This document shows, piece after piece, positions 1-64,000 of a stretch of DNA of 64,000 bases. The position numbers and the translations under genes are program-made. The notes beneath the pieces are model-generated. The model was not told the origin of the DNA and ran no database searches. It saw only the letters and a program-made list of their open reading frames with translations. The DNA is from Actinomadura bangladeshensis (GTDB lineage Bacteria; Actinomycetota; Actinomycetes; Streptosporangiales; Streptosporangiaceae). The stretch covers positions 62,001 to 126,000 of the forward strand of contig NZ_SMJW01000001.1 in assembly GCF_004348335.1 (NCBI RefSeq). Reading direction: 5' to 3'. Position 1 is the stretch's first letter. Every line of letters starts with the position of its first letter.

Positions 1-1881
1 GTACAGCTCGACGGCCGTCCCACCCAGTCCGACGGTCAGCACGGGCGGGTAACCGTTGTCCTGCACCTGCACGTCGATCAGCACCTCGACCCCGCTGCGC
101 ACCCGGCGCTGCACCAGGACGCCCTCGACGACGGCGTGGGGGGCGTGCTGCCGCGCCCGCGCGGTCATCTCGTCGTAGAGGGCGCCGACCTGCGCGGCCG
201 CCGCCCCCACCACGACCAGGCCCATCTCGGTCTTGTGCAGGATCTGCGGGGACTGCAGCTTCACCACGAGATCGTCGCCCAGTTGCGCGGCGACGCGCTC
301 GGCCTCGGCCCGCGACGTGGTGAGCGTGCCCCCGGGAACGCTGATCCCCGCCGCGGCGAGGACTGGCGCCCCCTCGGCCTCCGTGAGGACCCGGTAGGCC
401 GGACCGTTCGACGGTGCTGCCGGTGCGTGGACGGGCGACGCGCCCGTCCGGGACGGACCGGCGCTCACGATGTGCGACATGGCCCGCAACGCGGCGCCGA
501 TCGAGTCGAACACGGGGATCCCGCCCTCGGCGTAGATCCTCCTGACCTCCAGCGTCCGGTCGTGCGAGCTGAGATAGACGATGGAGAACGCCTTCTCCGC
601 ACGGCTGCGGGCCTCGACGATGCCCCGGGCGATGCGCTCGGCGATCTTGCCCACGACCGCGGACACCACCACCAGGACGTGATCGACGGCGGGATCCGCC
701 GCGACCAGCCGGCACACCTCCCCGAGATCGTGGGGCCGACCGGACACGAGGTCCGCCGTCACGTCCACCGGGTTCTGCGGCAGGGCGAAGTCCGAGAGCA
801 CCGGGACGAGGGCGGCAGCGGTGTCCGGGGACAGTGTCACCATCTCGAGCCCGAGCTCGAACGACATGTCCGCGCACAGCCCGCCCGCGCCGCCGGAGGT
901 GGTCACGACACCGAGCCGGCGACTGGCCGGGCTGGCCCCGCGGACCAGCGACATCGCGGCGTCGACCAGCTCGTTGACGTCCGACACCACGACCACCCCG
1001 GCCGCAGCCGAGGCCAGCTTGAACGCCTCGTCCTGACCGACCATCGACCCGGTGTGCGATGCCACCGCGCTCCTGCCGACCTCGGTGGTCCCCGAACGCA
1101 GGAGCACGATGTGCTTGCCGACCTCGGCGGCACGGCGGCAGAGGGGGATCCAGTCGTCGGCGTGCGGCACACTCTCCAGGTAGAGCATCAGGACCCGCAG
1201 CTCGTCGTCGTCGAGGGCCTGCTCGGCGAGCTCGACGACCGACAGGTCGGCCTGGTTGCCCGTGCTGATCCACAGCGCCGGCACGCAGCCGCGCTCGCGG
1301 CCGAGATCGAACACGGTCCCGCCGATCGCGCCGCTCTGGCCGATGTACGCGACGGCCGAGGGTGGTCCGAGCTCGTCGGTCCACAGCGCGTTGGAGAAGG
1401 TCGCGGCGAGCCCGCTCGCCAGCGAGACGATGCCCTGGCAGTTCGGACCGAGTACGCGGATCCCGTGGGCCCGCGCGAGCTCGATGATCTCCCTTTCGCG
1501 CGCGGCGCCGTCCGCACCCCCCTCGGCGAATCCGGAGGCGAAGATGACGACGGCCCCGACCCCGGCGGCGGCGGCATCGAGGACGCTGTCCCGGATCCGG
1601 TCGCCCCCGGTGAACAACAGGGCGAGGTCGATCTCGTGCGGCACGTCCTTCAGGGAGGGGAAGCACGGTACGCCGGCGACCTCGGTCGCCTTCGGGTTGA
1701 TCGCGACCACGGGGCCGTCAAACCCGAAGCGCTGGATCGTCCGGACGGTGGTGGCACCGAGGCCCCGTCCCGAACTGGAGACGCCCACTACGGCGACGCT
1801 GCGCGGCCGGAAGAGCGCGTCAAGGCCATCGGCCGAGGCGTTCCGGTCACCGAGCGTGAGGCCGTCCTCATTGCTGCTCAT
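1..1881 (-). CDS. Acyl-CoA synthetase, NDP-forming (3' part beyond window)
   Basis: Makes an acyl-CoA from a carboxylate, CoA and ATP (ADP/NDP-forming acetate-CoA ligase superfamily). Translating the minus strand from the ATG at 1881 gives an open frame running off the window edge (627 codons seen). An N-terminal CoA-binding Rossmann domain (about residues 15-140) is followed by succinyl-CoA-ligase-like domains carrying ASHTGSM near residue 276, the position of the family's phospho-histidine. After an Ala/Pro-rich linker comes the start of the ATP-grasp domain (VVKLQSPQILHKTEMGLV), so the fused alpha-beta architecture is present but cut by the window. Its start overlaps the stop of the upstream dehydrogenase gene (ATGA), so it is probably the last gene of the BVMO operon. 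The family is certain; the substrate is unknown. Confidence 0.9.
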   Translation of the reverse strand, partial: MSSNEDGLTLGDRNASADGLDALFRPRSVAVVGVSSSGRGLGATTVRTIQRFGFDGPVVAINPKATEVAGVPCFPSLKDVPHEIDLALLFTGGDRIRDSVLDAAAAGVGAVVIFASGFAEGGADGAAREREIIELARAHGIRVLGPNCQGIVSLASGLAATFSNALWTDELGPPSAVAYIGQSGAIGGTVFDLGRERGCVPALWISTGNQADLSVVELAEQALDDDELRVLMLYLESVPHADDWIPLCRRAAEVGKHIVLLRSGTTEVGRSAVASHTGSMVGQDEAFKLASAAAGVVVVSDVNELVDAAMSLVRGASPASRRLGVVTTSGGAGGLCADMSFELGLEMVTLSPDTAAALVPVLSDFALPQNPVDVTADLVSGRPHDLGEVCRLVAADPAVDHVLVVVSAVVGKIAERIARGIVEARSRAEKAFSIVYLSSHDRTLEVRRIYAEGGIPVFDSIGAALRAMSHIVSAGPSRTGASPVHAPAAPSNGPAYRVLTEAEGAPVLAAAGISVPGGTLTTSRAEAERVAAQLGDDLVVKLQSPQILHKTEMGLVVVGAAAAQVGALYDEMTARARQHAPHAVVEGVLVQRRVRSGVEVLIDVQVQDNGYPPVLTVGLGGTAVELY

Positions 1882-3074
1882 GTGACTCCTCGCCGCGAGA
1901 CCGACCACGGGACGCCTCGGTCGAGCCTCGGCTCTGCCGGTAGGCCGAGCACGCGTTCGGCCACGATGTTCCGCTGGATCTCGTCGGTCCCGCCTCGCAG
2001 CGAGTGCGACGGAGCCGTCAGCAGCTGCTGGTAGCCGCGGTGGCCGGTGCCCAGCCCCTCCGCCCCGAGCAACCGCGTCAGTACGTAGGCCCGGCGCTTG
2101 CGGGAGTCCGAGACGCGGATCTTGTGTCCGGAGGCTTCCGGCCCCGGCCTGCCCGTCGCCCGGGTCCGCGCCGCGGACCGGGCCCCGGCCAACCGCGTGA
2201 CCTCGAGCTCCACGTAGAGGGCCATCGCCTCGTCGCACCGCACCGGGTCGGCGAGGGTGCCCGACTTCGCCAGCGCCTGCAGCCAGCGGGGGACGACGTC
2301 CCGGTTCGCGGGGCGGGCTCTCCCTGCGACCGCGCCGATGGAGGACCGCTCGTGGGACAGGACGCCGAGCGCGATCTTCCAGCCCTCGCCCACCGCGCCG
2401 ATCCGGTGGGCGTCCGGCACGACCAGGTCGTCGACGAACACCTCGCTGAAGTGCTCGTCACCGTTCATCTGGCGCAGCGGCCGGACGGTGACCCCCGGGG
2501 CGTCCATCTTCACCGCGAACATGGTCAGTCCGTCGTGCTTGGGCACCTCCGGATCGGTCCGGGCGAGGCAGATGGCCCAGTCGGCGTAGGAGCCCCGGCT
2601 CGTCCAGACCTTCTGCCCGCGCAGGCACCAGCCGTCCTCCGTGCGCTCGGCCCGGGTGGCGACGTTCGCGAGGTCCGAGCCGGCGCCGGGCTCCGAGAAC
2701 ATCTGGCACCACACGTGCTCACCGCGGACCAGCGGGGGGAGCCACAGCGCGCGTTGTACGTCGTCGCCGTGGGCCAGCAGCGTCGGGCCCACCATGTAGA
2801 CCCCGACGAAGAACGGGTAGATGTCCGGGGCGGGTCCCTTGCGCAGCACCGACCTGATCCGCGCGGCGGAGGCGCCGTCCGCGCCGCGGCCTCCCCATTC
2901 GGGCGGCCAGCCCGGGACCAGCCAGCCGCCGGGGGCCAGCGCCCGCAGGTAGGCGCGCGACGCCTCGATCGACTCGGGGTCCTCGGCGGGCAGGTCGAGA
3001 CCGGCGAGCAGGGCGCCGAGCTCGGCGAGCTCTTCCTCGGAGGTACCGGCGACGCGCTCGGTGTGCTGATTCAC
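1878..3074 (-). CDS. Acyl-CoA dehydrogenase
   Basis: FAD-dependent alpha,beta-dehydrogenation of an acyl-CoA. The 398-residue length is normal for the family. The FAD/substrate-binding block SEPGAGSDLANVATRA is followed by GQKVWTSRGSYADWAICLAR, and the C-terminal signature GGTDEIQRNIVAERVLGLP is present. ATG overlaps at both ends (with the crotonase upstream and the CoA ligase downstream) indicate translational coupling. It resembles the 46737-47912 dehydrogenase more than the other paralogues in the window, judging by the shared GQKVWTSR and RVLGLP blocks. Steroid/terpenoid-type FadE is the likely subclass, but the substrate cannot be read from sequence. Confidence 0.93.
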   Translation of the reverse strand: MNQHTERVAGTSEEELAELGALLAGLDLPAEDPESIEASRAYLRALAPGGWLVPGWPPEWGGRGADGASAARIRSVLRKGPAPDIYPFFVGVYMVGPTLLAHGDDVQRALWLPPLVRGEHVWCQMFSEPGAGSDLANVATRAERTEDGWCLRGQKVWTSRGSYADWAICLARTDPEVPKHDGLTMFAVKMDAPGVTVRPLRQMNGDEHFSEVFVDDLVVPDAHRIGAVGEGWKIALGVLSHERSSIGAVAGRARPANRDVVPRWLQALAKSGTLADPVRCDEAMALYVELEVTRLAGARSAARTRATGRPGPEASGHKIRVSDSRKRRAYVLTRLLGAEGLGTGHRGYQQLLTAPSHSLRGGTDEIQRNIVAERVLGLPAEPRLDRGVPWSVSRRGVT

Positions 3075-3868
3075 GTCTGCTGGTCCCGCTTCTTCGCGCG
3101 GATCTTCGCCACCGCGGCGGCGACCTCCGGCGTGCCGAACGACTCGGACTCGGTGGCGAGGCTGAAGTCGAGCACGGTGTTCATCGCCGTTTTGAGGTGG
3201 ATGTTCAGCGAACGCTTGGTGTCCTGGATGGCCTGCGGGGGCAAGGCCGCCAGCCGCTTCGCCAGCTCCAGCGACTCGGTCATCAGGTCCTCGGCGGGAA
3301 CGACGCGGTTGGCCAGGCCAAGGCTCTTGGCCTCCTCCGGGGACACCCGCGACCCGAGGAGCAGCATCTCCTTGGCGCGCAGCAGACCGGTCAGCAGGGG
3401 CCAGAACGCGGCGCCGCCGTCGCCGGCGACCAGACCCACCAGCACGTGGGTGTCGGCGAGGTAGGACTTCTCCGACATCACGACGATGTCCGAGAGGACC
3501 GCGAGGGTCGCGCCCAGGCCGACGGCCGGCCCGTTCACCGCGGCCACGACGGGGAGGTGGAAGCCGATCATCTCGTCCGCCAGCCGGCGCGCGTTGCGCA
3601 GGCTGGCGCGTCGCCGTTCGACATCCTCATGCTGGAGCAGGAAATTGTCGAGGTCGCCACCCGCACTGAACGCCTTGCCCGCTCCGGTCAGGACGACGGC
3701 GCGCGCCTCCCGGTCGGCGGCGATCTGGGACCAGACCGCGACGAGGCTCTGCTGCAGTTGCGGGCTGACCGCATTGAGGCTCTCGGGCCGATTCAGGGTG
3801 ACAATGCGGACCGCCCCATCATTCGTGACGGTCAGCTGGTCCGACAGGCGGTACTCCACGTCGCTCAT
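3071..3868 (-). CDS. Enoyl-CoA hydratase/isomerase (crotonase) family, atypical active site
   Basis: Crotonase-fold CoA enzyme of 265 residues; the start MSDVEYRLSDQ is chosen over an in-frame upstream ATG because the extra residues look like leader. FSAGGDLDNF supplies the first oxyanion-hole region. Where hydratases have GGGCE and QPEI (catalytic Glu144 and Glu164 of rat hydratase), this protein reads GLGATL and ADTHVL, so both general acid/base glutamates are missing; an Asp follows in VAGDGG. It may be an isomerase, hydrolase or C-C lyase of the fold rather than a hydratase. It is second in the BVMO-side operon, after a 112-bp gap that holds one copy of the AT-rich motif, and overlaps the dehydrogenase downstream. 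Confidence 0.9.
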   Translation of the reverse strand: MSDVEYRLSDQLTVTNDGAVRIVTLNRPESLNAVSPQLQQSLVAVWSQIAADREARAVVLTGAGKAFSAGGDLDNFLLQHEDVERRRASLRNARRLADEMIGFHLPVVAAVNGPAVGLGATLAVLSDIVVMSEKSYLADTHVLVGLVAGDGGAAFWPLLTGLLRAKEMLLLGSRVSPEEAKSLGLANRVVPAEDLMTESLELAKRLAALPPQAIQDTKRSLNIHLKTAMNTVLDFSLATESESFGTPEVAAAVAKIRAKKRDQQT

Positions 3869-3923
3869 CCTCGCCTCACCAGGTGCCGCCGGGCCGCCGA
3901 CGACGGGCACCCGTCAATCGATC

Positions 3924-3939
3924 CAACTCGTATCATGTT
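3924..3939 (-). promoter_or_regulatory. AT-rich regulon motif, copy 1
   Basis: On the minus strand this reads GAACATGATACGAGTT, 56-71 bp before the crotonase start at 3868. It shares ATGATACGAGT with copy 6 (20805). A further related stretch (GAATATGAGGATG) lies just upstream. It diverges most from the core consensus CTGATAAGA, so confidence is lower. Confidence 0.5.
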
Positions 3940-3980
3940 CATCCTCATATTCATCCAATCGGCTGTGCCGGGCTGGTCGT

Positions 3981-5618
3981 TCAGCTCAGCGAAAAGCCCT
4001 CGTACCCCTCGGCGGCCGTCTCTTCCAACTGCCTGATGAAGTCGGGCAGGGTCCCGGCGTAGGCGACGTAAACGTGCGGCTTGCCCGGGATGTTGTCGCC
4101 GAAGGAGTAGGACTTCACCTTCGACGCCATCGTCTTCGAGGCGAGTTCGTTCACGTCGGCGGTCCACTTCTTCTCCGCCTCGGCGTCCGCCTCGATCCGG
4201 GTGTAGCCGTGCTCGCGCATGTAGCCGAGGAGCCCGCCGAGCCACCAGACGAGCGGCTCGGCGCAGCGCGGGGAGTTCCCGATGCCGCCCTTGCCATGGG
4301 GCCCCCCGTTGATGAGCAGGTTCGGGAAGCCCGAGACCTGAATGCCCATGTACGTCTGCGGGCCGTCGCGCCACTTGTCCTTCAGCGTCTGGCCGCCGGT
4401 GCCCCGAATGTCGATCCGGCTCAGCGCTCCGGTGAAGGCGTCGAACCCGGTGGCGAGCACGATGATGTCGAAGTTCATCTCGCCCTCGGCCGTCCGCAGT
4501 CCGGTCCGGGTGTACTCGACGAGCGGGTTCTTCGCGAGGGGCACGAGCCGGACGTTGTCGCGGTTGTACGTCTCGTAGTAGTCCGTCTCGCAGGGCACCC
4601 GCTTGGTACCGAACGGATGGTCCGTCGGAACGAGATCGTCGGCCACCGACTGGTCGTGGACCCGCTCACGGATCTTCTGCTCGACGAACGCCGAGTACGT
4701 GCTATTGGCCTCGGGAGTGGTCGCGATCTCCCGATAGGTCCCGAACCACTTCGCGAAGCCCGGACGCTGCCACAGCTCTTCGTACTGCGCGAGGCGGTCC
4801 TCCTCGGAGACCGAGGAGTAGGGGGTCGGGTCCCAGTCGTGCACGAATCCGTTCGACGACGCGCGCAGCTTCTCGAAGAGCTCCGGATAGCCCTTGCGGA
4901 TCTCCTCCATCTCGGCGTCGTCGATGGGCCGGTTGCGGAGCGGCACGGCCCAGTTCGGCGTCCGCTGGAAGACCGTCAGCTGCGCGGCCGACTCGGCGAT
5001 CCTGGGGATGATCTGCACACCGCTCGCCCCGGTGCCGATCACGGCGACCCGCTTGCCCGCGAAGTCGACCGGCTCGTGGGGCCAAGTCGCCGTGTGGTAG
5101 AGCTCGCCCTCGAAGTTCTCGATGCCCGGCAGCGCCGGGTAATTGGGGGCCGACAGGATACCGGTCGCGGCGAGGACGAACCGGGTGGTGAAGTCCTCGC
5201 CCCCGGCGGTGTGCAGCGTCCAGGTGTTGCGACCCTCGTCGAACACCATGGACTCCACGCGCGTCTCCAGCTGCACGTCGCGACGGAGGTCGAAGCGGTC
5301 GGCGAACCCGTTGACGTACCGCTCGATCTCCGGCTGGCCCGCGAACAGCTCGGTCCACTTCGCTTCCGCCAGCAGCTCCTCGTCGAAGACGTACTGGTAC
5401 GTGTAGCTCTCCGAGTCCAGCCGGCAACCCGGGTACCGGTTCCAGTACCAGGTGCCGCCGATCCCGCCCCCGGCCTCCAGGACACGGACGGTCAGGCCCC
5501 GCTGCCGCAGCACGTGGAGCTGGTACAGCCCAGTGATCCCGGCGCCGACGATGATGACGTCGTACACCTTCTGAACGCTCCCGACGGCGTCGGGCGAGGG
5601 AACGCTGGTCTCCGTCAT
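3981..5618 (-). CDS. Flavin-containing monooxygenase, Baeyer-Villiger type
   Basis: Class B flavoprotein expected to insert oxygen next to a ketone using NADPH and O2, giving an ester or lactone. The protein has 545 residues, starting at MTETSVPSPDA. An FAD Rossmann motif (GAGITGLY, about residue 24), the BVMO fingerprint FEGELYHTATWP and a second NADPH Rossmann motif (GTGASGVQ) are all visible in the right order. Length and motifs match cyclohexanone/phenylacetone monooxygenase-type enzymes. A regulon motif lies 87 bp upstream of the start. Upstream is a phosphotransferase gene and downstream a crotonase. Two beta-lactamase-fold esterases in the same motif-bearing set could open the product lactone. 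The substrate is unknown. Confidence 0.93.
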   Translation of the reverse strand: MTETSVPSPDAVGSVQKVYDVIIVGAGITGLYQLHVLRQRGLTVRVLEAGGGIGGTWYWNRYPGCRLDSESYTYQYVFDEELLAEAKWTELFAGQPEIERYVNGFADRFDLRRDVQLETRVESMVFDEGRNTWTLHTAGGEDFTTRFVLAATGILSAPNYPALPGIENFEGELYHTATWPHEPVDFAGKRVAVIGTGASGVQIIPRIAESAAQLTVFQRTPNWAVPLRNRPIDDAEMEEIRKGYPELFEKLRASSNGFVHDWDPTPYSSVSEEDRLAQYEELWQRPGFAKWFGTYREIATTPEANSTYSAFVEQKIRERVHDQSVADDLVPTDHPFGTKRVPCETDYYETYNRDNVRLVPLAKNPLVEYTRTGLRTAEGEMNFDIIVLATGFDAFTGALSRIDIRGTGGQTLKDKWRDGPQTYMGIQVSGFPNLLINGGPHGKGGIGNSPRCAEPLVWWLGGLLGYMREHGYTRIEADAEAEKKWTADVNELASKTMASKVKSYSFGDNIPGKPHVYVAYAGTLPDFIRQLEETAAEGYEGFSLS

Positions 5619-5704
5619 GCGAACCTCCGCGCATCGGCTGTGTGTCGCGGGCGCGGCGACCGGGGCACTGCTCCCCCGCCGTCGTCCATCGCACTTACAG
5701 GAAT

Positions 5705-5720
5705 GAATCTGATCATATTT
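5705..5720 (+). promoter_or_regulatory. AT-rich regulon motif, copy 2
   Basis: GAATCTGATCATATTT, 87-102 bp upstream of the BVMO start at 5618 and touching the stop codon of the phosphotransferase gene. It keeps the AATCTGAT half, but the second half is degenerate. Confidence 0.6.
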
Positions 5721-6801
5721 AACCGCTCTTGGCAATACGTTCGCCGCCATCGAGGAGCGCCGCACTCTCCCGGAGGAACGGGACGAGTGTGTCCGCGTAC
5801 CTCTCGATGGCCGGATCGGGCTCGGGACGGCGGCGGTTGTGCTTGACGTTGAGCGACATCGCGGCCGCCGCGCGGAAGCGGCTGAGGGACGCGAACCACG
5901 CCATGTCCGACAGCGTCGTCCCCCGCACCCGTTCGTACTCCTCGAGAGCCGCCGCGGGACCCGGCAGTCCCGGCACCGTCGTCCGCACTGCGCTGGGCAG
6001 CCCGTCGTGCGCGAGCGTCATCAGGAACCAGGCGAGGTCGATGCGCGGGTCCGTGATCGACCAGATCTCCCAGTCCAGGACGGCGCGCACCTCCGACCCC
6101 GCGCAGATCAGGTTGCCCAGCCGGAAGTCGCCATGCACCAGGGCCGGTGCCAGCGCCTCGGGCAGGTCCCGGCGAAGGCGTTCCGCGGTGCGTTCGCCCG
6201 CCTCGGCGAGCTCGGGATCGACCGTGGCGAACACCCGAGCCCAGCGATCCACCTCCCCGCCCAGGTCCACGGTGAGCGGACCCGCGGCCGGGAGGTCGGC
6301 CACCCGGCCGACCTCGACCTCGTGCAGTCGCGCGAGGGTCCCGACCGCGGCCAGGGTCCGGGCCGTCAGTACCTCGGCCGCGGGCAGGCGGGGATCCCGC
6401 TCCACCAACGGCTCCACGCTCTCGCCCTCGACGGCCGCGCTCAGATACAGGGGCGGGGAGTCCGGCGGATCCCCCGCGTCGACGAGGAGGATCTCCGGGA
6501 CCGGGATCCGGCCGTCCTCGGCGAGCAGGACCTGCAGAGCCGCCTGCCGGACGACGTCGCGGTTGCGCACGGGCGCGAGGCCGACGGGGGCGACCTTGAC
6601 GAAGCACGTCCTCGACGGTCCCTCGCCGGGCGCCGTCAGCGTCAGCGAGTACGTCAGGCTCGACGCACCGCCGGACACCTGGCGAAGGTCGCTCACCTCG
6701 GCCCCCGGGAACGACCGCTGCGCGGCATCCGCCAGCCGGGCCAGGAGGGCCGCCGGCGCCATCCGCCTGCTCGCCGCCGGCCGCGCGACGTCAGAGCTCA
6801 C
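5719..6801 (-). CDS. Aminoglycoside phosphotransferase-family kinase (ACAD10-like)
   Basis: Protein-kinase-like small-molecule phosphotransferase of 360 residues. The catalytic loop HGDFRLGNLI and the metal-binding DWE (VLDWEIWSITDP) are intact. An N-terminal nucleotide-binding lobe contains SGGASSLTYSL. Relatives in actinobacteria are commonly encoded with acyl-CoA dehydrogenases and resemble the kinase part of mammalian ACAD10/11, which phosphorylates hydroxyacyl-CoAs before elimination. That role fits here because ATGA coupling joins it to an SDR and an ACAD10/11-like dehydrogenase upstream, but it is inference. Antibiotic resistance is less likely given the context. Confidence 0.88.
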   Translation of the reverse strand: MSSDVARPAASRRMAPAALLARLADAAQRSFPGAEVSDLRQVSGGASSLTYSLTLTAPGEGPSRTCFVKVAPVGLAPVRNRDVVRQAALQVLLAEDGRIPVPEILLVDAGDPPDSPPLYLSAAVEGESVEPLVERDPRLPAAEVLTARTLAAVGTLARLHEVEVGRVADLPAAGPLTVDLGGEVDRWARVFATVDPELAEAGERTAERLRRDLPEALAPALVHGDFRLGNLICAGSEVRAVLDWEIWSITDPRIDLAWFLMTLAHDGLPSAVRTTVPGLPGPAAALEEYERVRGTTLSDMAWFASLSRFRAAAAMSLNVKHNRRRPEPDPAIERYADTLVPFLRESAALLDGGERIAKSG

Positions 6802-7556
6802 AGGGGACCGCCGTCGACCCGGACGATGCTGCCGGTGGTGTAGCTCGACATGTCACTGGCGAGGAAGAGGGCAGCGCCGACGACCTCGTCCGGCTCGCCC
6901 GCCCGTTGCAGCGCGTAGGTCCGCCGGTGGCGTTCGGCCGTGTCCTCGGGCCAGTGCGCGGACACGTCGGTCCGGAACGGACCGGCGAGCAGGGTGTTCA
7001 CCCGCACCGTCGGTGCGTAGGCACGCGCGAAGCCGACCGTGAGGGCGTTGAGCCCCGCCTTCGCCGCGGCGTACGGCAGAAAGTAGGGCTGCGGCGACAG
7101 CGAGGCGTAGCTGCTGACGTTGATGATCGATCCGCCGCCGCGTTCCATCATCTGCTGCCCGACCAGGGCGCTCAACCGGAACGCCCCCTTCAAGTTGACG
7201 TCGAGCACCTTGTCGTAGAGCGCCTCGGGAACATCGGCCAGCTTCTCGAACAGCGGGGACATCCCGGCGTTGTTCACCAGGACGTCGACCGAGCCGAACT
7301 CCCGATGGGCGACCTCGGAGAGCTCGTCCATCGAGTCCCACCGGCCGACGTGGCTCGCGACGGCGAACGCCCGACGGCCGGTCTCGGCCCGAACCCGCTC
7401 CGCGACCGCCTCGCACGCCTCCAGCTTCCGGCTGGTGACGATGACATCGGCCCCGGCGCGCGCGAAGGCGTGCACCATCTGTTCGCCCAGGCCCCGGCTT
7501 CCGCCCGTCACGAGGGCGACCTTGCCGGTGAGGTCCGGCACAGCGCGGTCAGGCAT
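6798..7556 (-). CDS. SDR-family oxidoreductase
   Basis: Classical short-chain dehydrogenase/reductase of 252 residues. TGGSRGLGE is the cofactor motif near residue 17, NNAG is present, and the catalytic Ser (INVSSYAS) and YAAAK (Tyr-Lys) are intact. It ends with the usual SSYTTGSIVRVDGG. It probably oxidises a hydroxyacyl-CoA or ring hydroxyl. It overlaps the dehydrogenase upstream by 8 bp and the kinase downstream by 4 bp, so the three are almost certainly co-translated. Confidence 0.93.
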   Translation of the reverse strand: MPDRAVPDLTGKVALVTGGSRGLGEQMVHAFARAGADVIVTSRKLEACEAVAERVRAETGRRAFAVASHVGRWDSMDELSEVAHREFGSVDVLVNNAGMSPLFEKLADVPEALYDKVLDVNLKGAFRLSALVGQQMMERGGGSIINVSSYASLSPQPYFLPYAAAKAGLNALTVGFARAYAPTVRVNTLLAGPFRTDVSAHWPEDTAERHRRTYALQRAGEPDEVVGAALFLASDMSSYTTGSIVRVDGGPL

Positions 7557-8844
7557 CGGCCACCGTCGATTCCGCCGCCGCGGCGGCCGCGTCGAGCGCC
7601 TTCGCCCGCACCGCCGGGATGTGCTCGCTGGGGAAGATGTCCGCCGCCGGCGTCACCTCCCGGAGGATCTGCCGGGCGAGGGTGGACTTGTGCACCTCGG
7701 TCGGACCGTCGGCGAGGCCCATCGTGAAGCCATCCAGGAGGTAGGCGACGAGCGGCATCTCGTTCGTCGTCCCCAGCGAGCCGTGCAGCTGGATGGCGCG
7801 GCTCGTCACGTTCCGCAGGACGGTGGGCATCAGGGCCTTCACCGCCGCGATCTCGCCGCGCAGCGCGCCGTAGCCGAACCGGTCCGCCTTCCAGGCGGTC
7901 TGCAGCACCAGGAGGCGGAACTGCTCCAGCTCCAGCCACGAGTCCGCGACCATGTCCTGGACCAACTGCTTGTCCGCCAGCCTGGAGCCGCGAGTCTCCC
8001 GCGAGACCGCGCGTTCGCACAGCATCTCGAAGACTCGGCGCGCCTTACCGACCGTGCGCATCGCGTGGTGCATCCGGCCGCCGTTCAGCCGGGCCTGGGC
8101 GACCTGGAAGCCCTTGCCCCGCTCACCGAGCAGCGAGTCCGCCGGCAGGCGCACCTGGTCGTAGTGGATGTAGCCGTGCGTGCCCTCGCCCCCGACGTGG
8201 TCACCTCGACCCACGTTGCGCAGGATGGTGACCCCGGGAGTGTCCGCCGGCACCACGAACAGCGACATGCGGTGCTGGACCGGCTGCTCGGGCTCCGTCA
8301 CGGCGACGACGATGAAGAACGACGCGAACTTGGCGTTGCTCGAGAACCACTTGTGCCCCTCGAGCACCCACTCGTCGCCGTCGCGGACCGCCGTCGTCGT
8401 GAAGACCGACGGATCGGCGCCGCCCTGCGGCTCGGTCATCGAGAAGCAGGAGACGATCTGGTTGTCCAGCAGTGGGCGGAGATAGCGGTCCTTCTGCTCC
8501 CGCGTGCCGTACTCCGCGAGGATCTCGCTGTTGCCGGAGTCCGGGGGCTGGGACCCGAAGACGGTGGGGCCGCAGTCGGAGCGGCCGACCTGCTCGGCGA
8601 GCAATGCCAGCTTGAGCTGGCCGTACCCCTGCCCGCCGAGCTCCGGCCGCAGGTGGCAGGCCCAGAGCCCGTTGGCCCGGACCTTCTCCTGCAGCGGCGG
8701 GATCAGCCGCTGCCGGACCGGGTCCGCCAGGTCGTACGGACTCGAGATGATGGTGTCGAGCGGCTCGACCTCGGTCCGCATGAACGTCTCGGCCCAGTCG
8801 AGGCTGGCCTGGAAGTCCAGGTCGGTCTCGAAACTCCAGGTCAT
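7549..8844 (-). CDS. Acyl-CoA dehydrogenase (ACAD10/11-like)
   Basis: 431-residue acyl-CoA dehydrogenase, longer than the typical 380-400. MTEPQGGADPSVFTTTA replaces the usual SEPGAGSD, and HKWFSSNAKFASFFIVVA is typical of the ACAD10/11-like branch acting on long or unusual acyl-CoAs. C-terminal QLHGSLGTTNEMPL and DGPTEVHKSTLARQIL match that branch. Its neighbours, an SDR and an APH-type kinase, repeat the domain set of mammalian ACAD10/11. The gap of 49 bp to the previous dehydrogenase gene is enough for its own ribosome site (GAGGAA). Confidence 0.93.
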   Translation of the reverse strand: MTWSFETDLDFQASLDWAETFMRTEVEPLDTIISSPYDLADPVRQRLIPPLQEKVRANGLWACHLRPELGGQGYGQLKLALLAEQVGRSDCGPTVFGSQPPDSGNSEILAEYGTREQKDRYLRPLLDNQIVSCFSMTEPQGGADPSVFTTTAVRDGDEWVLEGHKWFSSNAKFASFFIVVAVTEPEQPVQHRMSLFVVPADTPGVTILRNVGRGDHVGGEGTHGYIHYDQVRLPADSLLGERGKGFQVAQARLNGGRMHHAMRTVGKARRVFEMLCERAVSRETRGSRLADKQLVQDMVADSWLELEQFRLLVLQTAWKADRFGYGALRGEIAAVKALMPTVLRNVTSRAIQLHGSLGTTNEMPLVAYLLDGFTMGLADGPTEVHKSTLARQILREVTPAADIFPSEHIPAVRAKALDAAAAAAESTVADA

Positions 8845-8893
8845 CGCGGGGTTCCTCCTCGTCGCTGAATGGTGGTGCGCTGCGCCGCGGGCG

Positions 8894-10018
8894 TCATTCC
8901 TTCAGCCCCAGGAGCCGGCCACTGATGATGTTGAGCTGGACCTGGGCGGTGCCGCCGTAGATCGACGCCGCCCGGCTGTAGAGGTACTTCTTGAACCACT
9001 CGCCGCGGCCCTGCAGGGCCTCGGGACCGAGGATGTCCAGCGCGGTGTGCAGGAGCAACTGCTCGGTCCGGGTCATCATGACCTTGTCGATCGAGGTCTC
9101 GGCGCCCACCGCCTTGCCCTGCGCGCGGTCGCTGAGCCGGCGCATCGAGTGCAGGCGCAGCACCTCGAGATGACTGAGGACCCGGCCCACGGCCTCGACG
9201 TTCGACGGGTCCTCGGAGACGCCGCGCTCCTGGGCGATGCCGGCGAGCTGGGCCAGCATCCGTTCGTACTTCGCGAGATACCCCAGGTCCGCGGCACCGC
9301 GCTCGTAGGCCAGCGTGGCCTGGGTGACCTTCCAGCCCTGGTTCAGCTCGCCCAGCATGTTGGACGCCGGGACCCGGACGTCGTCGAAGTAGACCTCCGC
9401 GAACTCCTCGTCCCCGTTCGCCATGATCAGCGGCTTCCGGGTCACACCCGGGGTGTCGGTCGGCACCACGAAGGCCGTGATGCCGCGGTGCCGGCTCTCC
9501 CTCGTCCCGGTGCGGGACAGGACCAGACAGAACTGCGCGAACGAGCCCCGGCTGGTCCACAGCTTCTGGCCGTTGATGACGAAGTCCTCGCCGTCGCGGG
9601 TCGCGGTGGTCCGCAGTGAGGCGAGATCGGAGCCGGCCTCCGGCTCCGAGAAGCCCTGGCACCAGATCTCCTCGGCGGACAGGAAACCCGGCAGGTAGCG
9701 GGCCTTCTGCTCCTCCGTGCCGTAGGTCAGGAAGGCCCGGCCCAGGAACGTGAACGACGCGGCCGCGGGTGCGCCCGCCCGGCCGAGCTCCTGGTTGAGG
9801 ATGGACTCCTCGACAGGCCCGAGGCCCTGACCGCCGTACTCCTTCGGCCAGGACAGGGCGACCCAGCCGCCGCTGTAGAGCCGCTTCTGCCAGGCCACGA
9901 CGTAGTGGAACCGGGCGGGCATCGTCTGCGGCTCGGGCTCGGTCGGCACGTTGTCCGCCAGCCAGTCCCGCAGCTGCGCGCGGAACTCCGCCTGCTCGGG
10001 CGTGTCACGAAGATCCAT
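8894..10018 (-). CDS. Acyl-CoA dehydrogenase, large-type partner
   Basis: 374-residue FAD enzyme with SEPEAGSDLASLRTTA, GQKLWTSRGSFAQFCLVLSR and the C-terminal YGGTAQVQLNIISGRLLGL. It overlaps the preceding dehydrogenase gene by 14 bp. Such adjacent, divergent pairs form alpha2beta2 heterotetramers in actinobacterial steroid side-chain catabolism (FadE26-27, FadE28-29). The pair here is likely to be such a two-subunit enzyme; this rests on gene pairing, not on a structural signature. Confidence 0.92.
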   Translation of the reverse strand: MDLRDTPEQAEFRAQLRDWLADNVPTEPEPQTMPARFHYVVAWQKRLYSGGWVALSWPKEYGGQGLGPVEESILNQELGRAGAPAAASFTFLGRAFLTYGTEEQKARYLPGFLSAEEIWCQGFSEPEAGSDLASLRTTATRDGEDFVINGQKLWTSRGSFAQFCLVLSRTGTRESRHRGITAFVVPTDTPGVTRKPLIMANGDEEFAEVYFDDVRVPASNMLGELNQGWKVTQATLAYERGAADLGYLAKYERMLAQLAGIAQERGVSEDPSNVEAVGRVLSHLEVLRLHSMRRLSDRAQGKAVGAETSIDKVMMTRTEQLLLHTALDILGPEALQGRGEWFKKYLYSRAASIYGGTAQVQLNIISGRLLGLKE

Positions 10019-11048
10019 CGCCGTGTCCCCCTCGTGCTGCGATGAAGTCGGCGCCGGTCCGGCGCAGGAGCGACCGGGTGTCGCCGAACGACGCGGCCAG
10101 CTGGTGGGCGGTCCGCAGGTACAGGTGCGCGGTCGACTCCCAGGTCACCCCGATGCCGCCGAGCAGTTGGACGGAGGTCTCGATGGAGCGGACCGCCGCC
10201 TCCCCGCACCAGGACTTGGCGACCGCTGCGATGCGCTCCGCGTCCTCGACCGGCTCGTTCTCCACCTGCCACGCCGCGCCGAGGCTCACCGACCGACAGG
10301 TCTCGAGGTCGACGAGCAGGTCCGCCGCCATGTGCCGGACCGCTTGGAAGGCCGCGATCGGCTTGCCGTACTGCTCACGGGTGGCGATGTAGTCCCAGGC
10401 GAGCTGTGCCGCACCCGCCAGGCATCCCGTCAAGGCGGACGCCGCGGCGACGCGGATGCCGGCCAGGGCGCGGCGGGCGGGCTCCGGGAGGTCGGTGCCC
10501 GACCACGAGACGTCGAGGTCGCCACGCGCCCCCAGGGGGTGCAGCGGGTCGACGCCCGGTCCCGGCTCCGCGGTCACGAGCTCCGCGGTGTCCGGGCCGA
10601 GCACGAGGCCGCTGCGGCCGGACGCCCAGTCGAGGCACACCGCCGCGGGCGCCTCGGGAGGCCAGGCAAGATCGGCGCCGACGAACAGGCCGCAGGTCGT
10701 TCCCTCCGTCAGCTCCGCGAGCAGCGCACCCGACGCCTTCGCGGGTCCCGCCCGCAGGAGCAGCGGGGCGGCCACCGCAGAAGTCAGGTAGGGCACCGGA
10801 GCCAGGGCCGAGAACAGCTCGGTCGTCACGACGCACGCGTCGAGCAGGGATCCCCCACCGCCCCCGTACTCCTCCGGGACCAGCAGCGTCGTGAGTCCTG
10901 CCTCCCGCAGGTGCGACCAGCCCTTGTCCGCCCTCGCACGATCACCGTCGAGCACCTGGCGCGCCACGGACTCGCCGAACACGTCGCCAGCCAGGGAGCG
11001 GGTACTCGAGGACAGGAACTGTTGCTCCTCGGACAGGGAGAAGTCCAT
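10005..11048 (-). CDS. Acyl-CoA dehydrogenase, small-type partner
   Basis: 347 residues, an acyl-CoA dehydrogenase with a reduced middle domain (the SEPGxGSD loop is not recognisable), as in the smaller subunits of heterotetrameric FadE enzymes. REQYGKPIAAFQAVRHMAADL and QLLGGIGVTWESTAHLYLR are conserved family blocks. It is the first gene of the minus-strand operon, and the divergent 169-bp promoter region to the LLM gene holds regulon motif copy 3. Confidence 0.92.
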   Translation of the reverse strand: MDFSLSEEQQFLSSSTRSLAGDVFGESVARQVLDGDRARADKGWSHLREAGLTTLLVPEEYGGGGGSLLDACVVTTELFSALAPVPYLTSAVAAPLLLRAGPAKASGALLAELTEGTTCGLFVGADLAWPPEAPAAVCLDWASGRSGLVLGPDTAELVTAEPGPGVDPLHPLGARGDLDVSWSGTDLPEPARRALAGIRVAAASALTGCLAGAAQLAWDYIATREQYGKPIAAFQAVRHMAADLLVDLETCRSVSLGAAWQVENEPVEDAERIAAVAKSWCGEAAVRSIETSVQLLGGIGVTWESTAHLYLRTAHQLAASFGDTRSLLRRTGADFIAARGGHGDGSS

Positions 11049-11160
11049 TCACGCCTCCATCGGACGTTCGGGCGTTGCGCCCACGCTGCGGTGCGGTGTC
11101 CGCCCGGGTGCGGGAAGCGCGTTGACCCCATCCGGCGCTTCGCCTGCATCATTGCCAAAT

Positions 11161-11176
11161 ATTCTTATCAGATTTA
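11161..11176 (-). promoter_or_regulatory. AT-rich regulon motif, copy 3
   Basis: Plus strand ATTCTTATCAGATTTA (minus: AAATCTGATAAGAAT), identical over this core to copy 9. It lies in the divergent spacer, 42 bp before the LLM start (11218) and 113 bp before the dehydrogenase start (11048), and could control both. Confidence 0.7.
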
Positions 11177-11217
11177 GACTCTCCAGTCGAGTACCGGACT
11201 ACGAAAGTTGGTTGCCT

Positions 11218-12123
11218 GTGCGATTCGGATGCAGCACTCCCTTCGGCGACGTCACCGACCTCGCGTCCTTCGTGCCAGAGTTCGCCCGGGCCGCCGAGGA
11301 GCGGGGCCTGGACTCGATCTGGCTCGGGGAGCACACCCACCTGCCGGTGGACTCCAAGCACGCCTACGTCGAGGACGGCCGGGTCCCGGACCGCTACAAG
11401 AGCTTCCCCGATCCCTGGACCCTGTTGTCCGCGGCCGCCGCGGTCACCCGGGACCTCCGGCTCGGCACCGCGGTCTGCCTGGTCGCCGAGCACAACCCCC
11501 TGATCCTGGCGAAGCAGATCGCCACCGTCGACCAGATCTCCGGCGGCCGCGTCGAGTTCGGCGTCGGATACGGCTGGAACAAGCTGGAGATGATCAATAA
11601 CGGCGTCGACCCCGCTCGCAAGCGCGCCACCTTCCGGGAGAAGATGAGGGCGATCATCGACCTCTGGACACAGGAGGAGGCGGAGTTCAAGGGGGAGTTC
11701 GTGAACTTCTCCCGAAGCTGGTCGTTGCCGGCCCCCGTCCAGAAGCCTCGACCTCCGATCCTCATCGGCGGGAGTCCCACGCCCGGTACGTTCACCGACA
11801 TCGCCGAGCTCGCCGACGGGTACATCCCCGTCCGAGCCACGCTCGGGGACGAGCTCGACGACGCGATCGCCCGGCTGCGGGTGCGGATGAGCGACGCGGG
11901 GCGGGACCCGGACTCGCTGCAGCTCACCCTGTCCCACCCCGAGACGTCCTTCGGCCGGATCACGATGGAGAAGTTCGCCGCGCGGCTGCCGGACGCGAAG
12001 CGCATCGAGCACCTGGCGGAGCTGGGCTTCGGGCGGATCACCTGCTCCATCCCGAACCGGGACCGGGACCTCATGTACCGAAGCTTGGATCACTACGCCG
12101 AACTCGCGGAGGCTCATCGATGA
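11218..12123 (+). CDS. LLM-class F420-dependent oxidoreductase
   Basis: Luciferase-like (TIM-barrel) flavin/F420 enzyme of 301 residues; the GTG at 11218 begins VRFGCSTPFGD, the expected N-terminus. LGTAVCLVAEHNPLILAKQI, SGGRVEFGVGYGWNKLEM and a phosphate-binding PPILIGGSPTPGTF are typical of F420-dependent LLM proteins such as those tied to lipid and steroid catabolism in mycobacteria. The cofactor preference is inferred from the family. The stop overlaps the following SDR start (ATGA). Confidence 0.9.
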   Translation: MRFGCSTPFGDVTDLASFVPEFARAAEERGLDSIWLGEHTHLPVDSKHAYVEDGRVPDRYKSFPDPWTLLSAAAAVTRDLRLGTAVCLVAEHNPLILAKQIATVDQISGGRVEFGVGYGWNKLEMINNGVDPARKRATFREKMRAIIDLWTQEEAEFKGEFVNFSRSWSLPAPVQKPRPPILIGGSPTPGTFTDIAELADGYIPVRATLGDELDDAIARLRVRMSDAGRDPDSLQLTLSHPETSFGRITMEKFAARLPDAKRIEHLAELGFGRITCSIPNRDRDLMYRSLDHYAELAEAHR

Positions 12124-12917
12124 GCGAGAACCCCGCGCCAGGCCGATTCACCGACGCCGTGGCCGTCATCACCGGGGCGTCCTCGGGCATGGGGCTCGCC
12201 ACGGCCAGGCGCTGGGTCGCTGACGGCGGCCGGGTCGCTCTCGGCGACATCGACACCAGCGGGCTCGACCGCCTCGCCGAGGAGTTCGGCAAGGCCGCTG
12301 TGACGTTGCGGTGCGACGTCACGTCGGAGGACGATCAGAAGGCGCTCGTCGACGCCGCCCTGTCCGGCTTCGGCAAGGTCGACGCGGCCGTGGCCTGTCC
12401 GGCCATCGGGGGGCCGAACGCCATCGTCAACATGCCGCTCGACGAATGGCGCCGGGTCCTCGACGTCACGCTGACCGGGGTGATGCTGACGTTCAAGCAT
12501 GCCGGGCGCGTCATGCGGGACGGCGGCGCGATGGCGGCCATCGCCTCGGTCAACGCGACCATGCCGGGCCGGGGATTCGCCGCCTACAACTCGGCGAAGG
12601 CCGGGGTGACAATGCTGACGCAGGTCGCCGCGATGGAGCTGGCCCCCCGGGGCATCCGGGTCAACGGCGTTGCGCCCGGTTTGACCCAGACCCCGATGGC
12701 CCAGCCCGCCATCGATGATCCGGACACGCTCGGGGACTGGAAGGCCAACACGCCGCTCGGGCGCTACGGCGATCCCGCAGAGGTGGCCGCGGTGATCTGC
12801 TGGCTGCTCTCCCGCGAGGCGTCCTACATCACGGGGGAGACCGTCTTCGTCGACGGGGGCACCCACACGATGCGGCTGCCGGACATGGCCAGGGGCGTCG
12901 AGTACAGCGTCGTCTGA
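12120..12917 (+). CDS. SDR-family oxidoreductase
   Basis: 265-residue classical SDR: TGASSGMGLA cofactor motif, catalytic Ser in AIASVNA and Tyr-Lys in YNSAK, C-terminal SYITGETVFVDGG. The usual NNAG is replaced by ACPAIG. It is translationally coupled to the LLM enzyme and ends before a strong convergent terminator. It probably interconverts a hydroxyl and a keto group of the same intermediate used by the LLM protein (inference). Confidence 0.92.
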   Translation: MSENPAPGRFTDAVAVITGASSGMGLATARRWVADGGRVALGDIDTSGLDRLAEEFGKAAVTLRCDVTSEDDQKALVDAALSGFGKVDAAVACPAIGGPNAIVNMPLDEWRRVLDVTLTGVMLTFKHAGRVMRDGGAMAAIASVNATMPGRGFAAYNSAKAGVTMLTQVAAMELAPRGIRVNGVAPGLTQTPMAQPAIDDPDTLGDWKANTPLGRYGDPAEVAAVICWLLSREASYITGETVFVDGGTHTMRLPDMARGVEYSVV

Positions 12918-12930
12918 GGCCACGGACCGC

Positions 12931-12962
12931 GCCTGGAGCAGCTCGCCGGAGCTGCTCCAGGC
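12931..12962. terminator. Bidirectional hairpin between convergent genes
   Basis: A perfect 14-bp stem (GCCTGGAGCAGCTC and its complement) with a 4-base GCCG loop lies between the SDR stop (12917) and the convergent thiolase stop (12973). There is no T-run, as is usual in high-GC actinobacteria. Confidence 0.85.
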
Positions 12963-12972
12963 GGCGGACGCG

Positions 12973-14142
12973 TCAGACGTGCAGCAGAGCGGCACAGACC
13001 GTCGGGGAACCCCCCACGGTCACGAGGCCGGTCGTGGCATGGTCGACCTGGCGATCCCCCGCCTCCCCGCGGAGCTGCCGGACGGCTTCGACCACGGCGC
13101 CCCCGCCCTGCAGCCGGCCCTCGCTGAGGTTGCCGCCATGGGTGTTGGTCGGCAGGGTCCCGCCGCGGGCGAGGTTGCCCTCACCGATGAAGCCGCCGGC
13201 CTCCCCCCGCTTGACGATCCCCAACGCCTCCAGCCAGAGCGGGACATAGACCGAGAAGCCGTCCTGGATCTGGGCGAAGGACAGATCCGTCGGATCGACG
13301 TCCGCCCGGCGCCAGAAGTCGCGGCCGAGCTCGGGCGGGAACAGCTCGGCGTAGTCCGCCTGGAACACCCAGTCCGGGCGGGGGCCGAGGAACGTGGACA
13401 CGTGCCGGATCGTGACGGGGCGCCGGCGGCAGTCCCGGGCCCGGTCCGAACGCGTGATGACCACCGCGATCGCGGCGTCGACCGGCATATCGGCGTCGTA
13501 GAGCGCGAGCGGCTCGGCCAGCCACCGCGCGCCCAGGTACTGATCCAGGGTCAACGGGTCCTTCATCACGGCCAGCGGATTGCGCAGGGCGTTGCTGCGC
13601 TGGTCGACCACGAGACGGCCCAGCTGCTCGCGGGTCAGGCCGTTCGTGTCGAGCAGCCGGCGGGTCACGGTCGCCATCATCTGCACGAACACGCTGTAGC
13701 CGTAGGGCGCGAGGTGGGCATGGACGCCGGAGGCTGCCTGCGCACCCCGGTAGTTGTAGGCGGTGGGCCCCTTCTTCTTCGGGCGCATCATGCAGTGCAC
13801 CGCCAGCGCGGTGTCGCACTGTCCCGTGCTCACCGCCAGAGCGGCGGAGGCCACCGACCCGAGGCTGTAGGCACCGCCGAGCGGTCCCGCGTGCCAGCGC
13901 AGCCCCGGCAGGCCGAGGGACTCGGTGAGCGTGAACGGCGTCGGGAGGGCCCCCATCGGCCAGGTGTCGGTGAAGGGCGTCGAGATACCGTCGATGTCCG
14001 CGGGGCGCAACCCGGCGTCGTCGAGCGCCTCGCGAACGGCGCGCATCCAGACGGCCTCCGGCGCCGCCCCCGCGTCCTTCGTGCACCCGGTGTGCCCCAC
14101 ACCGACGATCGTGCTCTTGTCCCGCATCGTGTAGTCGGTCAT
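12973..14142 (-). CDS. Thiolase-fold lipid-transfer protein (Ltp2-like)
   Basis: 389-residue thiolase superfamily member of the non-condensing lipid-transfer/SCP2 type: STIVGVGHTGCTKDAG at the start, no classical CxS/CxG thiolase Cys pair, and LARGGTLPTNTHGGNLSEGR plus GGGAVVEAVRQLRGEAGDRQV at the C-terminus. It overlaps a DUF35 gene (ATGA). In mycobacterial cholesterol catabolism Ltp2 binds the DUF35 domain of ChsH2 and acts as a retro-aldolase releasing propionyl-CoA. The same partnership is likely here. The second such pair is at 47909-49476. Confidence 0.9.
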   Translation of the reverse strand: MTDYTMRDKSTIVGVGHTGCTKDAGAAPEAVWMRAVREALDDAGLRPADIDGISTPFTDTWPMGALPTPFTLTESLGLPGLRWHAGPLGGAYSLGSVASAALAVSTGQCDTALAVHCMMRPKKKGPTAYNYRGAQAASGVHAHLAPYGYSVFVQMMATVTRRLLDTNGLTREQLGRLVVDQRSNALRNPLAVMKDPLTLDQYLGARWLAEPLALYDADMPVDAAIAVVITRSDRARDCRRRPVTIRHVSTFLGPRPDWVFQADYAELFPPELGRDFWRRADVDPTDLSFAQIQDGFSVYVPLWLEALGIVKRGEAGGFIGEGNLARGGTLPTNTHGGNLSEGRLQGGGAVVEAVRQLRGEAGDRQVDHATTGLVTVGGSPTVCAALLHV

Positions 14143-14564
14143 GCCTTCTCCCTGGACCACTGCGGCAGCGCCATGTCGCTGTCGGGAAGCTCCTCGAAGG
14201 TCACCCGCACCCGCATCCCGGTCACGATCTCCTCCGGCGGGCAGTCCAGGACGTTGCCCACCGCGAACAGCCCCGGCTGCTCCGCCAGCTCGACGACCGC
14301 CACGGCGTACGGAGGGGTGAAGCCGGGCACGCCGGGCAGGTGCATGACGTGGTACGAGTACACCGTCCCGCGCCCCGACACCTCCTCCCCCACCAGGGTC
14401 TCCTGCTGGCAGCGGGGACATACCGCGCGGGGCGGGTGGACGTAGAATGCGCAGTCGCGACACCGCATGATGACCAGGCGGTGCTCCTGCGCGCCGGCCC
14501 AGTAGGCCGCGGACGCGTCGTCCGGGACGGGTACCGGACGGGACAGCTCCTCGGGCTGGGTCAT
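14139..14564 (-). CDS. DUF35 OB-fold zinc-ribbon protein
   Basis: 141 residues starting MTQPEELSRPV (an upstream in-frame ATG would add Arg-rich leader). The zinc ribbon CRDC...CPRC (about residues 37-54) is followed by the OB-fold region GRGTVYSYHVMHLPGVPGF and PPYAVAVVELAEQPG. Such proteins are obligate partners of the overlapping Ltp2-type thiolase, forming its CoA-binding/aldolase complex. Coupled translation supports a fixed stoichiometry. Confidence 0.92.
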   Translation of the reverse strand: MTQPEELSRPVPVPDDASAAYWAGAQEHRLVIMRCRDCAFYVHPPRAVCPRCQQETLVGEEVSGRGTVYSYHVMHLPGVPGFTPPYAVAVVELAEQPGLFAVGNVLDCPPEEIVTGMRVRVTFEELPDSDMALPQWSREKA

Positions 14565-14595
14565 CGCGACACCCCCGGTCCTCGTCGTCCCGCGG

Positions 14596-15792
14596 TCACG
14601 GCGCCGCAAGGATGGTCCCGGTCCCGAGCCCACCTCCGCAGCACATGGTCACCAGGGCGTACCGCGACCCTCGCAGCTCCATCTCGTCGAGCGCCTTGGT
14701 CACCAGCACTCCGCCGGTGGCGCCGAGGGGATGCCCGAGCGCGATCGCGCCGCCGTTCGGGTTCACGATCTCGTCCGGGGCCTTGACCTTGCGCTGCCAG
14801 GCCAGCACGACCGAGGCGAACGCCTCGTTGATCTCGACGACGCCGATGTCGTCCATGCTCAGGCCGGTGCGGCCGAGCAAGCGGTGGGTGGCGTCGATGG
14901 GACCGGTCAGCATGAGGACCGGGTCACTGCCGACCAGGCAGCTGTCCACGACCCGGGCGCGCGGGGTGACGCCGAGCTTCTGCGCCGCGGCCTCGCTCAT
15001 CAGCAGCACCGCGGACGCACCGTCGGAGATCTGCGACGAGGTCCCGGCGGTGTGCAGTCCCGGCTCCGGTCCGATCACGCGGTCGTCCGGCCCGACCACG
15101 GGACGCAGCCCGGCCAGGGCCTCCCGATCGGTCTCGCGCAGGCACTCGTCTCGCTCCACCCGGTGCGTCGTCCCGGTCGGCTTCCCGTCCTCGCCGATAT
15201 CCGGTGCGTCCACGGGCAGGATCTGGCCGTCGAACCGGCCCTGCGCCCACGCCTCGGCCGCGCGCTGCTGGGAGCGCAGCCCGAACGCGTCCAGGTCGTC
15301 GCGGGTCAGGCCCCACTTGCGCGCGATCAGCTCAGCGCCCTGGAACTGGGTCGTGAAGGTGAGCTTGTCGAAGTAGGACTTCGGGATGCCCTTGCCGAGC
15401 CCCTTGCCCAGGCTCGATCCCATGGGCACGGCACTCATCACCTCGACACCGCCGGCGATGGCCACGTCGACCGTGCCGGCCGCGACGAGCCCGGCGGCGA
15501 GGGCGAAGGCCTGCTGGGCCGAGCCGCACTGCGCGTCGACGGTCGTCGCCCCGGTGGAGAGGGACAGCCCGCCGACGAGCGCGGCCGTCCGGGTCACGTT
15601 GAAGCCCTGCATCCCGACCTGCGAGACACACCCGCCGATCACCTGCTCCACGACGTCCGGGTCGATCCCGGACCTCGCGACGACCTCGGCGAGGACCTGG
15701 CCGAACAGGTCGGCGGCGTGCATGGTGGCCAGACCACCGTTGCGTTTCCCCACCGGGGAACGGACGGCATCGACCACGACGACGGAAGGCAT
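14596..15792 (-). CDS. Acetyl-CoA acetyltransferase (thiolase)
   Basis: 398-residue classical thiolase cleaving a 3-ketoacyl-CoA with CoA. The nucleophilic Cys is in VDAQCGSAQQA (about residue 90), the His in GGAIALGHPLGATG, and the second Cys in MCCGGGLGTG. MPSVVVVDAVRSP is the standard start. It is first in the operon with DUF35 and the Ltp-like protein. The start codon is 74 bp from a perfect palindromic regulon motif (15866). Confidence 0.95.
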   Translation of the reverse strand: MPSVVVVDAVRSPVGKRNGGLATMHAADLFGQVLAEVVARSGIDPDVVEQVIGGCVSQVGMQGFNVTRTAALVGGLSLSTGATTVDAQCGSAQQAFALAAGLVAAGTVDVAIAGGVEVMSAVPMGSSLGKGLGKGIPKSYFDKLTFTTQFQGAELIARKWGLTRDDLDAFGLRSQQRAAEAWAQGRFDGQILPVDAPDIGEDGKPTGTTHRVERDECLRETDREALAGLRPVVGPDDRVIGPEPGLHTAGTSSQISDGASAVLLMSEAAAQKLGVTPRARVVDSCLVGSDPVLMLTGPIDATHRLLGRTGLSMDDIGVVEINEAFASVVLAWQRKVKAPDEIVNPNGGAIALGHPLGATGGVLVTKALDEMELRGSRYALVTMCCGGGLGTGTILAAP

Positions 15793-15865
15793 GGGGACTC
15801 CTCGCTGTGCGGAGCGGGTGGTACTCCTGCGGCGGAGGGGTTGCGCGCAACCCTCGCCAGGGCTG

Positions 15866-15879
15866 ATTCTTATAAGAAT
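15866..15879. promoter_or_regulatory. AT-rich regulon motif, copy 4 (perfect palindrome)
   Basis: ATTCTTATAAGAAT is a perfect 14-bp palindrome and the best-symmetry copy in the window. It is almost exactly central between the divergent starts at 15792 (74 bp) and 15955 (76 bp), as an operator shared by two promoters would be. Confidence 0.8.
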
Positions 15880-15954
15880 AGCGAACCGCGTACCGGTGCG
15901 ACAGTCGTCGCCGTCACCGTCCGCGGCTCGGCAGCTCGCACGGCGAGGAGTGGG

Positions 15955-16611
15955 ATGCAGCGGCTTGCAGGGAAGGTCGCCCTGGTCACCGGGGCCGCGC
16001 GGGGGCAGGGTCGGGCCCATGCCCTCCGGCTGGCCCGTGAGGGAGCCGACATCCTGGCGTTCGACGCCTGTACCGGCTTCGAGGGCGTGGAGTACGATCC
16101 GTCCACCCCCGAGGACCTCACGGAGACCGGTCGTCTGGTCGAGGCCGAGGACCGGCGGGCCGTCGTCCGCGGGCTGGACGCACGGGACCTCGCCGCCGTC
16201 ACGGAGTTCGTCGAGGAGGGCATCGCCGAGCTCGGTGGCCTTGACGTGGTGGTGGTCAACCACGGGATCTGCGGCTACGGCTTCACCTGGGAGCTGAGCG
16301 AGGCCCAGTGGGAGGAGATGATCTCGGTGAACCTCACCGGGGTCTGGAAGGTTCTGCGGGCGACCGTTCCCCACCTGATCGAGCAGGGACGCGGAGGCTC
16401 GATCATCATCACCAGCTCGGTGGCGGGCCTGCGGGGTCTGCCGTTCCTGGCTCACTACTCGGCGGCGAAGCACGGGGTCGTCGGGCTCGCCCGGTCGCTG
16501 GGCGGCAGCCCTGAACGACCCGGAGCTCGCGGCGACGCTCGCCCCGATCTTCATGAACGCCCTGCCCCACACACTCATCAGATGACCGAGGCAGACGTCC
16601 CAGAGCCATGA
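15955..16611 (+). pseudogene. Mycofactocin-type SDR, broken
   Basis: The first 180 or so codons are a good mycofactocin-associated SDR: TGAARGQGRAHALRLA, the family's long insert, VNHGICG, catalytic Ser (ITSSVAG) and YSAAK. After LARSL (about 16502) the frame becomes nonsense (GGSPERPGARGDARP). In the +1 frame AALNDPELAATLAPIFMNAL appears, which is normal family sequence from about 25-30 residues further on. A deletion of non-multiple-of-three length has therefore removed the HPT.../substrate-lid region, and the normal C-terminus (LFLASDE..YxTG) is also missing. It is probably inactive. The start region and RBS (CGAGGAG) are intact. Confidence 0.8.
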
Positions 16612-16662
16612 CGACAGGTCTGACCGGCTGACTGCCTGCCACTAGGAGAACCAGGACACACA

Positions 16663-17817
16663 ATGATCATCGACGGAGACGGCCACCTCTTCGAACCCGC
16701 CACGATGTGGCGGGACTACTCCCCCAGCGCCGACCGTGACCGGGCGCTGTCCATCGAGTCCGACGACCTCGGCTACCCGTGGATCACGATCAACGGTGCC
16801 TCGACGGGGGTCTTCGCGCAGGTCACCACGCCGGGTGACTTCGCGGCGCTGGGCGAGATCCGGATCGCCCAGCGGGCCGGTCTGCCCAACCCCGGCATCC
16901 GCTACGACGAGATCCCCGACGCGTACTGGAACCCCGGCGCCCGCAAGGCCCTCATGCCGGGGTGGGGAATCGACAAGTGCGTGCTGTACCCGCAGTCCGG
17001 GTTCATCTGGGAGTACCTCCTCGAGGACGACCTCGAGGCCACCCGCATCAACATGGCCGCCTGGAACCGGTGGGCCGTCGAGGTCACCCAGGAGGGCGGC
17101 GGCGCGCTCGAGCCGGTCGGCCACGTCTCGATGCAGGGCGACCAGCAGTGGGTGCTGGACCAGCTCAAGATGCTGTCCGACGGCGGTGTGCGGATGGCCA
17201 TGTGCGTGCCCACGCAGATCAACGGCAAGCGTCTGTCCCACCCGGACAACGAGGCCATCTGGAAGGCGATGGTCGACCTGCGCATCACCCCGGCCTGGCA
17301 CGTGAACTTCCGCATGGTCTCGTTCCTGGAGAACTACAGGGGATGGTGCGACAACGACACCGACAGCTTCCTGAAGGTCGTGCCCGGCATCTTCCAGGGC
17401 ACGGCGGCCCAGATCGGCCTTGTCGACCTCGCGGTCAACGGGGTGTTCGAGCGCAACCCCGACCTCACCGTCGTGCTCGCCGAGGTCGGCGCCAGCTGGC
17501 TCCCGACCCTCCTGAAGCGGCTCGACGGGCTCTACTCCATGGCGGCCACCGTCCACGGACGCGAGCTCAACCCCAGCCTCCGGAAGTCGCCCGCGGAGTA
17601 CATCAAGAAGCAGGCGATCATCACCTGCAGCTTCCCGGCGGACACCGCCGATCCCAATGTGCTGGCGCTCGCCCCCGAGAACTTCGCCTTCGGCGGCGAC
17701 TACCCGCACCCCGAGGGACTCGCCCGACCGCTGACGGACTACAAGGCCATGGTCGAGTTCATCGACCCCGCCATGGAGGACGGCTTCTACGGCGACAACC
17801 TCGCCCGCGTCCTCTGA
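16663..17817 (+). CDS. Amidohydrolase-2 family metal-dependent hydrolase
   Basis: TIM-barrel hydrolase/decarboxylase of 384 residues. Metal ligands are visible at DGDGH (residues 4-8), TPAWHVNF and FGGDYPHPEG. LAEVGASWLPTLLKRLDGLY is the family's helix block. Members of this family (ACMS decarboxylase, 2-pyrone-4,6-dicarboxylate hydrolase, gamma-resorcylate decarboxylase) cleave C-C or lactone bonds, so a ring-cleavage or decarboxylation step is plausible. The gene follows the broken SDR and precedes a CMD-family gene by 29 bp. It is a paralogue of 19572-20750 and 33936-35219. Confidence 0.9.
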   Translation: MIIDGDGHLFEPATMWRDYSPSADRDRALSIESDDLGYPWITINGASTGVFAQVTTPGDFAALGEIRIAQRAGLPNPGIRYDEIPDAYWNPGARKALMPGWGIDKCVLYPQSGFIWEYLLEDDLEATRINMAAWNRWAVEVTQEGGGALEPVGHVSMQGDQQWVLDQLKMLSDGGVRMAMCVPTQINGKRLSHPDNEAIWKAMVDLRITPAWHVNFRMVSFLENYRGWCDNDTDSFLKVVPGIFQGTAAQIGLVDLAVNGVFERNPDLTVVLAEVGASWLPTLLKRLDGLYSMAATVHGRELNPSLRKSPAEYIKKQAIITCSFPADTADPNVLALAPENFAFGGDYPHPEGLARPLTDYKAMVEFIDPAMEDGFYGDNLARVL

Positions 17818-17846
17818 CCACGACACACCGACTGCGAAAGGACATC

Positions 17847-18227
17847 ATGCGTTCGCCCGAGGACGTCGAACGCGGGCGCGCCCGCTTCGCCGAGATCATG
17901 TCGTTCCCCGCCCCGACGTCGGACGTGCCGTTCGTCCGCGACGGCGTCGTCGCCTCCGTCTTCGGCGACCTGTGGACCAGGGACGGCCTGTCCGACCGGG
18001 ACCGGCGACTCATCTCGATCACCTGTGCCTGCCAGTCCGCGGTCCCAGGAGCGATCGAGCAGCATCTGCGGGCCGCGCTGGGCAGCGGCGATCTCTCCAT
18101 GGCCGAGCTCCAAGAGTTCCTGCTGCACTTCGCCTACTACGCGGGCTGGCCCCGAGCCTCCCAGGTTCACCAGATCCTGACGGCCCTGGCCGCGGAGCTC
18201 GGACCGGAGACCGAAGCCCCGGCCTGA
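17847..18227 (+). CDS. Carboxymuconolactone decarboxylase/AhpD-like protein
   Basis: 126-residue alpha-helical CMD fold. RDRRLISITCACQSAVPGAIEQHLRAAL and LLHFAYYAGWPRASQV match gamma-carboxymuconolactone decarboxylases. TCACQSA lacks a CxxC pair and EQHL occupies the usual catalytic position, so decarboxylase/lyase chemistry is favoured over peroxidase. It is the last gene of the plus-strand operon and is followed by a hairpin. Confidence 0.88.
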   Translation: MRSPEDVERGRARFAEIMSFPAPTSDVPFVRDGVVASVFGDLWTRDGLSDRDRRLISITCACQSAVPGAIEQHLRAALGSGDLSMAELQEFLLHFAYYAGWPRASQVHQILTALAAELGPETEAPA

Positions 18228-18235
18228 CCACCGAC

Positions 18236-18280
18236 CGGGTTCCGCTGTGCGTGCCTGCCCGGCATCCACAGCGGAACCCG
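18236..18280. terminator. Bidirectional hairpin between convergent genes
   Basis: A perfect 14-bp stem (CGGGTTCCGCTGTG and its complement) closes a 17-base loop between the stops at 18227 (plus) and 18291 (minus). Confidence 0.8.
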
Positions 18281-18290
18281 CCGTCAGCTC

Positions 18291-19319
18291 CTACGGTGCG
18301 ACGGGGCGTCGCCGCAGCGCCGGTTCGGCGATCATCGGCGGCGCCCACACGTCGCTCCAGCCGAAGTTCGTCCCCGGCGTGACGATCTCGTCGATCCGGT
18401 CCAGCACGTCGTCGGTCAGGGTGACGTCGAGGGCGCCGAGCTGGCCGGTCAGGTGCTCGACGGTCCGCGGGCCGACGATGGCCGCGGTGACCGCCGGGTT
18501 GCGCAGCACGAAGGCGAGCGCCATGTGCAGCAGGCTGATGCCGGCGCCCTCGGCCAGCTTCGCCAGCTCCTCGACCGCCTCGAGCTTGCGCTGGTTGTGC
18601 GGCAGCGTCATGTCGTAGCGCCCCGGCACCCGGTCGGCCCGCGAGCTCTGCAGCTCACGGCCGTCCGCCCGCCACTTCCCGGAGAGCCACCCCCCCGACA
18701 GCGGACTCCAGACCAGCACCCCGACCCGGTAGCGCCGGCAGGTCGACAGCACGTCAGCCTCCACACCGCGGGAGAGCAGCGAGTACGGCGGCTGCTCGGT
18801 GACGATGCGGGGCAGGTGCCGGACCTCGGCGAGCCACTGGGCCTCGACGAGCGTCGAGGCCGGGAAGGTGGACGTCCCGATGTAACGCACCTTTCCCTGG
18901 TCGACGAGGCGCCCCAGGGCGGTCAACGTCTCGTCGAGCGCGGTGTCGGGATCCGGCCGGTGGATCTGGTAGACGTCGATGTGGTCGGTCCGCAGCCGAC
19001 GCAGACTGTCCTCGCACGCTCGGATCAACCAGCGCGCGGAGTTCCCGCGCTGGTTCGGCCCGGGCCCCATGCGGTTGTGGAACTTCGTGGCGAGGACGAT
19101 ATCGTCCCGACGACGGCCGAGGACCTCGCCGACGATCTCCTCGGACTCCCCCTGCGAGTAGACGTCGGCGGTGTCGATCATGTTGATGCCGGCGTCGAGC
19201 GCCACGTCGATGATCCGGCGACTCTCCGCGAGATCGGCACCCCAGGCGCCGAACATCATGGCCCCGAGGCAGAAGGGGCTGACCCGCACCCCGGTCCGGC
19301 CGAGCACTCTGTACTCCAC
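18291..19319 (-). CDS. Aldo/keto reductase
   Basis: 342-residue NADPH-dependent carbonyl reductase. The GTG at 19319 has GGAGGA six bases upstream and begins VEYRVLGRTGVRVSPF. The catalytic tetrad is visible: Asp and Tyr in DTADVYSQGE, Lys in LATKFHN, His in YQIHRPDP. The C-terminal PAVTAAIVGPRTVEHL is the NADP-binding end. It is a single-gene unit with a regulon motif 64 bp upstream. Confidence 0.93.
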   Translation of the reverse strand: MEYRVLGRTGVRVSPFCLGAMMFGAWGADLAESRRIIDVALDAGINMIDTADVYSQGESEEIVGEVLGRRRDDIVLATKFHNRMGPGPNQRGNSARWLIRACEDSLRRLRTDHIDVYQIHRPDPDTALDETLTALGRLVDQGKVRYIGTSTFPASTLVEAQWLAEVRHLPRIVTEQPPYSLLSRGVEADVLSTCRRYRVGVLVWSPLSGGWLSGKWRADGRELQSSRADRVPGRYDMTLPHNQRKLEAVEELAKLAEGAGISLLHMALAFVLRNPAVTAAIVGPRTVEHLTGQLGALDVTLTDDVLDRIDEIVTPGTNFGWSDVWAPPMIAEPALRRRPVAP

Positions 19320-19382
19320 GCATACTCCTCCGCCGATGGCGGCTGCCGACCGATGTCGTCGCCGCAGACCATCTGCGTGCAC

Positions 19383-19399
19383 GAATTCTTATTATGAAA
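19383..19399 (-). promoter_or_regulatory. AT-rich regulon motif, copy 5
   Basis: Plus strand GAATTCTTATTATGAAA (minus: TTTCATAATAAGAATTC), 64 bp upstream of the aldo/keto reductase start. It keeps the ATAAGAAT half. The stretch 19400-19525 beyond it shows no gene on either strand. Confidence 0.6.
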
Positions 19400-19525
19400 C
19401 CGCTCGAGGGTGGCACCACCGTCCACCAGGTCCACCAGGCCGAGAGCGACGTCGTCGACGCCGACTCGGCCACGGCGCGTTGGGCCACTGGGCTGAGAGC
19501 GAGGACCCGGCCGGCCCGGAGAGAC

Positions 19526-19557
19526 GAGTGCGCGGGCCCGGCCGGGCCCGCGCACTC
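19526..19557 (-). terminator. Perfect 32-bp palindrome after amidohydrolase gene
   Basis: The 16-base arm at 19526-19541 is matched exactly by its complement at 19542-19557, starting 14 bp beyond the amidohydrolase stop at 19572. The stem is almost pure G/C and has no T-run. It probably ends the minus-strand transcript. Confidence 0.75.
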
Positions 19558-19571
19558 GCCGACGGAACGGG

Positions 19572-20750
19572 TCAGCCCGGGAAGTTGAAGACCTTCCGGG
19601 CGGTCAGCTCCACAATCTGGTGCACCTCGTCGTCCGGCACATCCTTGAGCTGGTCGGCGGCCATCTCGCGCGAGTGCGGCCAGTCGGAGTCGGAGTGCGG
19701 GTAGTCGCACTCCCACATGATGCGGTCGACGCCGATCTCGTATCGCGCGCCGATCCCGTGGGCGTCGGTGATGTAGCAGCCGTAGAGGTTGCGGGCCCAC
19801 AGGTCACGCGGGTTCACGTCCGACGCCTTGTTGTGCCAGCGGTGCTTCGACCACGAAAGCTCCGCGCGCTCCAGCATGTAGGGCAGCCATCCGATGCCGC
19901 CCTCCGCCAGGACCGCCTTGAGCTGAGGGAACTTGTGGAACACCGGCGAGAACAGCAGGTCGGCGAAGGTGATCATCGAGTTCAGGCCCATCGTCGCCGT
20001 GACGGCGAGGTCCGAGCAGTCCGCACTCGGCTTCAGGGTCTTGCCGGAGGTACCGAAGTGCATGCACAGCGGCATGTCGTGCGCCTGCGCCGCGGCGCAG
20101 ACCTTGTCCCAGCCGCCGGAGGTCCAGCTCGGCAGGCCCAGGGGCGCCGGGTTCTCCGGGAACGAGATGCCCTTCGCACCGCGCTCCGCCACCCGCTCGA
20201 GCTCCGCCACCGCGAGGTCGACGTCCCAGAGCGGCAGGATCGAGATCGGGATGAAGCGGTCCGGGTACGGGTCGCACCACTCCTCGAACACGAAGTCGTT
20301 CCAGGCCCGCACGGAGAGCAGCGCGAGCTCCTTGTCCTCCGCCTCGAGGAAGGCCGTGCCGGCGAACCGCGGGAAGGTCGGGTACATGACCATGGCGTGG
20401 ATACCGCCCATGTCCATGTCGGCCACCCGCGCGGCCGGCTGCCAGCACCCCGGGATGATGTCCTCGTACCGGGTGGGCTCCCGGTTCTGCCACTCCTTCG
20501 GGTCCTTGCCCGCCACCGCGTTGAGCGCCAGCTGCGGGTAGAGCCGGTCCTCGAACATCCACGTCTGCTGGCCGGCACCGAGGAAGAGCTCGCCGAAGAT
20601 GGCGTGCTTGGCCGACATGTCCTGCTCCGCCGTGATCACACGCGGTGCGAGGTCCCGGTACTTCGCGGGCAACCGGTCCGTCCAGACCGTCGGGTGCTCG
20701 ATGAGGTGATCATCCACCGAGATCATTTTCATGTGCGGCTGAAGCGGCAC
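19572..20750 (-). CDS. Amidohydrolase-2 family metal-dependent hydrolase
   Basis: 392 residues. The GTG at 20750 (VPLQPHMKMISVDDH) has GAGGGAG six bases upstream. Metal-site motifs SVDDHLIEHP, MPLCMHFGTSG and WECDYPHSDSDWP are complete, and LAEGGIGWLPYMLERAE is the family's barrel helix. Related proteins cleave C-C or ester bonds in ring-opening pathways; the exact reaction is unknown. It is monocistronic, with a regulon motif 55 bp upstream and a palindromic terminator downstream. Confidence 0.9.
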   Translation of the reverse strand: MPLQPHMKMISVDDHLIEHPTVWTDRLPAKYRDLAPRVITAEQDMSAKHAIFGELFLGAGQQTWMFEDRLYPQLALNAVAGKDPKEWQNREPTRYEDIIPGCWQPAARVADMDMGGIHAMVMYPTFPRFAGTAFLEAEDKELALLSVRAWNDFVFEEWCDPYPDRFIPISILPLWDVDLAVAELERVAERGAKGISFPENPAPLGLPSWTSGGWDKVCAAAQAHDMPLCMHFGTSGKTLKPSADCSDLAVTATMGLNSMITFADLLFSPVFHKFPQLKAVLAEGGIGWLPYMLERAELSWSKHRWHNKASDVNPRDLWARNLYGCYITDAHGIGARYEIGVDRIMWECDYPHSDSDWPHSREMAADQLKDVPDDEVHQIVELTARKVFNFPG

Positions 20751-20804
20751 AGCTGACTCCCTCTCGACGATTCCGTCGCGCTCGGCCCCGCTGAGCGGCC
20801 GGCT

Positions 20805-20820
20805 GAATATGATACGAGTA
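20805..20820 (+). promoter_or_regulatory. AT-rich regulon motif, copy 6
   Basis: GAATATGATACGAGTA, 55 bp upstream of the amidohydrolase start (20750). It nearly repeats copy 1. Confidence 0.55.
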
Positions 20821-20869
20821 CTTTGCCGAGGTTCCCTCTCGTCAAGGACGACCGGGATCCCCGGCCCGG

Positions 20870-21634
20870 CTACCGCCGCACCGGCGTTCCCGCGGTCCGG
20901 CCGCCGTCGACGACCAGCTCGCTGCCCGTGACGTACGAGCTGAGGTCCGAGGCGAGGAAGAGCGCCGCCCTGGCCAGCTCGTCCGGATGGGCGGCGCGCG
21001 CCATCGGCACCACCGGCAGCAGGCTCGCCAGATACTCCTCGTCGGTCTGCTTGTTCTTCTCGCGCACCATCGGGGTGTCGACCCAGCCCGGGTGCAGCGA
21101 GTTGACCCGCACCTCGGGAGCGAGGTCGATGGCCGCCGCCTTGGTCAGTCCCCGGACCGCCGCCTTCGACGCCGAGTAGGTGACCGCGCCGGGCTGGCCG
21201 ATGAGCCCACCGGTGGACGACACGTTGATGATGGAGCCGCCACCTGCGCGACGCATGGACGGCAGGACCTGTTGCATGCCGACCACGCAGCCCCAGACGT
21301 TGACGTCCATCAGGTCCAGGAAGTCCTGGCGGGTCGACCCCACCACGGTGCCGGCCCGCAGGACCGCGGCGTTGTTGTGCAGCACCGTCACCGGACCGAA
21401 GGCATCCTCCGCCGCAGCGACCACGGCGGCCCATCCCGCCTCGTCCCGGACGTCGAGATGCCGGTAGATCGCGCGGTCGCCGAGCTCTTTCGCGACCGCT
21501 TCACCGAGGTCGTCCAGCACGTCGGCGAGCACGACGCTCGCGCCCTCCGCGTGGAAGATGCGGGCGGCCGACTCGCCCTGCCCGCGGGCCGCCCCGGTGA
21601 TCAGTGCGACTTTCCCCTGCAGCAGCCCGGTCAT
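20870..21634 (-). CDS. SDR-family oxidoreductase (hydroxysteroid dehydrogenase-like)
   Basis: 254-residue SDR with TGAARGQGESAA, NNAA, Ser in NVSSTGG and YSASK, and C-terminal SSYVTGSELVVDGG. The sequence style (LHPGWVDTPMV, GLIGQPGAVTYSASKAAVRGL) is that of 3-alpha/20-beta-hydroxysteroid dehydrogenase-like SDRs. The start has its own ribosome site (GAGGAG). It is separated by 28 bp from the ABC operon stop, and a regulon motif inside the last codons of that operon lies 42 bp upstream. Confidence 0.92.
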   Translation of the reverse strand: MTGLLQGKVALITGAARGQGESAARIFHAEGASVVLADVLDDLGEAVAKELGDRAIYRHLDVRDEAGWAAVVAAAEDAFGPVTVLHNNAAVLRAGTVVGSTRQDFLDLMDVNVWGCVVGMQQVLPSMRRAGGGSIINVSSTGGLIGQPGAVTYSASKAAVRGLTKAAAIDLAPEVRVNSLHPGWVDTPMVREKNKQTDEEYLASLLPVVPMARAAHPDELARAALFLASDLSSYVTGSELVVDGGRTAGTPVRR

Positions 21635-21662
21635 GTCAGTCTCCTCCCCTCTGGCACATCGA

Positions 21663-22700
21663 TCACGATCCGCCCTTAATCTTATCAGCTTTCAGGTTCT
21701 CGGTCTCGTCCAGGCGTCCGTCCGCCGGCGGGAAGTGGCAGGCGACGTAGTGGCCCGGACCGACCTCCCGCATCTGCGGCTCCTCCTGCGCGCACCGGTC
21801 CCGCGCGAACGGGCAGCGCGTGCGGAAACGGCACCCACTGGGCGGGGCGAGCGGCGTCGGGAGCTCCCCCTCGACGGCCATCGGCTCAATGGCCACCGAC
21901 GGGTCGGGCACGGGGACCGCTTCGAGCAGCGCCCCGGTATAGGGGTGCCACGGCTTCTCGTACACCGCCCCCGACGGCCCGATCTCGCACAGCTTCCCGA
22001 GGTACATGACGGCGATCCGGTCACTGATGTTCTTCACCACCGCGAGGTCGTGCGCGATGAAGATCAGCGTGAGCTGGTAGCGCGCCTTCATGTCCTCCAG
22101 CAGGTTCAGGATCTGGGCCTGCACGGACACGTCCAGCGCCGAGACCGGCTCGTCGCAGATGACGATCTCGGGCTCCATGGCGAGGACGCGGGCGATGGAG
22201 ATGCGCTGGCACTGGCCGCCGGAGAACTGGTGCGGCCTGCGGGTGGAGACGACCTCCGGGTCCAGACCCACCGCCGAGATCACCTCGGCGACGCGCTCCC
22301 GGGCGTCCGGGCGCTTCCAGATCGACAGTCCCTCCCCGACGATCTTGTCGATCGTCCGGCGCGGGTTCAGCGACGAGATCGGGTCCTGGAAGATCATCTG
22401 CAGCTTCGGCCGCGTCTCCCGGAGCTCACGCTGCGACAGTCCGGTCATCTCGCGATCGCCGAACCGCACGGAGCCGCTGCTCGGTCGGGGCAGCATCATC
22501 ACCGCACGCCCCGTGGTGGACTTACCGCACCCCGACTCACCGACCAGCCCGAGCGTCTCGCCGCGGCGGACGTCGAAGCTCAGTCCGGACACGGCCTGCA
22601 CGGTCCCCCCGGCCACGTGGTACTCCACGACCAGGTCCTCGACGCGCAGCACGATGTCGTCGTCGGCCGGACGCAGGTGCGCGGTCCCGCTGCCCGCCAT
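21663..22700 (-). CDS. Oligopeptide-type ABC transporter ATP-binding protein (DppF-like)
   Basis: 345-residue ATPase with Walker A GESGCGKST, Q-loop QMIFQDP, signature SGGQCQR (Cys is unusual after Gln) and Walker B IVICDEPVSALDV. The Opp/Dpp C-terminal extension has the cysteine cluster GCRFRTRCPFARDRC, which binds an Fe-S cluster in several homologues. It starts at MAGSGTAHL, sharing one base (TGATG) with the upstream ATPase stop. It is the last gene of the importer operon. Confidence 0.95.
   Translation of the reverse strand: MAGSGTAHLRPADDDIVLRVEDLVVEYHVAGGTVQAVSGLSFDVRRGETLGLVGESGCGKSTTGRAVMMLPRPSSGSVRFGDREMTGLSQRELRETRPKLQMIFQDPISSLNPRRTIDKIVGEGLSIWKRPDARERVAEVISAVGLDPEVVSTRRPHQFSGGQCQRISIARVLAMEPEIVICDEPVSALDVSVQAQILNLLEDMKARYQLTLIFIAHDLAVVKNISDRIAVMYLGKLCEIGPSGAVYEKPWHPYTGALLEAVPVPDPSVAIEPMAVEGELPTPLAPPSGCRFRTRCPFARDRCAQEEPQMREVGPGHYVACHFPPADGRLDETENLKADKIKGGS
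21676..21693 (-). promoter_or_regulatory. AT-rich regulon motif, copy 7 (inside 3' end of ABC gene)
   Basis: Plus strand TTAATCTTATCAGCTTTC (minus: GAAAGCTGATAAGATTAA). It overlaps codons LKADKIK at the end of the ATPase gene and lies 42 bp before the SDR start at 21634. The AT-rich Lys-Asp-Lys-Ile tail of the ATPase is probably shaped by this site. Confidence 0.65.
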
Positions 22701-23752
22701 CAGACCACCGCCCCGACCGTCGCGCCCGCGGCGGTCACACCGGCGGCCGAGTTGGCGGACAGCGCGGCGCGGCCGGCGTCGGTCTGCACCGGGTAGAAGC
22801 ACGCCACCTCGTGCCCCGCCGTGGTCGCGGTCTCCAGCACCGGGTCCTCCTCCAGGCAGCGCGGCTGCGCGTAGCGGCAGCGCGGGGCGAAGGCGCAGCC
22901 CCGGCGCGGGTTGATCAGGTCCGGTGGCCGCCCACCGATGGTCGCCAGGCGCGTGTGCACCGCGTTCTCCAGGCTGGGGATGGAGGCGAGCAGGGCTTCC
23001 GTATAGGGGTGGCGCATGGCCGAGAACAGGACCGGTGTCGCGGCCTTCTCCACGACGCGGCCGGCGTACATGACCGCCACCTCGTCGGTGCGCCCGGCCG
23101 CGACCCCGAGGTCGTGCGTGATCAGGATGATCGCCATCCCGTGCTCGGCCTTGAGCCGCTGCAGCAGGTCCAGGATCTGCCGCTGGATGGTGACGTCGAG
23201 CGCCGTGGTGGGCTCGTCCGCGATCAGCAGACTGGGCTCGCAGGCCAGCGCCGCGGCGATCGCGACCCGCTGCCGCATGCCACCGGACAGCTGGTGGGGA
23301 TAGACGGTCAGCCGGCTCGCGGGATCCGGGATTCCGACGTCGCGCATCAACTCCAGCGCCCGCTCCCGCGCGGCGGCGCCGCGCTGGCCCCGGTGGAAGC
23401 GCAGCGACTCGGTGATCTGCCGGCCCACCTTGACCACCGGGTTCAGCGAGGTCATCGGGTCCTGGAAGATCATGGAGATCTCGTCGCCCCAGATCCGCCG
23501 GAGCGCGGCGGGGGACTGCCCGCGCAGCTGGGTGCCCTTGAAGACGGCACTGCCCCGGCTCGTGTCGGCGCTGGACGGCAGCAGGTTCATCACTGAGCGG
23601 GCAAGAACCGACTTCCCCGAGCCCGACTCGCCCACGATCGCCAGCGTGCGGCCGACGTCGAGGTCGAACGAGACCCCGTCGACGGCACGCACCGTGCCCC
23701 GGGGGGTGCGGAAGGTGGTCGCGAGGTCGGTGACCTCCAGCATGGCGCTCAC
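22700..23752 (-). CDS. Oligopeptide-type ABC transporter ATP-binding protein (DppD-like)
   Basis: 350-residue ATPase: Walker [22 protein letters not shown], signature LSGGMRQR, Walker [14 protein letters not shown], and C-terminal [17 protein letters not shown] cysteine motif. ATGA overlap with the permease upstream. With the other four genes it makes a full Opp/Dpp importer (solute-binding protein, two permeases, two ATPases). Confidence 0.95.
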
Positions 23753-24675
23753 AGGGCGGACTCCCTCACGTCGAACCGGGTTCGCGCCCGGTCACCGACT
23801 ACGTTCAGCGCGAAGATGGTCAGGAACATTGTCACGGCCGGGATGAACACCAGGTGCGGTTGGGTTCCGAGCCGGTCCTTCGCGGTGCTGATCATCCCGC
23901 CCCAGCTGGGTGAGGGCGGCGGGATGCCCATCCCGAGGAAGCTCAGGGACCCCTCGGCGACGATGACGACGGCGGCGAACACGAACGCGTACGAGGCCAC
24001 CGGGAGCACCACGTTCGGCAGGATCTCCCGGAAGATGATGCGCAGCGGGCGACCGCCGAGGGCGCGGCTCGCCGTCACGAACTCCCGCTGGGCGAACGCC
24101 AGCGTGTTGGCCCTGGCCAGCCGGGCGAAGCTCGGGACGCACAGCAGCCCCAGCGAGATCACGAGGCTGCGCAGGCTCGAGCCCAGCGTGGAGGTGATGG
24201 CCAGCAGCAGGACCAGCGGCGGGTAGGCGAGCAGGCTGTCGGTGACGATGGTGACGACCTTCTCGAACCAGCCGCGGAGATAGCCGGCGAGGAGCCCGAG
24301 CACGCCGCCGATGACCATGCCGATCAGCACGGACACGACGCCCACCGCGAGCGACACCCGTGCACCGTAGATCAGCCGGGACAGCGTGCTCCGGCCGACA
24401 GCGTCGGTGCCCAGCAGGCCGGCCAGGTCCCACGAGGGCCCCAGCGCAGGACTGTCGATCCGCACGTCGTAGCTCGGGATGGGCAGCAGGTCGGCGAATA
24501 CGGCGAGCAGGCCGACGAGGGCCAACCAGCCGATGGCCAGTCTGACCAGGATCTTCCCGGACCGCTTGCCCCGTGCTTCCGGTGCCGCGGTCACCGCCGG
24601 AGGAGGCGGTGCCGGGCCCCCGGCGGACGCCGGGGCGGACGCCGGGGCGGGAGGAGGGGTGGTGGTGTTCTTCAT
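23749..24675 (-). CDS. ABC transporter permease (DppC-like)
   Basis: 308 residues. A long Pro/Ala-rich cytoplasmic N-terminus is followed by about six membrane segments, starting ILVRLAIGWLALVGLLAVFA. LLGTDAVGRSTLSRLIYGAR is the DppC/OppC signature, and the EAA-type loop is ASRALGGRPLRIIFREILPN. The start is 6 bp after the DppB-like stop. Confidence 0.94.
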   Translation of the reverse strand: MKNTTTPPPAPASAPASAGGPAPPPPAVTAAPEARGKRSGKILVRLAIGWLALVGLLAVFADLLPIPSYDVRIDSPALGPSWDLAGLLGTDAVGRSTLSRLIYGARVSLAVGVVSVLIGMVIGGVLGLLAGYLRGWFEKVVTIVTDSLLAYPPLVLLLAITSTLGSSLRSLVISLGLLCVPSFARLARANTLAFAQREFVTASRALGGRPLRIIFREILPNVVLPVASYAFVFAAVVIVAEGSLSFLGMGIPPPSPSWGGMISTAKDRLGTQPHLVFIPAVTMFLTIFALNVVGDRARTRFDVRESAL

Positions 24676-24681
24676 GGGCGA

Positions 24682-25707
24682 TCAGGCTCCCGTGACTCGG
24701 GTCCGCGGATCGAGGATCGTGTAGAAGATGTCGGTCAGGACGTTGAGGGCCACGTAGACGAGGGCCACGAAGACCACGACGCCCTGCACGACCACGACGT
24801 CCTTTGCCAGGATCGAGTTGACCAGGAGCTGGCCGATCCCGGGCAGCGCGAACAACGTCTCGACGATGACGGCGCCGCCGATGAGCCGGCCGAGGCTCAG
24901 CCCGGCGAGCGTCACCAGCGAGAACGACGAGGGACGCAGCGCGTGCCGCAGGAGCACGTACCAGGTGGGCAGGCCCTTCGCCTTCGCCGAGAGGATGAAG
25001 TCCTCCTGCAGGGTCGCGATCAGGTCGCTACGCAGCACCCGTGTGAGCACCGCGAGTTCGGTCAGCGCGAGCGCGAGGGCCGGCAGGAACGCGAACCTCA
25101 GATTGGCGAAGGGGTCGTCCCCGATCCGCACCCAGCCGGTGGCCGGGAAGGCCCGCAGGGTCAGTGCGAACACGAACACGAGCAGCAGCGCGGTCAGGAA
25201 CGGCGGCATGGACACCAGTCCGGACGTCACCACGTTCACCAGGCGGTCGGCCCGCCGACCGGCCCGGTAGGCGGTGTAGAGCGCCAGCGGGATCACGACG
25301 ACGAAGGCCATAAGCTGCGCGAGGATGGCCAGCTCGAGGGTGACGGGCACGCGCTCGACGATGGCGTCGAGCACCGGCTGTTGCGACCGGATCGAGTGGC
25401 CGAAGTCGCCCTGGGCGATGTTGGCGATCCACTCGCCGTAGCGGACGAGCAGCGGCCGGTCGAGCCCGAGCTGCTGACGCAGGTCCGCGATCTGCTCGGG
25501 GGTGGCGCTCTCACCGAGGATCGTCGCGGCCGGGTCGCCCGGGGTGAGGTCCACGAGCAGCATCGAGCCGAAGGTCACCAGCAGCAGGACGGGAACGATG
25601 TGCAGAAGGCGGGACCTCAGCTTGCGTCCGAGCGCGGCGACACGGCGGCGCCCCGCCGCAGCCCCGGCGGGGCCCCGCCGGGGCCCCGCCGCAAGCTGCT
25701 TGGTCAC
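24682..25707 (-). CDS. ABC transporter permease (DppB-like)
   Basis: 341 residues from the GTG at 25707, which overlaps the binding-protein stop (GTGA). The first membrane helix LLHIVPVLLLVTFGSMLLV is followed by DLTPGDPA and LGLDRPLLVRYGEW, all DppB/OppB hallmarks, then five further helices and the EAA loop AKAKGLPTWYVLLRHALRP. Its 5' end contains a 22-bp perfect GC palindrome (25662-25683) that may hold back read-through from the binding-protein gene. Confidence 0.94.
   Translation of the reverse strand: MTKQLAAGPRRGPAGAAAGRRRVAALGRKLRSRLLHIVPVLLLVTFGSMLLVDLTPGDPAATILGESATPEQIADLRQQLGLDRPLLVRYGEWIANIAQGDFGHSIRSQQPVLDAIVERVPVTLELAILAQLMAFVVVIPLALYTAYRAGRRADRLVNVVTSGLVSMPPFLTALLLVFVFALTLRAFPATGWVRIGDDPFANLRFAFLPALALALTELAVLTRVLRSDLIATLQEDFILSAKAKGLPTWYVLLRHALRPSSFSLVTLAGLSLGRLIGGAVIVETLFALPGIGQLLVNSILAKDVVVVQGVVVFVALVYVALNVLTDIFYTILDPRTRVTGA
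25662..25683. repeat. 22-bp perfect GC palindrome at head of permease gene
   Basis: CCCCGGCGGGG followed directly by its complement, located 21 bp beyond the binding-protein stop codon and inside the first codons of the DppB-like permease. Hairpins at this point in ABC operons often set the excess of binding protein over permease; that role is inferred. Confidence 0.6.
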
Positions 25708-27281
25708 GCGTCGGCCCGCCAGGCCCGGTCCCAGTGGACGATGCCGTCCTCGAACACGGTGACGTCCTTCAGTTTGTTCTTGTCCCAGATGACGTTCGGG
25801 TTCGACCGCAGCACGACCACCCACGGCACGTCGCGGTTGACGATCTCGTCGAACTTCCGGTACGCCTCCTTGCGCTTCTCGACGTCCTGGGTGGCCCGTC
25901 CGGCCTCCAGGACAGCGGTCATCTCGGGGTTGTCGTAGCGGAGGTAATTGCGCGCGTTGCCCGGCTCCAGCAGCAGCCCGATGCGCGGCTCCGGGTCCAG
26001 GTTGAAGTTGTTGAAGTCCGCGACCTCGAAGTCCCCCGCGATCATCCGCTGGGTGGGCAGGAACTGGGACACCACCTGCAGGTCGACCTCCAGGTTCTTG
26101 AGCGCGGCCAGCTGCGTCTGGACGGCGTTGCCCATCGCCTCGTTGGGCTGGCTCACCAGGAAGCTGAAGCGGATCGGGCCGCCACGCTCGGCGGCCATCT
26201 CGTCGATCAGCTTCTGCGCGGCGGCCAGGTCGGGCTTGGGCCAGGCACCGGCCGGGTTGGCGAACACCGTGCCGGGAGCGAAGAACGCGTTCGTGTCCTC
26301 GCCGCTGCCCTGCTCGACCGACTCTCGCACGTCGGCGTTGTCCACGGCGAGGCGGATGGCCCGCCGGAACCGGACGTCACCCGAGGTCGGCTTGGCGAGG
26401 TTGAAGTAGAGGGCGTGACCCCCGCTCATGTTGACGGTCCGGACCTTCAGCCCCTGCTTCTCGGCCTGGACGGCGTCGTTGCGGGTCAGTCCGACCAGTG
26501 CGTCGAGCTGGCCGGTCGCGGCGGAGTTCAGCCGCTGGGCCGCGTCCCCGATCGGACGCAGGACGACCTCGTCCAGGTAGGGGCGGGGCGCGTCGTAGTA
26601 GGCGGGGTTGCGGGCGAAGGTCATGTGATCGTCACGCAGCCGCTCCTTGAGCGTGAAGGGGCCCGCCCCGACCGGCTTCTCGCCGAGCGTGCCGGCCTTG
26701 ATCGCCGCCGGGGAGGCAATCCAGTTCACCGCGAACAGCGCCACCGACCGCGGGAACTGGAAGTTGATCTTCTTGAGCTTGATGCGCAGCGTCACCGGGT
26801 CCACCACCTCGAGCGAGGCGAACGACTTGGCCACGCCACCGGCTCCGGAGGCCAGGGCGGGATCGGCGTGGCGCTCCCAGTTCAGCTTGACCGCAGCCGC
26901 GTCGAACGCCGTGCCGTCGCTGAACTTCAGGCCGTCGCGCAGCACCAGGTTCCACACGGTGCCGTCGTCGGAGGTGAGCGACTTCGCCATCACCGGGACG
27001 ACTTCCTGCGTGTTCGGGTTCGTCTCGACGAGGCTGCCGTAGAGCAGGTAGCCCACGGTGCCGTCGGCGATCGTCGTGGAGACGGAGAGGAGCTTCGCCG
27101 GGTCGAAGGTGCCGCTGATGTCCCCGGTGACGCCGAAGGTGGCGGTCCCACCGCTCTGGGGCGGACCGGAGGCCTCGTCCGCGTCTCCCGATGAGGCGCC
27201 TCCCCCGCATCCGGGAAGCAGGATCAGCGTGGCGACGATCACGGCGATGACCGCGCCGACCCGCGTATTCTGAATTCGCAT
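25704..27281 (-). CDS. ABC transporter solute-binding lipoprotein (family 5)
   Basis: 525-residue extracellular peptide/nickel/solute-binding protein. MRIQNTRVGAVIAVIVATLI then LLPGC forms a lipoprotein signal with Cys at about residue 26. The SBP_bac_5 features are present: GTFDPAKLL, TSDDGTVWNLVLRDGLKFSD and YDAPRPYLDEVVLRPI. It is the first gene of the importer operon and has a regulon motif 80 bp upstream, which ties uptake to the catabolic genes. The ligand is unknown; family-5 proteins bind peptides, metal chelates, opines and other oligomers. Confidence 0.94.
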   Translation of the reverse strand: MRIQNTRVGAVIAVIVATLILLPGCGGGASSGDADEASGPPQSGGTATFGVTGDISGTFDPAKLLSVSTTIADGTVGYLLYGSLVETNPNTQEVVPVMAKSLTSDDGTVWNLVLRDGLKFSDGTAFDAAAVKLNWERHADPALASGAGGVAKSFASLEVVDPVTLRIKLKKINFQFPRSVALFAVNWIASPAAIKAGTLGEKPVGAGPFTLKERLRDDHMTFARNPAYYDAPRPYLDEVVLRPIGDAAQRLNSAATGQLDALVGLTRNDAVQAEKQGLKVRTVNMSGGHALYFNLAKPTSGDVRFRRAIRLAVDNADVRESVEQGSGEDTNAFFAPGTVFANPAGAWPKPDLAAAQKLIDEMAAERGGPIRFSFLVSQPNEAMGNAVQTQLAALKNLEVDLQVVSQFLPTQRMIAGDFEVADFNNFNLDPEPRIGLLLEPGNARNYLRYDNPEMTAVLEAGRATQDVEKRKEAYRKFDEIVNRDVPWVVVLRSNPNVIWDKNKLKDVTVFEDGIVHWDRAWRADA

Positions 27282-27360
27282 CGTTGTCCTCACACTTGCC
27301 GTCGTCCATGTCATGCCGCGCTCCGCCAGATCCGCGGCCACTGATGTACGGCGCCAGACT

Positions 27361-27378
27361 AAAGCTGATAACATTTAC
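27361..27378 (+). promoter_or_regulatory. AT-rich regulon motif, copy 8
   Basis: AAAGCTGATAACATTTAC in the divergent spacer, 80 bp before the binding-protein start (27281) and 127 bp before the DUF2889 start (27505). Confidence 0.65.
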
Positions 27379-27504
27379 GCACAAGAGGCAGCTCAAACCG
27401 ATCGGACACACCAGAGCCGAAGCCTCCGACGACCTCCGACCGCCACGCACGAACCCGTCCGCCTGCGCTCGCCCGCGAGGACACCGCCTTCGAAGGAGGA
27501 GCCC

Positions 27505-28521
27505 ATGCTCGGCGTGTCCGACGACGCCTACTGCTCCGTCGCCGTCGGCGTACCGAGCCCGCCGCGGCCGGCCGGCTCGGTACGGCGCACGTCGACCGTC
27601 GACATCACCGTCGCCGCCGGACCGCGCCCCGGGCTGCGGTTGGAAGGGCGGGGCAGGGACCTGCGCACGGCGTCCGGTGGCGCCGAGGTGCTCGACGAGG
27701 CGACGCTGTCGGCCGTGGTCGACACCGGCAGCGGAACGCTGACGGAGCTGACGGTGAGCCCGGCCTCCTGGCAGGAACCGCTGCAGGCCCTCGTCGGGCG
27801 GTCGGCGCGCTCAGGATTCAGGCGGGCCCTGGCCACCGTCGCCCCCGACCTGGCCACCTCGGGCCGGCTGCTCGCGCTCCTGCTCGACGACGTTCCGGTC
27901 TGCGTCCTGGTCTCGGGCAACTTGCGCACCCGCCACCCCGCCGCTGGCCCGTCCGCCGGCGGCCACCCGCCGGCGGGAGTGTGCGCGGGATGGCAGCCGG
28001 ACGGGCGGCTCCTGACGCTCGCCGAGGAGTCCGGTGGCTCTCCACTCGTCCTCGGACCACCCAGCAGCCTGCTCGTGGATCCCGGCGATCCGACCGGCTG
28101 GCACGACCTTCCCGAGCTCGGTGCGTGGTCGATGCGCCGGGCGCGACGGCTCGACCTCGTCCCGGAGCCGGGCGGCGGGGTCCGGCTCGCCGCCTACATG
28201 CGCGATGTGCGCAGACTGGACGATCCGGCACCGCGAACGGTGCACGAGTACAGCATCACCGGGAGGATCGACGGGACCGGAACCTTGCGCCGGATCGACG
28301 CCGTCCCGCACGTCCTGCCGGCGCCCGAGTGCCCCCAGGCGGCCGCCAGCGCCGGGCGCCTGCACGGAAGGAACGTTGCGGAGCTGCGTGAGCACGTCGG
28401 GCGGGAGTTCGTCGGCGTGAGCACGTGCACGCACCTGAACGACGTCCTACGTGCCGTGGGCGATGCGCGACTCCTCCTCGATGCCGTTAATCGGATCCAA
28501 ATCCGACACGGTCGGCGCTAG
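27505..28521 (+). CDS. DUF2889 domain protein
   Basis: 338 residues, start chosen at the ATG preceded by AAGGAGGA. The C-terminal third shows the DUF2889 pattern: HEYSITGRIDGTGTLRRIDA, VLPAPECPQAAASAGRL and STCTHLNDVLRAV. The conserved Cys/His positions (PECP, CTHLND) suggest metal or substrate binding, but no activity is known for the family. It is often found among catabolic clusters. It lies divergent to the importer operon and directly upstream of a GntR regulator. Confidence 0.8.
   Translation: MLGVSDDAYCSVAVGVPSPPRPAGSVRRTSTVDITVAAGPRPGLRLEGRGRDLRTASGGAEVLDEATLSAVVDTGSGTLTELTVSPASWQEPLQALVGRSARSGFRRALATVAPDLATSGRLLALLLDDVPVCVLVSGNLRTRHPAAGPSAGGHPPAGVCAGWQPDGRLLTLAEESGGSPLVLGPPSSLLVDPGDPTGWHDLPELGAWSMRRARRLDLVPEPGGGVRLAAYMRDVRRLDDPAPRTVHEYSITGRIDGTGTLRRIDAVPHVLPAPECPQAAASAGRLHGRNVAELREHVGREFVGVSTCTHLNDVLRAVGDARLLLDAVNRIQIRHGRR
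28491..28506. promoter_or_regulatory. Inverted repeat before GntR gene
   Basis: TCGGAT-CCAA-ATCCGA, a perfect 6-4-6 inverted repeat 41 bp before the regulator start. It lies inside the last codons of the DUF2889 gene. It could be an autoregulatory site, but it does not match the repeat before the paralogous regulator at 39600. Confidence 0.4.
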
Positions 28522-28547
28522 GCTCTCCGGACACGACGAGGGAGGAC

Positions 28548-29306
28548 ATGGTGGGCCAGCCGAAGGTGGCAGCCGAGATCGCTCGGCGCGTGATGCGGGA
28601 AGCGGCGGAGCGCGGGCTGGAGCTGGGCGACCACCTGGGCGCCGAGTCGGAGTTCATCGAACGTTACGGGGTGGCCAGGGGCTCCCTGCGTGAGGCGTTC
28701 CGGCTGCTCGAGGCACAGGGGGCCGTGGAGCTGCGCCGCGGCGCAGGCGGCGGGGCCATCATGGCGCGGCCGCAGCCGACCCAGCTCGCCTCGTTCCTCG
28801 CGATGACGCTACAGATCGGCGGCGGCACCTTGCGGACCGTCCTCGAGACGCGCGCGACGATCGAACCATCCATGGCGGCCCTCGCCGCGCGCCGCCGGAC
28901 CCCGGAGCAGGCGCAGGCGCTGACGGAATGCGCCAAGAGCCTGTTGGAGGCCCGGCACGACAGCCCGACGTTCCACGCCCTGAACCGGCGCTTCCACGAC
29001 CTGGTCGCCGAAGCGTCGGGCAACCTGCTGATCGCGGCGATGCTCCCCGCGCTGTCGTGGATGTCGTCGGCGATCGGCTGGGAGCTCGGCCCCCGGGTCC
29101 GCAAACGGATCGCGTTGGAGAAGCAGGGCATCGCCGAGGCCATCGACGACGGCGACTCCTGGGGGGCGTCGCAGCGGATGTCACGCATGATCATGGGCTA
29201 CGAGGACCTCAACACGGCGGACGCCGACGTGCTGGAGCGCCCGGTCGCGTGGGCCGACGTCGACGAGCTGCTCGAAAAGCACCTGCACGAGGGCACCGAC
29301 GGCTAG
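28548..29306 (+). CDS. GntR-family regulator, FadR/FCD type
   Basis: 252 residues, ATG at 28548 with GAGGGAGG upstream. An N-terminal winged helix (about residues 10-75) has the recognition helix ERYGVARGSLREAFRLLEAQ and wing RRGAGGGAIM. An all-helical FCD ligand domain follows, with NRRFHDLVAEASGN and the metal/ligand-type His. It is clearly a close paralogue of the regulator at 39633 (same recognition helix apart from F/L). FCD regulators usually repress catabolic genes until a carboxylate or acyl-CoA ligand binds. It is a candidate reader of the 13-copy AT-rich motif. Confidence 0.92.
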   Translation: MVGQPKVAAEIARRVMREAAERGLELGDHLGAESEFIERYGVARGSLREAFRLLEAQGAVELRRGAGGGAIMARPQPTQLASFLAMTLQIGGGTLRTVLETRATIEPSMAALAARRRTPEQAQALTECAKSLLEARHDSPTFHALNRRFHDLVAEASGNLLIAAMLPALSWMSSAIGWELGPRVRKRIALEKQGIAEAIDDGDSWGASQRMSRMIMGYEDLNTADADVLERPVAWADVDELLEKHLHEGTDG

Positions 29307-29308
29307 CC

Positions 29309-29336
29309 CGGCGGGGCCGGCGCACCGGCCCCGCCG
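29309..29336. terminator. Bidirectional hairpin between convergent genes
   Basis: A 12-bp perfect stem (CGGCGGGGCCGG and complement) with a CGCA loop, directly after the GntR stop and before the convergent cyclase-family stop (29342). Confidence 0.85.
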
Positions 29337-29341
29337 TCGCC

Positions 29342-30235
29342 TCACCCGATCGCGATGGGGTTGACGGGGCTGCCCGTCGCGCCGGGGACCGGAAGCGCAC
29401 CGAGCACGAACAGGAACTCGTGGCAGCCATCGGCCGCCAGTTCCCGCAGCATCATGTTCTCGATCAGCGGCGTGCCCCGGCGGATGAGCATCTCGATGTG
29501 CACCGCGAGGGGCTGCCCGGCCGGGAACGGGATGGGCTCGATGCCGCTGTTGTCGGCACCGAGGGCGGCGATGTCCCGTTCGGCCAGGTAGCGGGCCGCC
29601 TCAACGCCGATGCCCGGCTGGGCGTGCCCGGGGGTCTCCCCGCGGGCCACCTCCTCCAGGAACCTGTCCTGCCACCCGGTCCGCAGGAGCACGACATCCC
29701 CCGCACGGATTTCGACTCCCTGCGCCTGCGCGCAGTCGGCGAGTTCGGCCGCGCCGACCAGGTGGTCGCTCTCCAGCCACCGCACGCCGAGGAACCCGGC
29801 GAGGTCGAGCAGCACACCCCGACCGGCGAACCCGGCGAGCTTCTCGATGCCGAGCCGCTTCGCGCCCGCGTACGGCTCGAACTCCGACGCCGGGAAACCG
29901 TTGTAGAAGGTCCCCTCGTGGTAGGCATGGCACAGCGCGTCGATGTGGGTGACGGAGTGCGACGGCAGGATCAGGACGTCCTCGCACGCGCCGTCCTCGT
30001 CGGGCACACCGGCGACGGCGAGCAGGTTGTCGCGCTCGGTCAGCAGGCTGAGCCGCTGCGGGCCGCCCCGGTACGCGGCCAGCGGGACGCCCGTACGCGC
30101 CAGCGGCAGCGAGAGACGGTAGACCTTGCCGGTCCGGCACGACCGGGCGGCGTCGAGGACGACATCATCGGTGAGCAGGTTGAGCGTGCCCCGCTCGTCG
30201 TCCTCGCCCCACCGGCCCCAGTTGTTCTCCCTCAC
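29342..30235 (-). CDS. Cyclase family (kynurenine formamidase-like) hydrolase
   Basis: 297-residue metal-dependent hydrolase. The GTG at 30235 follows AAGGAGG and starts VRENNWGRWGEDDERG. The metal-binding signature HSVTHIDALCH with HAYHEGTFYNG matches the Cyclase/KynB family (HxGTHxDxPxH variant). Members hydrolyse amides, lactones or cyclic 1,3-diketones, for example N-formylkynurenine or isatin. It ends an operon of esterase, aldehyde dehydrogenase, cupin and ABM protein. A dead relative lies at 41182-41468. Confidence 0.9.
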   Translation of the reverse strand: MRENNWGRWGEDDERGTLNLLTDDVVLDAARSCRTGKVYRLSLPLARTGVPLAAYRGGPQRLSLLTERDNLLAVAGVPDEDGACEDVLILPSHSVTHIDALCHAYHEGTFYNGFPASEFEPYAGAKRLGIEKLAGFAGRGVLLDLAGFLGVRWLESDHLVGAAELADCAQAQGVEIRAGDVVLLRTGWQDRFLEEVARGETPGHAQPGIGVEAARYLAERDIAALGADNSGIEPIPFPAGQPLAVHIEMLIRRGTPLIENMMLRELAADGCHEFLFVLGALPVPGATGSPVNPIAIG

Positions 30236-30255
30236 GATGTCCTCCTTGACTCCGG

Positions 30256-30576
30256 TCACGGCCGGCTCTCCACCGGACGGACCCGGCGCGGCGCGATCGG
30301 CGTGCTGAAGCACTCGCCGACCCCCGGCAGCAGGGGCAGGACGTTCTCCCGGTGCCGGTCGAGCGCGTCCTTGTCGGCGTAAAGTTCGTACACCCAGAGC
30401 ACCGACGGGTCCTCCGAGTCGCAGTACCACTGCCAGGCGAGCGTGCCGGGCTCGTCGGCGGCGATCCCGCGCAGCAACTCCAGCCGCTGCATCAGGTCGG
30501 CCCGCCGAGTCTCGTCGACGACCCCCCGGCCGATGATGGCGATCTCGTCACCGGTCAGGGGCGGGTGGCAGAGCAT
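30256..30576 (-). CDS. Antibiotic biosynthesis monooxygenase (ABM) domain protein
   Basis: 106 residues with a dimeric ferredoxin-like fold of the ABM/YgiN quinol monooxygenase type: RRADLMQRLELLRGIAADEPGTLAWQWYCD and WVYELYADKDALDRHRENV. The ATG at 30576 overlaps the cupin stop (TGATG); a GTG one codon earlier is also possible. It may oxidise a quinol- or enol-like intermediate without a cofactor, or may be a small stress/binding protein. Confidence 0.82.
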   Translation of the reverse strand: MLCHPPLTGDEIAIIGRGVVDETRRADLMQRLELLRGIAADEPGTLAWQWYCDSEDPSVLWVYELYADKDALDRHRENVLPLLPGVGECFSTPIAPRRVRPVESRP

Positions 30577-31058
30577 CACGATTCGCCCGTGACCTCGGCG
30601 TCGCCCGGCAGCGGCACGTACGACGGCGGCACCTCGTTCTTGCGGGCGTCGGCCTCCTGCACCTCGCCGTTCTCGTCCTCGTAGAGGAGCCGGAACATGC
30701 CCTCCAGCGCGCTGAAGACCTCGATCGTCGTGCAGCCCTCGGGCCCCGCGGTGTGCGGGCCGTAGAGGGTGTAGGGGTCGGCAGTGAACGTGTCGCCCGC
30801 CTTCGCGATGCGGCCGTCCCCGAGATCCAGGGAGCCCTTGATCACGATCTCGAACCGCTGGCACGGGTGGCCGTGCTTGAAGAGCGTGTAGCCCGGGGGC
30901 ATCTCGAGGAAGAAGGCCGCGGGCACCGAGAAGTCCTCGACCGAGTTGTCCAGGTGCCAGAGCGGGATCTTGGTCGCGTCCATCATCGTCCCCGAGAGGG
31001 CCTTGACGAACCACTCGGGGGTCTCGCTGGGGGTGGTGCCGTATGGGTAGTACTTCAT
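30576..31058 (-). CDS. Cupin-domain protein
   Basis: 160-residue single cupin. The first motif is GYTLFKHGHPCQRFEIVIKGSLDLGDG (metal ligands His, His, Glu) and the second is GDTFTADPYTLYGPHTAGPEG (His). Cupins of this size act as small dioxygenases, isomerases or sensors. The C-terminal 45 residues are acidic and disordered-looking. It is translationally coupled to the ABM gene. Confidence 0.82.
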   Translation of the reverse strand: MKYYPYGTTPSETPEWFVKALSGTMMDATKIPLWHLDNSVEDFSVPAAFFLEMPPGYTLFKHGHPCQRFEIVIKGSLDLGDGRIAKAGDTFTADPYTLYGPHTAGPEGCTTIEVFSALEGMFRLLYEDENGEVQEADARKNEVPPSYVPLPGDAEVTGES

Positions 31059-31092
31059 GACCTGCGGCCTTTCGTGGTGGAGGTGATCGCGC

Positions 31093-32577
31093 TCAGTCGT
31101 CGTCCATCGAGATCCACACGTTCTTGGACTGCATGAAGGTCATCAGCCCCTCCCGTCCGCCCAGCCGGCCGTACCCGCTCTCCTTGTACCCGCCGAAGGG
31201 CATTCCGGGGCCGATGCCCCCGCGCCCGTTGACGTAAACCGACCCGCTGCTCAGCCGGGCGGCCATCCGGTGCACCCGGCTGACGTCCCTGGTCTGGAGG
31301 TAGCTGCTCAATCCGAAAGGCGTGCCGTTCGCCAGCGCGACGGCCTCGCTCTCGGTGCCGAAGGTGGACACGCTCAGCACCGGACCGTAGACCTCGGTCT
31401 GGGCCAGCTCGCTGTCCGGATGCACGCCGACGAGCAGGGTGGGCTCCACGAAGTACCCGCCCGCGAGGTCGCCGCCGGGCCCCGGGACGGCGGCCGCGGC
31501 GCCGGCGCACAGCTCGGCCCCCTCCCGGATGGCGCGGTCGACCATGCCGAGGATGCGGGTGCGGGCGGCCTCGGTGATGACCGGTCCCATCGTCGTCCCC
31601 GCGTCGAACGGGTCGCCGAGGACGTGCCGGGCGATCTGTTCGCGCGCGATCTCCACGACCTCGTCGACGACGGACTCGTGGACGATCATCCGGCCGGCCG
31701 TGATGCAGGTCTGCCCACTGCCCCCATGGATGCTGTCCACGGAGACCGCCACGGCCCGCTCCAAGTCGGCGTCGGGGAAGATCAGGTTGGCCGACTTGCC
31801 GCCGAGCTCGAGGTCGATCGGCTTGAGGTGCTCGGCCGCCAGCGCTGCGACGCGGCGGCCCACCGTGCCCCCGCCGGTGAAGTGCACCTTGCCGACGCCC
31901 GGGTGCTCCACCAGCGCCGTCCCGGCCTCCGCACCCCCGGGCACCACGTTGACCAGTCCCGGTGGCAGGCCGGCTTCGAGGCACAGCTCGCCGAACCGCA
32001 GGTAGGCGTACGGCGCCAGCTCCGACGGCTTGAGGATGATCGCGTTGCCCGCGGCGAGTGCCGGTGCCACCGTCAGCCCGAGGTTGTAGACCGGCGTGTT
32101 CCAGGTGGCGAAGAAGCCGATGACGCCGATCGGCTCCGACACGGCGTAGTCGAAGGCCGGTCCGGACCAGGTCGGAACCACGTCGCCGACGATCTTGTCG
32201 GCCCAGCCCGCGTAGTACCGCAGCCCGCCGGAGGCCCGGGACGGGCCGAGCGCGGCGATCCGGAGCGGGAACCCGCTGTCGCGGATGGAGAGCGCGACGA
32301 GCTCGTCGCCGTGTTGGTCGACGACATCGGCCAGCCGCAGGAGCGCGTCCCGGCGCCGGTCAGGCGTCAGCGCACGCCACTCGGCCGCGGCGGCGGTCGC
32401 GGCGGTCACGGCGAAGTCGATCTCCCGCGCACCGGCCATCGGGATCGGCTGGTCGGGCTCGCCGGTGGCCGGGAACCGGTGCACCGCGGACCCACCGGAG
32501 GACTCCGCCAGCCGGTCGGTCCCGATCAGCAACCCGGGTGCCGGCAGCGGCACCTCGGCCAAGGGAGTCTGGGTCAT
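31093..32577 (-). CDS. Aldehyde dehydrogenase
   Basis: 494-residue NAD(P)-dependent aldehyde dehydrogenase with all key elements: the cofactor region FFATWNTPVYNLG and KPSELAPYA, FTGGGTVGRRVA, catalytic Glu in LELGGKSANL and nucleophilic Cys in GSGQTCITAGR. It converts an aldehyde to the acid in the same operon as the esterase, cupin and cyclase-family hydrolase. The 34-bp and 38-bp gaps on either side are short enough for one transcript. Confidence 0.95.
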   Translation of the reverse strand: MTQTPLAEVPLPAPGLLIGTDRLAESSGGSAVHRFPATGEPDQPIPMAGAREIDFAVTAATAAAAEWRALTPDRRRDALLRLADVVDQHGDELVALSIRDSGFPLRIAALGPSRASGGLRYYAGWADKIVGDVVPTWSGPAFDYAVSEPIGVIGFFATWNTPVYNLGLTVAPALAAGNAIILKPSELAPYAYLRFGELCLEAGLPPGLVNVVPGGAEAGTALVEHPGVGKVHFTGGGTVGRRVAALAAEHLKPIDLELGGKSANLIFPDADLERAVAVSVDSIHGGSGQTCITAGRMIVHESVVDEVVEIAREQIARHVLGDPFDAGTTMGPVITEAARTRILGMVDRAIREGAELCAGAAAAVPGPGGDLAGGYFVEPTLLVGVHPDSELAQTEVYGPVLSVSTFGTESEAVALANGTPFGLSSYLQTRDVSRVHRMAARLSSGSVYVNGRGGIGPGMPFGGYKESGYGRLGGREGLMTFMQSKNVWISMDDD

Positions 32578-32615
32578 CCCGCGCGTCTCCTTCGTGGTCT
32601 CGTCGGTCTCGTGGT

Positions 32616-33797
32616 TCAGGCGGTGCCGGACGGAGAGGCCTCGGCCCCGGCGAGCCGCTCGTCCGCGATGTCGATCACCGCGCGTCCCAGCGCGGCGAAG
32701 GGATGGTCGTCCGAGGTCGGGTCGTAGCCCTCGAACATCCGGTTGTGGCAGATCATCACCGACAGCCGGCGGTCCAGGTCGATCGCGAACAGGCTGCCTC
32801 CCGAGCCGCCGTGGCGCAGCAGAGCCGGCTGGTCGCCCAGGGGCGTGCCGGCGCCGAGCCAGAAGCCGCCGGTACCGATGGGGGCCGCGACCCGGCCGCC
32901 TCCGAAGAGCACCTCGTCGAGGGCGTCGCCGTTCGGCCGGGGGGTGAGCAGGCGCCGCACCCGGGACTCCGACAGCAGACGAACTCCGTCGAGCTCACCG
33001 CCGTTCGCCACCATCGCCCCCAACCGGGCCACCGCGCGGGCGGACAGGATCCCACCGGCACCGGGGTAGCACGCCTTCTTCACGACGTCGAGGTTGTGCA
33101 CGTGCGCATCCGGCGCGACGGCGTCGGGCTTGGCGAGCAGGCTGGCGCGCGTCTCACCGGGGGCCCGCTCGCGGGACAGGATCGAGGTCAGCTCGGCGAC
33201 GTCGGACAGCCGGTCCTCCGGTACTCCGAAGAACAGGTCCTCGATCCCCAACGGCGCGCACAGCTCGTCGCGGACGAACTCGCCGAAGCCCCGGCCGGAC
33301 GGGTCGGTGCGCCGGACGACCTCGCCGACGATCCACCCGAACACGAGCGACTGGTAGGCGCTCGAGGCACCCGGGGCGAAGAGCGGGGTGAACTCGGCGA
33401 TGCGCGTGGTCATCCACTCCCAGTCCCCCAGGAGCTCCGGAGTGACCCCCTCGGGCATCTGCGGCACACCCGACTGGTGGCTCAGGACGTGTCGGACGAG
33501 GATGTCGGCCTTGCCGTAGCTCCCGAACTCCGGCCAGTAGCGGGCGACCGGCGACTCGTAGTCGACCAGGCCCCGCTCGGCCTGCAGGTGCAGCGCGAGG
33601 GACGTGATCGCCTTCGACACCGAGAACACGGGGAACAAGGTGTCGCCCGTGACCGGTCTGCCCGCGGAGTCCGCCTCCCCCGTCCAGGCGTCGATGACGA
33701 GCTCGGATCCGATGTACGCCGCGACCTGCAGACCACGCTCGCCGTACCCGGCCGCCGCCGTCACGAGCGCCTCGTCGATTCGGGCATCCTGCAGCAC
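32616..33797 (-). CDS. Beta-lactamase-fold (class C/EstB) serine hydrolase
   Basis: 393 residues. The GTG at 33797 has GGAG five bases upstream. The catalytic motifs of class C/esterase EstB proteins are present: SxxK in FSVSKAITS, Tyr in AYQSLVFGW and HxG in RHGGSGGSL. No signal peptide is visible, so it is a cytoplasmic esterase/lactonase rather than an antibiotic resistance enzyme. It is first in the operon ending at 29342, with a regulon motif 50 bp upstream. A close paralogue sits at 42530-43720. Confidence 0.92.
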   Translation of the reverse strand: MLQDARIDEALVTAAAGYGERGLQVAAYIGSELVIDAWTGEADSAGRPVTGDTLFPVFSVSKAITSLALHLQAERGLVDYESPVARYWPEFGSYGKADILVRHVLSHQSGVPQMPEGVTPELLGDWEWMTTRIAEFTPLFAPGASSAYQSLVFGWIVGEVVRRTDPSGRGFGEFVRDELCAPLGIEDLFFGVPEDRLSDVAELTSILSRERAPGETRASLLAKPDAVAPDAHVHNLDVVKKACYPGAGGILSARAVARLGAMVANGGELDGVRLLSESRVRRLLTPRPNGDALDEVLFGGGRVAAPIGTGGFWLGAGTPLGDQPALLRHGGSGGSLFAIDLDRRLSVMICHNRMFEGYDPTSDDHPFAALGRAVIDIADERLAGAEASPSGTA

Positions 33798-33846
33798 GCG
33801 CACTCCCCGATCCGCGGCCCGGCAGTGGACCGACCTTGATCGCTCT

Positions 33847-33862
33847 ATTCTTATCAGATTTA
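33847..33862 (-). promoter_or_regulatory. AT-rich regulon motif, copy 9
   Basis: Plus strand ATTCTTATCAGATTTA, identical to copy 3 over this core. It lies 50 bp before the esterase start at 33797. A second TTATCAG-like stretch (TTTATCAGG) follows immediately. Confidence 0.7.
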
Positions 33863-33887
33863 TCAGGTGGGCGGAACCGTCGGCCTC

Positions 33888-33929
33888 GCGTGGCGGGCAG
33901 GGGCGGGTCCCCACCACCGCCCGCCACGC
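33888..33929 (-). terminator. Hairpin after amidohydrolase gene
   Basis: An 11-bp perfect stem (GCGTGGCGGGC and complement) closes a 20-base loop 6 bp beyond the amidohydrolase stop at 33936. It separates that transcript from the esterase promoter. Confidence 0.75.
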
Positions 33930-33935
33930 CCGGGG

Positions 33936-35219
33936 TCAGTACCGGCGGAAGGCCAGGCAGAACGGCGGGACGTCCTCGGCGAGCTCCTGCTCCGTAGGCG
34001 GCACGTCGATCTCGGCCACCGTCGGGCCGATGCGGTCGGCCACCGGCCGCAGGGCCTCGACGTCGAACCCGAAGCAGCGGGCGGCGTTCTCCCCCAGGAT
34101 CATCGCCACCTCCGGCGGCGGCAGCCCGTGGAAGGCCTGGCGCATCGCGAGCCGGGTCAGCGGGTAGACGCTCTCCGCGTGCGGGTAGTCCGTGCCGTAC
34201 ATGATGTTCGACAGGCCGATCTCGTTGCGCATGAGCGCCTCGGGACGGGACATGAAGCTGTTGCCCACGAAGACCTGACGCGCCCAGTACTCGCTCGGCC
34301 GCAACGGCAGCTCGTCCTGGAAACCGCAGAAGGCGGCCAGGTTGTCGTCGTAGATCCCGTCGAGCTGACGCATGGTGTGCGGGACCCAACTCGACATCTG
34401 CTCGGTCAGCACCAGCTTCAGCCCCGGGTGTCGTTCGAACACCCCGCCGAAGATGAGCCCCCACAGTGCCCGGCGGGCCATGAACTGGCCCTCCGCCCGC
34501 GAGCACCACCGGGCGCCCTTCCCGCTCCAGTAGCCGCGCTCACCACCGCCTCCGTGGGTGTTCAGCGGCATCTCCAGCTCGGTGCACACCCGCCAGAACG
34601 GCTCGTAGGCCTCCTCGGTATAGGGAAGCAGGTCCCGCCGCGGGGACGGGAAGTTGATGCTGCAGAAACCCTCGTCCTTGGCCTTGCGCACCGCCTCGAC
34701 GGCGGCGTCGATGTCGTGGAGCGAGATCTGGGCGACGCCCTTGAGCCGCAGCGGGTCCGCCGAGCAGAAGTCGGCCATCCAGCGGTTGAAGATCTCCGCC
34801 CCGACGGCCCGCATCTCCGGATCCGGGTGCGTGTCGAACGGCAGCATCTCGTCGTTCTGCCCACCGGCGAAGATGATGTCGACCGCGACGCCCTCGGCGT
34901 CCATGTCCCGCAGGCGCGCGTGCGGGTCCTGCAACCCCTCCACCGCAGCCGCGTCGGCCCAGCGCTGCTTCATCGCCGCGGTGTTGGTGCCGGAGGCCAG
35001 CGCGACGGCGGCCACCGTCGTACCGCCCTGGATCGCACCACCGAGCGGGTCGTTGGAGTTGATCTCGGCGGCGTGCGCCTTCGAGTAGTGCGTCTGCGTG
35101 GACCGGACGTCCTCGTCGAACGCCTCGAGGTGTCGCTGGTCGCAGTACGCACGCAGCTGCCGGGCGACGGACGGACCGACGTGCGAGTCGGTCGAGATCA
35201 GGAGATAGTGCTCTTCCAC
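33936..35219 (-). CDS. Amidohydrolase-2 family metal-dependent hydrolase
   Basis: 427 residues, the longest of three paralogues. Metal-site blocks STDSHVGP, MPLNTHGGGGER and YGTDYPHAESVYP are intact, and LTEQMSSWVPHTMRQLD is the family's barrel helix. An extra acidic N-terminal stretch (residues 20-60) and a C-terminal extension of about 35 residues exceed the other copies. It is probably co-transcribed with the upstream SDR (73-bp gap). Ring-opening hydrolysis or decarboxylation is inferred. Confidence 0.9.
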   Translation of the reverse strand: MEEHYLLISTDSHVGPSVARQLRAYCDQRHLEAFDEDVRSTQTHYSKAHAAEINSNDPLGGAIQGGTTVAAVALASGTNTAAMKQRWADAAAVEGLQDPHARLRDMDAEGVAVDIIFAGGQNDEMLPFDTHPDPEMRAVGAEIFNRWMADFCSADPLRLKGVAQISLHDIDAAVEAVRKAKDEGFCSINFPSPRRDLLPYTEEAYEPFWRVCTELEMPLNTHGGGGERGYWSGKGARWCSRAEGQFMARRALWGLIFGGVFERHPGLKLVLTEQMSSWVPHTMRQLDGIYDDNLAAFCGFQDELPLRPSEYWARQVFVGNSFMSRPEALMRNEIGLSNIMYGTDYPHAESVYPLTRLAMRQAFHGLPPPEVAMILGENAARCFGFDVEALRPVADRIGPTVAEIDVPPTEQELAEDVPPFCLAFRRY

Positions 35220-35292
35220 AGTGCCTCCAAGGAGTACTCAGGACCACTCAGTACGAGGTCGCGCCGGGCCCCGCCCCCGTCTCCACGCCGGC

Positions 35293-36153
35293 TCAGGCTG
35301 ACATGCCGCCGCCGACGCTGACCGACGTGCCGTGCACGTGCTCCCCAGCGGGAGAGACGAGGAAGACCACCATGTTCGCGACCTCCTCGGGCAGACACGC
35401 GCGGCCGACCGTGATCCGGTCGATCGCGTCGCTCATCGAGGCGAGCCGGTCCGCGTAGCGCTCCGGGTCCTGCAGGGAGGCCACGAGCGACTGGCCCATC
35501 ATCATCCCCGGCCGCACCCCGACGACGCGGACTCCACGCGGGCCGACCTCGGAGGCGAGATTACGGGTGAATCCGTCGACCCCGGCCTTGCAGGCGTTGT
35601 AGAGCGTGATGTGGGGGTTCGCCATGAGGCTGCCCTCGGACGAGATGTTGACGATCGTTCCGCGGCCCCGCTCGAGCATCCCCGGCAGCACCGCGTTCGT
35701 GCTGTAGAGCGTGCAGAAGAACGTCGTGCCGACGACGCGGTCGATGTCGTCCACCGTCATCGCCGCGAAGCCCCCGGCCCCGCCGCCGACGTTGTTCACC
35801 CAGACATCGATCTCGCCGAACTCCGCACGCACCTCGTCGACGACCCGCCGGCACTCCGCCGCCCGGGTCAGATCCGCGGTGAACGGGCGGACGCGCGCTC
35901 CCCACCGCGCCGCCGCCGCCTCGGCGACACCTGCGGCGAGCGGACCGTCCCGGTCGATCACCGCCACGTCCGCTCCCGACCCGGCGAAACGATGGACGAT
36001 GGCCTGTCCCAGGTTCGCGCCCCCGCCACCCGTGACCGCGACCCGCACACCCGTGAGATCGAGGAGATCCTGCACGCGCCGCTCCTGCTGCCAGTACGGC
36101 AGCTTCTCGAGCCCGAAGCGGGCGCGCCGGGATGCGGGGTCGGAACGGGTCAT
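35293..36153 (-). CDS. SDR-family oxidoreductase
   Basis: 286-residue SDR with a 30-residue N-terminal extension before the Rossmann fold. The cofactor motif is TGGGGANLGQAI, an unusual form of TGxxxGxG. NNVGG, catalytic Ser in NISSEGS and YNACK are present, and the end is HVHGTSVSVGGGMSA. It is first in the operon with the amidohydrolase. A regulon motif shared with the divergent crotonase gene lies 32 bp upstream. Confidence 0.9.
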   Translation of the reverse strand: MTRSDPASRRARFGLEKLPYWQQERRVQDLLDLTGVRVAVTGGGGANLGQAIVHRFAGSGADVAVIDRDGPLAAGVAEAAAARWGARVRPFTADLTRAAECRRVVDEVRAEFGEIDVWVNNVGGGAGGFAAMTVDDIDRVVGTTFFCTLYSTNAVLPGMLERGRGTIVNISSEGSLMANPHITLYNACKAGVDGFTRNLASEVGPRGVRVVGVRPGMMMGQSLVASLQDPERYADRLASMSDAIDRITVGRACLPEEVANMVVFLVSPAGEHVHGTSVSVGGGMSA

Positions 36154-36184
36154 GGAAACCTCCGGCGTCAGCCCTACAGCATGT

Positions 36185-36199
36185 ATCTTATCAGATTAT
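36185..36199 (-). promoter_or_regulatory. AT-rich regulon motif, copy 10
   Basis: Minus strand ATAATCTGATAAGATACAT spans about 36181-36199. It lies in the 91-bp divergent spacer, 32 bp from the SDR start (36153) and about 46 bp from the crotonase start (36245). Confidence 0.7.
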
Positions 36200-36244
36200 G
36201 AGCATTTTCTTCGCTCCCTCGACGGGAGATCGGGCGGCGGTCCG

Positions 36245-37027
36245 ATGGGGACGGTGAGCGCACCCGGCGGCCACGAGCACCGTGTCGCCACCGAGCGCCA
36301 CGGTCACGTGCTGCTCATCCGCATGGAGCGCCCCGCCAAGCGCAACGCGGTCGACGCGGCGATGACCACCGCCCTGGACGCGGCGCTCAACGAGCTCGAC
36401 GACGACCCCGACCTGCGGTGCGGCGTCCTCAGCGGTGGCCCGCAGGCCTTCTGCGCCGGCACCGACCTCACCGGCGGAGCCGGCGACCCCACTCCCCGCG
36501 GCGGCCCCTTCGGCGTCGTCCGGCGCCGGAGGTTCACCCCGCTGGTCGCCGCCGTCGAGGGCCCGGCGCTCGGCGGCGGGTTCGAGATCGTCCTGTCGTG
36601 CGACCTCGTGGTTGCCGGGCGCTCCGCTCGGTTCGGCCTGCCCGAGGTCACGCGCGGGGTCGTGGCCAACGCCGGTGCCCTGTTCCGCGCCGTCCAGCAG
36701 CTACCGGCCCCCGTCGCCAGGGACCTGCTCCTGACCGGCCGTCCGCTCGGCGCGCAGCGCGCCTACGAGCTCGGGATGCTCAGCGAGGTCGTCGACGACG
36801 GCGGCGCCGAGTCCGCGGCCCTCGGGCTCGCCGCGCAGATCGCCGCGAACGCCCCGGTGGCCGTGCAGGAGACCCTGCGGGCCGCGCGGGAGATCGCGGG
36901 GGCCGCCGACGAGCGGAACTGGGCGCTGTCCGACGAGGTCAACCAGCGCGTGCTGGCGTCGGCGGACCGGCACGAGGGTGTACGGGCCTTCCTCGAGAAG
37001 CGTCCGCCCCAGTGGAGCGGACGTTAG
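36245..37027 (+). CDS. Enoyl-CoA hydratase
   Basis: 260-residue crotonase with both catalytic glutamates in place, GPALGGGFEIVLSCD and FGLPEVTRG, and the oxyanion loop FCAGTDL. It is therefore the orthodox hydratase of this cluster, unlike 3071-3868. The C-terminus EGVRAFLEKRPPQWSGR is standard. It is divergent from the SDR operon across motif copy 10. Confidence 0.94.
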   Translation: MGTVSAPGGHEHRVATERHGHVLLIRMERPAKRNAVDAAMTTALDAALNELDDDPDLRCGVLSGGPQAFCAGTDLTGGAGDPTPRGGPFGVVRRRRFTPLVAAVEGPALGGGFEIVLSCDLVVAGRSARFGLPEVTRGVVANAGALFRAVQQLPAPVARDLLLTGRPLGAQRAYELGMLSEVVDDGGAESAALGLAAQIAANAPVAVQETLRAAREIAGAADERNWALSDEVNQRVLASADRHEGVRAFLEKRPPQWSGR

Positions 37028-37165
37028 CCGCCCGCGTCCTGTGGCGACCGTGTCCTGGACCGACACTGTTCATGCCCGACACGACGTGCGGCGTGGCCGC
37101 CGCGGAGAAGAAGAAGACTCACGAGATCCGGAGATCGAACGAGACGGGGCCGGGTCGGCCGGGAG

Positions 37166-37320
37166 GTGGCGGCGCTCCTGCTGCGTGCGGCCGTCGGCGG
37201 CACGATGGTCGCCCACGGCGTCAAGCACGCCCGAAGCCTGGAAGGGACAGCCGGCTGGTTCGGCTCCCTCGGTTTCCGACACCCGCGGCTGCAGGCCAGG
37301 GCCGGCGCGGCCGTCGAGCG
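37166..37320 (+). pseudogene. DoxX-family N-terminal remnant
   Basis: From a GTG at 37166 the frame reads AALLLRAAVGGTMVAHGVKH then EGTAGWFGSLGFRHPRLQA, the first helix and loop of a DoxX membrane protein (compare the intact gene at 44318: LVLRVSVGGTLLAHGWNH, EGTAGWFESMGL). After about 37318 the similarity stops, with no further membrane helices. The frame happens to stay open into the class II aldolase. The 137 bp before it and the 145 bp after it (apart from motif copy 11) hold no recognisable gene. Confidence 0.75.
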
Positions 37321-37377
37321 TGTTCTGGCGGCAGCCGGCGAGCGGCTGAGCGCCCCGGACCGTGGCTCCGATCGGCT

Positions 37378-37396
37378 GAACATGATAATATTCATG
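37378..37396 (+). promoter_or_regulatory. AT-rich regulon motif, copy 11
   Basis: GAACATGATAATATTCATG, 70 bp upstream of the aldolase start. CATGA and TCATG form perfect arms around TAATAT, so this copy is palindromic but with a different outer sequence from copy 4. Confidence 0.65.
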
Positions 37397-37465
37397 TGCG
37401 ATGCGGCACGCCGAGATCTCGGCGAGTACCGGCCGCAGCCCGTACCCCTCGGAGGTCGATCGCCC

Positions 37466-38248
37466 GTGCTCGCCAGGACCAGCACACCGCCCGACAGGTC
37501 GCCCGAAACGTCGTACGCACCTCTGGACGGCCCGGGAATCGGGTGTGAGCTCTCACCCGCCCAAGAGTTCGCGCTCTTCGCGCGCATGCTCAGCCGGCTC
37601 GGCTACGACGACGGCCTCGCCGGTCACATCACCTACCAGCAGCCGGACGGCACGTTCCTGGTCAACCCGTTCCTCATCCCCTGGGACCAGCTCCGGGCGT
37701 CCGACGTCTGCGTGTGCGACCCGTCGGGCACGCAGACCGCCGGCCGGTACCGGATCAACTCGGCCACGGAGCTGCACTTCGCGTTCCACCGGGTCCGGTC
37801 GACGCGGGTGATCGTGCACAACCACCCGAAGTGGTCGACGGCCTGGTCCGCCATGCGGCGGCTGCCACCGGTGTACGACCAGTCGAGCGCGCTGGCCTCG
37901 GGCCGGCTCGTCCTGGTCGACGAGTACACCGGGACCGTCGAGCAGCAGGAGGCCGCCGAGCAGGTCATCGCGGCCATGGGCGATGCGGAGATGGCGATCC
38001 TGGCCAACCACGGCGTGCTGATCATCGCGGACAGCCTGCCCGAGCTGCTCACCCGGGCCCGGGTCCTGGAGGTCCGGTCGCACAACGCTTGGCACGTCGA
38101 GGCGATGGGCCCCGGCGGCCGGACGCTGCCGGACGACATGGTCGCCCGCCTGGGCCGGGGCCTGGAGAAGGTCGGGGGCGCGTTCCCCGGCTACTTCGAG
38201 GCCATGGCCCGCCACGAGATCGCCGCCGACCGGTCCGTGCTCGACTAG
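37466..38248 (+). CDS. Class II aldolase/adducin family protein
   Basis: 260 residues from the GTG preceded by GGAGGT. Class II aldolase hallmarks: GLAGHITYQQPDGTFLVNPF, zinc ligands in VIVHNHPKWSTAW, a later His in ILANHGVLIIAD and Ser-rich phosphate-type loop. Many actinobacterial relatives act in catabolic clusters as retro-aldolases or decarboxylases. It is separated by 32 bp from the CoA ligase downstream. Confidence 0.9.
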   Translation: MLARTSTPPDRSPETSYAPLDGPGIGCELSPAQEFALFARMLSRLGYDDGLAGHITYQQPDGTFLVNPFLIPWDQLRASDVCVCDPSGTQTAGRYRINSATELHFAFHRVRSTRVIVHNHPKWSTAWSAMRRLPPVYDQSSALASGRLVLVDEYTGTVEQQEAAEQVIAAMGDAEMAILANHGVLIIADSLPELLTRARVLEVRSHNAWHVEAMGPGGRTLPDDMVARLGRGLEKVGGAFPGYFEAMARHEIAADRSVLD

Positions 38249-38280
38249 CACCCGATCGTCCCAGCAGAGGAAGGACCGCG

Positions 38281-39513
38281 TTGTCCCACGACTCCGATCG
38301 ACCGTTCCTGCATCCCCAGGTGCAGACGATGCCGCCGGAGCAGCTCCGGACCCTGCAGGGCGAACGGCTCCGCGAGGCGGTCGAACGCGCCTACAAGGCC
38401 GGCGGCTTCTTCTACCGGCGCATGCGCGACCACGGCGTCTCCCCGTCCGACGTCGTCTCGGTCGACGACGTGCGGGCCCTCCCCACCTTCCGCAAGGAGG
38501 ACCTGCGCGCGAACGAGGCCGAGCACCCGCCGATCGGGGACTACCGCGTCGTCGGCCTCGCCGGCGCGGTCCGCCTGGCCACCTCGTCCGGGACGACCGG
38601 CCGCCCCACGGTGACGGTCTGGACCGACCACGACCTGCACATCGACTACGAGATCGCGGCGCGCCGCTACTGGCGCGAGGGGGTCCGCCCGGGCCACGTG
38701 ATCGCCAACGCGCACCCCGGCTACCTCAACGGCGGCCAGTCGCAGGTCGCGGGTGCCGCCGAGAAGATGGGCTGCCTGCCGGTCTCGATCGGCCCGCCGG
38801 AGGACGACGCCGCCGTCGAGCGGGCGCTGCGGACCATCGAGCACATCCCCATCGACCACTGGCACACCCTTCCCGCCGGTGCCGCGCGGATCCGTGAGGT
38901 GGCCGAGCGGATCGGCTGGTCGGGCAGGCTGCCGGAGGTCGCCGCCGTCACGCCCATGCGTCAGTACTCGGCGATCAGCGCCGGCCTCGAGTGCATCGGA
39001 ACCCTGGGCGGCAGCTGCAGCCCCGAGGACTTCCGCGGTGCCCACGTGGCCGAGGACTACGCCATCGTGGAGGCGGTCGACGACGTCACCGGCGAGCCGG
39101 TCCCCGACGGACAGCGCGGGAAGTTCCTCTGCACCTCGCTCGGCCGGGACAACCCCATGCTGCGCTTCGACCTCAACGAGGTGATCCGTCTGGACCGGTC
39201 GGCCTGCCCGTGCGGCGAGACCCACGTCCGCGCCTTCTGGGAGGGCCGGATGCAGGACGTCGTTACGGTACAGGGCAAGTGGGTCATGCCGATCGACGTG
39301 TGGTCGGAGATGGACGAGGCGCAGGAGTTCGTCGTGGTCCGCACCGCGGACGCGCAGGACTCCCTCGAGGTCCGGGTCGAGGCCCCCGAGGACGGGCTCG
39401 TCGACCGCCTCCGGGCGCGCACCGGCGTACCGATCGAGGTCACGCCCGTCGAGGTGGGGTCGCTCCCCCGAGCCGCGTACAAGGCCAACCGCGTGATCGA
39501 CGAGCGTCCCTGA
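38281..39513 (+). CDS. Phenylacetate-CoA ligase-like AMP-forming ligase
   Basis: 410-residue adenylate-forming enzyme of the PaaK branch, which is shorter than acyl-CoA synthetases. It starts at TTG with AGGAAGG upstream. The ATP loop LATSSGTTGRPTVTVWT is clear, later DNPMLRFDLNEV and CPCGETHVRAF (zinc-type Cys pair) are family blocks, and the C-terminal lid ends PRAAYKANRVI with the expected Lys. It probably activates an aromatic or cyclic acid to its CoA ester; the substrate is unknown. Confidence 0.92.
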   Translation: MSHDSDRPFLHPQVQTMPPEQLRTLQGERLREAVERAYKAGGFFYRRMRDHGVSPSDVVSVDDVRALPTFRKEDLRANEAEHPPIGDYRVVGLAGAVRLATSSGTTGRPTVTVWTDHDLHIDYEIAARRYWREGVRPGHVIANAHPGYLNGGQSQVAGAAEKMGCLPVSIGPPEDDAAVERALRTIEHIPIDHWHTLPAGAARIREVAERIGWSGRLPEVAAVTPMRQYSAISAGLECIGTLGGSCSPEDFRGAHVAEDYAIVEAVDDVTGEPVPDGQRGKFLCTSLGRDNPMLRFDLNEVIRLDRSACPCGETHVRAFWEGRMQDVVTVQGKWVMPIDVWSEMDEAQEFVVVRTADAQDSLEVRVEAPEDGLVDRLRARTGVPIEVTPVEVGSLPRAAYKANRVIDERP

Positions 39514-39542
39514 GTCGGCTCCCCCCACCCCACCGAGATGCA

Positions 39543-39568
39543 CCTGCGGGCGCGACCGCGACCGCAGG
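39543..39568 (+). terminator. Possible hairpin after CoA ligase gene
   Basis: CCTGCGG and its complement CCGCAGG enclose a 12-base GC loop, 29 bp beyond the ligase stop. It is weaker than the other hairpins in the window. Confidence 0.4.
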
Positions 39569-39599
39569 GCCATTCGGGTCCAAACGGGCCACGACGCGC

Positions 39600-39615
39600 T
39601 AATGTCACCACATTA
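39600..39615. promoter_or_regulatory. Inverted repeat before second GntR gene
   Basis: TAATGT-CACC-ACATTA, a perfect 6-4-6 inverted repeat ending 17 bp before the GTG start of the regulator. It has the size and position of an autoregulatory operator overlapping the promoter/ribosome-site region. Confidence 0.55.
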
Positions 39616-39632
39616 CGGAAGGACGGCAGGAC

Positions 39633-40397
39633 GTGGCGCAGACGAAGGTCGCTTCGGAAATCGCCAGAAGTTTAATGCGGGAGGCCGCCGAGCGGGGGTT
39701 GGTCCCCGGTGACCACCTCGGCGCGGAGTCGTGGCTGCTCGAGCGCTACGGCGTGGCGCGCGGATCACTGCGGGAGGCCCTGCGCCTGCTCGAGGCGCAG
39801 GGGGCGGTGGAGATGCGCCGCGGGGCGGGCGGCGGCGCGATCATGGCCCTGCCACAACCGGCCCAGCTGGCCGGCGTGCTCGCGATGACCCTGCAGTCCG
39901 GTCACGGCACCCTGCGCACCATCCTCGAGGCCCGCGCGGCCATCGAGCCCACGATGACGGCACTCGCCGCGCAGCGGCGCACTCCGGAGCAGGTCGACGC
40001 GCTCCTCCGCTGTACCGAGGACCTGCTCACCGACCGACACGACTCGGCCGCCTTCCACCTGAACAACCGACGCTTCCACGACCTGGTCGCCGCGGCGTCG
40101 GACAACCTGCTGCTGGCAGCGATCGTGCCCGCGCTCTCGTGGATGTCGCAGGCCATCGGGTGGGAGCACGACCCCCGCGTCCGCAAGCGGATCGCGATCG
40201 AGAAGCAGCACATCGCCGAGGCGATCGAGCAGGGCGACTCCTGGTCGGCGAGCCAACGCATGAGCCGGATGATCAGTGCCTACGAGGAGATCGACACCGC
40301 CGATCCGCACCGGCTCGACGCACCGGTGGTCTGGGCCGATGTCGACGAGCTGTTGGAGAAGCACCTGCAGTCCGAGGCCGACCGCCCTGCGTCGTGA
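39633..40397 (+). CDS. GntR-family regulator, FadR/FCD type (paralogue)
   Basis: 254 residues, GTG start. The winged helix has ERYGVARGSLREALRLLEAQ and RRGAGGGAIM; the FCD domain has NRRFHDLVAAASDN, ALSWMSQAIGWEHDPRVRKR and DSWSASQRMSRMI. It is collinear with and closely similar to the protein at 28548 along its whole length, so a duplication is likely. The near-identical recognition helices predict the same DNA target, while differences in the FCD domain (for example SLLEARHDSPTF versus DLLTDRHDSAAF) could allow different effectors. Confidence 0.92.
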   Translation: MAQTKVASEIARSLMREAAERGLVPGDHLGAESWLLERYGVARGSLREALRLLEAQGAVEMRRGAGGGAIMALPQPAQLAGVLAMTLQSGHGTLRTILEARAAIEPTMTALAAQRRTPEQVDALLRCTEDLLTDRHDSAAFHLNNRRFHDLVAAASDNLLLAAIVPALSWMSQAIGWEHDPRVRKRIAIEKQHIAEAIEQGDSWSASQRMSRMISAYEEIDTADPHRLDAPVVWADVDELLEKHLQSEADRPAS

Positions 40398-40448
40398 AGG
40401 CCGGCGGACGCACGCCCCGGGGCCTGCCGCCCCTGAACACGCCGGGGG

Positions 40449-41131
40449 ATGACTGAGCTGGGCGCACACGAGAACAAGGTCGCGCTGATCAGTGGACAGC
40501 GCGGGGACAGGGCAGGTCGCACGCCGTGCGGCCTGCCCTGTCGCACGCCGTGCGGCCGGCCGGGGAGGGCGCGGACATCGTCGCCCTGGACATCTGCCGG
40601 GACATCGAGTCGATGGGGTACCCGGACGCCACCCCGGCGGATCCGGCCGAGACGGTCGCCCAGATCAACCTCTCGGGCTGATACCACCTGATAGAGTCGC
40701 CGATCCCGCATCTCGTCGCGGGCGGGCGCGGCGGTTCCATCGTCATGAACGGCTCCACCGCGGCCACCCGGCCGGTCGGCTCCCGCGACGGGCGGTTGGC
40801 CTACATGGCGGGCGAGCACGGCGCGGTCGGGCTGATGAAGGTGTATGCCCTCGCGCTGGCCGAGCACTGGATCCGGGTCAATATGGTCCACCCCACGGGC
40901 ATCGCGTCCGGCATGACGATGAAGCCACCACGGAGACGATGGCGGGCGGCCGACGCCGCGGCGGGCACGACCGGCGAGGAGAGCTGGATCGCCAAGTCCC
41001 GCAACCTGCTCGACGTGCGGATGCTCGAGCCGACCGACATCACCGAGGCGGTCATGTTCCTCGTCTCGGACAAGACTCGCTACACCACCGGTGAGGAGAT
41101 CAAGGTCGACGCCGACTTCTTCCTGCTCTGA
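40449..41131 (+). pseudogene. Mycofactocin-type SDR, broken
   Basis: Four lesions are visible. The frame shifts near 40497-40505 (SGQRGDR versus the expected GAARGQG). A 24-bp tandem duplication at 40517-40564 repeats SHAVRPA. About 70 residues, including the NNAG region, are missing between AETVAQ and INLSG. An in-frame TGA stands at about 40679 (INLSG-stop-YHL). The rest is good SDR sequence: EGADIVALDICRD, GGRGGSIVMNGSTA, YMAGEHG where YxxxK is expected, and TRYTTGEEIKVDAD. It should not make an active enzyme. Confidence 0.85.
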
Positions 41132-41145
41132 GCCCGCGGCGCGAA

Positions 41146-41175
41146 CGGGACGGCGGGTACGCACCCGCCGTCCCG
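41146..41175. terminator. Bidirectional hairpin after broken genes
   Basis: A 13-bp perfect stem (CGGGACGGCGGGT and complement) with an ACGC loop, between the convergent broken SDR and broken cyclase-family gene. Confidence 0.85.
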
Positions 41176-41181
41176 GGCATG

Positions 41182-41468
41182 CTACCTGGCCGGCCACAGC
41201 TCCCGCGGTGGCCCGGCGCGGCGAGTCCGCCGATCGGGAGACCGAGCGCGAAGTGCTTTCCCGTGCGCACCAGCGTGGCGGCCTCGACAGGGCGCTCCGC
41301 GGTCAGCAGGTTCGTCGTCCCCCGCTGGTCGGAGTCGCCCCAGCGCCCTCAGTTGTGGATCGGTCCCGGAGTGCCGCAGACCACTTTGCCGTTCGTGTCG
41401 ACCGTGTAGGTCGGCGGCTCCCAACGGGCGAGCTCGGGATCGGCTCCGGGATCGGGTACCTGGCGCAT
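41182..41468 (-). pseudogene. Cyclase-family hydrolase fragment with nonsense codon
   Basis: Starting at an ATG with GGGGAGGA upstream, the frame reads MRQVPDPGADPELARWEPPT and on to GPIHN, then TGA, then continues GRWGDSDQRGTTNLLTAER and VRTGKHFALGLPIG. The intact cyclase-family protein at 29342 has NNWGRWGEDDERGTLNLLT, so a TGG tryptophan codon has become TGA. The rest of the protein, including the metal site, is missing. No gene is seen between 41469 and 41649. Confidence 0.75.
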
Positions 41469-41649
41469 GTCACAGTCCTCCCCGTCATCGCCGTGCAGGG
41501 CCCGGCCGCGGGGCGGCCGGAGACTCGCACTCGTTCGGGGCCCGACCCGTGGTGCGCGCCGGCCTGACCACGGCTGCACCGGGCCCGGGGTCGGGTGGCG
41601 ACGCTGCACGACGAAGACCGCCGGCCGGCGGACATCGGGGCAGCGGACC

Positions 41650-42255
41650 TCAGCTCCCGCCTGTCAGCTCACGGCCGTCCTGCGGGCGGGCCTCCGGGGT
41701 GTGCGACCACGGGACCACCGGCTCCTCGGAGCCGAGCATGTCGAGGGTGTGCAGCCACCTCCCCGGCCCCATGATCGCCGTGATGGTGTCGGCCAGCTCG
41801 ACGATCTCGGCAGTGGTGAACACGGTTGCGAGCTCACGGTAGGTCCCGCTGTCGATGGACCAGTGGTCCAGGTGCAGCTTCCGCTGGAACGCCAACGCAA
41901 GGCGCTCCCGTTCGCTCAGCTCCTCGCCGGCGCCCACCACTGCGCACGCGATGTCCTCCTCGCCCAGCTCCGAGTCGTAGCGCGCCCGGGAGCAGGCGTC
42001 GCACCCGACGAGCTGGGCGTTCGCCAGCCGCAGTAGTTCCCGGAGCCGGGTCCCCAGGGTCCCTCCCCCGTCGGTGCCGTTCTTGGCGATCACGCTGAGG
42101 CGGTGCCGGACGACACCCCGGTCGGGATGGTGGGCGATGATGCGGGGCCAGGCCGTGTTGCCGGAACCGAGCTGTCCGGTCTCGACCAGGCGCGTCATCT
42201 CCGCCAGTAGATCAGGGGCGACCTTCTCCTCGGGCAGCGGCTCGATCCGGGGCAT
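41650..42255 (-). CDS. Carboxymuconolactone decarboxylase/AhpD-like protein
   Basis: 201 residues from MPRIEPLPEEKV. The CMD-type helix carries CDACSRARYD, a CxxC with AhpD-like spacing, preceded by LRELLRLANAQLVG. RKLHLDHWSIDSGTYREL and ELADTITAIMGPGRW follow. The CxxC pair points to peroxidase/disulfide chemistry rather than decarboxylation. A regulon motif lies 46 bp upstream. Confidence 0.88.
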   Translation of the reverse strand: MPRIEPLPEEKVAPDLLAEMTRLVETGQLGSGNTAWPRIIAHHPDRGVVRHRLSVIAKNGTDGGGTLGTRLRELLRLANAQLVGCDACSRARYDSELGEEDIACAVVGAGEELSERERLALAFQRKLHLDHWSIDSGTYRELATVFTTAEIVELADTITAIMGPGRWLHTLDMLGSEEPVVPWSHTPEARPQDGRELTGGS

Positions 42256-42300
42256 GATTCCTCGCTTCTCCGGGAGGTTCAGCTCACATCGGCGTCGATT

Positions 42301-42314
42301 ATTCTTATCATCTT
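42301..42314 (-). promoter_or_regulatory. AT-rich regulon motif, copy 12
   Basis: Plus strand ATTCTTATCATCTT (minus: AAGATGATAAGAAT), 46 bp before the CMD start at 42255. Confidence 0.7.
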
Positions 42315-42421
42315 CGGCGGCTCCGAAGAAGAGCAGGCGCCTCACACGACGCAGATGCAACCGACTGACACCTCCACCAGCAGGCTTCTTGTCAACATCG
42401 CCACCCGGGCGTAGCGTAGGC

Positions 42422-42440
42422 GAATCTTATTAGGAATAAC
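42422..42440 (+). promoter_or_regulatory. AT-rich regulon motif, copy 13
   Basis: GAATCTTATTAGGAATAAC, 90 bp before the esterase start at 42530. Copies 12 and 13 lie 108 bp apart in the same divergent spacer, one near each gene. The rest of the 274-bp spacer shows nothing else. Confidence 0.6.
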
Positions 42441-42529
42441 CTGGATCGCCCTTGGTTGCGGCCCGGAGACCGCATCCGAGTGCCATCGGGCGGCCGAGGT
42501 CAGACGGGCACCGCGAACGACAGGACGTG

Positions 42530-43720
42530 ATGATGACGAACAGCGAGAACGTCGAGAAGACGGTCACCGACCTCGACGGTGAGATCGATGCCGCCCTGGA
42601 CCTGGCCCGCGAGCGCGGCGAGGTGGGTCTGCAGGTGACGGCCTACCTGCGGGGGGAGCTGGTGGTCGACGCCTGGGCCGGCAGCGCGGACAAGGCCGGC
42701 GACGTGCCCGTCGACGGTTCGACACTGTTCCCCGTGTTCTCCGTGACGAAGGGGGTCACCGCCACCGCGCTGCACCTGCAGGCCGAACGTGGCCTGGTGG
42801 ACTACGACGCACCCGTCGTCCGGTACTGGCCGGAATACGGCCAGAACGGCAAGGACCGGACCACGGTCCGCGACGTGCTCGCGCACCGCTCCGGCGCTCC
42901 CCAGATGCCCGCCGACGTGACGACCGAGCGCATGGCGGACTGGGACTGGATGGTCACCGCGCTCGCCGCCGAGACCCCGCTGTTCCCGCCCGGTGAGGTG
43001 AACTGCTACCACTCCATCAACTGGGGCTGGCTCGTCGGGGAGATCGTGTGCCGCACCGACTCCGACCACCGCTCCTTCGGACAGTTCGTGCAGGACGAGT
43101 TGTGCGCCCCGCTCGGGATCGAGGACCTGTTCATCGGGCTGCCGGAGAAGGAGGACGGACGGGTCGCGGAACTCGTCGACGACACGGCCTTCGGCAGGAC
43201 GTCCGGTGCCGGACGAACTCCCCTGCAGCAGCAGGCCATGCCACCCGCCGCGGCCCCGACCGCCGAGGTCTTCAGCCGACCCGAGGTCTGGCGGGCCCAG
43301 ATCCCGGGCGCGGGCGGCATCATGAACGCGAGGTCGGCCGCCCGCCTGTACGCCATGATCGCGTGCGGCGGGCGGCTCGGGGACGTTCGGATGCTCTCGG
43401 AGGGCCGGCTCCGCTCCCTGCTGGAACCGCGGCCGGACGCCGACAAGCCGGACCTGGTCAGCGGCGTGCCCCGGATGCTCGGGCTCGGCGGCTACTACGT
43501 CGGGGGCCAGTCACCGCCCGCCAACGCCCTCTACGCCGGCTCGACCTCGATCCTGGGTCATCCGGGGGCCGGCAGCAGCAACGCCTGGGCCGACCTGGAC
43601 AGCGGGTTGGCCGTCGCCATCACCCACAACCGGATGTTCGACGAGCCCCCCGACCGGGACGCCCACCCCTTCATCCCGATCGTGGACGTGCTCCGGCGCT
43701 TCGCCCGGCAGAACGGCTGA
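42530..43720 (+). CDS. Beta-lactamase-fold (class C/EstB) serine hydrolase (paralogue)
   Basis: 396 residues; the ATG at 42530 or 42533 fits. SxxK in FSVTKGVTA, Tyr in CYHSINWGW and HxG in GHPGAGSSN are present. It shares long stretches with the 32616-33797 enzyme (LHLQAERGLVDY, DELCAPLGIEDLF, HNRMF), so the two are recent paralogues. No signal peptide is seen. A cytoplasmic ester or lactone hydrolase in the same regulon is the best reading. Confidence 0.92.
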   Translation: MMTNSENVEKTVTDLDGEIDAALDLARERGEVGLQVTAYLRGELVVDAWAGSADKAGDVPVDGSTLFPVFSVTKGVTATALHLQAERGLVDYDAPVVRYWPEYGQNGKDRTTVRDVLAHRSGAPQMPADVTTERMADWDWMVTALAAETPLFPPGEVNCYHSINWGWLVGEIVCRTDSDHRSFGQFVQDELCAPLGIEDLFIGLPEKEDGRVAELVDDTAFGRTSGAGRTPLQQQAMPPAAAPTAEVFSRPEVWRAQIPGAGGIMNARSAARLYAMIACGGRLGDVRMLSEGRLRSLLEPRPDADKPDLVSGVPRMLGLGGYYVGGQSPPANALYAGSTSILGHPGAGSSNAWADLDSGLAVAITHNRMFDEPPDRDAHPFIPIVDVLRRFARQNG

Positions 43721-43867
43721 CCGCGCCGCGCCGATCCTGCTCCGAGCCCAGTCCGGGGAGGAACGCGCCGGCGACGCCTCGAGGCCTCCGCCGGACGCGC
43801 TCGCCCCTTTGGACCGGCACCGTGGTCGTGGTGGGCGCCGGGGAGTTGGAGGCACGGCTGGTGGGCG

Positions 43868-44080
43868 ATGTCGATGCTGGAGCAGGCGAACGCGCGGATC
43901 GCTGAACTTGAGGCGCAGGTGGCGTCCGATAGCCGGAACTCCTCTAAGCCCCCGTCCTCGGATGGGCTGGACAAGCCGCAGCCCGAACCGAAGTCGTTAC
44001 GGGGCCTTAGTGGCCGCCGGCCCGGTGGGCAGGGCGGGCATCGTGGGCAGACATTATGCGATGTGTGCACCTATCGCTAA
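43868..44080 (+). pseudogene. IS66-family transposase N-terminal stump
   Basis: The frame gives ANARIAELEAQVASDSRNSS then KPPSSDGLDKPQPEPKS and GRRPGGQGGHRGQT, the coiled coil and conserved N-terminal zinc-region of IS66-type transposases. It then ends abruptly in unrelated sequence and a stop. The catalytic DDE domain is absent. No intact terminal inverted repeats were found. Downstream, 44081-44317 has lower GC and no gene that I can support. Confidence 0.8.
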
Positions 44081-44317
44081 TCGTGTGCACAGCGTAGCGG
44101 AGAGCGATGAATCGGCACAGAAGAAGCGATCGACACACTTCGCCACCAGGGCGATTTCAAAGTAGTTGGGTGAGGGATTGTTGTGACGCTATGTGAGCAT
44201 GAGCATCAGAAGTACAGTCATGTACCAATGGGTGGGACATGGTGAACGCCGCAGAGCACCGCGGCGTGTCTAGCAATCGTGCATATAATGCCAGCACCCC
44301 AAGGGAAGGCGCTTTGA

Positions 44318-44857
44318 ATGGCAGTTGACACGTCGGGCATCGACATCGCATCCCTGGTACTGCGGGTCTCCGTGGGCGGCACGCTTCTCGCCCATGGCTG
44401 GAACCACGCCTTCGGCGGCGGGAAGATCGAGGGCACGGCGGGCTGGTTCGAATCCATGGGCCTACGGCCGGGCCGGCTCCACGCACTGATGGCGACCGGG
44501 ACCGAAATCGGCGCGGGCGTCCTGCTGCTGCTCGGCCTGCTCACCCCGCTGGCCGCCGCCGGCGCGGTCGGCACGATGGCCGTCGCGTTCATCACCGCCC
44601 ATCTGAGCAACGGCTTCTTCATCTTTCGTCCCGGCCAGGGCTATGAGTACGTCCTCATGATCATCATGGTGGCGTGCGCGCTCGGTGCGCTGGGTGGCGG
44701 CGCAGCCTCCCTCGACCGGACGCTCGGGATCTCCGGTGACCTGTCCGGCTGGTTGGGCCTCACCATCACCGTCCTTGTCGGCGGCCTTGGCGCCGCCGCC
44801 CTTCTGGCGGTGTTCTGGCGCCCCGCCAGACGACCCGCGGAGAAGATCGAAGCCTAG
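44318..44857 (+). CDS. DoxX-family membrane protein
   Basis: 179 residues with four predicted membrane helices (LVLRVSVGGTLLAHG; EIGAGVLLLLGLLTPL with AVGTMAVAFITAHL; YEYVLMIIMVACALGALG; LGLTITVLVGGLGAAALLAV). DoxX proteins are small integral membrane proteins linked to redox or sulfur metabolism in some hosts. The start has GGGAAGG upstream. A truncated copy lies at 37166. Confidence 0.88.
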   Translation: MAVDTSGIDIASLVLRVSVGGTLLAHGWNHAFGGGKIEGTAGWFESMGLRPGRLHALMATGTEIGAGVLLLLGLLTPLAAAGAVGTMAVAFITAHLSNGFFIFRPGQGYEYVLMIIMVACALGALGGGAASLDRTLGISGDLSGWLGLTITVLVGGLGAAALLAVFWRPARRPAEKIEA

Positions 44858-45236
44858 AGTAGGGCCCATGACGGGTGGCCTGGTGCTGAGCGGTGTGTGA
44901 GTTCTCTTGGACCGGCGCGACCTACTCCTCGCCGAGGAGGACGCGGCTCGGCCGGCGACCGAGATATGCCCGGATCACCTGGTCGACCTCATCCGCCTGA
45001 CGGACGGGTGGATCACCGGGGCCGGCCTGTTGGCGCGGCTCGGCGCAACGCCCGCCGAGCCGCCCTCACCAGTGCTCGTCCCGCTCATTGAGGCCCGCGT
45101 CCTGGCCCTCTTCCGACGAGCAGGATCTGCTGCTGGGACCGGCTGTCGCAGGGCGACATGGCTGGCCTGCTCCGTCGCCCTGCCGCCCTCTAAAGTCGAC
45201 ACTAGGCTGTATATGAGACCTATCTTGTCCGTCGGC
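44858..45236. other. Gene-poor stretch
   Basis: There are open frames on both strands here (for example one from 44907 that runs into the crotonase tail), but none resembles a known family. I see nothing supportable between the DoxX stop and the enoyl-CoA hydratase tail at 45237. Confidence 0.5.
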
Positions 45237-45353
45237 ATGGACCGTGAGTACCGCGAACAGGCCCGCCTGCGAGCGACCAGCGACTTCGCGGAAGGAGTCG
45301 CCGCCTCCTTTCAACGCCGCCCACCGAACTTCACCGGCACCATCCCCGAATAG
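45237..45353 (+). pseudogene. Enoyl-CoA hydratase C-terminal fragment
   Basis: MDREYREQARLRATSDFAEG then VAASFQRRPPNFTG is the typical last 35-40 residues of a crotonase (compare HEGVRAFLEKRPPQWSGR at 37027). Nothing upstream in this frame is crotonase-like. The stretch 45354-45459 that follows holds no recognisable gene. Confidence 0.7.
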
Positions 45354-45459
45354 GCAGGCCTTATATGGGATCCGTGTTTTCGGGCAGTCCCAAGTTCGTC
45401 GAGAAGCCCGGTGTGGTGGGCTTCCTCGCCTTTGAACCCACGTCCGGTCAGGGAGGTAG

Positions 45460-45702
45460 TCAAGCGCTTTTTGCTGTCCGACGGCGGCCGGGAGGGTCAC
45501 TGAGATGCCGCACGACCGGGGTCTGGCAGCGAAACAGGCGGAGGGCTCGGGAGTAGAGTTCGGACGAGTCGTCCAAGAGGGCCTTGCGGTGGTTCGGTCG
45601 GCTGAATTCGGCACCGGACGTGTCGAAGAAGTTCTCCGGCGGGCGCCGGAACTCGACCACGGCGATGTGGCCGGCGATGTCGACGCGGACATCTTCGGTC
45701 AT
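45460..45702 (-). pseudogene. Enoyl-CoA hydratase N-terminal fragment
   Basis: From the ATG at 45702 (GGGAG upstream): MTEDVRVDIAGHIAVVEFRR then PPENFFDT is a normal crotonase N-terminus. After about residue 28 the frame turns into unrelated sequence and stops. It lies 15 bp after the dehydrogenase stop at 45718, so it was probably the last gene of the region C operon, cut by the rearrangement. Confidence 0.75.
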
Positions 45703-45717
45703 CATTTCTCCCGGGAC

Positions 45718-46740
45718 TCAGAGCTGAAACAACCCATCGAGATGGGTGGCGGGGTCGCCTAGTAGATACTGGGCCGCCTTGGCGCGCCGGTAGTAGAGAT
45801 GAAGCTCGTGTTCCCAGGTGAATCCCATGCCGCCATGAAAATGTATGGCTTGGTCGGCGGCGTGGAAGGCGGTCATCGAGGCCAGGGCCAGGGCTGCGGC
45901 CTCGGCCAGTTCCGCGGGCTCGACGTCGGCCGCCCAGGCCGCGTGACGGACCGCGGACTCGGCCAGTTCGCAGTCGACGTAGAGGTCGGCCAGCGCGTGC
46001 TTGACCGCCTGGAACGAGCCGATGGGCCGGCCGAACTGCACGCGGGTCCGCGCGTACTGCACGGTCATCTCCAGGCACCTGCGGGCCACTCCGAGTTGTT
46101 CGGCGGCGAGGCCGACGGCCGTGAGGTTCCAGGCGGTCTCGAGCGTCCGTACCGGGTCGGCGCAGGACAGCGGGCGGCCGACGGCACCGGCCAGCTCGAT
46201 TCGGGCGGCGCCCCGAGTGAGATCGAGAGTGGTCAGAGGTCGCCGGACCAGGTCGGCGGCGTCCACGGCGAAGATTTCGTGGTGGTCGGTTACGACCAGG
46301 AGGACGTCAGCCAGATGTCCATCGACCACGCACGGGAAGTGCCCCTGCAAGCGGTTGTCCGCATCGGCGGTGACGGGTCCCGCCGCGGGGCCCCACCATG
46401 GGGCTGCGATGACGATCGTGTCCCCGGAGGCGATGTCGGTCAGCAGGTCGGCGGTTCCGTCCAACTGGACAAGGAGTGTTGCGGCGAGCACCGAGGAGGA
46501 CAGGAACGGGGCGGGGAGCAGCGCGGCTCCCATCTCCTCGAGGACGACTGCCAGTTCGGCGGCTCCCGCCCCTGCTCCGCCGTGCCGTTCCGGCACGATG
46601 AGGCCGGTCACGCCCAGTTCTGTGGCCAGGCGGCGCCATGTCTCCTGATCGGGACCGTCGGCGGGTGGCGGGGCCGCGGCCAGGAACCGGCGCACGGCAT
46701 CGCGGAGGTGCTCCTGCTCTTCGGTCGGCACCAGGCTCAT
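45718..46740 (-). CDS. Acyl-CoA dehydrogenase, small-type partner
   Basis: 340-residue dehydrogenase with a reduced middle domain. ARTRVQFGRPIGSFQAVKHA and FHGGMGFTWEHELHLYYRRA are conserved. The usual SEPGxGSD loop is absent, as in the smaller subunits of heteromeric FadE enzymes. ATGA overlap with the larger dehydrogenase upstream supports an alpha2beta2 pair, paralleling 8894-11048. Confidence 0.92.
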   Translation of the reverse strand: MSLVPTEEQEHLRDAVRRFLAAAPPPADGPDQETWRRLATELGVTGLIVPERHGGAGAGAAELAVVLEEMGAALLPAPFLSSSVLAATLLVQLDGTADLLTDIASGDTIVIAAPWWGPAAGPVTADADNRLQGHFPCVVDGHLADVLLVVTDHHEIFAVDAADLVRRPLTTLDLTRGAARIELAGAVGRPLSCADPVRTLETAWNLTAVGLAAEQLGVARRCLEMTVQYARTRVQFGRPIGSFQAVKHALADLYVDCELAESAVRHAAWAADVEPAELAEAAALALASMTAFHAADQAIHFHGGMGFTWEHELHLYYRRAKAAQYLLGDPATHLDGLFQL

Positions 46741-47912
46741 GCGGATCCTTTCGCGCGCAGGTCCGAGAAGGGAATGTCACGGTCGGCGGCGGGCTCGCGG
46801 GGCAGGCCGAGCACCCGGTCACCGATGATCTGCCGCTGGATCTCGTCGGTGCCTCCCGCGATGCGGGTGGACGGGGCGTCGAGGAGAGCGGCGGCGAGCC
46901 GGGCAGCCGAGTCGTCACCCGGCTCCCACGCCAGCGCGGTGTGGCCGGCGATGTCGGCGATGGCGTCGGCGGAAAGCCGGGCGAGCCGTCCGGCGGCCAG
47001 TTTGCCGGCCGAGCCGCGCGGGCCGATCGAGCGGCCCACCCGTGCTTCCGCCGAGTGCCTGGCCGCCAGCAGTTCCGCGAGCCGTTCCGCCCGGTAGACC
47101 TCGGCCAGGCGGCGGCGGACGTGCCGGTCGCCGGCGACGCCGCGGGCACGGGCCAGTGCGGCGAGCGCGGCGTGGGAGGCCGGATGGCCGCGGGGTATCC
47201 GCAGATCGGAGATGGTGATCCGCTCATGGCCGAGCATCCGCACCGCCGCGTCCCAGCCTTCGCCGACCTCGCCGACCACGGCGCCGGCGGGCAGCCGGAC
47301 GCCGTCGAAGAACACCTCGTTGAATCGGACGGCGCCGGTCATGTCGCGCAGTGGCCTGACCTGCACGCCAGGGGAGGCCATGTCCACGACGAACATGGTG
47401 ATCCCGCGGTGCTTGGGCACGCCGGGGTCGGTACGAGCCAGCAACGCGCCCCACTCGGCGTACTCGGCCCGGGACGTCCACACCTTCTGACCGTCCAGGA
47501 TCCAGCCGTCGCCGTCACGGCGCGCCCGCGTGGCCAGCCCTGCGACGTCCGAGCCCGCGCCGGGTTCGGAGAAGAGCTGGCACCAGATCTCCTCGCCGCG
47601 CATCATCGGCCGCAGGAAGCGCCGCTTCTGCTCGGAGGTTCCGAGGTCCAGCAGTGTGGGGCCGACCATGCCGAGCCCGATGAGGAAGGGTTTGGTGGGC
47701 AGCGGGTAGTCCTGGGCGAGCTCGTCGAACGTGCGTTGTTCGACTCGGGTGAGGCCCTGGCCGCCGTACTCGGCGGGCCAGGTGATGCCGGCGAATCCGG
47801 CGTCGTGCAGTTTCCCCTGGAAGAGCCGCGCCTCCGCCACATCGGTGATGGGCTCACGGGGGGCGTGCTCGGCCAGCCAGGCGTCGGCCCGGGCGGAGAA
47901 GTCTTCGGTCAT
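46737..47912 (-). CDS. Acyl-CoA dehydrogenase, large-type partner
   Basis: 391 residues with SEPGAGSDVAGLATRA, GQKVWTSRAEYAEWGALLAR and IAGGTDEIQRQIIGDRVLGL. The start and stop both overlap neighbours by ATGA. It resembles the 1878-3074 enzyme. It probably desaturates the CoA-activated side chain in the pathway that ends with the Ltp/DUF35 aldolase. Confidence 0.93.
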   Translation of the reverse strand: MTEDFSARADAWLAEHAPREPITDVAEARLFQGKLHDAGFAGITWPAEYGGQGLTRVEQRTFDELAQDYPLPTKPFLIGLGMVGPTLLDLGTSEQKRRFLRPMMRGEEIWCQLFSEPGAGSDVAGLATRARRDGDGWILDGQKVWTSRAEYAEWGALLARTDPGVPKHRGITMFVVDMASPGVQVRPLRDMTGAVRFNEVFFDGVRLPAGAVVGEVGEGWDAAVRMLGHERITISDLRIPRGHPASHAALAALARARGVAGDRHVRRRLAEVYRAERLAELLAARHSAEARVGRSIGPRGSAGKLAAGRLARLSADAIADIAGHTALAWEPGDDSAARLAAALLDAPSTRIAGGTDEIQRQIIGDRVLGLPREPAADRDIPFSDLRAKGSA

Positions 47913-49057
47913 GTGTCCTCCTTGGAGTGGTTGGCGAGGACGAGCGTCGCGGCCGAGGTGAAGATGCCGCCCACTCCCTGCACGACGCTGAGTTCTACGC
48001 CGTCCACCTGGCGGTACGCCTCCCCGCGCAGTTGCCGGACGGACTCCTGGATCGCGAACATGCCGTACATGCCGGTGTGCGTGTAGCAGAGGCCGCCCCC
48101 GTTGGTGTTCATCGGCAGGGGACCACCGGGGGCCGTGTTGCCGTCCGCCACGAAGGCACCGGCCTCGCCGCGGCCGACGAATCCGAGGTCTTCCAGCCCG
48201 AACAGCGGCACATGCGCGAACGGGTCATAGATCATCAGATGGTCGACGTCGGCGACGGTGATACCGGCCTGGACGAAGGCCCGGCGGCTCGACTCGCGGA
48301 AGGCTCTGGAGGAGGTCAGGTCCTCCATGTGGGCGACCAGCGGACTCTCTCCCGCCTCGCCCGCACCCAGCAGATGGACGGGCGGGCGCGGCAGATCAGC
48401 GGCACGTTCGGCTGAGGTCACCACCAGGGCTGCCCCGCCGTCGGTCACGGGGCAGCATTCCAGCTTGTGGAACGGCCAGGCGACGACCCTGGAGGCCAGC
48501 ACCTCCTCGACAGTGGCCTCCTTGGCCCGCCATGCCCTCGGGTTGCCGTCCGCCCAGCGGCTCTGCACGGCGGGAACCGCGGCCATCTGCTCGCGCGTGG
48601 TTCCGGTCTCGTGCAGGAAGCGCAGGGCGGGGAGGGTGAAGGCGGTGACCGCGCCGCGCACACCGTACGGGGCCTCGAACTGGCGTGGCATGGAATCGGG
48701 CGGTGTGCGCCGGGACGGCCGCCCGATCCGCGACCGCCCGGATTCGCCGTGGAGCACCAGCACGATGGAGCACAGCCCCGCGTCGATGGCCGCCGCCGCG
48801 TGGGCGACGTGCACCAGGAATGAGCAACCGCCCACGCTGGTGCCATCGTGCCAGGACGGATCGACGCCGATGTGGTGCGCGATGTCGATCGGCGAATGCC
48901 AGGCGGTGGCGATGCCGTCCACATCGGCCGGGGTCAAGCCGGCGTCGGCCAGCGCCAGGGCGGCCGCGCGGGCATGCAGATCCGGCTCGGACAGATCGGG
49001 CACGACGCCGATGTCGGTCTCCGCGGCACCGGCGATCGCGACCCCCCGCCGCCTCAT
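47909..49057 (-). CDS. Thiolase-fold lipid-transfer protein (Ltp2-like)
   Basis: 382 residues of the non-condensing thiolase/SCP2 type: GVAIAGAAETDIGVVPDLSE, SVGGCSFLVHVAHAA, ECCPVTDGGAALVVTS, GNTAPGGPLPMNTNGGGLCY and SVRQLRGEAYRQV. It is coupled to a DUF35 gene (ATGA), the Ltp2-ChsH2 retro-aldolase arrangement of steroid side-chain catabolism. This is the second such pair in the window and is not a close copy of the first. Confidence 0.9.
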   Translation of the reverse strand: MRRRGVAIAGAAETDIGVVPDLSEPDLHARAAALALADAGLTPADVDGIATAWHSPIDIAHHIGVDPSWHDGTSVGGCSFLVHVAHAAAAIDAGLCSIVLVLHGESGRSRIGRPSRRTPPDSMPRQFEAPYGVRGAVTAFTLPALRFLHETGTTREQMAAVPAVQSRWADGNPRAWRAKEATVEEVLASRVVAWPFHKLECCPVTDGGAALVVTSAERAADLPRPPVHLLGAGEAGESPLVAHMEDLTSSRAFRESSRRAFVQAGITVADVDHLMIYDPFAHVPLFGLEDLGFVGRGEAGAFVADGNTAPGGPLPMNTNGGGLCYTHTGMYGMFAIQESVRQLRGEAYRQVDGVELSVVQGVGGIFTSAATLVLANHSKEDT

Positions 49058-49476
49058 CGGCGTTCCTCCGGCACCGGCTGGAACAAGGGCAGCGCCTGGT
49101 CACCGCGCGGCTCGAAGACGACCTCCAGCGGCATGTCCAGGGGAAGGGCCCGCGGATCGGGTGGCACGTTGACGAGATTGGTGATCATGCGCGGGCCTTC
49201 ATCCAGTTCCACGATCGCGATGACGTAGGGAACGTCGTCCGCGAACCCCGGGGCGGGGACATGGTTGATGACGTACGAGCTGAGCCGGGCGTGTCCGCTC
49301 ACGGTGGTCCATTCCAGCCGCGGCGAGCCGCAGAAGGGGCAGCCGATGCGCGGGTAGAACACGTGCTCGGCACAGTCCTCGCAGCGCTGGAGACGCAGCT
49401 CACCGGCTCTGGTGCCGTCCCAGTAGGGCTGCGTGGCCGGGGTGGGGACGGGCACCGGACGGGTGTCGGCGGCCAT
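49054..49476 (-). CDS. DUF35 OB-fold zinc-ribbon protein
   Basis: 140 residues with CEDC...CPFCGS zinc ribbon (about residues 32-50), SGHARLSSYVINHVPAPGF and PYVIAIVELDEGPRMITNLV. It is the partner of the overlapping thiolase. The start is 3 bp after the SDR stop. Confidence 0.92.
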   Translation of the reverse strand: MAADTRPVPVPTPATQPYWDGTRAGELRLQRCEDCAEHVFYPRIGCPFCGSPRLEWTTVSGHARLSSYVINHVPAPGFADDVPYVIAIVELDEGPRMITNLVNVPPDPRALPLDMPLEVVFEPRGDQALPLFQPVPEERR

Positions 49477-49479
49477 CGG

Positions 49480-50391
49480 TCAGCCCACCGGGACCGAGTC
49501 CAGGGCGGGCGCGGCGTTCGGCCGGGCCCGTTCGATCAGTGCCGGGAGCACATCGCCGAGTTCGCTCGGGTCCCAGCGTTCGGGGCGGTCGATCGACGGG
49601 CCGGGCCGCCAGCCCTCGGCGACGGTGATCGCGTTGCCTCTGACGCCGAACATGCGGCCCGTGACACCTCGGGAGTGCGGGCTCGCCAGCCACACCACCA
49701 GGGGGGCGATCAGGGCCGGGTCCCGCAGCGGGTCGGCCTCCCGGCCCGCGTAGGTGGAGAGGCCGGCGGTCAGGCGGGACGCCGCGGCCGGGTACACGCA
49801 GTTGACGGTGACGCCGTAGCGTTCCAGTTCGAGCGCGGCGGTGACGGTGAACCCGGCGATCCCCGCCTTCGCGGCGGCGTAGTTGCACTGGCCGGGGTTG
49901 CCGAACAGGCCACTGGACGAACTGGTGTTGATGAGCCGCGCGTCCACCGGTCCGTCCGCCTTGGCACGGGACCGCCAGTGGGCCGCGGCGTGCTGCGAGA
50001 CGGCGAAAGTGCCGCGCAGGTGCACGCGGATGACGTCGTCCCAGTCGGCTTCCGTCATGTTCACCAGCATCCGGTCGCGGAGGATGCCGGCGTTGTTGAT
50101 GACGACATCGAGGCGGCCGAACTCGCGCACAGCGGTCCCCACCAGGCGTCCGGCGGCCTCGTGGTCGGCGATGTCGTCGGTGTTCGCGACCGCGCGCCCC
50201 CCGGTGGCCCGGATCTCCTCGGCGACGAGGGCGGCGGGGCCGGGGTCGGCGCCGGAACCGTCCCGGGCGCCCCCGAGATCGTTGACGACGACGGCCGCTC
50301 CCTGGCGTGCCAGCTCAAGGGCGTACTCCCGGCCGATTCCCCGGCCGGCGCCGGTGACGATGGCCACGCGCCCCTGGCAGATGTCGGTCAT
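49480..50391 (-). CDS. SDR-family dehydrogenase (MFE-2/hydroxyacyl-CoA type)
   Basis: 303 residues. TGAGRGIGREYALELARQGA and VVVNDLGGARDGSG match the 17-beta-HSD4/MFE-2 branch of (3R)-hydroxyacyl-CoA dehydrogenases. NNAGILRDRML, NTSSSSGLFGNPGQCNY and YAAAK are the active site. No MaoC hydratase domain follows, so the hydratase must come from elsewhere. The start overlaps the stop of the dehydrogenase fragment by ATGA. Confidence 0.92.
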   Translation of the reverse strand: MTDICQGRVAIVTGAGRGIGREYALELARQGAAVVVNDLGGARDGSGADPGPAALVAEEIRATGGRAVANTDDIADHEAAGRLVGTAVREFGRLDVVINNAGILRDRMLVNMTEADWDDVIRVHLRGTFAVSQHAAAHWRSRAKADGPVDARLINTSSSSGLFGNPGQCNYAAAKAGIAGFTVTAALELERYGVTVNCVYPAAASRLTAGLSTYAGREADPLRDPALIAPLVVWLASPHSRGVTGRMFGVRGNAITVAEGWRPGPSIDRPERWDPSELGDVLPALIERARPNAAPALDSVPVG

Positions 50392-50648
50392 GACGATGTT
50401 GGTCCTTTCTGGGGTTCCGTTCGCTGGTGGGCAGCCCCGTTGGGAGGGGTGACGAGTCCCGGGTCGGGCTCGACCGGATCGCGGACGCGGCGGGCCCGTG
50501 TGTGCACCGATGCCAGCTCGGAGCCGCTGTCGGGCTCGCTCATCCCGATGGCGAAGAAGCACTCGCCCCGGACGATCGCGGGCAGGAACCGCCGCCGCTC
50601 CGCAGCGCGCGGATCAACGGATCGGGCGGCTGGCGGAGACGGCCTCAT
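50388..50648 (-). pseudogene. Acyl-CoA dehydrogenase internal fragment, still coupled
   Basis: An 86-codon frame. Its middle, RRRFLPAIVRGECFFAIGMS then EPDSGSELASVHTRARRV, is the FAD-binding middle of an acyl-CoA dehydrogenase (the SEPxxGSD block). The first 17 residues and the last 30 (RDPVEPDPGLVTPPNGAAHQ) are not. Start and stop both overlap neighbours by ATGA, so the remnant keeps translational continuity of the operon. It cannot fold as a dehydrogenase. Confidence 0.8.
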
Positions 50649-52132
50649 GATGCGGCGCTCCGGGCCGTCAGGGCGGCGACCAGCGCGTTGCGGTCGAGCT
50701 TGCCGACCGGCGTGAGCGGGAGCCGCTGCATGATCACCACTTCGTCGGGGCGCTTCGGGCCGGCCACCCCGTCCCGGCAGTGCCGGTGGACGTCCGCGGC
50801 GGTGCAGGTGCCGACCACGGCCGCCACCACTCGCTCACCGCGGGCCTGGTCCGGGAGGCCGACGACGCCGACGCCGGCCACACCCGGACACGTCCGGATG
50901 GCGTTCTCGAGGTCGGCGGGATGGATGTTGAAGCCGCCCCGGATGATCAGTTCCTTGCGGCGCCCGGCGATGCGCAAGTGACCGTCGCCGTCAAGGCTGC
51001 CCAGGTCACCGGTGTGCAGCCAGCCGCCGCGGATCGCCTCGGCGGTGGCGGCCTCGTCCCTCCAGTAGCCCGCCATCACGGCGGGGCCGCGCACGATGAT
51101 CTCTCCGATCCGGCCGGGCGGCGCGTCTCGTCCGTCCGGTTCGACGATGCGGACCTCGACCCCCTCGAAGGGGATCCCGACGCTGCCCCTGCGGTGCGGG
51201 CGGGACGGCGAGTCGCCCGCGATCAGCGTGCCCGACTCGGTCAGCCCGTACCCCTCGATCACGCGGACCGGCAGGGCGTCCTCGACGGTCTCGATGAGAT
51301 CGGGCGGGCAGGGCGCACCGCCGACGTAGAGGTTGCGCAGCGAACGCAGTGCGCCCGAATGGACGTGCCCCCGGTCGAGCAGAGCCTGGAGCATGGCCGG
51401 GACGACGTCGGCGACCGTCACCCCCTCCGCCTGCACGGTGGCGGCGAAAGCGTCCGGGGCGAAGCGCCGCCGGACCAGCAGGCGCAGCGGACGCAGGTAG
51501 GTGACCAGGAAGGCGATCAGGCCGAACCCGTGCGACAGGGGAAGGGTGACCAGGCTGACGTCCTCGGGGCCGGCGTCGTCGGCGGTGGCGGCCATCGCGG
51601 CGGCGGCGGTCAGGTTGCGATGGGTGAGCATGACGCCCTTGGACCGGCCGGTGGTGCCGCCCGTGAACAGCACCGCCGCCAGATCCTCTTCGTCGCGCCC
51701 GACCGGGACGGGCTCCGCTTCCACCTCCTTCCACGAGATGTCACCGCCGTCGCCGACCAGCGGGAAGGTCCCGCCTGCGGTGGTGCGGGCCGCCCGCACG
51801 GTCTCCGCGGTGTCCGCGGACACCAGGACGGCGGCGGGTTCGGCGCTGCCCAGGATGTGCGCGACCTCGTCCGGTACCAGGGCCGGCATCAGCGGAGTGA
51901 TCGCGGCACCGGCCCGCCAGATCGCCTCGTAGGCCACGAGGACGTCGACGCCATTGGCCATCATGACCCCGACACGGTCGCCTCGCCGCACGCCCCGCGC
52001 CTGGAGACCGCCGGCGAGCCGGCGGGCCCGCTCGCCGAGCCGGTGGCCGGTCCAGCTCCCCGTGTGGTCGGTGGCCCGGACTCGGTCGCCGTGTCCGGCG
52101 AGGTAGGTGTCGATCAGCTCGACGATGTGCAC
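50645..52132 (-). CDS. AMP-forming acyl-CoA ligase
   Basis: 495-residue fatty-acyl-CoA synthetase-type enzyme. The start is the GTG at 52132 (VHIVELIDTYLAGHG) with GGAG eight bases upstream; the open frame continues far upstream through the SDR and is not real there. The ATP loop LFTGGTTGRSKGVMLTHRNL, VIEGYGLTESG, GGWLHTGDLG and the catalytic Lys in TPVGKLDRNAL are complete. It activates the pathway acid to its CoA ester, consistent with its place early in the operon. Confidence 0.94.
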   Translation of the reverse strand: MHIVELIDTYLAGHGDRVRATDHTGSWTGHRLGERARRLAGGLQARGVRRGDRVGVMMANGVDVLVAYEAIWRAGAAITPLMPALVPDEVAHILGSAEPAAVLVSADTAETVRAARTTAGGTFPLVGDGGDISWKEVEAEPVPVGRDEEDLAAVLFTGGTTGRSKGVMLTHRNLTAAAAMAATADDAGPEDVSLVTLPLSHGFGLIAFLVTYLRPLRLLVRRRFAPDAFAATVQAEGVTVADVVPAMLQALLDRGHVHSGALRSLRNLYVGGAPCPPDLIETVEDALPVRVIEGYGLTESGTLIAGDSPSRPHRRGSVGIPFEGVEVRIVEPDGRDAPPGRIGEIIVRGPAVMAGYWRDEAATAEAIRGGWLHTGDLGSLDGDGHLRIAGRRKELIIRGGFNIHPADLENAIRTCPGVAGVGVVGLPDQARGERVVAAVVGTCTAADVHRHCRDGVAGPKRPDEVVIMQRLPLTPVGKLDRNALVAALTARSAAS

Positions 52133-52146
52133 GTCCGTGACTCCGT

Positions 52147-52947
52147 TCAGAGCATGGGGATGTTGAGGCCGCCGTCGACGACCAGTTCGGCACCGGTCAC
52201 ATAGGACGCCTCGTCGGAGAGGAGGAAGGCCACGCAGCGGGCCACCTCCCATGGGCTGCCGACCCTGCCCAGCGGGATCCGGCCGGCCAGGTCCGGCACA
52301 TGCTCGGCGGGGATCCCCGACAGTGCCCGGCGCAGCATCGTCGAGTCGATGACGCCCGGGAGGACGGTGTTGACCCGGACGTTCATCGGCGCCGCGGTGG
52401 CGGCGGCGTGCCGGGACAGGCCGAGCAGCGCCGCCTTGCTCGTGTCGTACGAGATCCCGGCGCCGCCGGTGCGGTAGGCGTTCAGCGACGACATGTTCAC
52501 CACGGCGCCGCCGCCCGCCCCGGCCATCACCGGCAGTGCGTGCTGGATGGTGAGCAGGTGGCCGCGCACGTTGACCCGCATGATCTGGTCGAAGGTGTCC
52601 GCGGCGGTGTCGGCGACGCTGCCCGCGTCGGCGATGCCCACGTTGTTGACCAGCAGGTTCAGGCCGCCGAACGCCTTGACCGCCGCCGCGACCGCCGCGG
52701 CGCACTGGTCCGGGTCGGCCACGTCGCAGGCAACGGCCTCGGCCCTGCCCCCGGCGCTCCTGATCTCCTCGGCCGTCGCCTCGGCGGCCTCGGCGCGCAG
52801 GTCGGCGACCATGACGGCGGCGCCGTCCCCGGCGCAGGCCAGCGCGGCGGCCCGGCCGTTGCCGATCGGCAGCGGCTCGCCGTCGCGCGGCGGCCCGTCC
52901 GAGCCGCCGCCGATCACCAGCAGCACCTTGTCGTCGAGTCGTCCCAT
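52147..52947 (-). CDS. SDR-family oxidoreductase with extended glycine loop
   Basis: 266 residues. The cofactor loop is long and odd: IGGGSDGPPRDGE then PLPIGNGRAAA replaces the compact TGxxxGxG. NNVG, NMSSLNA and YDTSK are normal, and the end is SYVTGAELVVDGGLNIPML. The loop is probably a family variant rather than a defect, since the Rossmann strands resume correctly (AVMVADLRAE). It lies 14 bp before the ligase start. Confidence 0.9.
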   Translation of the reverse strand: MGRLDDKVLLVIGGGSDGPPRDGEPLPIGNGRAAALACAGDGAAVMVADLRAEAAEATAEEIRSAGGRAEAVACDVADPDQCAAAVAAAVKAFGGLNLLVNNVGIADAGSVADTAADTFDQIMRVNVRGHLLTIQHALPVMAGAGGGAVVNMSSLNAYRTGGAGISYDTSKAALLGLSRHAAATAAPMNVRVNTVLPGVIDSTMLRRALSGIPAEHVPDLAGRIPLGRVGSPWEVARCVAFLLSDEASYVTGAELVVDGGLNIPML

Positions 52948-52971
52948 GGTCCGGTCCTTTCGCGTAGGGGG

Positions 52972-54405
52972 TCAGGCGTGCACGGGCGGGATGCGGCCGG
53001 TCCACGGCATCGCGGCCTCCAGCTGGGACGCGACGCGGATCAGCACGTCCTCGCGGCCGTGCGCGGCGCCGAACTGCACGCCGATGGGCATCCCATCGGC
53101 GGCCCAGTGCAGCGGCAGCGAGATCGCGGGCTGCCCAGTGACGTTGAACGGGACGGTGAAGGCGCTCGCCTCCATGCCGAGGCTGGAGAACGGGTCCTCC
53201 TTCGTGGGCTTGAACAGGCCGAGCGGCGGGGTCTGGCCGGTGAGCGTCGGGGTGAGCAGCAGGTCCCAGCCGTCGTCGGCCCACCACCGCTCGATCTCGC
53301 GGCCCCGCTCGCGGAGCGCGTCGACTCCGGCGGCGTACTGGACGCCGGTGACGGTGCGGCCGACCTCGGTGTAGGCCCAGGTCTGCGGTTCCATGTCGTC
53401 CTCGGAGAGCGGGCGGCCGACCAGGCGGCCGAAGCGCTCGATCTCGCGCAGCACCACCACGCCGACGCAGGGCATGAACTCCATCGGCCAGCTGCCCTGG
53501 CGGAGCACCTCGGGGAACCCGTCCCGCACATCGTGGCCGAGACCGGCGAGGACGTCGGCTACGGCGCGGGCCGCGGCCGCGCATTCGGGATCGACCGCGG
53601 TCTGCCCGGTCGGGTCCTCGGTGAGCACGCCGATGCGGAGCCGCCCGGGGTCGGCACCGACCTCCGCGGCGAACGGGCCGGGCGGTGCCCACGCCCCGAA
53701 GGCGTCGCCCGGCCGGTGGCCGCCGGTGACGTCCAGCAGCGCGGCGCAGTCCCGGACGCTGCGGGTCATCCAGCCCTCGTGCGCCATGCCGGACACGTTG
53801 TCGGAGTCGATCACCTGGGGGCCCTGCGAGACCCGGCCCCGGGTGGGCTTGAGCCCGACGACGCCGCACTTGGCCGCCGGTTCACGGACGGACCCGCCGC
53901 CGTCGCTGCCGTGGGCGACCGGGACCAGGCCCGCCGCGACCGCCGCCGCGGCGCCGCCACTGGATCCGCCGGTGGAGCGGGAGGTGTCCCAGGGGTTGCG
54001 GCAGACGCCCCAGCCGGCGGACTCGGTCGTGGCGACCAGGGCCATCTCGGAGGTGTTGGAGCGCCCGGCCAGGACGAACCCGGCCGCGCGCATCGCCTCG
54101 ACGAAGTAGGTGTCGTGGTCGGCGCGCAGTCCCGCCGCGATGACGCCCTTGATGCCGGCGGCGTAGATGTCGCCCTTGGACGGCATGACCTCCTTGAGGA
54201 GGTACGGGACGCCGCGGAAGGGCCCGTCGGGGGCGTTTTCGGCCTCCGCGCGCGCCTTGTCGGCGAGCGTGACGACGACCGAGTTGAGCTGCGGGTCGAT
54301 CTTGCCGATGCGGGCGAGGGTCTCCTCGACCAGCTCACCCGGGGTGATCTCGTTCCGGCGGACGAGTTCTGCTTGGCCGGTTGCGTCGATGAATGCGTCA
54401 GGCAT
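52972..54405 (-). CDS. Amidase (amidase signature family)
   Basis: 477 residues from MPDAFIDATGQAEL. The Ser-cisSer-Lys triad is visible: Lys in VPYLLKEVM, and the Gly/Ser core RSTGGSSGGAAAAVAAGLVP with HGSDGGGSVREPAA. It hydrolyses an amide, perhaps releasing the acid that the ligase activates. It is the first gene of the region C operon. The 94 bp to the amine oxidase stop hold no motif of the region A type. Confidence 0.92.
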   Translation of the reverse strand: MPDAFIDATGQAELVRRNEITPGELVEETLARIGKIDPQLNSVVVTLADKARAEAENAPDGPFRGVPYLLKEVMPSKGDIYAAGIKGVIAAGLRADHDTYFVEAMRAAGFVLAGRSNTSEMALVATTESAGWGVCRNPWDTSRSTGGSSGGAAAAVAAGLVPVAHGSDGGGSVREPAAKCGVVGLKPTRGRVSQGPQVIDSDNVSGMAHEGWMTRSVRDCAALLDVTGGHRPGDAFGAWAPPGPFAAEVGADPGRLRIGVLTEDPTGQTAVDPECAAAARAVADVLAGLGHDVRDGFPEVLRQGSWPMEFMPCVGVVVLREIERFGRLVGRPLSEDDMEPQTWAYTEVGRTVTGVQYAAGVDALRERGREIERWWADDGWDLLLTPTLTGQTPPLGLFKPTKEDPFSSLGMEASAFTVPFNVTGQPAISLPLHWAADGMPIGVQFGAAHGREDVLIRVASQLEAAMPWTGRIPPVHA

Positions 54406-54499
54406 GAGGCCCTCCCGTGACCGATCTGAATGTTCCGAAGGATGTTCAAGTGACCTGGTCATGTGTACAAATTCAGCATCGAGTGCCGCCTACCGGCTG

Positions 54500-55834
54500 T
54501 CAAGGGGTACCGAGGGCGGCGATGACCTCCGCTGCGGCCCGCTCCCCGGACCGCACCGCGCCCTCCATGTAGTTCATCCAGACCGCGGACGTCTCGGCTC
54601 CCGCCCAGTGGACGCGGTCGAACGGCTCGCGCAGGAGCGGGCCGTAGCGCGTCCACCCGCCCGGTCCGAAGTTGCCGCCGAAGCAGCCCCGCGTCCACGG
54701 TTCGCCCGTCCAGTCGGTCTCCAGGTACTCCGACGGCCGCGCCGCGCGTTCCCCGAAGTACCGGCCGAGCACCTCCAGCACGGCCGCGCGGCGCGCCCCG
54801 GCGGGCAGCCGGGCCAGCGCCCTCGCGTCATCTCCCTGCGAGAAGGCCACGAGCACGCCGTGGGCACCGTCGGGCGGCGAGTTGTCGAAAGTGACCGTGA
54901 CGGGGCCGCGGTCGCGCATCAGGCCGCCGCTCAGTCCCTCGTCCCGCCAGAACGGGGCGCCGTAGAGGCAGTTGATCTTGATGGTCGATCCCGGCGTCAT
55001 CCGCCGGTGGAGGTCGGCGCGCCCGGCCGGCGGCGGCGGGTCGTACTCGATCCGGCCGCCGAGCACGGGCGGGACGGCCACGATCGCGCGCCGGGCGCGC
55101 ACCGTGAGGTCCTCGGCGAGCACCTCCACGCCGTCCGGCGTCTGCCGGACACCGCGGACGGGAGCGCCCAGGCGCAGATCGCCGGGGCCGAGTGCCCCGG
55201 CCAGCCGTACCGAGAGTTCTTGAGCGCCGCCCACGAACCTGCGTTCCTGCGCGCCGCCGGCCACCTCCGTCAGCAGGTCCACCGAACCGGCCGACCGGAT
55301 GTAGGCCAGCACGTGCAGCAGTGACAGCTCCGCCGGCTCGGCAGCGAAGACCGCCGCGGTCACCATGCGCATGACGCCGAACGTGTCCGGTTCTCCGCTG
55401 CTGCGAAGCCAGTCGTCGAAGGGCCGCGCGTCCCATTCGACGGCATGCGCCGCCGCCCAGGGCGCCTCCGGCGGCAACTCCGACGCCATGCGCTCCAGGT
55501 CGGCGAGGAGCCGCTTGGCGCGCTTGTACGCCAGTCGCCCTCCCGCCAGGTCGATGCGCGTCCTGCCCGCGTGGTAGGTGGCGAACGTGGCGACGCCGAG
55601 GTCTCCGGCCAGGACGGCCAGGCGGTCCTGCGTCGGCCCGATGAACTGCCCGCCCGCCTCCACGGCGCCGCCCGGGGCGGGACGGGTCCAGGTCCGGCCG
55701 CCGACCCGGTCGCGCGCCTCGATCACCAGGGGGCGCAGCCCCGCGCGTCGCAGGTCGCGGGCCGCCACCAGCCCGGCCAGGCCCGCCCCGACCACGGCCA
55801 CGTCGGCCGTCTCGTCCCTACTCAGGTCGTCCAC
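54500..55834 (-). CDS. Flavin monoamine oxidase family protein
   Basis: 444 residues. The FAD motif VVGAGLAGLVAARDLRRAGL is followed by EARDRVGGRTWT near residues 40-50, GAVEAGGQFIGPTQ, and C-terminal VHWAGAETSAVWMNYMEGAV. Together these are the MAO signature. It oxidatively deaminates an amine to an aldehyde with H2O2 release. The GTG at 55834 is the best start, overlapping the upstream stop by 17 bp, but its ribosome site is poor. Its place after a dimethylformamidase-like gene suggests it handles an amine product. Confidence 0.9.
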   Translation of the reverse strand: MDDLSRDETADVAVVGAGLAGLVAARDLRRAGLRPLVIEARDRVGGRTWTRPAPGGAVEAGGQFIGPTQDRLAVLAGDLGVATFATYHAGRTRIDLAGGRLAYKRAKRLLADLERMASELPPEAPWAAAHAVEWDARPFDDWLRSSGEPDTFGVMRMVTAAVFAAEPAELSLLHVLAYIRSAGSVDLLTEVAGGAQERRFVGGAQELSVRLAGALGPGDLRLGAPVRGVRQTPDGVEVLAEDLTVRARRAIVAVPPVLGGRIEYDPPPPAGRADLHRRMTPGSTIKINCLYGAPFWRDEGLSGGLMRDRGPVTVTFDNSPPDGAHGVLVAFSQGDDARALARLPAGARRAAVLEVLGRYFGERAARPSEYLETDWTGEPWTRGCFGGNFGPGGWTRYGPLLREPFDRVHWAGAETSAVWMNYMEGAVRSGERAAAEVIAALGTP

Positions 55835-58109
55835 CTCCGTGGATGGTGTCGCGGTCGGGCCCGCACAACGGCTCGCCGGAAGCGAAGGCCCTGAGAACGT
55901 TGTCGGTGATGCGGGAGATGTCGTTGTCGTAGCCGTTGTGGGCGAGCGCGCCGCACCAGGCGATGGAGCCGGTCGAGAAGACGGCGCCCCCGTTCGGATA
56001 GGGCACCAGCACGAGATCCGCCTTGACCGGCCAGTCCGCGGCCCCGATGGGAATGTCGGAGGGGTCCGACTCATAGGACGAGGAGTGGTCCGAGGGCGAC
56101 GACGAGGCCAGCACGGCCGCGCCTTCGGGGGTGCCCAGTGCGGTGTCGGCCCGGTCGACCTCGTATCCGGCGGCACCGTGCTGCTGGACCAGGGAGGGAT
56201 GGTCCCCGAGGAGATCGTGATCGTCCGCGATCCCCTCGAAGACGAACGCAACGTCGGGTTCGCGGCTGCGGGCACTCCGCCGGTAGGGCGCCGCACGGTC
56301 GTAACCGGCGGCCGTGAAACCCACTCCGACAAGTCCCTGCGGAGGTCGCCCGCGGTGCCGCCAGATCCCGCCCGGCTCACCGGTCGTGCTGAGGTGTCCC
56401 TCGCCGGGGCCGGCCGCCCACGCGCGGGCTCCCGCGGTGCGGCGGACCTCGATGACGTGGGGCTCTTCAGGCGAATACGACGTCACCCAGTAGAACCCGT
56501 TGCCCCCGAGGTACATCACCCGTCCGCCGGCGCGGAGATACGCCTGCACGGCGTCGAGCATCCGTTCCGACCAGTACTCGGCATGCGTGCCGATGATGAC
56601 GACCTTGTAGGGCGACAGGAGTTTCGCGCCCTCGCGGTGCAGGATCTCGTCGGTGAGGATGTCGGCCTCGTGCCCCTTGTGGCCGAGCCAGTGCGTCAGG
56701 TGCAGGTCGGCCGGGAGCAGGTGCGGATAGCTGGGAACGTTCTCCCACCTCCCCGGGACGTCGGGGAACTTGAGCCGCACCTTCGGCCGCATCGTGAGGT
56801 TCGGCCGCAGCCGCGACGAATAGCACGTCCCGCTGCCGTCGTCGTGGACGTCGTACAGGCTGAGCAGCCTCATCTCCAGTTCGCCCGGCCGCAGCGGCTC
56901 GCCCTGGTCCTCCCAGGACTGGGTGGCCGCGAGGTTGGCGTAGGCGAGATAGGTCGTGCTGGGGACGAGGTAGGCGATGTCGGAATCCGCCGTGCCCGGC
57001 CTCGGGCGGACGAAGAACGGAACGTGATCCTCGGCGGTGGACGTCCGCAGCCGCGCCGCGTAGATGCCGCTCGGCAGATCCGGCGGCAGCACGAGTTCGA
57101 CATCGGTCTCCCACCCCGCGTCGGTGAGGTCGTCGTCGTGGAAGTGGATCGCGCCGTACTCCCCGGGGGCGCGGTGGAAGACCGTCTCCCGGCCCGTCCA
57201 GTTCCACCCGGTCATCCCCCGGGCGGGCGTGTTCACCGTCCGGCCGTGGAACTGATTCGGGGACAGGTCGATCACGTCCCGCGTGCCGGGCCGCAGCGAG
57301 AAGTCCCATGCCGCGACCAGGCCGTCCGCACGCGCTCCGGCGGCGCCGGCGCGAGCGGACACCTCGATCGCCTCGGCGCCGAGCGGGACGCCGTAGAGGC
57401 GAGGTGCGTCGATCTTGCCGTTGAAGACCGCCGCGACCCGGCGCCCGGCGTCGTGACCCGCGATGATCAGGCGCGCTTCGTTCGGCGCCGGCCCTGGGAT
57501 CGGAGCTTCGACCGCGGCCGTGGAACCGTCGCCCGGCCACCGCACCAGCGCGGTCTGACTCACCCGGACCCTTCCGGTCCCGGAGTCGTAGGACGCCGAG
57601 ACCAGATGCCACCGGCCGGCGCGGAGCGGACGCCCGGTGCCGACCCGCTCGACCGTCTCACCGTCACCGGCCCAGAACTGCGCATCGCCGTCCGCGCCGA
57701 TGAACAGCCCGTACCCTCGGGCCCCGTCCCATTTGGTCAGGAGGCCCTGGACGCCCTTGGCGGGTTGCGTCGGCAGCACCCAGGCATGGAGCGTGATCGC
57801 GCCGACCAGCCGCAGCAGCGGATGGTCGGCGACCTCGACGCAGGACCCGAAGTTCAGCGGCTGTTCCCGGCCGGGGTACTCGCCGGCGGCCGGGCACTCC
57901 AGTTCGGCCTCCAGGAAACCGGGGCCGGCGGGGTTCTCGTCGCCGTGCAGCAGCCGGACCAGGTCGAAGCCGAACCTGGAGGCGGTGCAGCTGACCTTGA
58001 AGGCGACGGTCTCGCCCGGGGCGGCCGTCATCGGGTCGCTGTATCCGACGATCTCGGTGGCGCGCAGTTCACCGTCGAAGGTGATGCGGTCCCGCACCTC
58101 TTCGGACAT
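55818..58109 (-). CDS. N,N-dimethylformamidase large-subunit-like protein
   Basis: 763 residues, start MSEEVRDRITFDG with GAGGAGGG upstream; the length matches DmfA2 (about 760). An N-terminal beta domain and a LamG/concanavalin-like domain (about residues 110-290: GAITLHAWVLPTQ, SYDSGTGRVRVSQT, FNGKIDAPRLYG) are followed by the catalytic amidohydrolase-like part. Candidate iron ligands of the family (two Tyr and one Glu) lie in STTYLAYANL, LLSLYDVHDDG and IGTHAEYWSERM; the assignment is mine. No small-subunit gene is seen nearby. It hydrolyses a C-N bond, but the substrate in a sugar-uptake operon is unlikely to be DMF itself. Confidence 0.85.
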   Translation of the reverse strand: MSEEVRDRITFDGELRATEIVGYSDPMTAAPGETVAFKVSCTASRFGFDLVRLLHGDENPAGPGFLEAELECPAAGEYPGREQPLNFGSCVEVADHPLLRLVGAITLHAWVLPTQPAKGVQGLLTKWDGARGYGLFIGADGDAQFWAGDGETVERVGTGRPLRAGRWHLVSASYDSGTGRVRVSQTALVRWPGDGSTAAVEAPIPGPAPNEARLIIAGHDAGRRVAAVFNGKIDAPRLYGVPLGAEAIEVSARAGAAGARADGLVAAWDFSLRPGTRDVIDLSPNQFHGRTVNTPARGMTGWNWTGRETVFHRAPGEYGAIHFHDDDLTDAGWETDVELVLPPDLPSGIYAARLRTSTAEDHVPFFVRPRPGTADSDIAYLVPSTTYLAYANLAATQSWEDQGEPLRPGELEMRLLSLYDVHDDGSGTCYSSRLRPNLTMRPKVRLKFPDVPGRWENVPSYPHLLPADLHLTHWLGHKGHEADILTDEILHREGAKLLSPYKVVIIGTHAEYWSERMLDAVQAYLRAGGRVMYLGGNGFYWVTSYSPEEPHVIEVRRTAGARAWAAGPGEGHLSTTGEPGGIWRHRGRPPQGLVGVGFTAAGYDRAAPYRRSARSREPDVAFVFEGIADDHDLLGDHPSLVQQHGAAGYEVDRADTALGTPEGAAVLASSSPSDHSSSYESDPSDIPIGAADWPVKADLVLVPYPNGGAVFSTGSIAWCGALAHNGYDNDISRITDNVLRAFASGEPLCGPDRDTIHGGGRPE

Positions 58110-58123
58110 GTCCGTATCCCTCC

Positions 58124-58963
58124 TCACCCGCGCAGGGTGCTGACGTAGCCCTTCATGGCCGTGCGCTGCATGAACGCGTAGCCGGCCAGCACCGGGGCGA
58201 GTGCGATCAGCGTGCTGGCGAAGATCAGCGGCCAGTCGGCGGAGAACCTGCCGACCAGGGTGTAGACCGCCACGGGCAGGGTCACCCGGTCGGTGCCGCC
58301 CACGACCACCAGCGCGACGAAGAAGTCGTTCCAGACGAACAGGCCGGTCAGCGCCGCCACCACCCCGGTGGCCGGGCGGGCCAGGGGGAAGACGATCCGC
58401 GCCAGGATCCGCAGGGACGAGGCACCGTCCACCCGGGCGGCCTCCTCGTAGGCGGCCGGCAGCCCCCGGATGAACCCCGCGTACAGGAAGACGGCCAGGG
58501 GTGTCTGCAGCCCCAGGTAGACCAGGATCAGCCCGGCGCGCGTCCCGGCCAGCCCCGTGTCCACGAGGAACACGTACAGCGGGATGACGCCGAGCTGGAT
58601 CGGCATGATCATCGCGAGCATGAACAGGCCGGACAGCAGCCCCGACAGCCGGGACGTCCGGCGGGCCAGCACGTAGCCGGCGGGCGCGGCCGTGAGCACG
58701 AGCAGCAGCACCACCACCGCCGTCGTCAGGACGCTGTTGAACAGGGCCTGGCCGAACGAGACCGTGCCTCCGCCCGCCTGCTCCCAGGCCTGGGCCAGGT
58801 TGGCGGTCGTCGGGCTCGACGGCGGCGCGAACGACGAACCCGCCGCCTCGCCCGGCGTCTTGAACGCCGTCGTCACGACGAAGTAGATCGGCATCAGCAC
58901 CGGGATCGCCGCGACCCACAGGCCGGCCTCCCGGAACGCCGTCCATCGCGAGTACCCGTGCAT
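58124..58963 (-). CDS. Carbohydrate ABC transporter permease (MalG-like)
   Basis: 279 residues with six membrane helices. The EAA loop EEAARVDGASSLRILARIVFP is of the MalG/CUT1 kind. The start shares TGATG with the upstream permease stop. FFVALVVVGGTDRVTLPVAV is the usual MalG end region. Confidence 0.94.
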   Translation of the reverse strand: MHGYSRWTAFREAGLWVAAIPVLMPIYFVVTTAFKTPGEAAGSSFAPPSSPTTANLAQAWEQAGGGTVSFGQALFNSVLTTAVVVLLLVLTAAPAGYVLARRTSRLSGLLSGLFMLAMIMPIQLGVIPLYVFLVDTGLAGTRAGLILVYLGLQTPLAVFLYAGFIRGLPAAYEEAARVDGASSLRILARIVFPLARPATGVVAALTGLFVWNDFFVALVVVGGTDRVTLPVAVYTLVGRFSADWPLIFASTLIALAPVLAGYAFMQRTAMKGYVSTLRG

Positions 58964-59901
58964 CACCGGCTCCTTGAGCGCAGCAGGCGCACCTGCACGA
59001 AGCAGACGGCGAACACCAGGGCGACCAGCAGCAGGGCGACCGCCGCGCTGTAGCCGTACCGGCCGGTGACGAACGCCTGCTTGTAGACGTAGGTTCCGAG
59101 CGTCTCGCTGGCTCCGGACGGCCCGCCGCCGGTGAGCGCCATCACCTGGTCGAACGCCATGAACGCGAGGATCGTCGACAGGACCGTGCCCACCATCACC
59201 GAGGGGAGCAGCAGCGGCAGCGTGACATGGCGGAAGGACCGCCAGGCCCCGGCGCCGTCCACCGCCGCCGCCTCCAGCACCTCGGTCTGGACGCCCTGGA
59301 GGCCGGCCGTGTAGATCAGCATGTGCAGGCCGGAGAACTGCCACACCATCACCACGACGACCATCAGCAGAGCGGTCGCCGGGCTGCCCAGCCACGGATG
59401 CGCGGCGGCCCCCAGGCCGCCGGCCCGGAGCGCCTCGTTGAGCGGGCCGCCGGCGTCCAGGATGTACTTCCACACGTAGGCGACCACGAGCGGGCTCACG
59501 ACCGCCGGGAGGAAGAACACGGTCCGCAGCACGTTGCGGGTCCTGAGCGAGCGGGCCAGCCCGAGCGCCAGGCCCAGCCCCACGGCGTTCACCCCGACCA
59601 CGTAGAGGACGGTCAGCACCATGGTGTGGAGCAGGACGCCCCGGCCCTCCGGCTCGGTCAGGAACTCGCGGAAGTTCCCGAGCCCTGTCCAGCCCGGTGA
59701 CGTCAGGCCGTCCCAGTCCGTGAACGCGTACCCCGCGCCGAGCAGCGACGGTCCCAGCAGCAGCCCGAAGCAGAGCAGGGTGGACGGTATGAGGAACGAC
59801 ATGGGCACCCGGTGGACGGCGCGCCGCCGGCGCCCGCCGGCAGCGCGCCGCCGGGCCGGGGCCGCCCGGTGCCCTGCCCTCAGGGCGCCGTGGGCGTCCA
59901 C
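58963..59901 (-). CDS. Carbohydrate ABC transporter permease (MalF-like)
   Basis: 312 residues from the GTG at 59901 (overlapping the binding-protein stop by 22 bp); a shorter start at MSFLIPST (59802) is possible. An Arg-rich cytoplasmic head precedes six membrane helices. The EAA loop is LEAAAVDGAGAWRSFRHVTLP, and GPSGASETLGTYVYKQAF is typical of CUT1 MalF-like subunits. No ATPase gene is present in the operon, so a shared MsiK-type ATPase elsewhere must energise it. Confidence 0.9.
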   Translation of the reverse strand: MDAHGALRAGHRAAPARRRAAGGRRRRAVHRVPMSFLIPSTLLCFGLLLGPSLLGAGYAFTDWDGLTSPGWTGLGNFREFLTEPEGRGVLLHTMVLTVLYVVGVNAVGLGLALGLARSLRTRNVLRTVFFLPAVVSPLVVAYVWKYILDAGGPLNEALRAGGLGAAAHPWLGSPATALLMVVVVMVWQFSGLHMLIYTAGLQGVQTEVLEAAAVDGAGAWRSFRHVTLPLLLPSVMVGTVLSTILAFMAFDQVMALTGGGPSGASETLGTYVYKQAFVTGRYGYSAAVALLLVALVFAVCFVQVRLLRSRSR

Positions 59902-61154
59902 GCCTCGTCCATTCCCTTGAGGACGCCCTCCGGCGTCTCCTTGCCGAGGAGCAGCTTGGTCATGCCGCTGTCCAGGCGCGTCCCGACCTCTGGGTTCAGC
60001 CAGTTCTGGTCCATGATCGGGGCGGTCTTGCCGGCGGTGAGGTAGAGGGTGAGCGCCTCGGCGTAGTCGGGCACGCCCGGGTCGTCCTTGCTCGCGGGAA
60101 TGCCGGGGATGCTGTCGTCGATCTCGCTGTACCTGACCCGGTTCTCCGCGTAGAAGTCGAGGAACTTGCGGGCGAGGTCGCGGTTCGCGGCCTTCCCGGG
60201 GACGGCCAGACCGCTCACGGGGGCTGACGGCACGCGCACCGCGGACGGGTCGTCGCCGCCCGGGAAGGCGAACATCGCCAGGCGCGCCTCTGGGTCACCG
60301 GCCATGAACAGCGGCATCGTCGCCGTCGGCGCGATCGCCATGAGCGACTTCCCCTGGCCGAGGGAGCGGGCGGCGGCCTCCTGCGACACACCGGTGGCGC
60401 TCTTGTCGAAGCAGCCCTCGTCCTTCATGGTGGAGAACCGTTCGATCGCCTTCTTCCAGCCAGGTGTGCCGGCGAACGTGGTCTCGCCCTTCACCCGCTG
60501 CTCGCCCGCCCGGGGGTTGTCGGCGAAGACGGTCGAGGCGGCGAGCGCGAAGACCGCCCAGCGCGCCATGGCGGACCCCTGCTGAGCGCCGAAGGCGAAC
60601 GCGACCGTGCCGTCCCCCGCGGTCTCGCGGCAGATCGCCAGCACGTCCCCGAACGTCTCGGGGACCCGCAGGTCCCGCTTCTTGAAGGTCTCCGGGTTGT
60701 AGAAGACGCCGATGGACGTCGAGTCGACCGGCAGCGCGTAGGTCTTGCCCTCCTTCTTCGACACCGCCGCGCCCGGACCGGTGACCAGGTTCGTCCAGGG
60801 CGCCCCGCTGAGATCGGCGACCAGCCCCTTGTCGGCGAGCACGAGGACATTGCCCGCGTCGCCGTAGCCGAGGAGCATCCGGGCCACGTCCGGCACCCGG
60901 TTACCGCTGAGCTGCCTGCGCAGGGTCTCCGAGTACTGCGTGTACGGGGTCTTCTGCACGGTGACCTTGACTCCCGCGTTCGCCTTCTCGAACTCGGCGG
61001 CCGCCGTGTCGAGGGGATCCTTGCCCTGCCCGGTGTCCCACGCCGCGACGCGGAGTTCGCCGTCGCCGCCGGAGCCGGCGCCCCCGCAGCCGGCCGCCAG
61101 GAGCAGCGACGCCGACAGGGCCAGAGGCAGGAGCACACCGTTCGATCTCGTCAT
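59880..61154 (-). CDS. Sugar ABC transporter solute-binding lipoprotein
   Basis: 424 residues. A signal peptide MTRSNGVLLPLALSASLLL ends in the lipobox LAAGC. The family-1 (MalE/UgpB) pattern follows: LRVAAWDTGQGKDPLDTAAA, FEKANAGVKVTVQKTPY and PFPGG-type C-terminal lobe. ATGA overlap with the rhamnosidase upstream. It should capture a rhamnose-containing oligosaccharide or glycoside for the adjacent permeases. Confidence 0.93.
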   Translation of the reverse strand: MTRSNGVLLPLALSASLLLAAGCGGAGSGGDGELRVAAWDTGQGKDPLDTAAAEFEKANAGVKVTVQKTPYTQYSETLRRQLSGNRVPDVARMLLGYGDAGNVLVLADKGLVADLSGAPWTNLVTGPGAAVSKKEGKTYALPVDSTSIGVFYNPETFKKRDLRVPETFGDVLAICRETAGDGTVAFAFGAQQGSAMARWAVFALAASTVFADNPRAGEQRVKGETTFAGTPGWKKAIERFSTMKDEGCFDKSATGVSQEAAARSLGQGKSLMAIAPTATMPLFMAGDPEARLAMFAFPGGDDPSAVRVPSAPVSGLAVPGKAANRDLARKFLDFYAENRVRYSEIDDSIPGIPASKDDPGVPDYAEALTLYLTAGKTAPIMDQNWLNPEVGTRLDSGMTKLLLGKETPEGVLKGMDEAWTPTAP

Positions 61155-63925
61155 GGCCGCGTTCCTTTCGAGGTGAGGTGGAGGCGGTGGGTGCCGCCGC
61201 CCACGGTCAGGACGAGCTCGTCGCCGTCGTGCCGCGAGAAGGGCACGGGGACGCCGTCCTTGGTGAGCCGGGGGTCGCCGAGGCCGCCGCAGGGCAGCCG
61301 GATCTCCGCCTCGGCGGACGGCGGGACGGTGAGCGTCACGTGCAGCCCGCTCGCGTCGGCCCGCCAGTCGATCGCCGCGTCGCCCCGGACGGTGCGCACC
61401 CGCGCACGGGCGTGGGTGAGGCGGTGGGTGAGGCTGGGCCGGACGAGGATGCGCCGCCAGCCCGGAGCCGCCGGGGTCAGCCCCGCGACGTCGTTGTAGA
61501 GGAACTTCTCGATCATCGCCAGCAGCTTCATGTTGCGGCTGAACGTGGGGTCGCCGCCCCAGGTCTCCCAGATGGTGGTGGCGCCCCGCTCCACCTGGTC
61601 GCCCCAGCTGGGGAAGGTCGTCCGGGTGGCGATCTCGTACATCGTCTCCGCCGCCCCGCCGGTCAGCACGTGCTGCAGCGCGGCGGTGCCCATCGTCCCG
61701 GTGGAGAGGTGGCCGCCGTCGCGGGCGATCTCCTCGATCAGCCCGGACAGCGCACGGTCGCGATGCTCGTCGGGGACGAGCCCGAACCACAGCGGCATGG
61801 CGCAAGAGGTCTGCGAACCGGTGGCGTAGCTCGCGTCGGCCTCGTCGAAGAACCGCTCGTTGAAGGCGCATCGGATGTCCTCCGCCAGCTCCCGGTAGCG
61901 GGCTGCGTCGGCGGTCTCCCCGATCGTCTCGGCCGCGTCGGCGGTCATCGAGGTGACGGCGAAGAACCAGGCGGTGGAGGTCAACTCGACCGGCGTGCGC
62001 TTGGGGAAGACGCTGCACGTCCCGTCCGGCTGCGGCTCCATGTGGTCGCCGAGGCCCTCGGCGACGATGAGGCCCTCCGACCGCGACCTGAGGAACTCCA
62101 CCCCGCGCCGCATCCCCGGGTAGTGCCGTTCGAGGATGGTGCGGTCGCCGTAGAAGCGGTACAGGTTCCAGGCGATGCTCGGGTACGACGTCATCGCGAA
62201 GTCGGGCTGCGCTCCGTAGGGCCAGTACATGACGTACTCGAAGTCGTCGGGCACGTCGTAGCCCTCGGGCGCCTCCATCGCGATCTTGCCGCGCCAGTGG
62301 ATCGGGCAGATCAGCGGGAAGCGGCCGTCCGGGAGCTGGGTGTCGGCGAGGTCGTCCAGCCACTTGAGCCAGAACCGGGCCGCGTCGAAGTCGTACAGGT
62401 AGTCCTCGACCGCCCAGCCCGGGTCACCGACCCAGCCGACCCGCTCGTAGCGCTCGGCGGCGTCCTGGGGGAAGCCCTGGAAACTGGTGCGCAGCGTCCA
62501 CAGTACGTTGCGGTGGATCTTGTTCAGGAGGGCATCGGAGCAGGTGAACTCGCCCGCCTCCGGCAGGTCGGAGTGGACGACCCGGCCCTCGGCCCCGAGC
62601 ACCGCCGTCTCGGGACCCGGCGTCGTGATCTCGACATGGCGGAAGCCGTGCAAGGTGAACCTCGGCTCCCAGACCTCCTCGCCCTCTCCCTTCAGGACAT
62701 AGGTGTCGGTCTGCCGTGCGGGGAGCCAGGCGTTCATGTTGGCGTCGTCGTCCGGCTCGCCGTCGCCGGTGAGTTCCCCGAAGTGCCGCAGGACGACTTC
62801 CGCGCCGGCCGGACCGGATACCCTGACCCGGGTCCAGCCCGAGAAGTGCTGGCCGAAGTCGGCGATCACGGCGCCGTCCCGGCCGGTCAGCGTGCGCACC
62901 GGCGCGAGCGTCTCGACCACACGGACCGGCTGGAGGAGCTGGGCGGTGAGGCGGGCCTCCGGCGGGTCGACGACGGTGACGGGAGCCCAGGCGGATGCGT
63001 CGAAGCCGGGCGCGTCCCAGCCCGGGGTCTCGCGCCGGGCGTCGTAGCGCTCGCCGTGGCCGTAGTCGTTGTAGGTGATGGCACCGGGCCCCGTCCGCCA
63101 GCCCTCGCCGGTGGCCACGACCGACCGGCGGCCGTCCGACGTCTCGATCTCGATCTGGAGCAGGGCGCGCGGCCGGTCTCCGTAGGGCGTTCGCGGCATC
63201 GGGCCGGGACCGACGTCCGCCTCGGCGCTGTACCAGCCGTGTCCCAGCATCAGCCCGGTCGCGTTCGCCCCGGGCTTGAGCAGGCCGGTGACGTCGTAGA
63301 CGGAGTAGAGCACCCGCGGATCGGGGATGCGCGCCGGCTTGCCGTCGCCGTCGTACAAATCGGGGTCGTGGTCGTAGGAGGTGTTGGCCGGGTCGAGCAC
63401 CCGGTCGCCGACGCGCTCACCGTTCAGCCGGAGCTCGTAGCAGCCGAGCGCGGCGACGTAGGCGCGGGCCCGCCGGACGTCGCCCGGCACGTCGAAGCCG
63501 GTGCGCAGCAGCGGGGAGGAGACGTCCGCGCCGCCGCCGATCCAGCGGGCCTCCCAGCCGGCCGGATCGAGCAGGCCCGTCTCGAAGCTCGCCGCCGCGG
63601 CGAACGGGCCGGGTCCGGCACCCTCGCCCCAGAGCCGGACGGTCCACCAGTACCGCCGCCGGGACGCCAGCGGGGAACCCCGGTAGGAGACGCCGTTCAC
63701 TTCGCCGGTCTCGACGCGTCCGGAATCCCACGCGTCCCCGTCGCCCCGGGCCAGCCGGTCCGGGTCCGTGGCCACCAGCACCTGGTAGGCCCGCTGGGGC
63801 CCGCTGGGCACCCAGCCGAACGCCGGAGCGGCCACGTCGATGCCGAGCGGTTCCTCCAGATGCTCGCATCGCAGCCGGCCGGCGCGCGGGGGCGTCGCCG
63901 GCGTTTCGTCGCGGTGTAGGGGCAT
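61151..63925 (-). CDS. Alpha-L-rhamnosidase (GH78)
   Basis: 924 residues from the ATG at 63925 (GGAG upstream); a start at 63982 lacks a ribosome site. N-terminal beta domains (ARRYWWTVRLWGE style, PRTPYGDRPRALLQIEIE) precede the (alpha/alpha)6 barrel. The general-acid region QDAAERYERVGWVGDPGW lies near residue 495 and the general-base block GATTIWETWGGDP near 787. No signal peptide is visible, so the enzyme is cytoplasmic and works on imported rhamnosides. It is the first gene of the region D operon within the window. Confidence 0.93.
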   Translation of the reverse strand: MPLHRDETPATPPRAGRLRCEHLEEPLGIDVAAPAFGWVPSGPQRAYQVLVATDPDRLARGDGDAWDSGRVETGEVNGVSYRGSPLASRRRYWWTVRLWGEGAGPGPFAAAASFETGLLDPAGWEARWIGGGADVSSPLLRTGFDVPGDVRRARAYVAALGCYELRLNGERVGDRVLDPANTSYDHDPDLYDGDGKPARIPDPRVLYSVYDVTGLLKPGANATGLMLGHGWYSAEADVGPGPMPRTPYGDRPRALLQIEIETSDGRRSVVATGEGWRTGPGAITYNDYGHGERYDARRETPGWDAPGFDASAWAPVTVVDPPEARLTAQLLQPVRVVETLAPVRTLTGRDGAVIADFGQHFSGWTRVRVSGPAGAEVVLRHFGELTGDGEPDDDANMNAWLPARQTDTYVLKGEGEEVWEPRFTLHGFRHVEITTPGPETAVLGAEGRVVHSDLPEAGEFTCSDALLNKIHRNVLWTLRTSFQGFPQDAAERYERVGWVGDPGWAVEDYLYDFDAARFWLKWLDDLADTQLPDGRFPLICPIHWRGKIAMEAPEGYDVPDDFEYVMYWPYGAQPDFAMTSYPSIAWNLYRFYGDRTILERHYPGMRRGVEFLRSRSEGLIVAEGLGDHMEPQPDGTCSVFPKRTPVELTSTAWFFAVTSMTADAAETIGETADAARYRELAEDIRCAFNERFFDEADASYATGSQTSCAMPLWFGLVPDEHRDRALSGLIEEIARDGGHLSTGTMGTAALQHVLTGGAAETMYEIATRTTFPSWGDQVERGATTIWETWGGDPTFSRNMKLLAMIEKFLYNDVAGLTPAAPGWRRILVRPSLTHRLTHARARVRTVRGDAAIDWRADASGLHVTLTVPPSAEAEIRLPCGGLGDPRLTKDGVPVPFSRHDGDELVLTVGGGTHRLHLTSKGTRP

Positions 63926-64000
63926 CGGCAGGCTCCGATCTGGTGGCGAGAGTGCGTCCGGCGGCCGCGGCCCCGGGGTCATGCCGTACCGATGACCTGT

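Follow-up and report, generated by a model that had tools for sequence, protein, structure and literature searches.

What is consumed by a set of enzymes in which a glycosidase, a sugar importer, an amidohydrolase and an amine oxidase are encoded side by side? In the window, i.e., the whole 64,000-nucleotide stretch of DNA from a soil actinomycete of the genus Actinomadura analysed here, open reading frames and Pfam matches place a GH78 glycosidase, a solute-binding protein (SBP), two permeases, a DMFase-family protein and an amine oxidase (AOX) in a minus-strand run from position 63925 to 54500. The initial annotation described these six genes as overlapping or nearly touching, and all six are found with gaps of -22 to 14 bp; in the order given, the spacings are -4, -22, -1, 14 and -17 bp, where the value of -22 bp between the SBP and permease 1 assumes the GTG start of the latter (77 bp with the ATG start). 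Eight more same-direction genes extend the run from AOX down to 45718, and these encode a NylA-type amidase, SDRs, an acyl-CoA ligase, ChsH2-like and thiolase-like proteins, and acyl-CoA dehydrogenases (Table 1). The six-gene stretch constitutes under half of the whole run. Just past the window end are found a promoter-like element of the GH78 gene, a divergent TetR gene and a block of deoxysugar-oxidation genes.

The reading that we favor, with a probability of roughly 55%, is that these genes form an island for the catabolism of a glycoside of the 6-deoxy-L-sugar type, with an amide in the aglycone for which a lactam is the likeliest form. The substrate is deduced from the gene families, which are discussed below.

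Table 1. Features of the same-direction run, in the order in which they would be transcribed (window coordinates).
Feature	Position	Strand	Basis
GH78 family glycosidase	61151..63925	-	924 aa; Bac_rhamnosid6H (264 bits) plus four further GH78-type Pfam domains
Solute-binding lipoprotein, sugar-type ABC importer	59880..61154	-	SBP_bac_1 98 bits; lipobox-like LLAAGC
ABC permease 1	58963..59901	-	BPD_transp_1 75 bits; GTG start 59901 or ATG start 59802
ABC permease 2	58124..58963	-	BPD_transp_1 56 bits
DMFase-family mononuclear-iron amidohydrolase, single large chain	55818..58109	-	Laminin_G_3 and DMFA2_C (316 bits)
Flavin monoamine oxidase-type enzyme (AOX)	54500..55834	-	Amino_oxidase 230 bits; GTG start
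Promoter-like element TTGACA-17-GATGCT before amidase	54475..54503	-	TTGACA overlaps AOX stop codon
Palindromic operator, 27 bp, TGTNCANNTGACCNGGTCANNTGNACA	54443..54469	-	contains shared 15-mer CAGGTCACTTGAACA; found by comparing intergenic regions
Amidase-signature enzyme, NylA type	52972..54405	-	Amidase 290 bits
SDR oxidoreductase (SDR1)	52147..52947	-	adh_short_C2 205 bits
Acyl-CoA (AMP-forming) ligase	50645..52141	-	AMP-binding 293 bits
Probable deletion scar	50392..50644		comparison with relatives' loci
SDR oxidoreductase (SDR2)	49480..50391	-	PRK07791 subfamily 396 bits (cut-off 373)
ChsH2-like OB-fold/zinc-ribbon protein	49054..49476	-	OB_ChsH2_C and zf-ChsH2
Thiolase-like protein	47909..49057	-	Thiolase_C_1 194 bits
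Acyl-CoA dehydrogenase (a)	46737..47912	-	three Acyl-CoA_dh domains
Acyl-CoA dehydrogenase (b), final gene of run	45718..46740	-	Acyl-CoA_dh_1 and Acyl-CoA_dh_N domains

The glycosidase displays a GH78-type architecture of five Pfam domains, all over their cut-offs, and its closest solved relative is the alpha-rhamnosidase 6i60 (532 bits). With the alpha-L-rhamnosidases 6i60 and 3w5m it shares the domain set as well as the segments E-R-x-G-W-x-G-D and GATT(I/L)WE, found here as ERVGWVGD and GATTIWE, the conserved catalytic segments of the family. The loop next to these segments is atypical: DCPQRDER of 6i60 is replaced by DAAERYER in the window enzyme and by DAADRAER in the clade members G227, G035, G130 and G046. 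Because no N-terminal signal peptide is visible in the sequence, the enzyme is predicted to be cytoplasmic. The closest solved relative of the SBP is a xylo-oligosaccharide binding protein, at only 73 bits. The window operon holds no gene for an ABC ATPase; one is present in the operon of G046.

Rhamnose, which had been named initially as the sugar, finds only partial backing in the adjacent genes. The block past the window end comprises SDR, lactonase, Gfo-Idh-MocA and FAH-type families, and the non-phosphorylated oxidation pathway of L-rhamnose and L-fucose is matched in its SDR, fuconolactonase-like and FAH-type genes, located beside the operon. The island differs from this pathway in that the two specific matches, to an L-fuconolactonase-like amidohydrolase (92.6 bits) and a 2,4-didehydro-3-deoxy-L-rhamnonate hydrolase-like FAH protein (185.5 bits), fall well short of the curated cut-offs (400 and 500), and in that an L-rhamnonate dehydratase over the NF011968 cut-off is found in none of the nine genomes with related loci; weaker matches occur in eight, while G021 has none at E 1e-20. 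For the non-phosphorylated route, this search weakens plain L-rhamnose as the sugar. An aminoglycoside-type substrate, also suggested at first, has no specific support.

The neighborhood was compared across nine loci of the GH78 clade from three genera, i.e., those of 7 of the 65 genus genomes together with G227 and G130, two of the 7 genomes with a clade GH78 among 298 of the family; genes within about 12 kb of GH78 were counted as linked and amidases of 62% or more identity as NylA type. G032, G021 and G063 carry all six genes arranged as in the window, at 82-94% identity, and the grouping is therefore not a product of chance. A lack of conserved co-occurrence, which would have refuted the initial proposal, is thus not what is seen. 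The core of the sugar block (2-hydroxyacid dehydrogenase, SDR and lactonase) is found in all nine loci, AOX and the SBP and permeases each in eight, and the NylA-type amidase and TetR each in seven. The operon is compact in the window, G032, G021, G063 and G045, split in G046 and G227, and arranged otherwise in G130, where only a 30% amidase is present. The G035 locus keeps GH78, the importer and the sugar genes, with AOX and amidase absent within 32 kb, which suggests that the glycoside part can function by itself. Searches of phylum samples of 396, at E 1e-180 for GH78 and E 1e-140 for the amidase, returned the own genome alone.

The AOX sequence matches the full Amino_oxidase domain, contains the FAD-binding motif GAGLAG, and scores 393 bits to monoamine oxidase 8p84 and 297 bits to putrescine oxidase 2yg6. 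Among the 298 family genomes its six best matches (56% or more) coincide exactly with the copies found in GH78-linked loci. Within the genus it occurs in 6 of 65 genomes, all of which are among the seven with a clade GH78 (Fisher p 8e-8, with kinship ignored). An aldehyde-dehydrogenase-like gene is located beside AOX in the G046 and G227 loci; the window operon contains no aldehyde dehydrogenase.

The amidase carries the Lys-Ser-Ser triad of the amidase-signature (AS) family at K71, S148 and S172, and is 56% identical over 479 columns to NylA, the 6-aminohexanoate cyclic-dimer hydrolase (3a2p, 551 bits); the next solved relative, GatA, scores 171 bits. A further nine AS amidases from the family are more distant from NylA, eight at 43-46% and one at 52% in a partial 246-aa match. 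The tree fork that joins NylA with the operon amidases has a support of 89/73, under the threshold. As with AOX, the five best matches among the 298 family genomes (62% or more; the next at 49%) are those in GH78-linked loci, and the plasmid search returned five records, all below 48%. The gene differs from that of NylA in being chromosomal and in its placement in an operon with a glycosidase, an importer and an amine oxidase. The NylA substrate is a man-made cyclic amide, as stated in PMC11879879. According to PMC3676327, hydrolases of laurolactam and octalactam belong to the NylA sub-cluster, but so do enzymes acting on open-chain amides and ureas, QsdB and LibA, so that a lactam substrate is not proven by this relationship.

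The amide cleaver had been sought initially in the DMFase-family protein, which is the least constant part of the island. Its gene is linked in five of the nine loci (absent from those of G045, G227, G130 and G035), and because of this low count it was rejected as the defining enzyme; the NylA-type amidase, linked in seven, takes its place. The protein belongs to the same family as DMFase 6lvb (484 bits) and N-acetyl-(R)-beta-phenylalanine acylase 8huy (423 bits) over about 730 residues, and both the 2-Tyr-1-Glu iron site and the essential His and Asn residues align: ligands Y390, Y419 and E511, together with H509 and N537 (numbers counted by hand on the alignment), correspond to Y399, Y440, E521, H519 and N547 of DMFase. 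While DMFase has a small subunit, no gene for one is found beside the window gene, where the 14-bp gap upstream and the 17-bp overlap downstream leave no room. The large subunit of DMFase was inactive without the small one, as reported in PMC7686228. From its sequence, the protein is assignable to neither of the two activities. Its closest paralogues in other Actinomadura (50% or less) sit in other neighborhoods, as do 33 of its 35 matches (one of which, L087, is a 23-residue match without an operon gene); the remaining two, L053 and L054 from A. madurae and Actinomadura sp. WMMA1423, are the same locus.

These enzymes could also serve an open-chain N-acyl amine as aglycone, e.g., in a glycosylated fatty-acid amide, where cleavage by the DMFase-family enzyme and/or the amidase would supply AOX with an amine and the CoA ligase with a fatty acid. 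This alternative is possible, if doubtful: one member of the DMFase family is an N-acetyl-beta-amino-acid acylase, the run holds an acyl-CoA ligase and dehydrogenases, and N-acylhomoserine lactones are cleaved by QsdB, an enzyme from the NylA sub-cluster (PMC3676327), but the amidase is closer to NylA than are the nine other AS amidases, and the DMFase is not constant across loci. Both of these last points are compatible with an open-chain amide.

The proposal of a single transcript is plausible for the six genes from GH78 to AOX, but does not extend to the next gene, the amidase, which has its own conserved promoter-like element, aligned in five genomes with a spacer of 17-18 and identified by consensus match only. 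The 15-base operator CAGGTCRCTTGAMCA is found before GH78 and again between AOX and the amidase, which indicates that the locus has at least two transcription units and that these are probably co-regulated; separate promoters for the two halves are probable, yet the operator is common to both. The twin site is located at C111:126122-126136, separated from the window end by 122 bp and flanked by the TetR and GH78 genes. Nine exact matches, which are orthologous copies in related genomes, were found in nine genomes, all at TetR-GH78 or AOX-amidase, and two copies with one mismatch flank the 63% TetR of G227. One-mismatch sites outside the loci are at control level (8, vs 24 for the reversed pattern). 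Because looser patterns in window and flank were also near control counts (three matches at 3 mismatches vs 0-6 in Markov controls; six half-sites with 1 mismatch vs 1-4), weight was placed on exact matches only. Close to AOX, an operator-like site with 2 mismatches in G046 and one with 3 mismatches in G227 were noted post hoc and are suggestive only. A generic scan was uninformative, as it returned three terminator-like sites where 3.5 are expected by chance and no promoter-like site, the TTGACA-17-GATGCT element included.

Alternatively, the island could juxtapose two independent pathways, one a GntR-type module for deoxysugar glycosides and the other a TetR-type module for amides and amines, each with its own substrate. 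The two modules have separate regulators and are separable, as seen in the sugar-only G035 locus and the separate operons of G046 and G227. This arrangement is nevertheless improbable, considering that GH78 and the amidase are preceded by one and the same exact operator in the compact loci, and that AOX remains linked to the GH78 clade in nearly all loci despite differing order.

Further down the run, a 253-bp gap follows the acyl-CoA ligase gene. At this position relatives hold two acyl-CoA dehydrogenase genes, in G063 together with a CaiB-type gene, and two fragments of the first dehydrogenase gene remain; as judged from this comparison, two of the dehydrogenase genes appear to have been lost in the window strain. 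SDR2 is likely of the hydroxyacyl-CoA dehydrogenase type. The ChsH2-like, thiolase-like and paired acyl-CoA dehydrogenase genes resemble steroid side-chain genes, and their presence would fit a nitrogen-containing rhamnoside from plants, e.g., a rhamnosyloxy-benzylamine or a steroidal glycoalkaloid, in which AOX attacks the alkaloid amine and this set degrades a side chain. Such a substrate is unlikely: these alkaloids need no NylA-type amidase, and the G045 locus lacks ChsH2 and thiolase, along with the DMFase and SDR2.

For the favored amide-containing glycoside, the lipoprotein SBP and the two permeases would import the intact compound, and the cytoplasmic GH78 would strip the sugar, to be oxidized by the SDR / lactonase / Gfo-Idh-MocA / FAH-type block. 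The NylA-type amidase may then open the amide, yielding an amino acid if this is a lactam, AOX would convert the freed amine to an aldehyde, and the acyl-CoA ligase, acyl-CoA dehydrogenases, SDRs and ChsH2/thiolase proteins would run the acid through beta-oxidation. The DMFase-family enzyme may be an accessory N-deacylase or a second amidase, outside the core step, and a TetR repressor on the shared operator is the candidate regulator of both the GH78-to-AOX and the amidase-to-beta-oxidation units. The sequence of import, deglycosylation, amide cleavage and amine oxidation put forward initially fits the genes, but is incomplete without the NylA-type amidase, the acyl-CoA ligase and the beta-oxidation genes.

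The order of these reactions is the same as in the caprolactam/nylon-monomer pathways. There, a lactam is converted via amino acid, aldehyde and diacid to a CoA ester, and a transaminase is used where the island has a flavin amine oxidase. The island also differs in its glycoside importer, GH78 and deoxysugar genes. (The caprolactam/nylon-monomer pathways are treated in PMC6061476 and PMC11879879.) Consistent with the initial view that no such gene set had been described, a literature search found none published, nor a catabolic pathway for such nitrogen-containing glycosides.

The boldest candidate for the substrate is a glycosylated macrolactam antibiotic of the fluvirucin kind. The NylA cyclic-dimer substrate is a 14-membered ring, as is fluvirucin, and L-mycosamine is the 3-amino counterpart of L-rhamnose. 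Macrolactams of this kind carry L-mycosamine (PMC11284099) and are made by several Actinomadura strains (PMC10951976). In this rather speculative scheme, which we consider a long shot, the GH78 variant would remove the amino-deoxysugar, the DMFase-family enzyme would, if required, deacylate this sugar, the NylA-type amidase would open the macrolactam ring, and AOX and the beta-oxidation genes would degrade the opened chain. If correct, it would place the nylon cyclic-dimer hydrolase family in a natural context.

More generally, if the favored reading of an amide-containing deoxysugar glycoside is true, the island would encode an entire pathway, under regulation, for the degradation of one class of glycosides that contain nitrogen. 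With two operators and a TetR gene at hand, the inducer can be tested directly. A natural operon that holds a close NylA relative, with a testable substrate class, bears on the role of these hydrolases before nylon.

On the minus strand of the window, gene calling and Pfam place 14 genes in one direction, in the order GH78, solute-binding protein (SBP), two permeases, dimethylformamidase (DMFase)-family protein, flavin amine oxidase (AOX), amidase, SDR1, acyl-CoA ligase, SDR2, ChsH2-like protein, thiolase-like protein and two acyl-CoA dehydrogenases. The calls come from a script that scores codons, with the window plus its flanking sequence as training set, and the start codons are provisional; intergenic spacing ranges from -22 to +24 bp, apart from 94 bp upstream of the amidase, 253 bp downstream of the ligase and, if an ATG start is used, 77 bp upstream of the first permease. 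A TetR gene in divergent orientation follows past the window end, and after it come genes for an SDR, a 2-hydroxyacid dehydrogenase, a GntR regulator, a further SDR, an amidohydrolase and Gfo/Idh/MocA, glyoxalase-like and FAH-type proteins.

Features of the window and of two related genomes, G032 and G035
Location	Strand	Feature
63925-45718	minus	14-gene run
50392-50644		apparent deletion scar that keeps 121 bp (93% to genome G063) and 33 bp (88%) of one acyl-CoA dehydrogenase gene
1-16641		another large catabolic cluster, encoding a CoA-ligase-like ATP-grasp protein and acyl-CoA dehydrogenases as well as an FMO-like monooxygenase, an APH-like protein and a Thiolase_C_1 protein
21663-27281		putative oligopeptide-type ABC transporter genes, judged by first residues alone
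28548		GntR-like gene adjoining these transporter-like genes
41650-42255		predicted protein of 201 aa, no Pfam match at E 0.001
G032:C39 (loci L094, L095)	opposite	two more DMFase-family genes, ~9 kb apart; ligase-, ALDH- and amidase-like genes in the surroundings
G035:C1:64000-96000 (loci L133, L134)		GH78-importer module without amidase or AOX, adjoining adenylation-type-domain genes and a gene for a 1534-aa protein

The best solved relative of the amidase is the 6-aminohexanoate cyclic-dimer hydrolase NylA (551 bits; runner-up GatA, 171 bits), with 56% identity over 479 columns and the Lys-Ser-Ser catalytic positions kept. Amidases of the linked loci share 55.6-56.3% identity with NylA; of nine other family amidases, eight share 43-46% and one gives a partial match (246 aa, 52%), and the six of these nine whose neighborhoods were inspected have no GH78-clade gene or AOX around them. 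The tree fork uniting NylA with the operon amidases has support of 89/73, which is under threshold.

Among 298 family genomes, AOX matches at E 1e-110 occur at 20 places in 19 genomes, the top six (at least 56%) being the GH78-linked ones and the seventh reaching 54%; amidase matches at E 1e-120 occur in 14 genomes, the top five (at least 62%) being linked and the sixth reaching 49%. Within the genus, 7 of 65 genomes carry GH78 and six carry AOX (E 1e-125), these six all being among the seven (Fisher p 8e-8, uncorrected for relatedness). In phylum samples of 396 genomes, GH78 (E 1e-180) and the amidase (E 1e-140) matched only their own genome. A DMFase-family member is present in 35/60 genus genomes, i.e., the family is expanded in Actinomadura. 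Among the open-access papers searched, none joins dimethylformamidase with rhamnosidase, or brings rhamnosidase and amine oxidase together with amidase, operon and actinobacteria.

Across nine GH78-clade loci, AOX is found in 8/9, the importer in 8/9, the NylA-type amidase and TetR each in 7/9 and DMFase in 5/9; 2-hydroxyacid dehydrogenase, SDR and lactonase occur at all nine, and the remaining sugar-block genes are patchy. Compact orthologous operons are found in G032, G021 and G063, where two additional acyl-CoA dehydrogenase genes (in G063 also a CaiB-type gene) separate the ligase from SDR2. The dehydrogenase gene of the window's scar is intact in relatives and the second is missing from the window, reflecting either real decay or an assembly error. 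The G045 locus reads GH78-SBP-permeases-AOX-amidase-SDR1-ligase-two dehydrogenases and lacks the DMFase, SDR2, ChsH2 and thiolase genes. In G046 the operons are split inside 39 kb, which hold DMFase, ABC ATPase, permeases, SBP, GH78, the sugar block, an ALDH-like gene, TetR, amidase (62%), AOX (54-56%), a hydratase-like gene, dehydrogenases and ligase; this split arrangement recurs in G227, which belongs to another genus, with no importer or DMFase found in the 39 kb inspected. In G130, from a third genus, GH78-SBP-permeases and AOX adjoin an amidase and a ligase, each at 30%. The 32 kb inspected in G035 hold only GH78, importer and sugar genes of this set, and the genome gave no hit to AOX at either E 1e-110 or E 1e-125; the genes adjoining its GH78-importer module look like a biosynthetic cluster. 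The TetR-adjacent SDR has no gene call in G032 or G035, nor has GntR in G045.

When the intergenic regions TetR-GH78 and AOX-amidase are aligned across five genomes, they show promoter-like elements (TTGACA-17/18-GATACT and TTGACA-17/18-GATGCT) and a common site, CAGGTCRCTTGAMCA, whose window copy is a 27-bp palindrome. All nine exact matches in the nine genomes lie at TetR-GH78 or AOX-amidase (two each in the window's own genome, G021, G032 and G063; one in G045, where the AOX-amidase copy has three mismatches). Of eight one-mismatch matches, two flank the G227 TetR; those elsewhere are uninformative, because a reversed control pattern gives 24 matches at up to one mismatch. From its position, we infer that TetR binds this operator. 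The single transcript proposed in the initial annotation thus gives way to at least two units, the AOX-amidase region having its own promoter-like element, and the shared site makes their co-regulation probable.

As for the other enzymes, the DMFase-family protein conserves the iron ligands and has no small-subunit gene beside it, and the nearest relatives of AOX are monoamine and putrescine oxidases. Inspection by eye shows no signal peptide in GH78 and a lipobox-like segment in the SBP. A 6-deoxy-L-hexose is the probable sugar and may be modified: the GH78 loop is atypical (sequences of 5/9 clade members compared), the sugar genes adjoining the operon bear a weak likeness to rhamnose/fucose oxidation, and no rhamnonate dehydratase exceeds the cut-off in any of the nine genomes. 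The substrate amide may be a lactam, which we favor because the amidase is NylA-like and NylA is grouped with laurolactam and octalactam hydrolases in PMC3676327; an open-chain amide is possible, since the same paper includes QsdB (N-acylhomoserine lactones) and LibA (linuron) in that grouping. Phrase searches of the open-access papers covered turned up no macrolactam degradation, and none of the papers retrieved for macrolactam with amidase, amine oxidase and Actinomadura looks, by title and abstract opening, like an account of such a pathway. The gene set fits a putative route in which a glycoside is imported and deglycosylated, its amide is opened, the amine is oxidized and CoA activation leads into β-oxidation. 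The boldest candidate substrates are the fluvirucins, a comparison that draws on ring size and sugar stereochemistry. Actinomadura is a reported source of fluvirucins (PMC10951976), and these carry L-mycosamine (PMC11284099).
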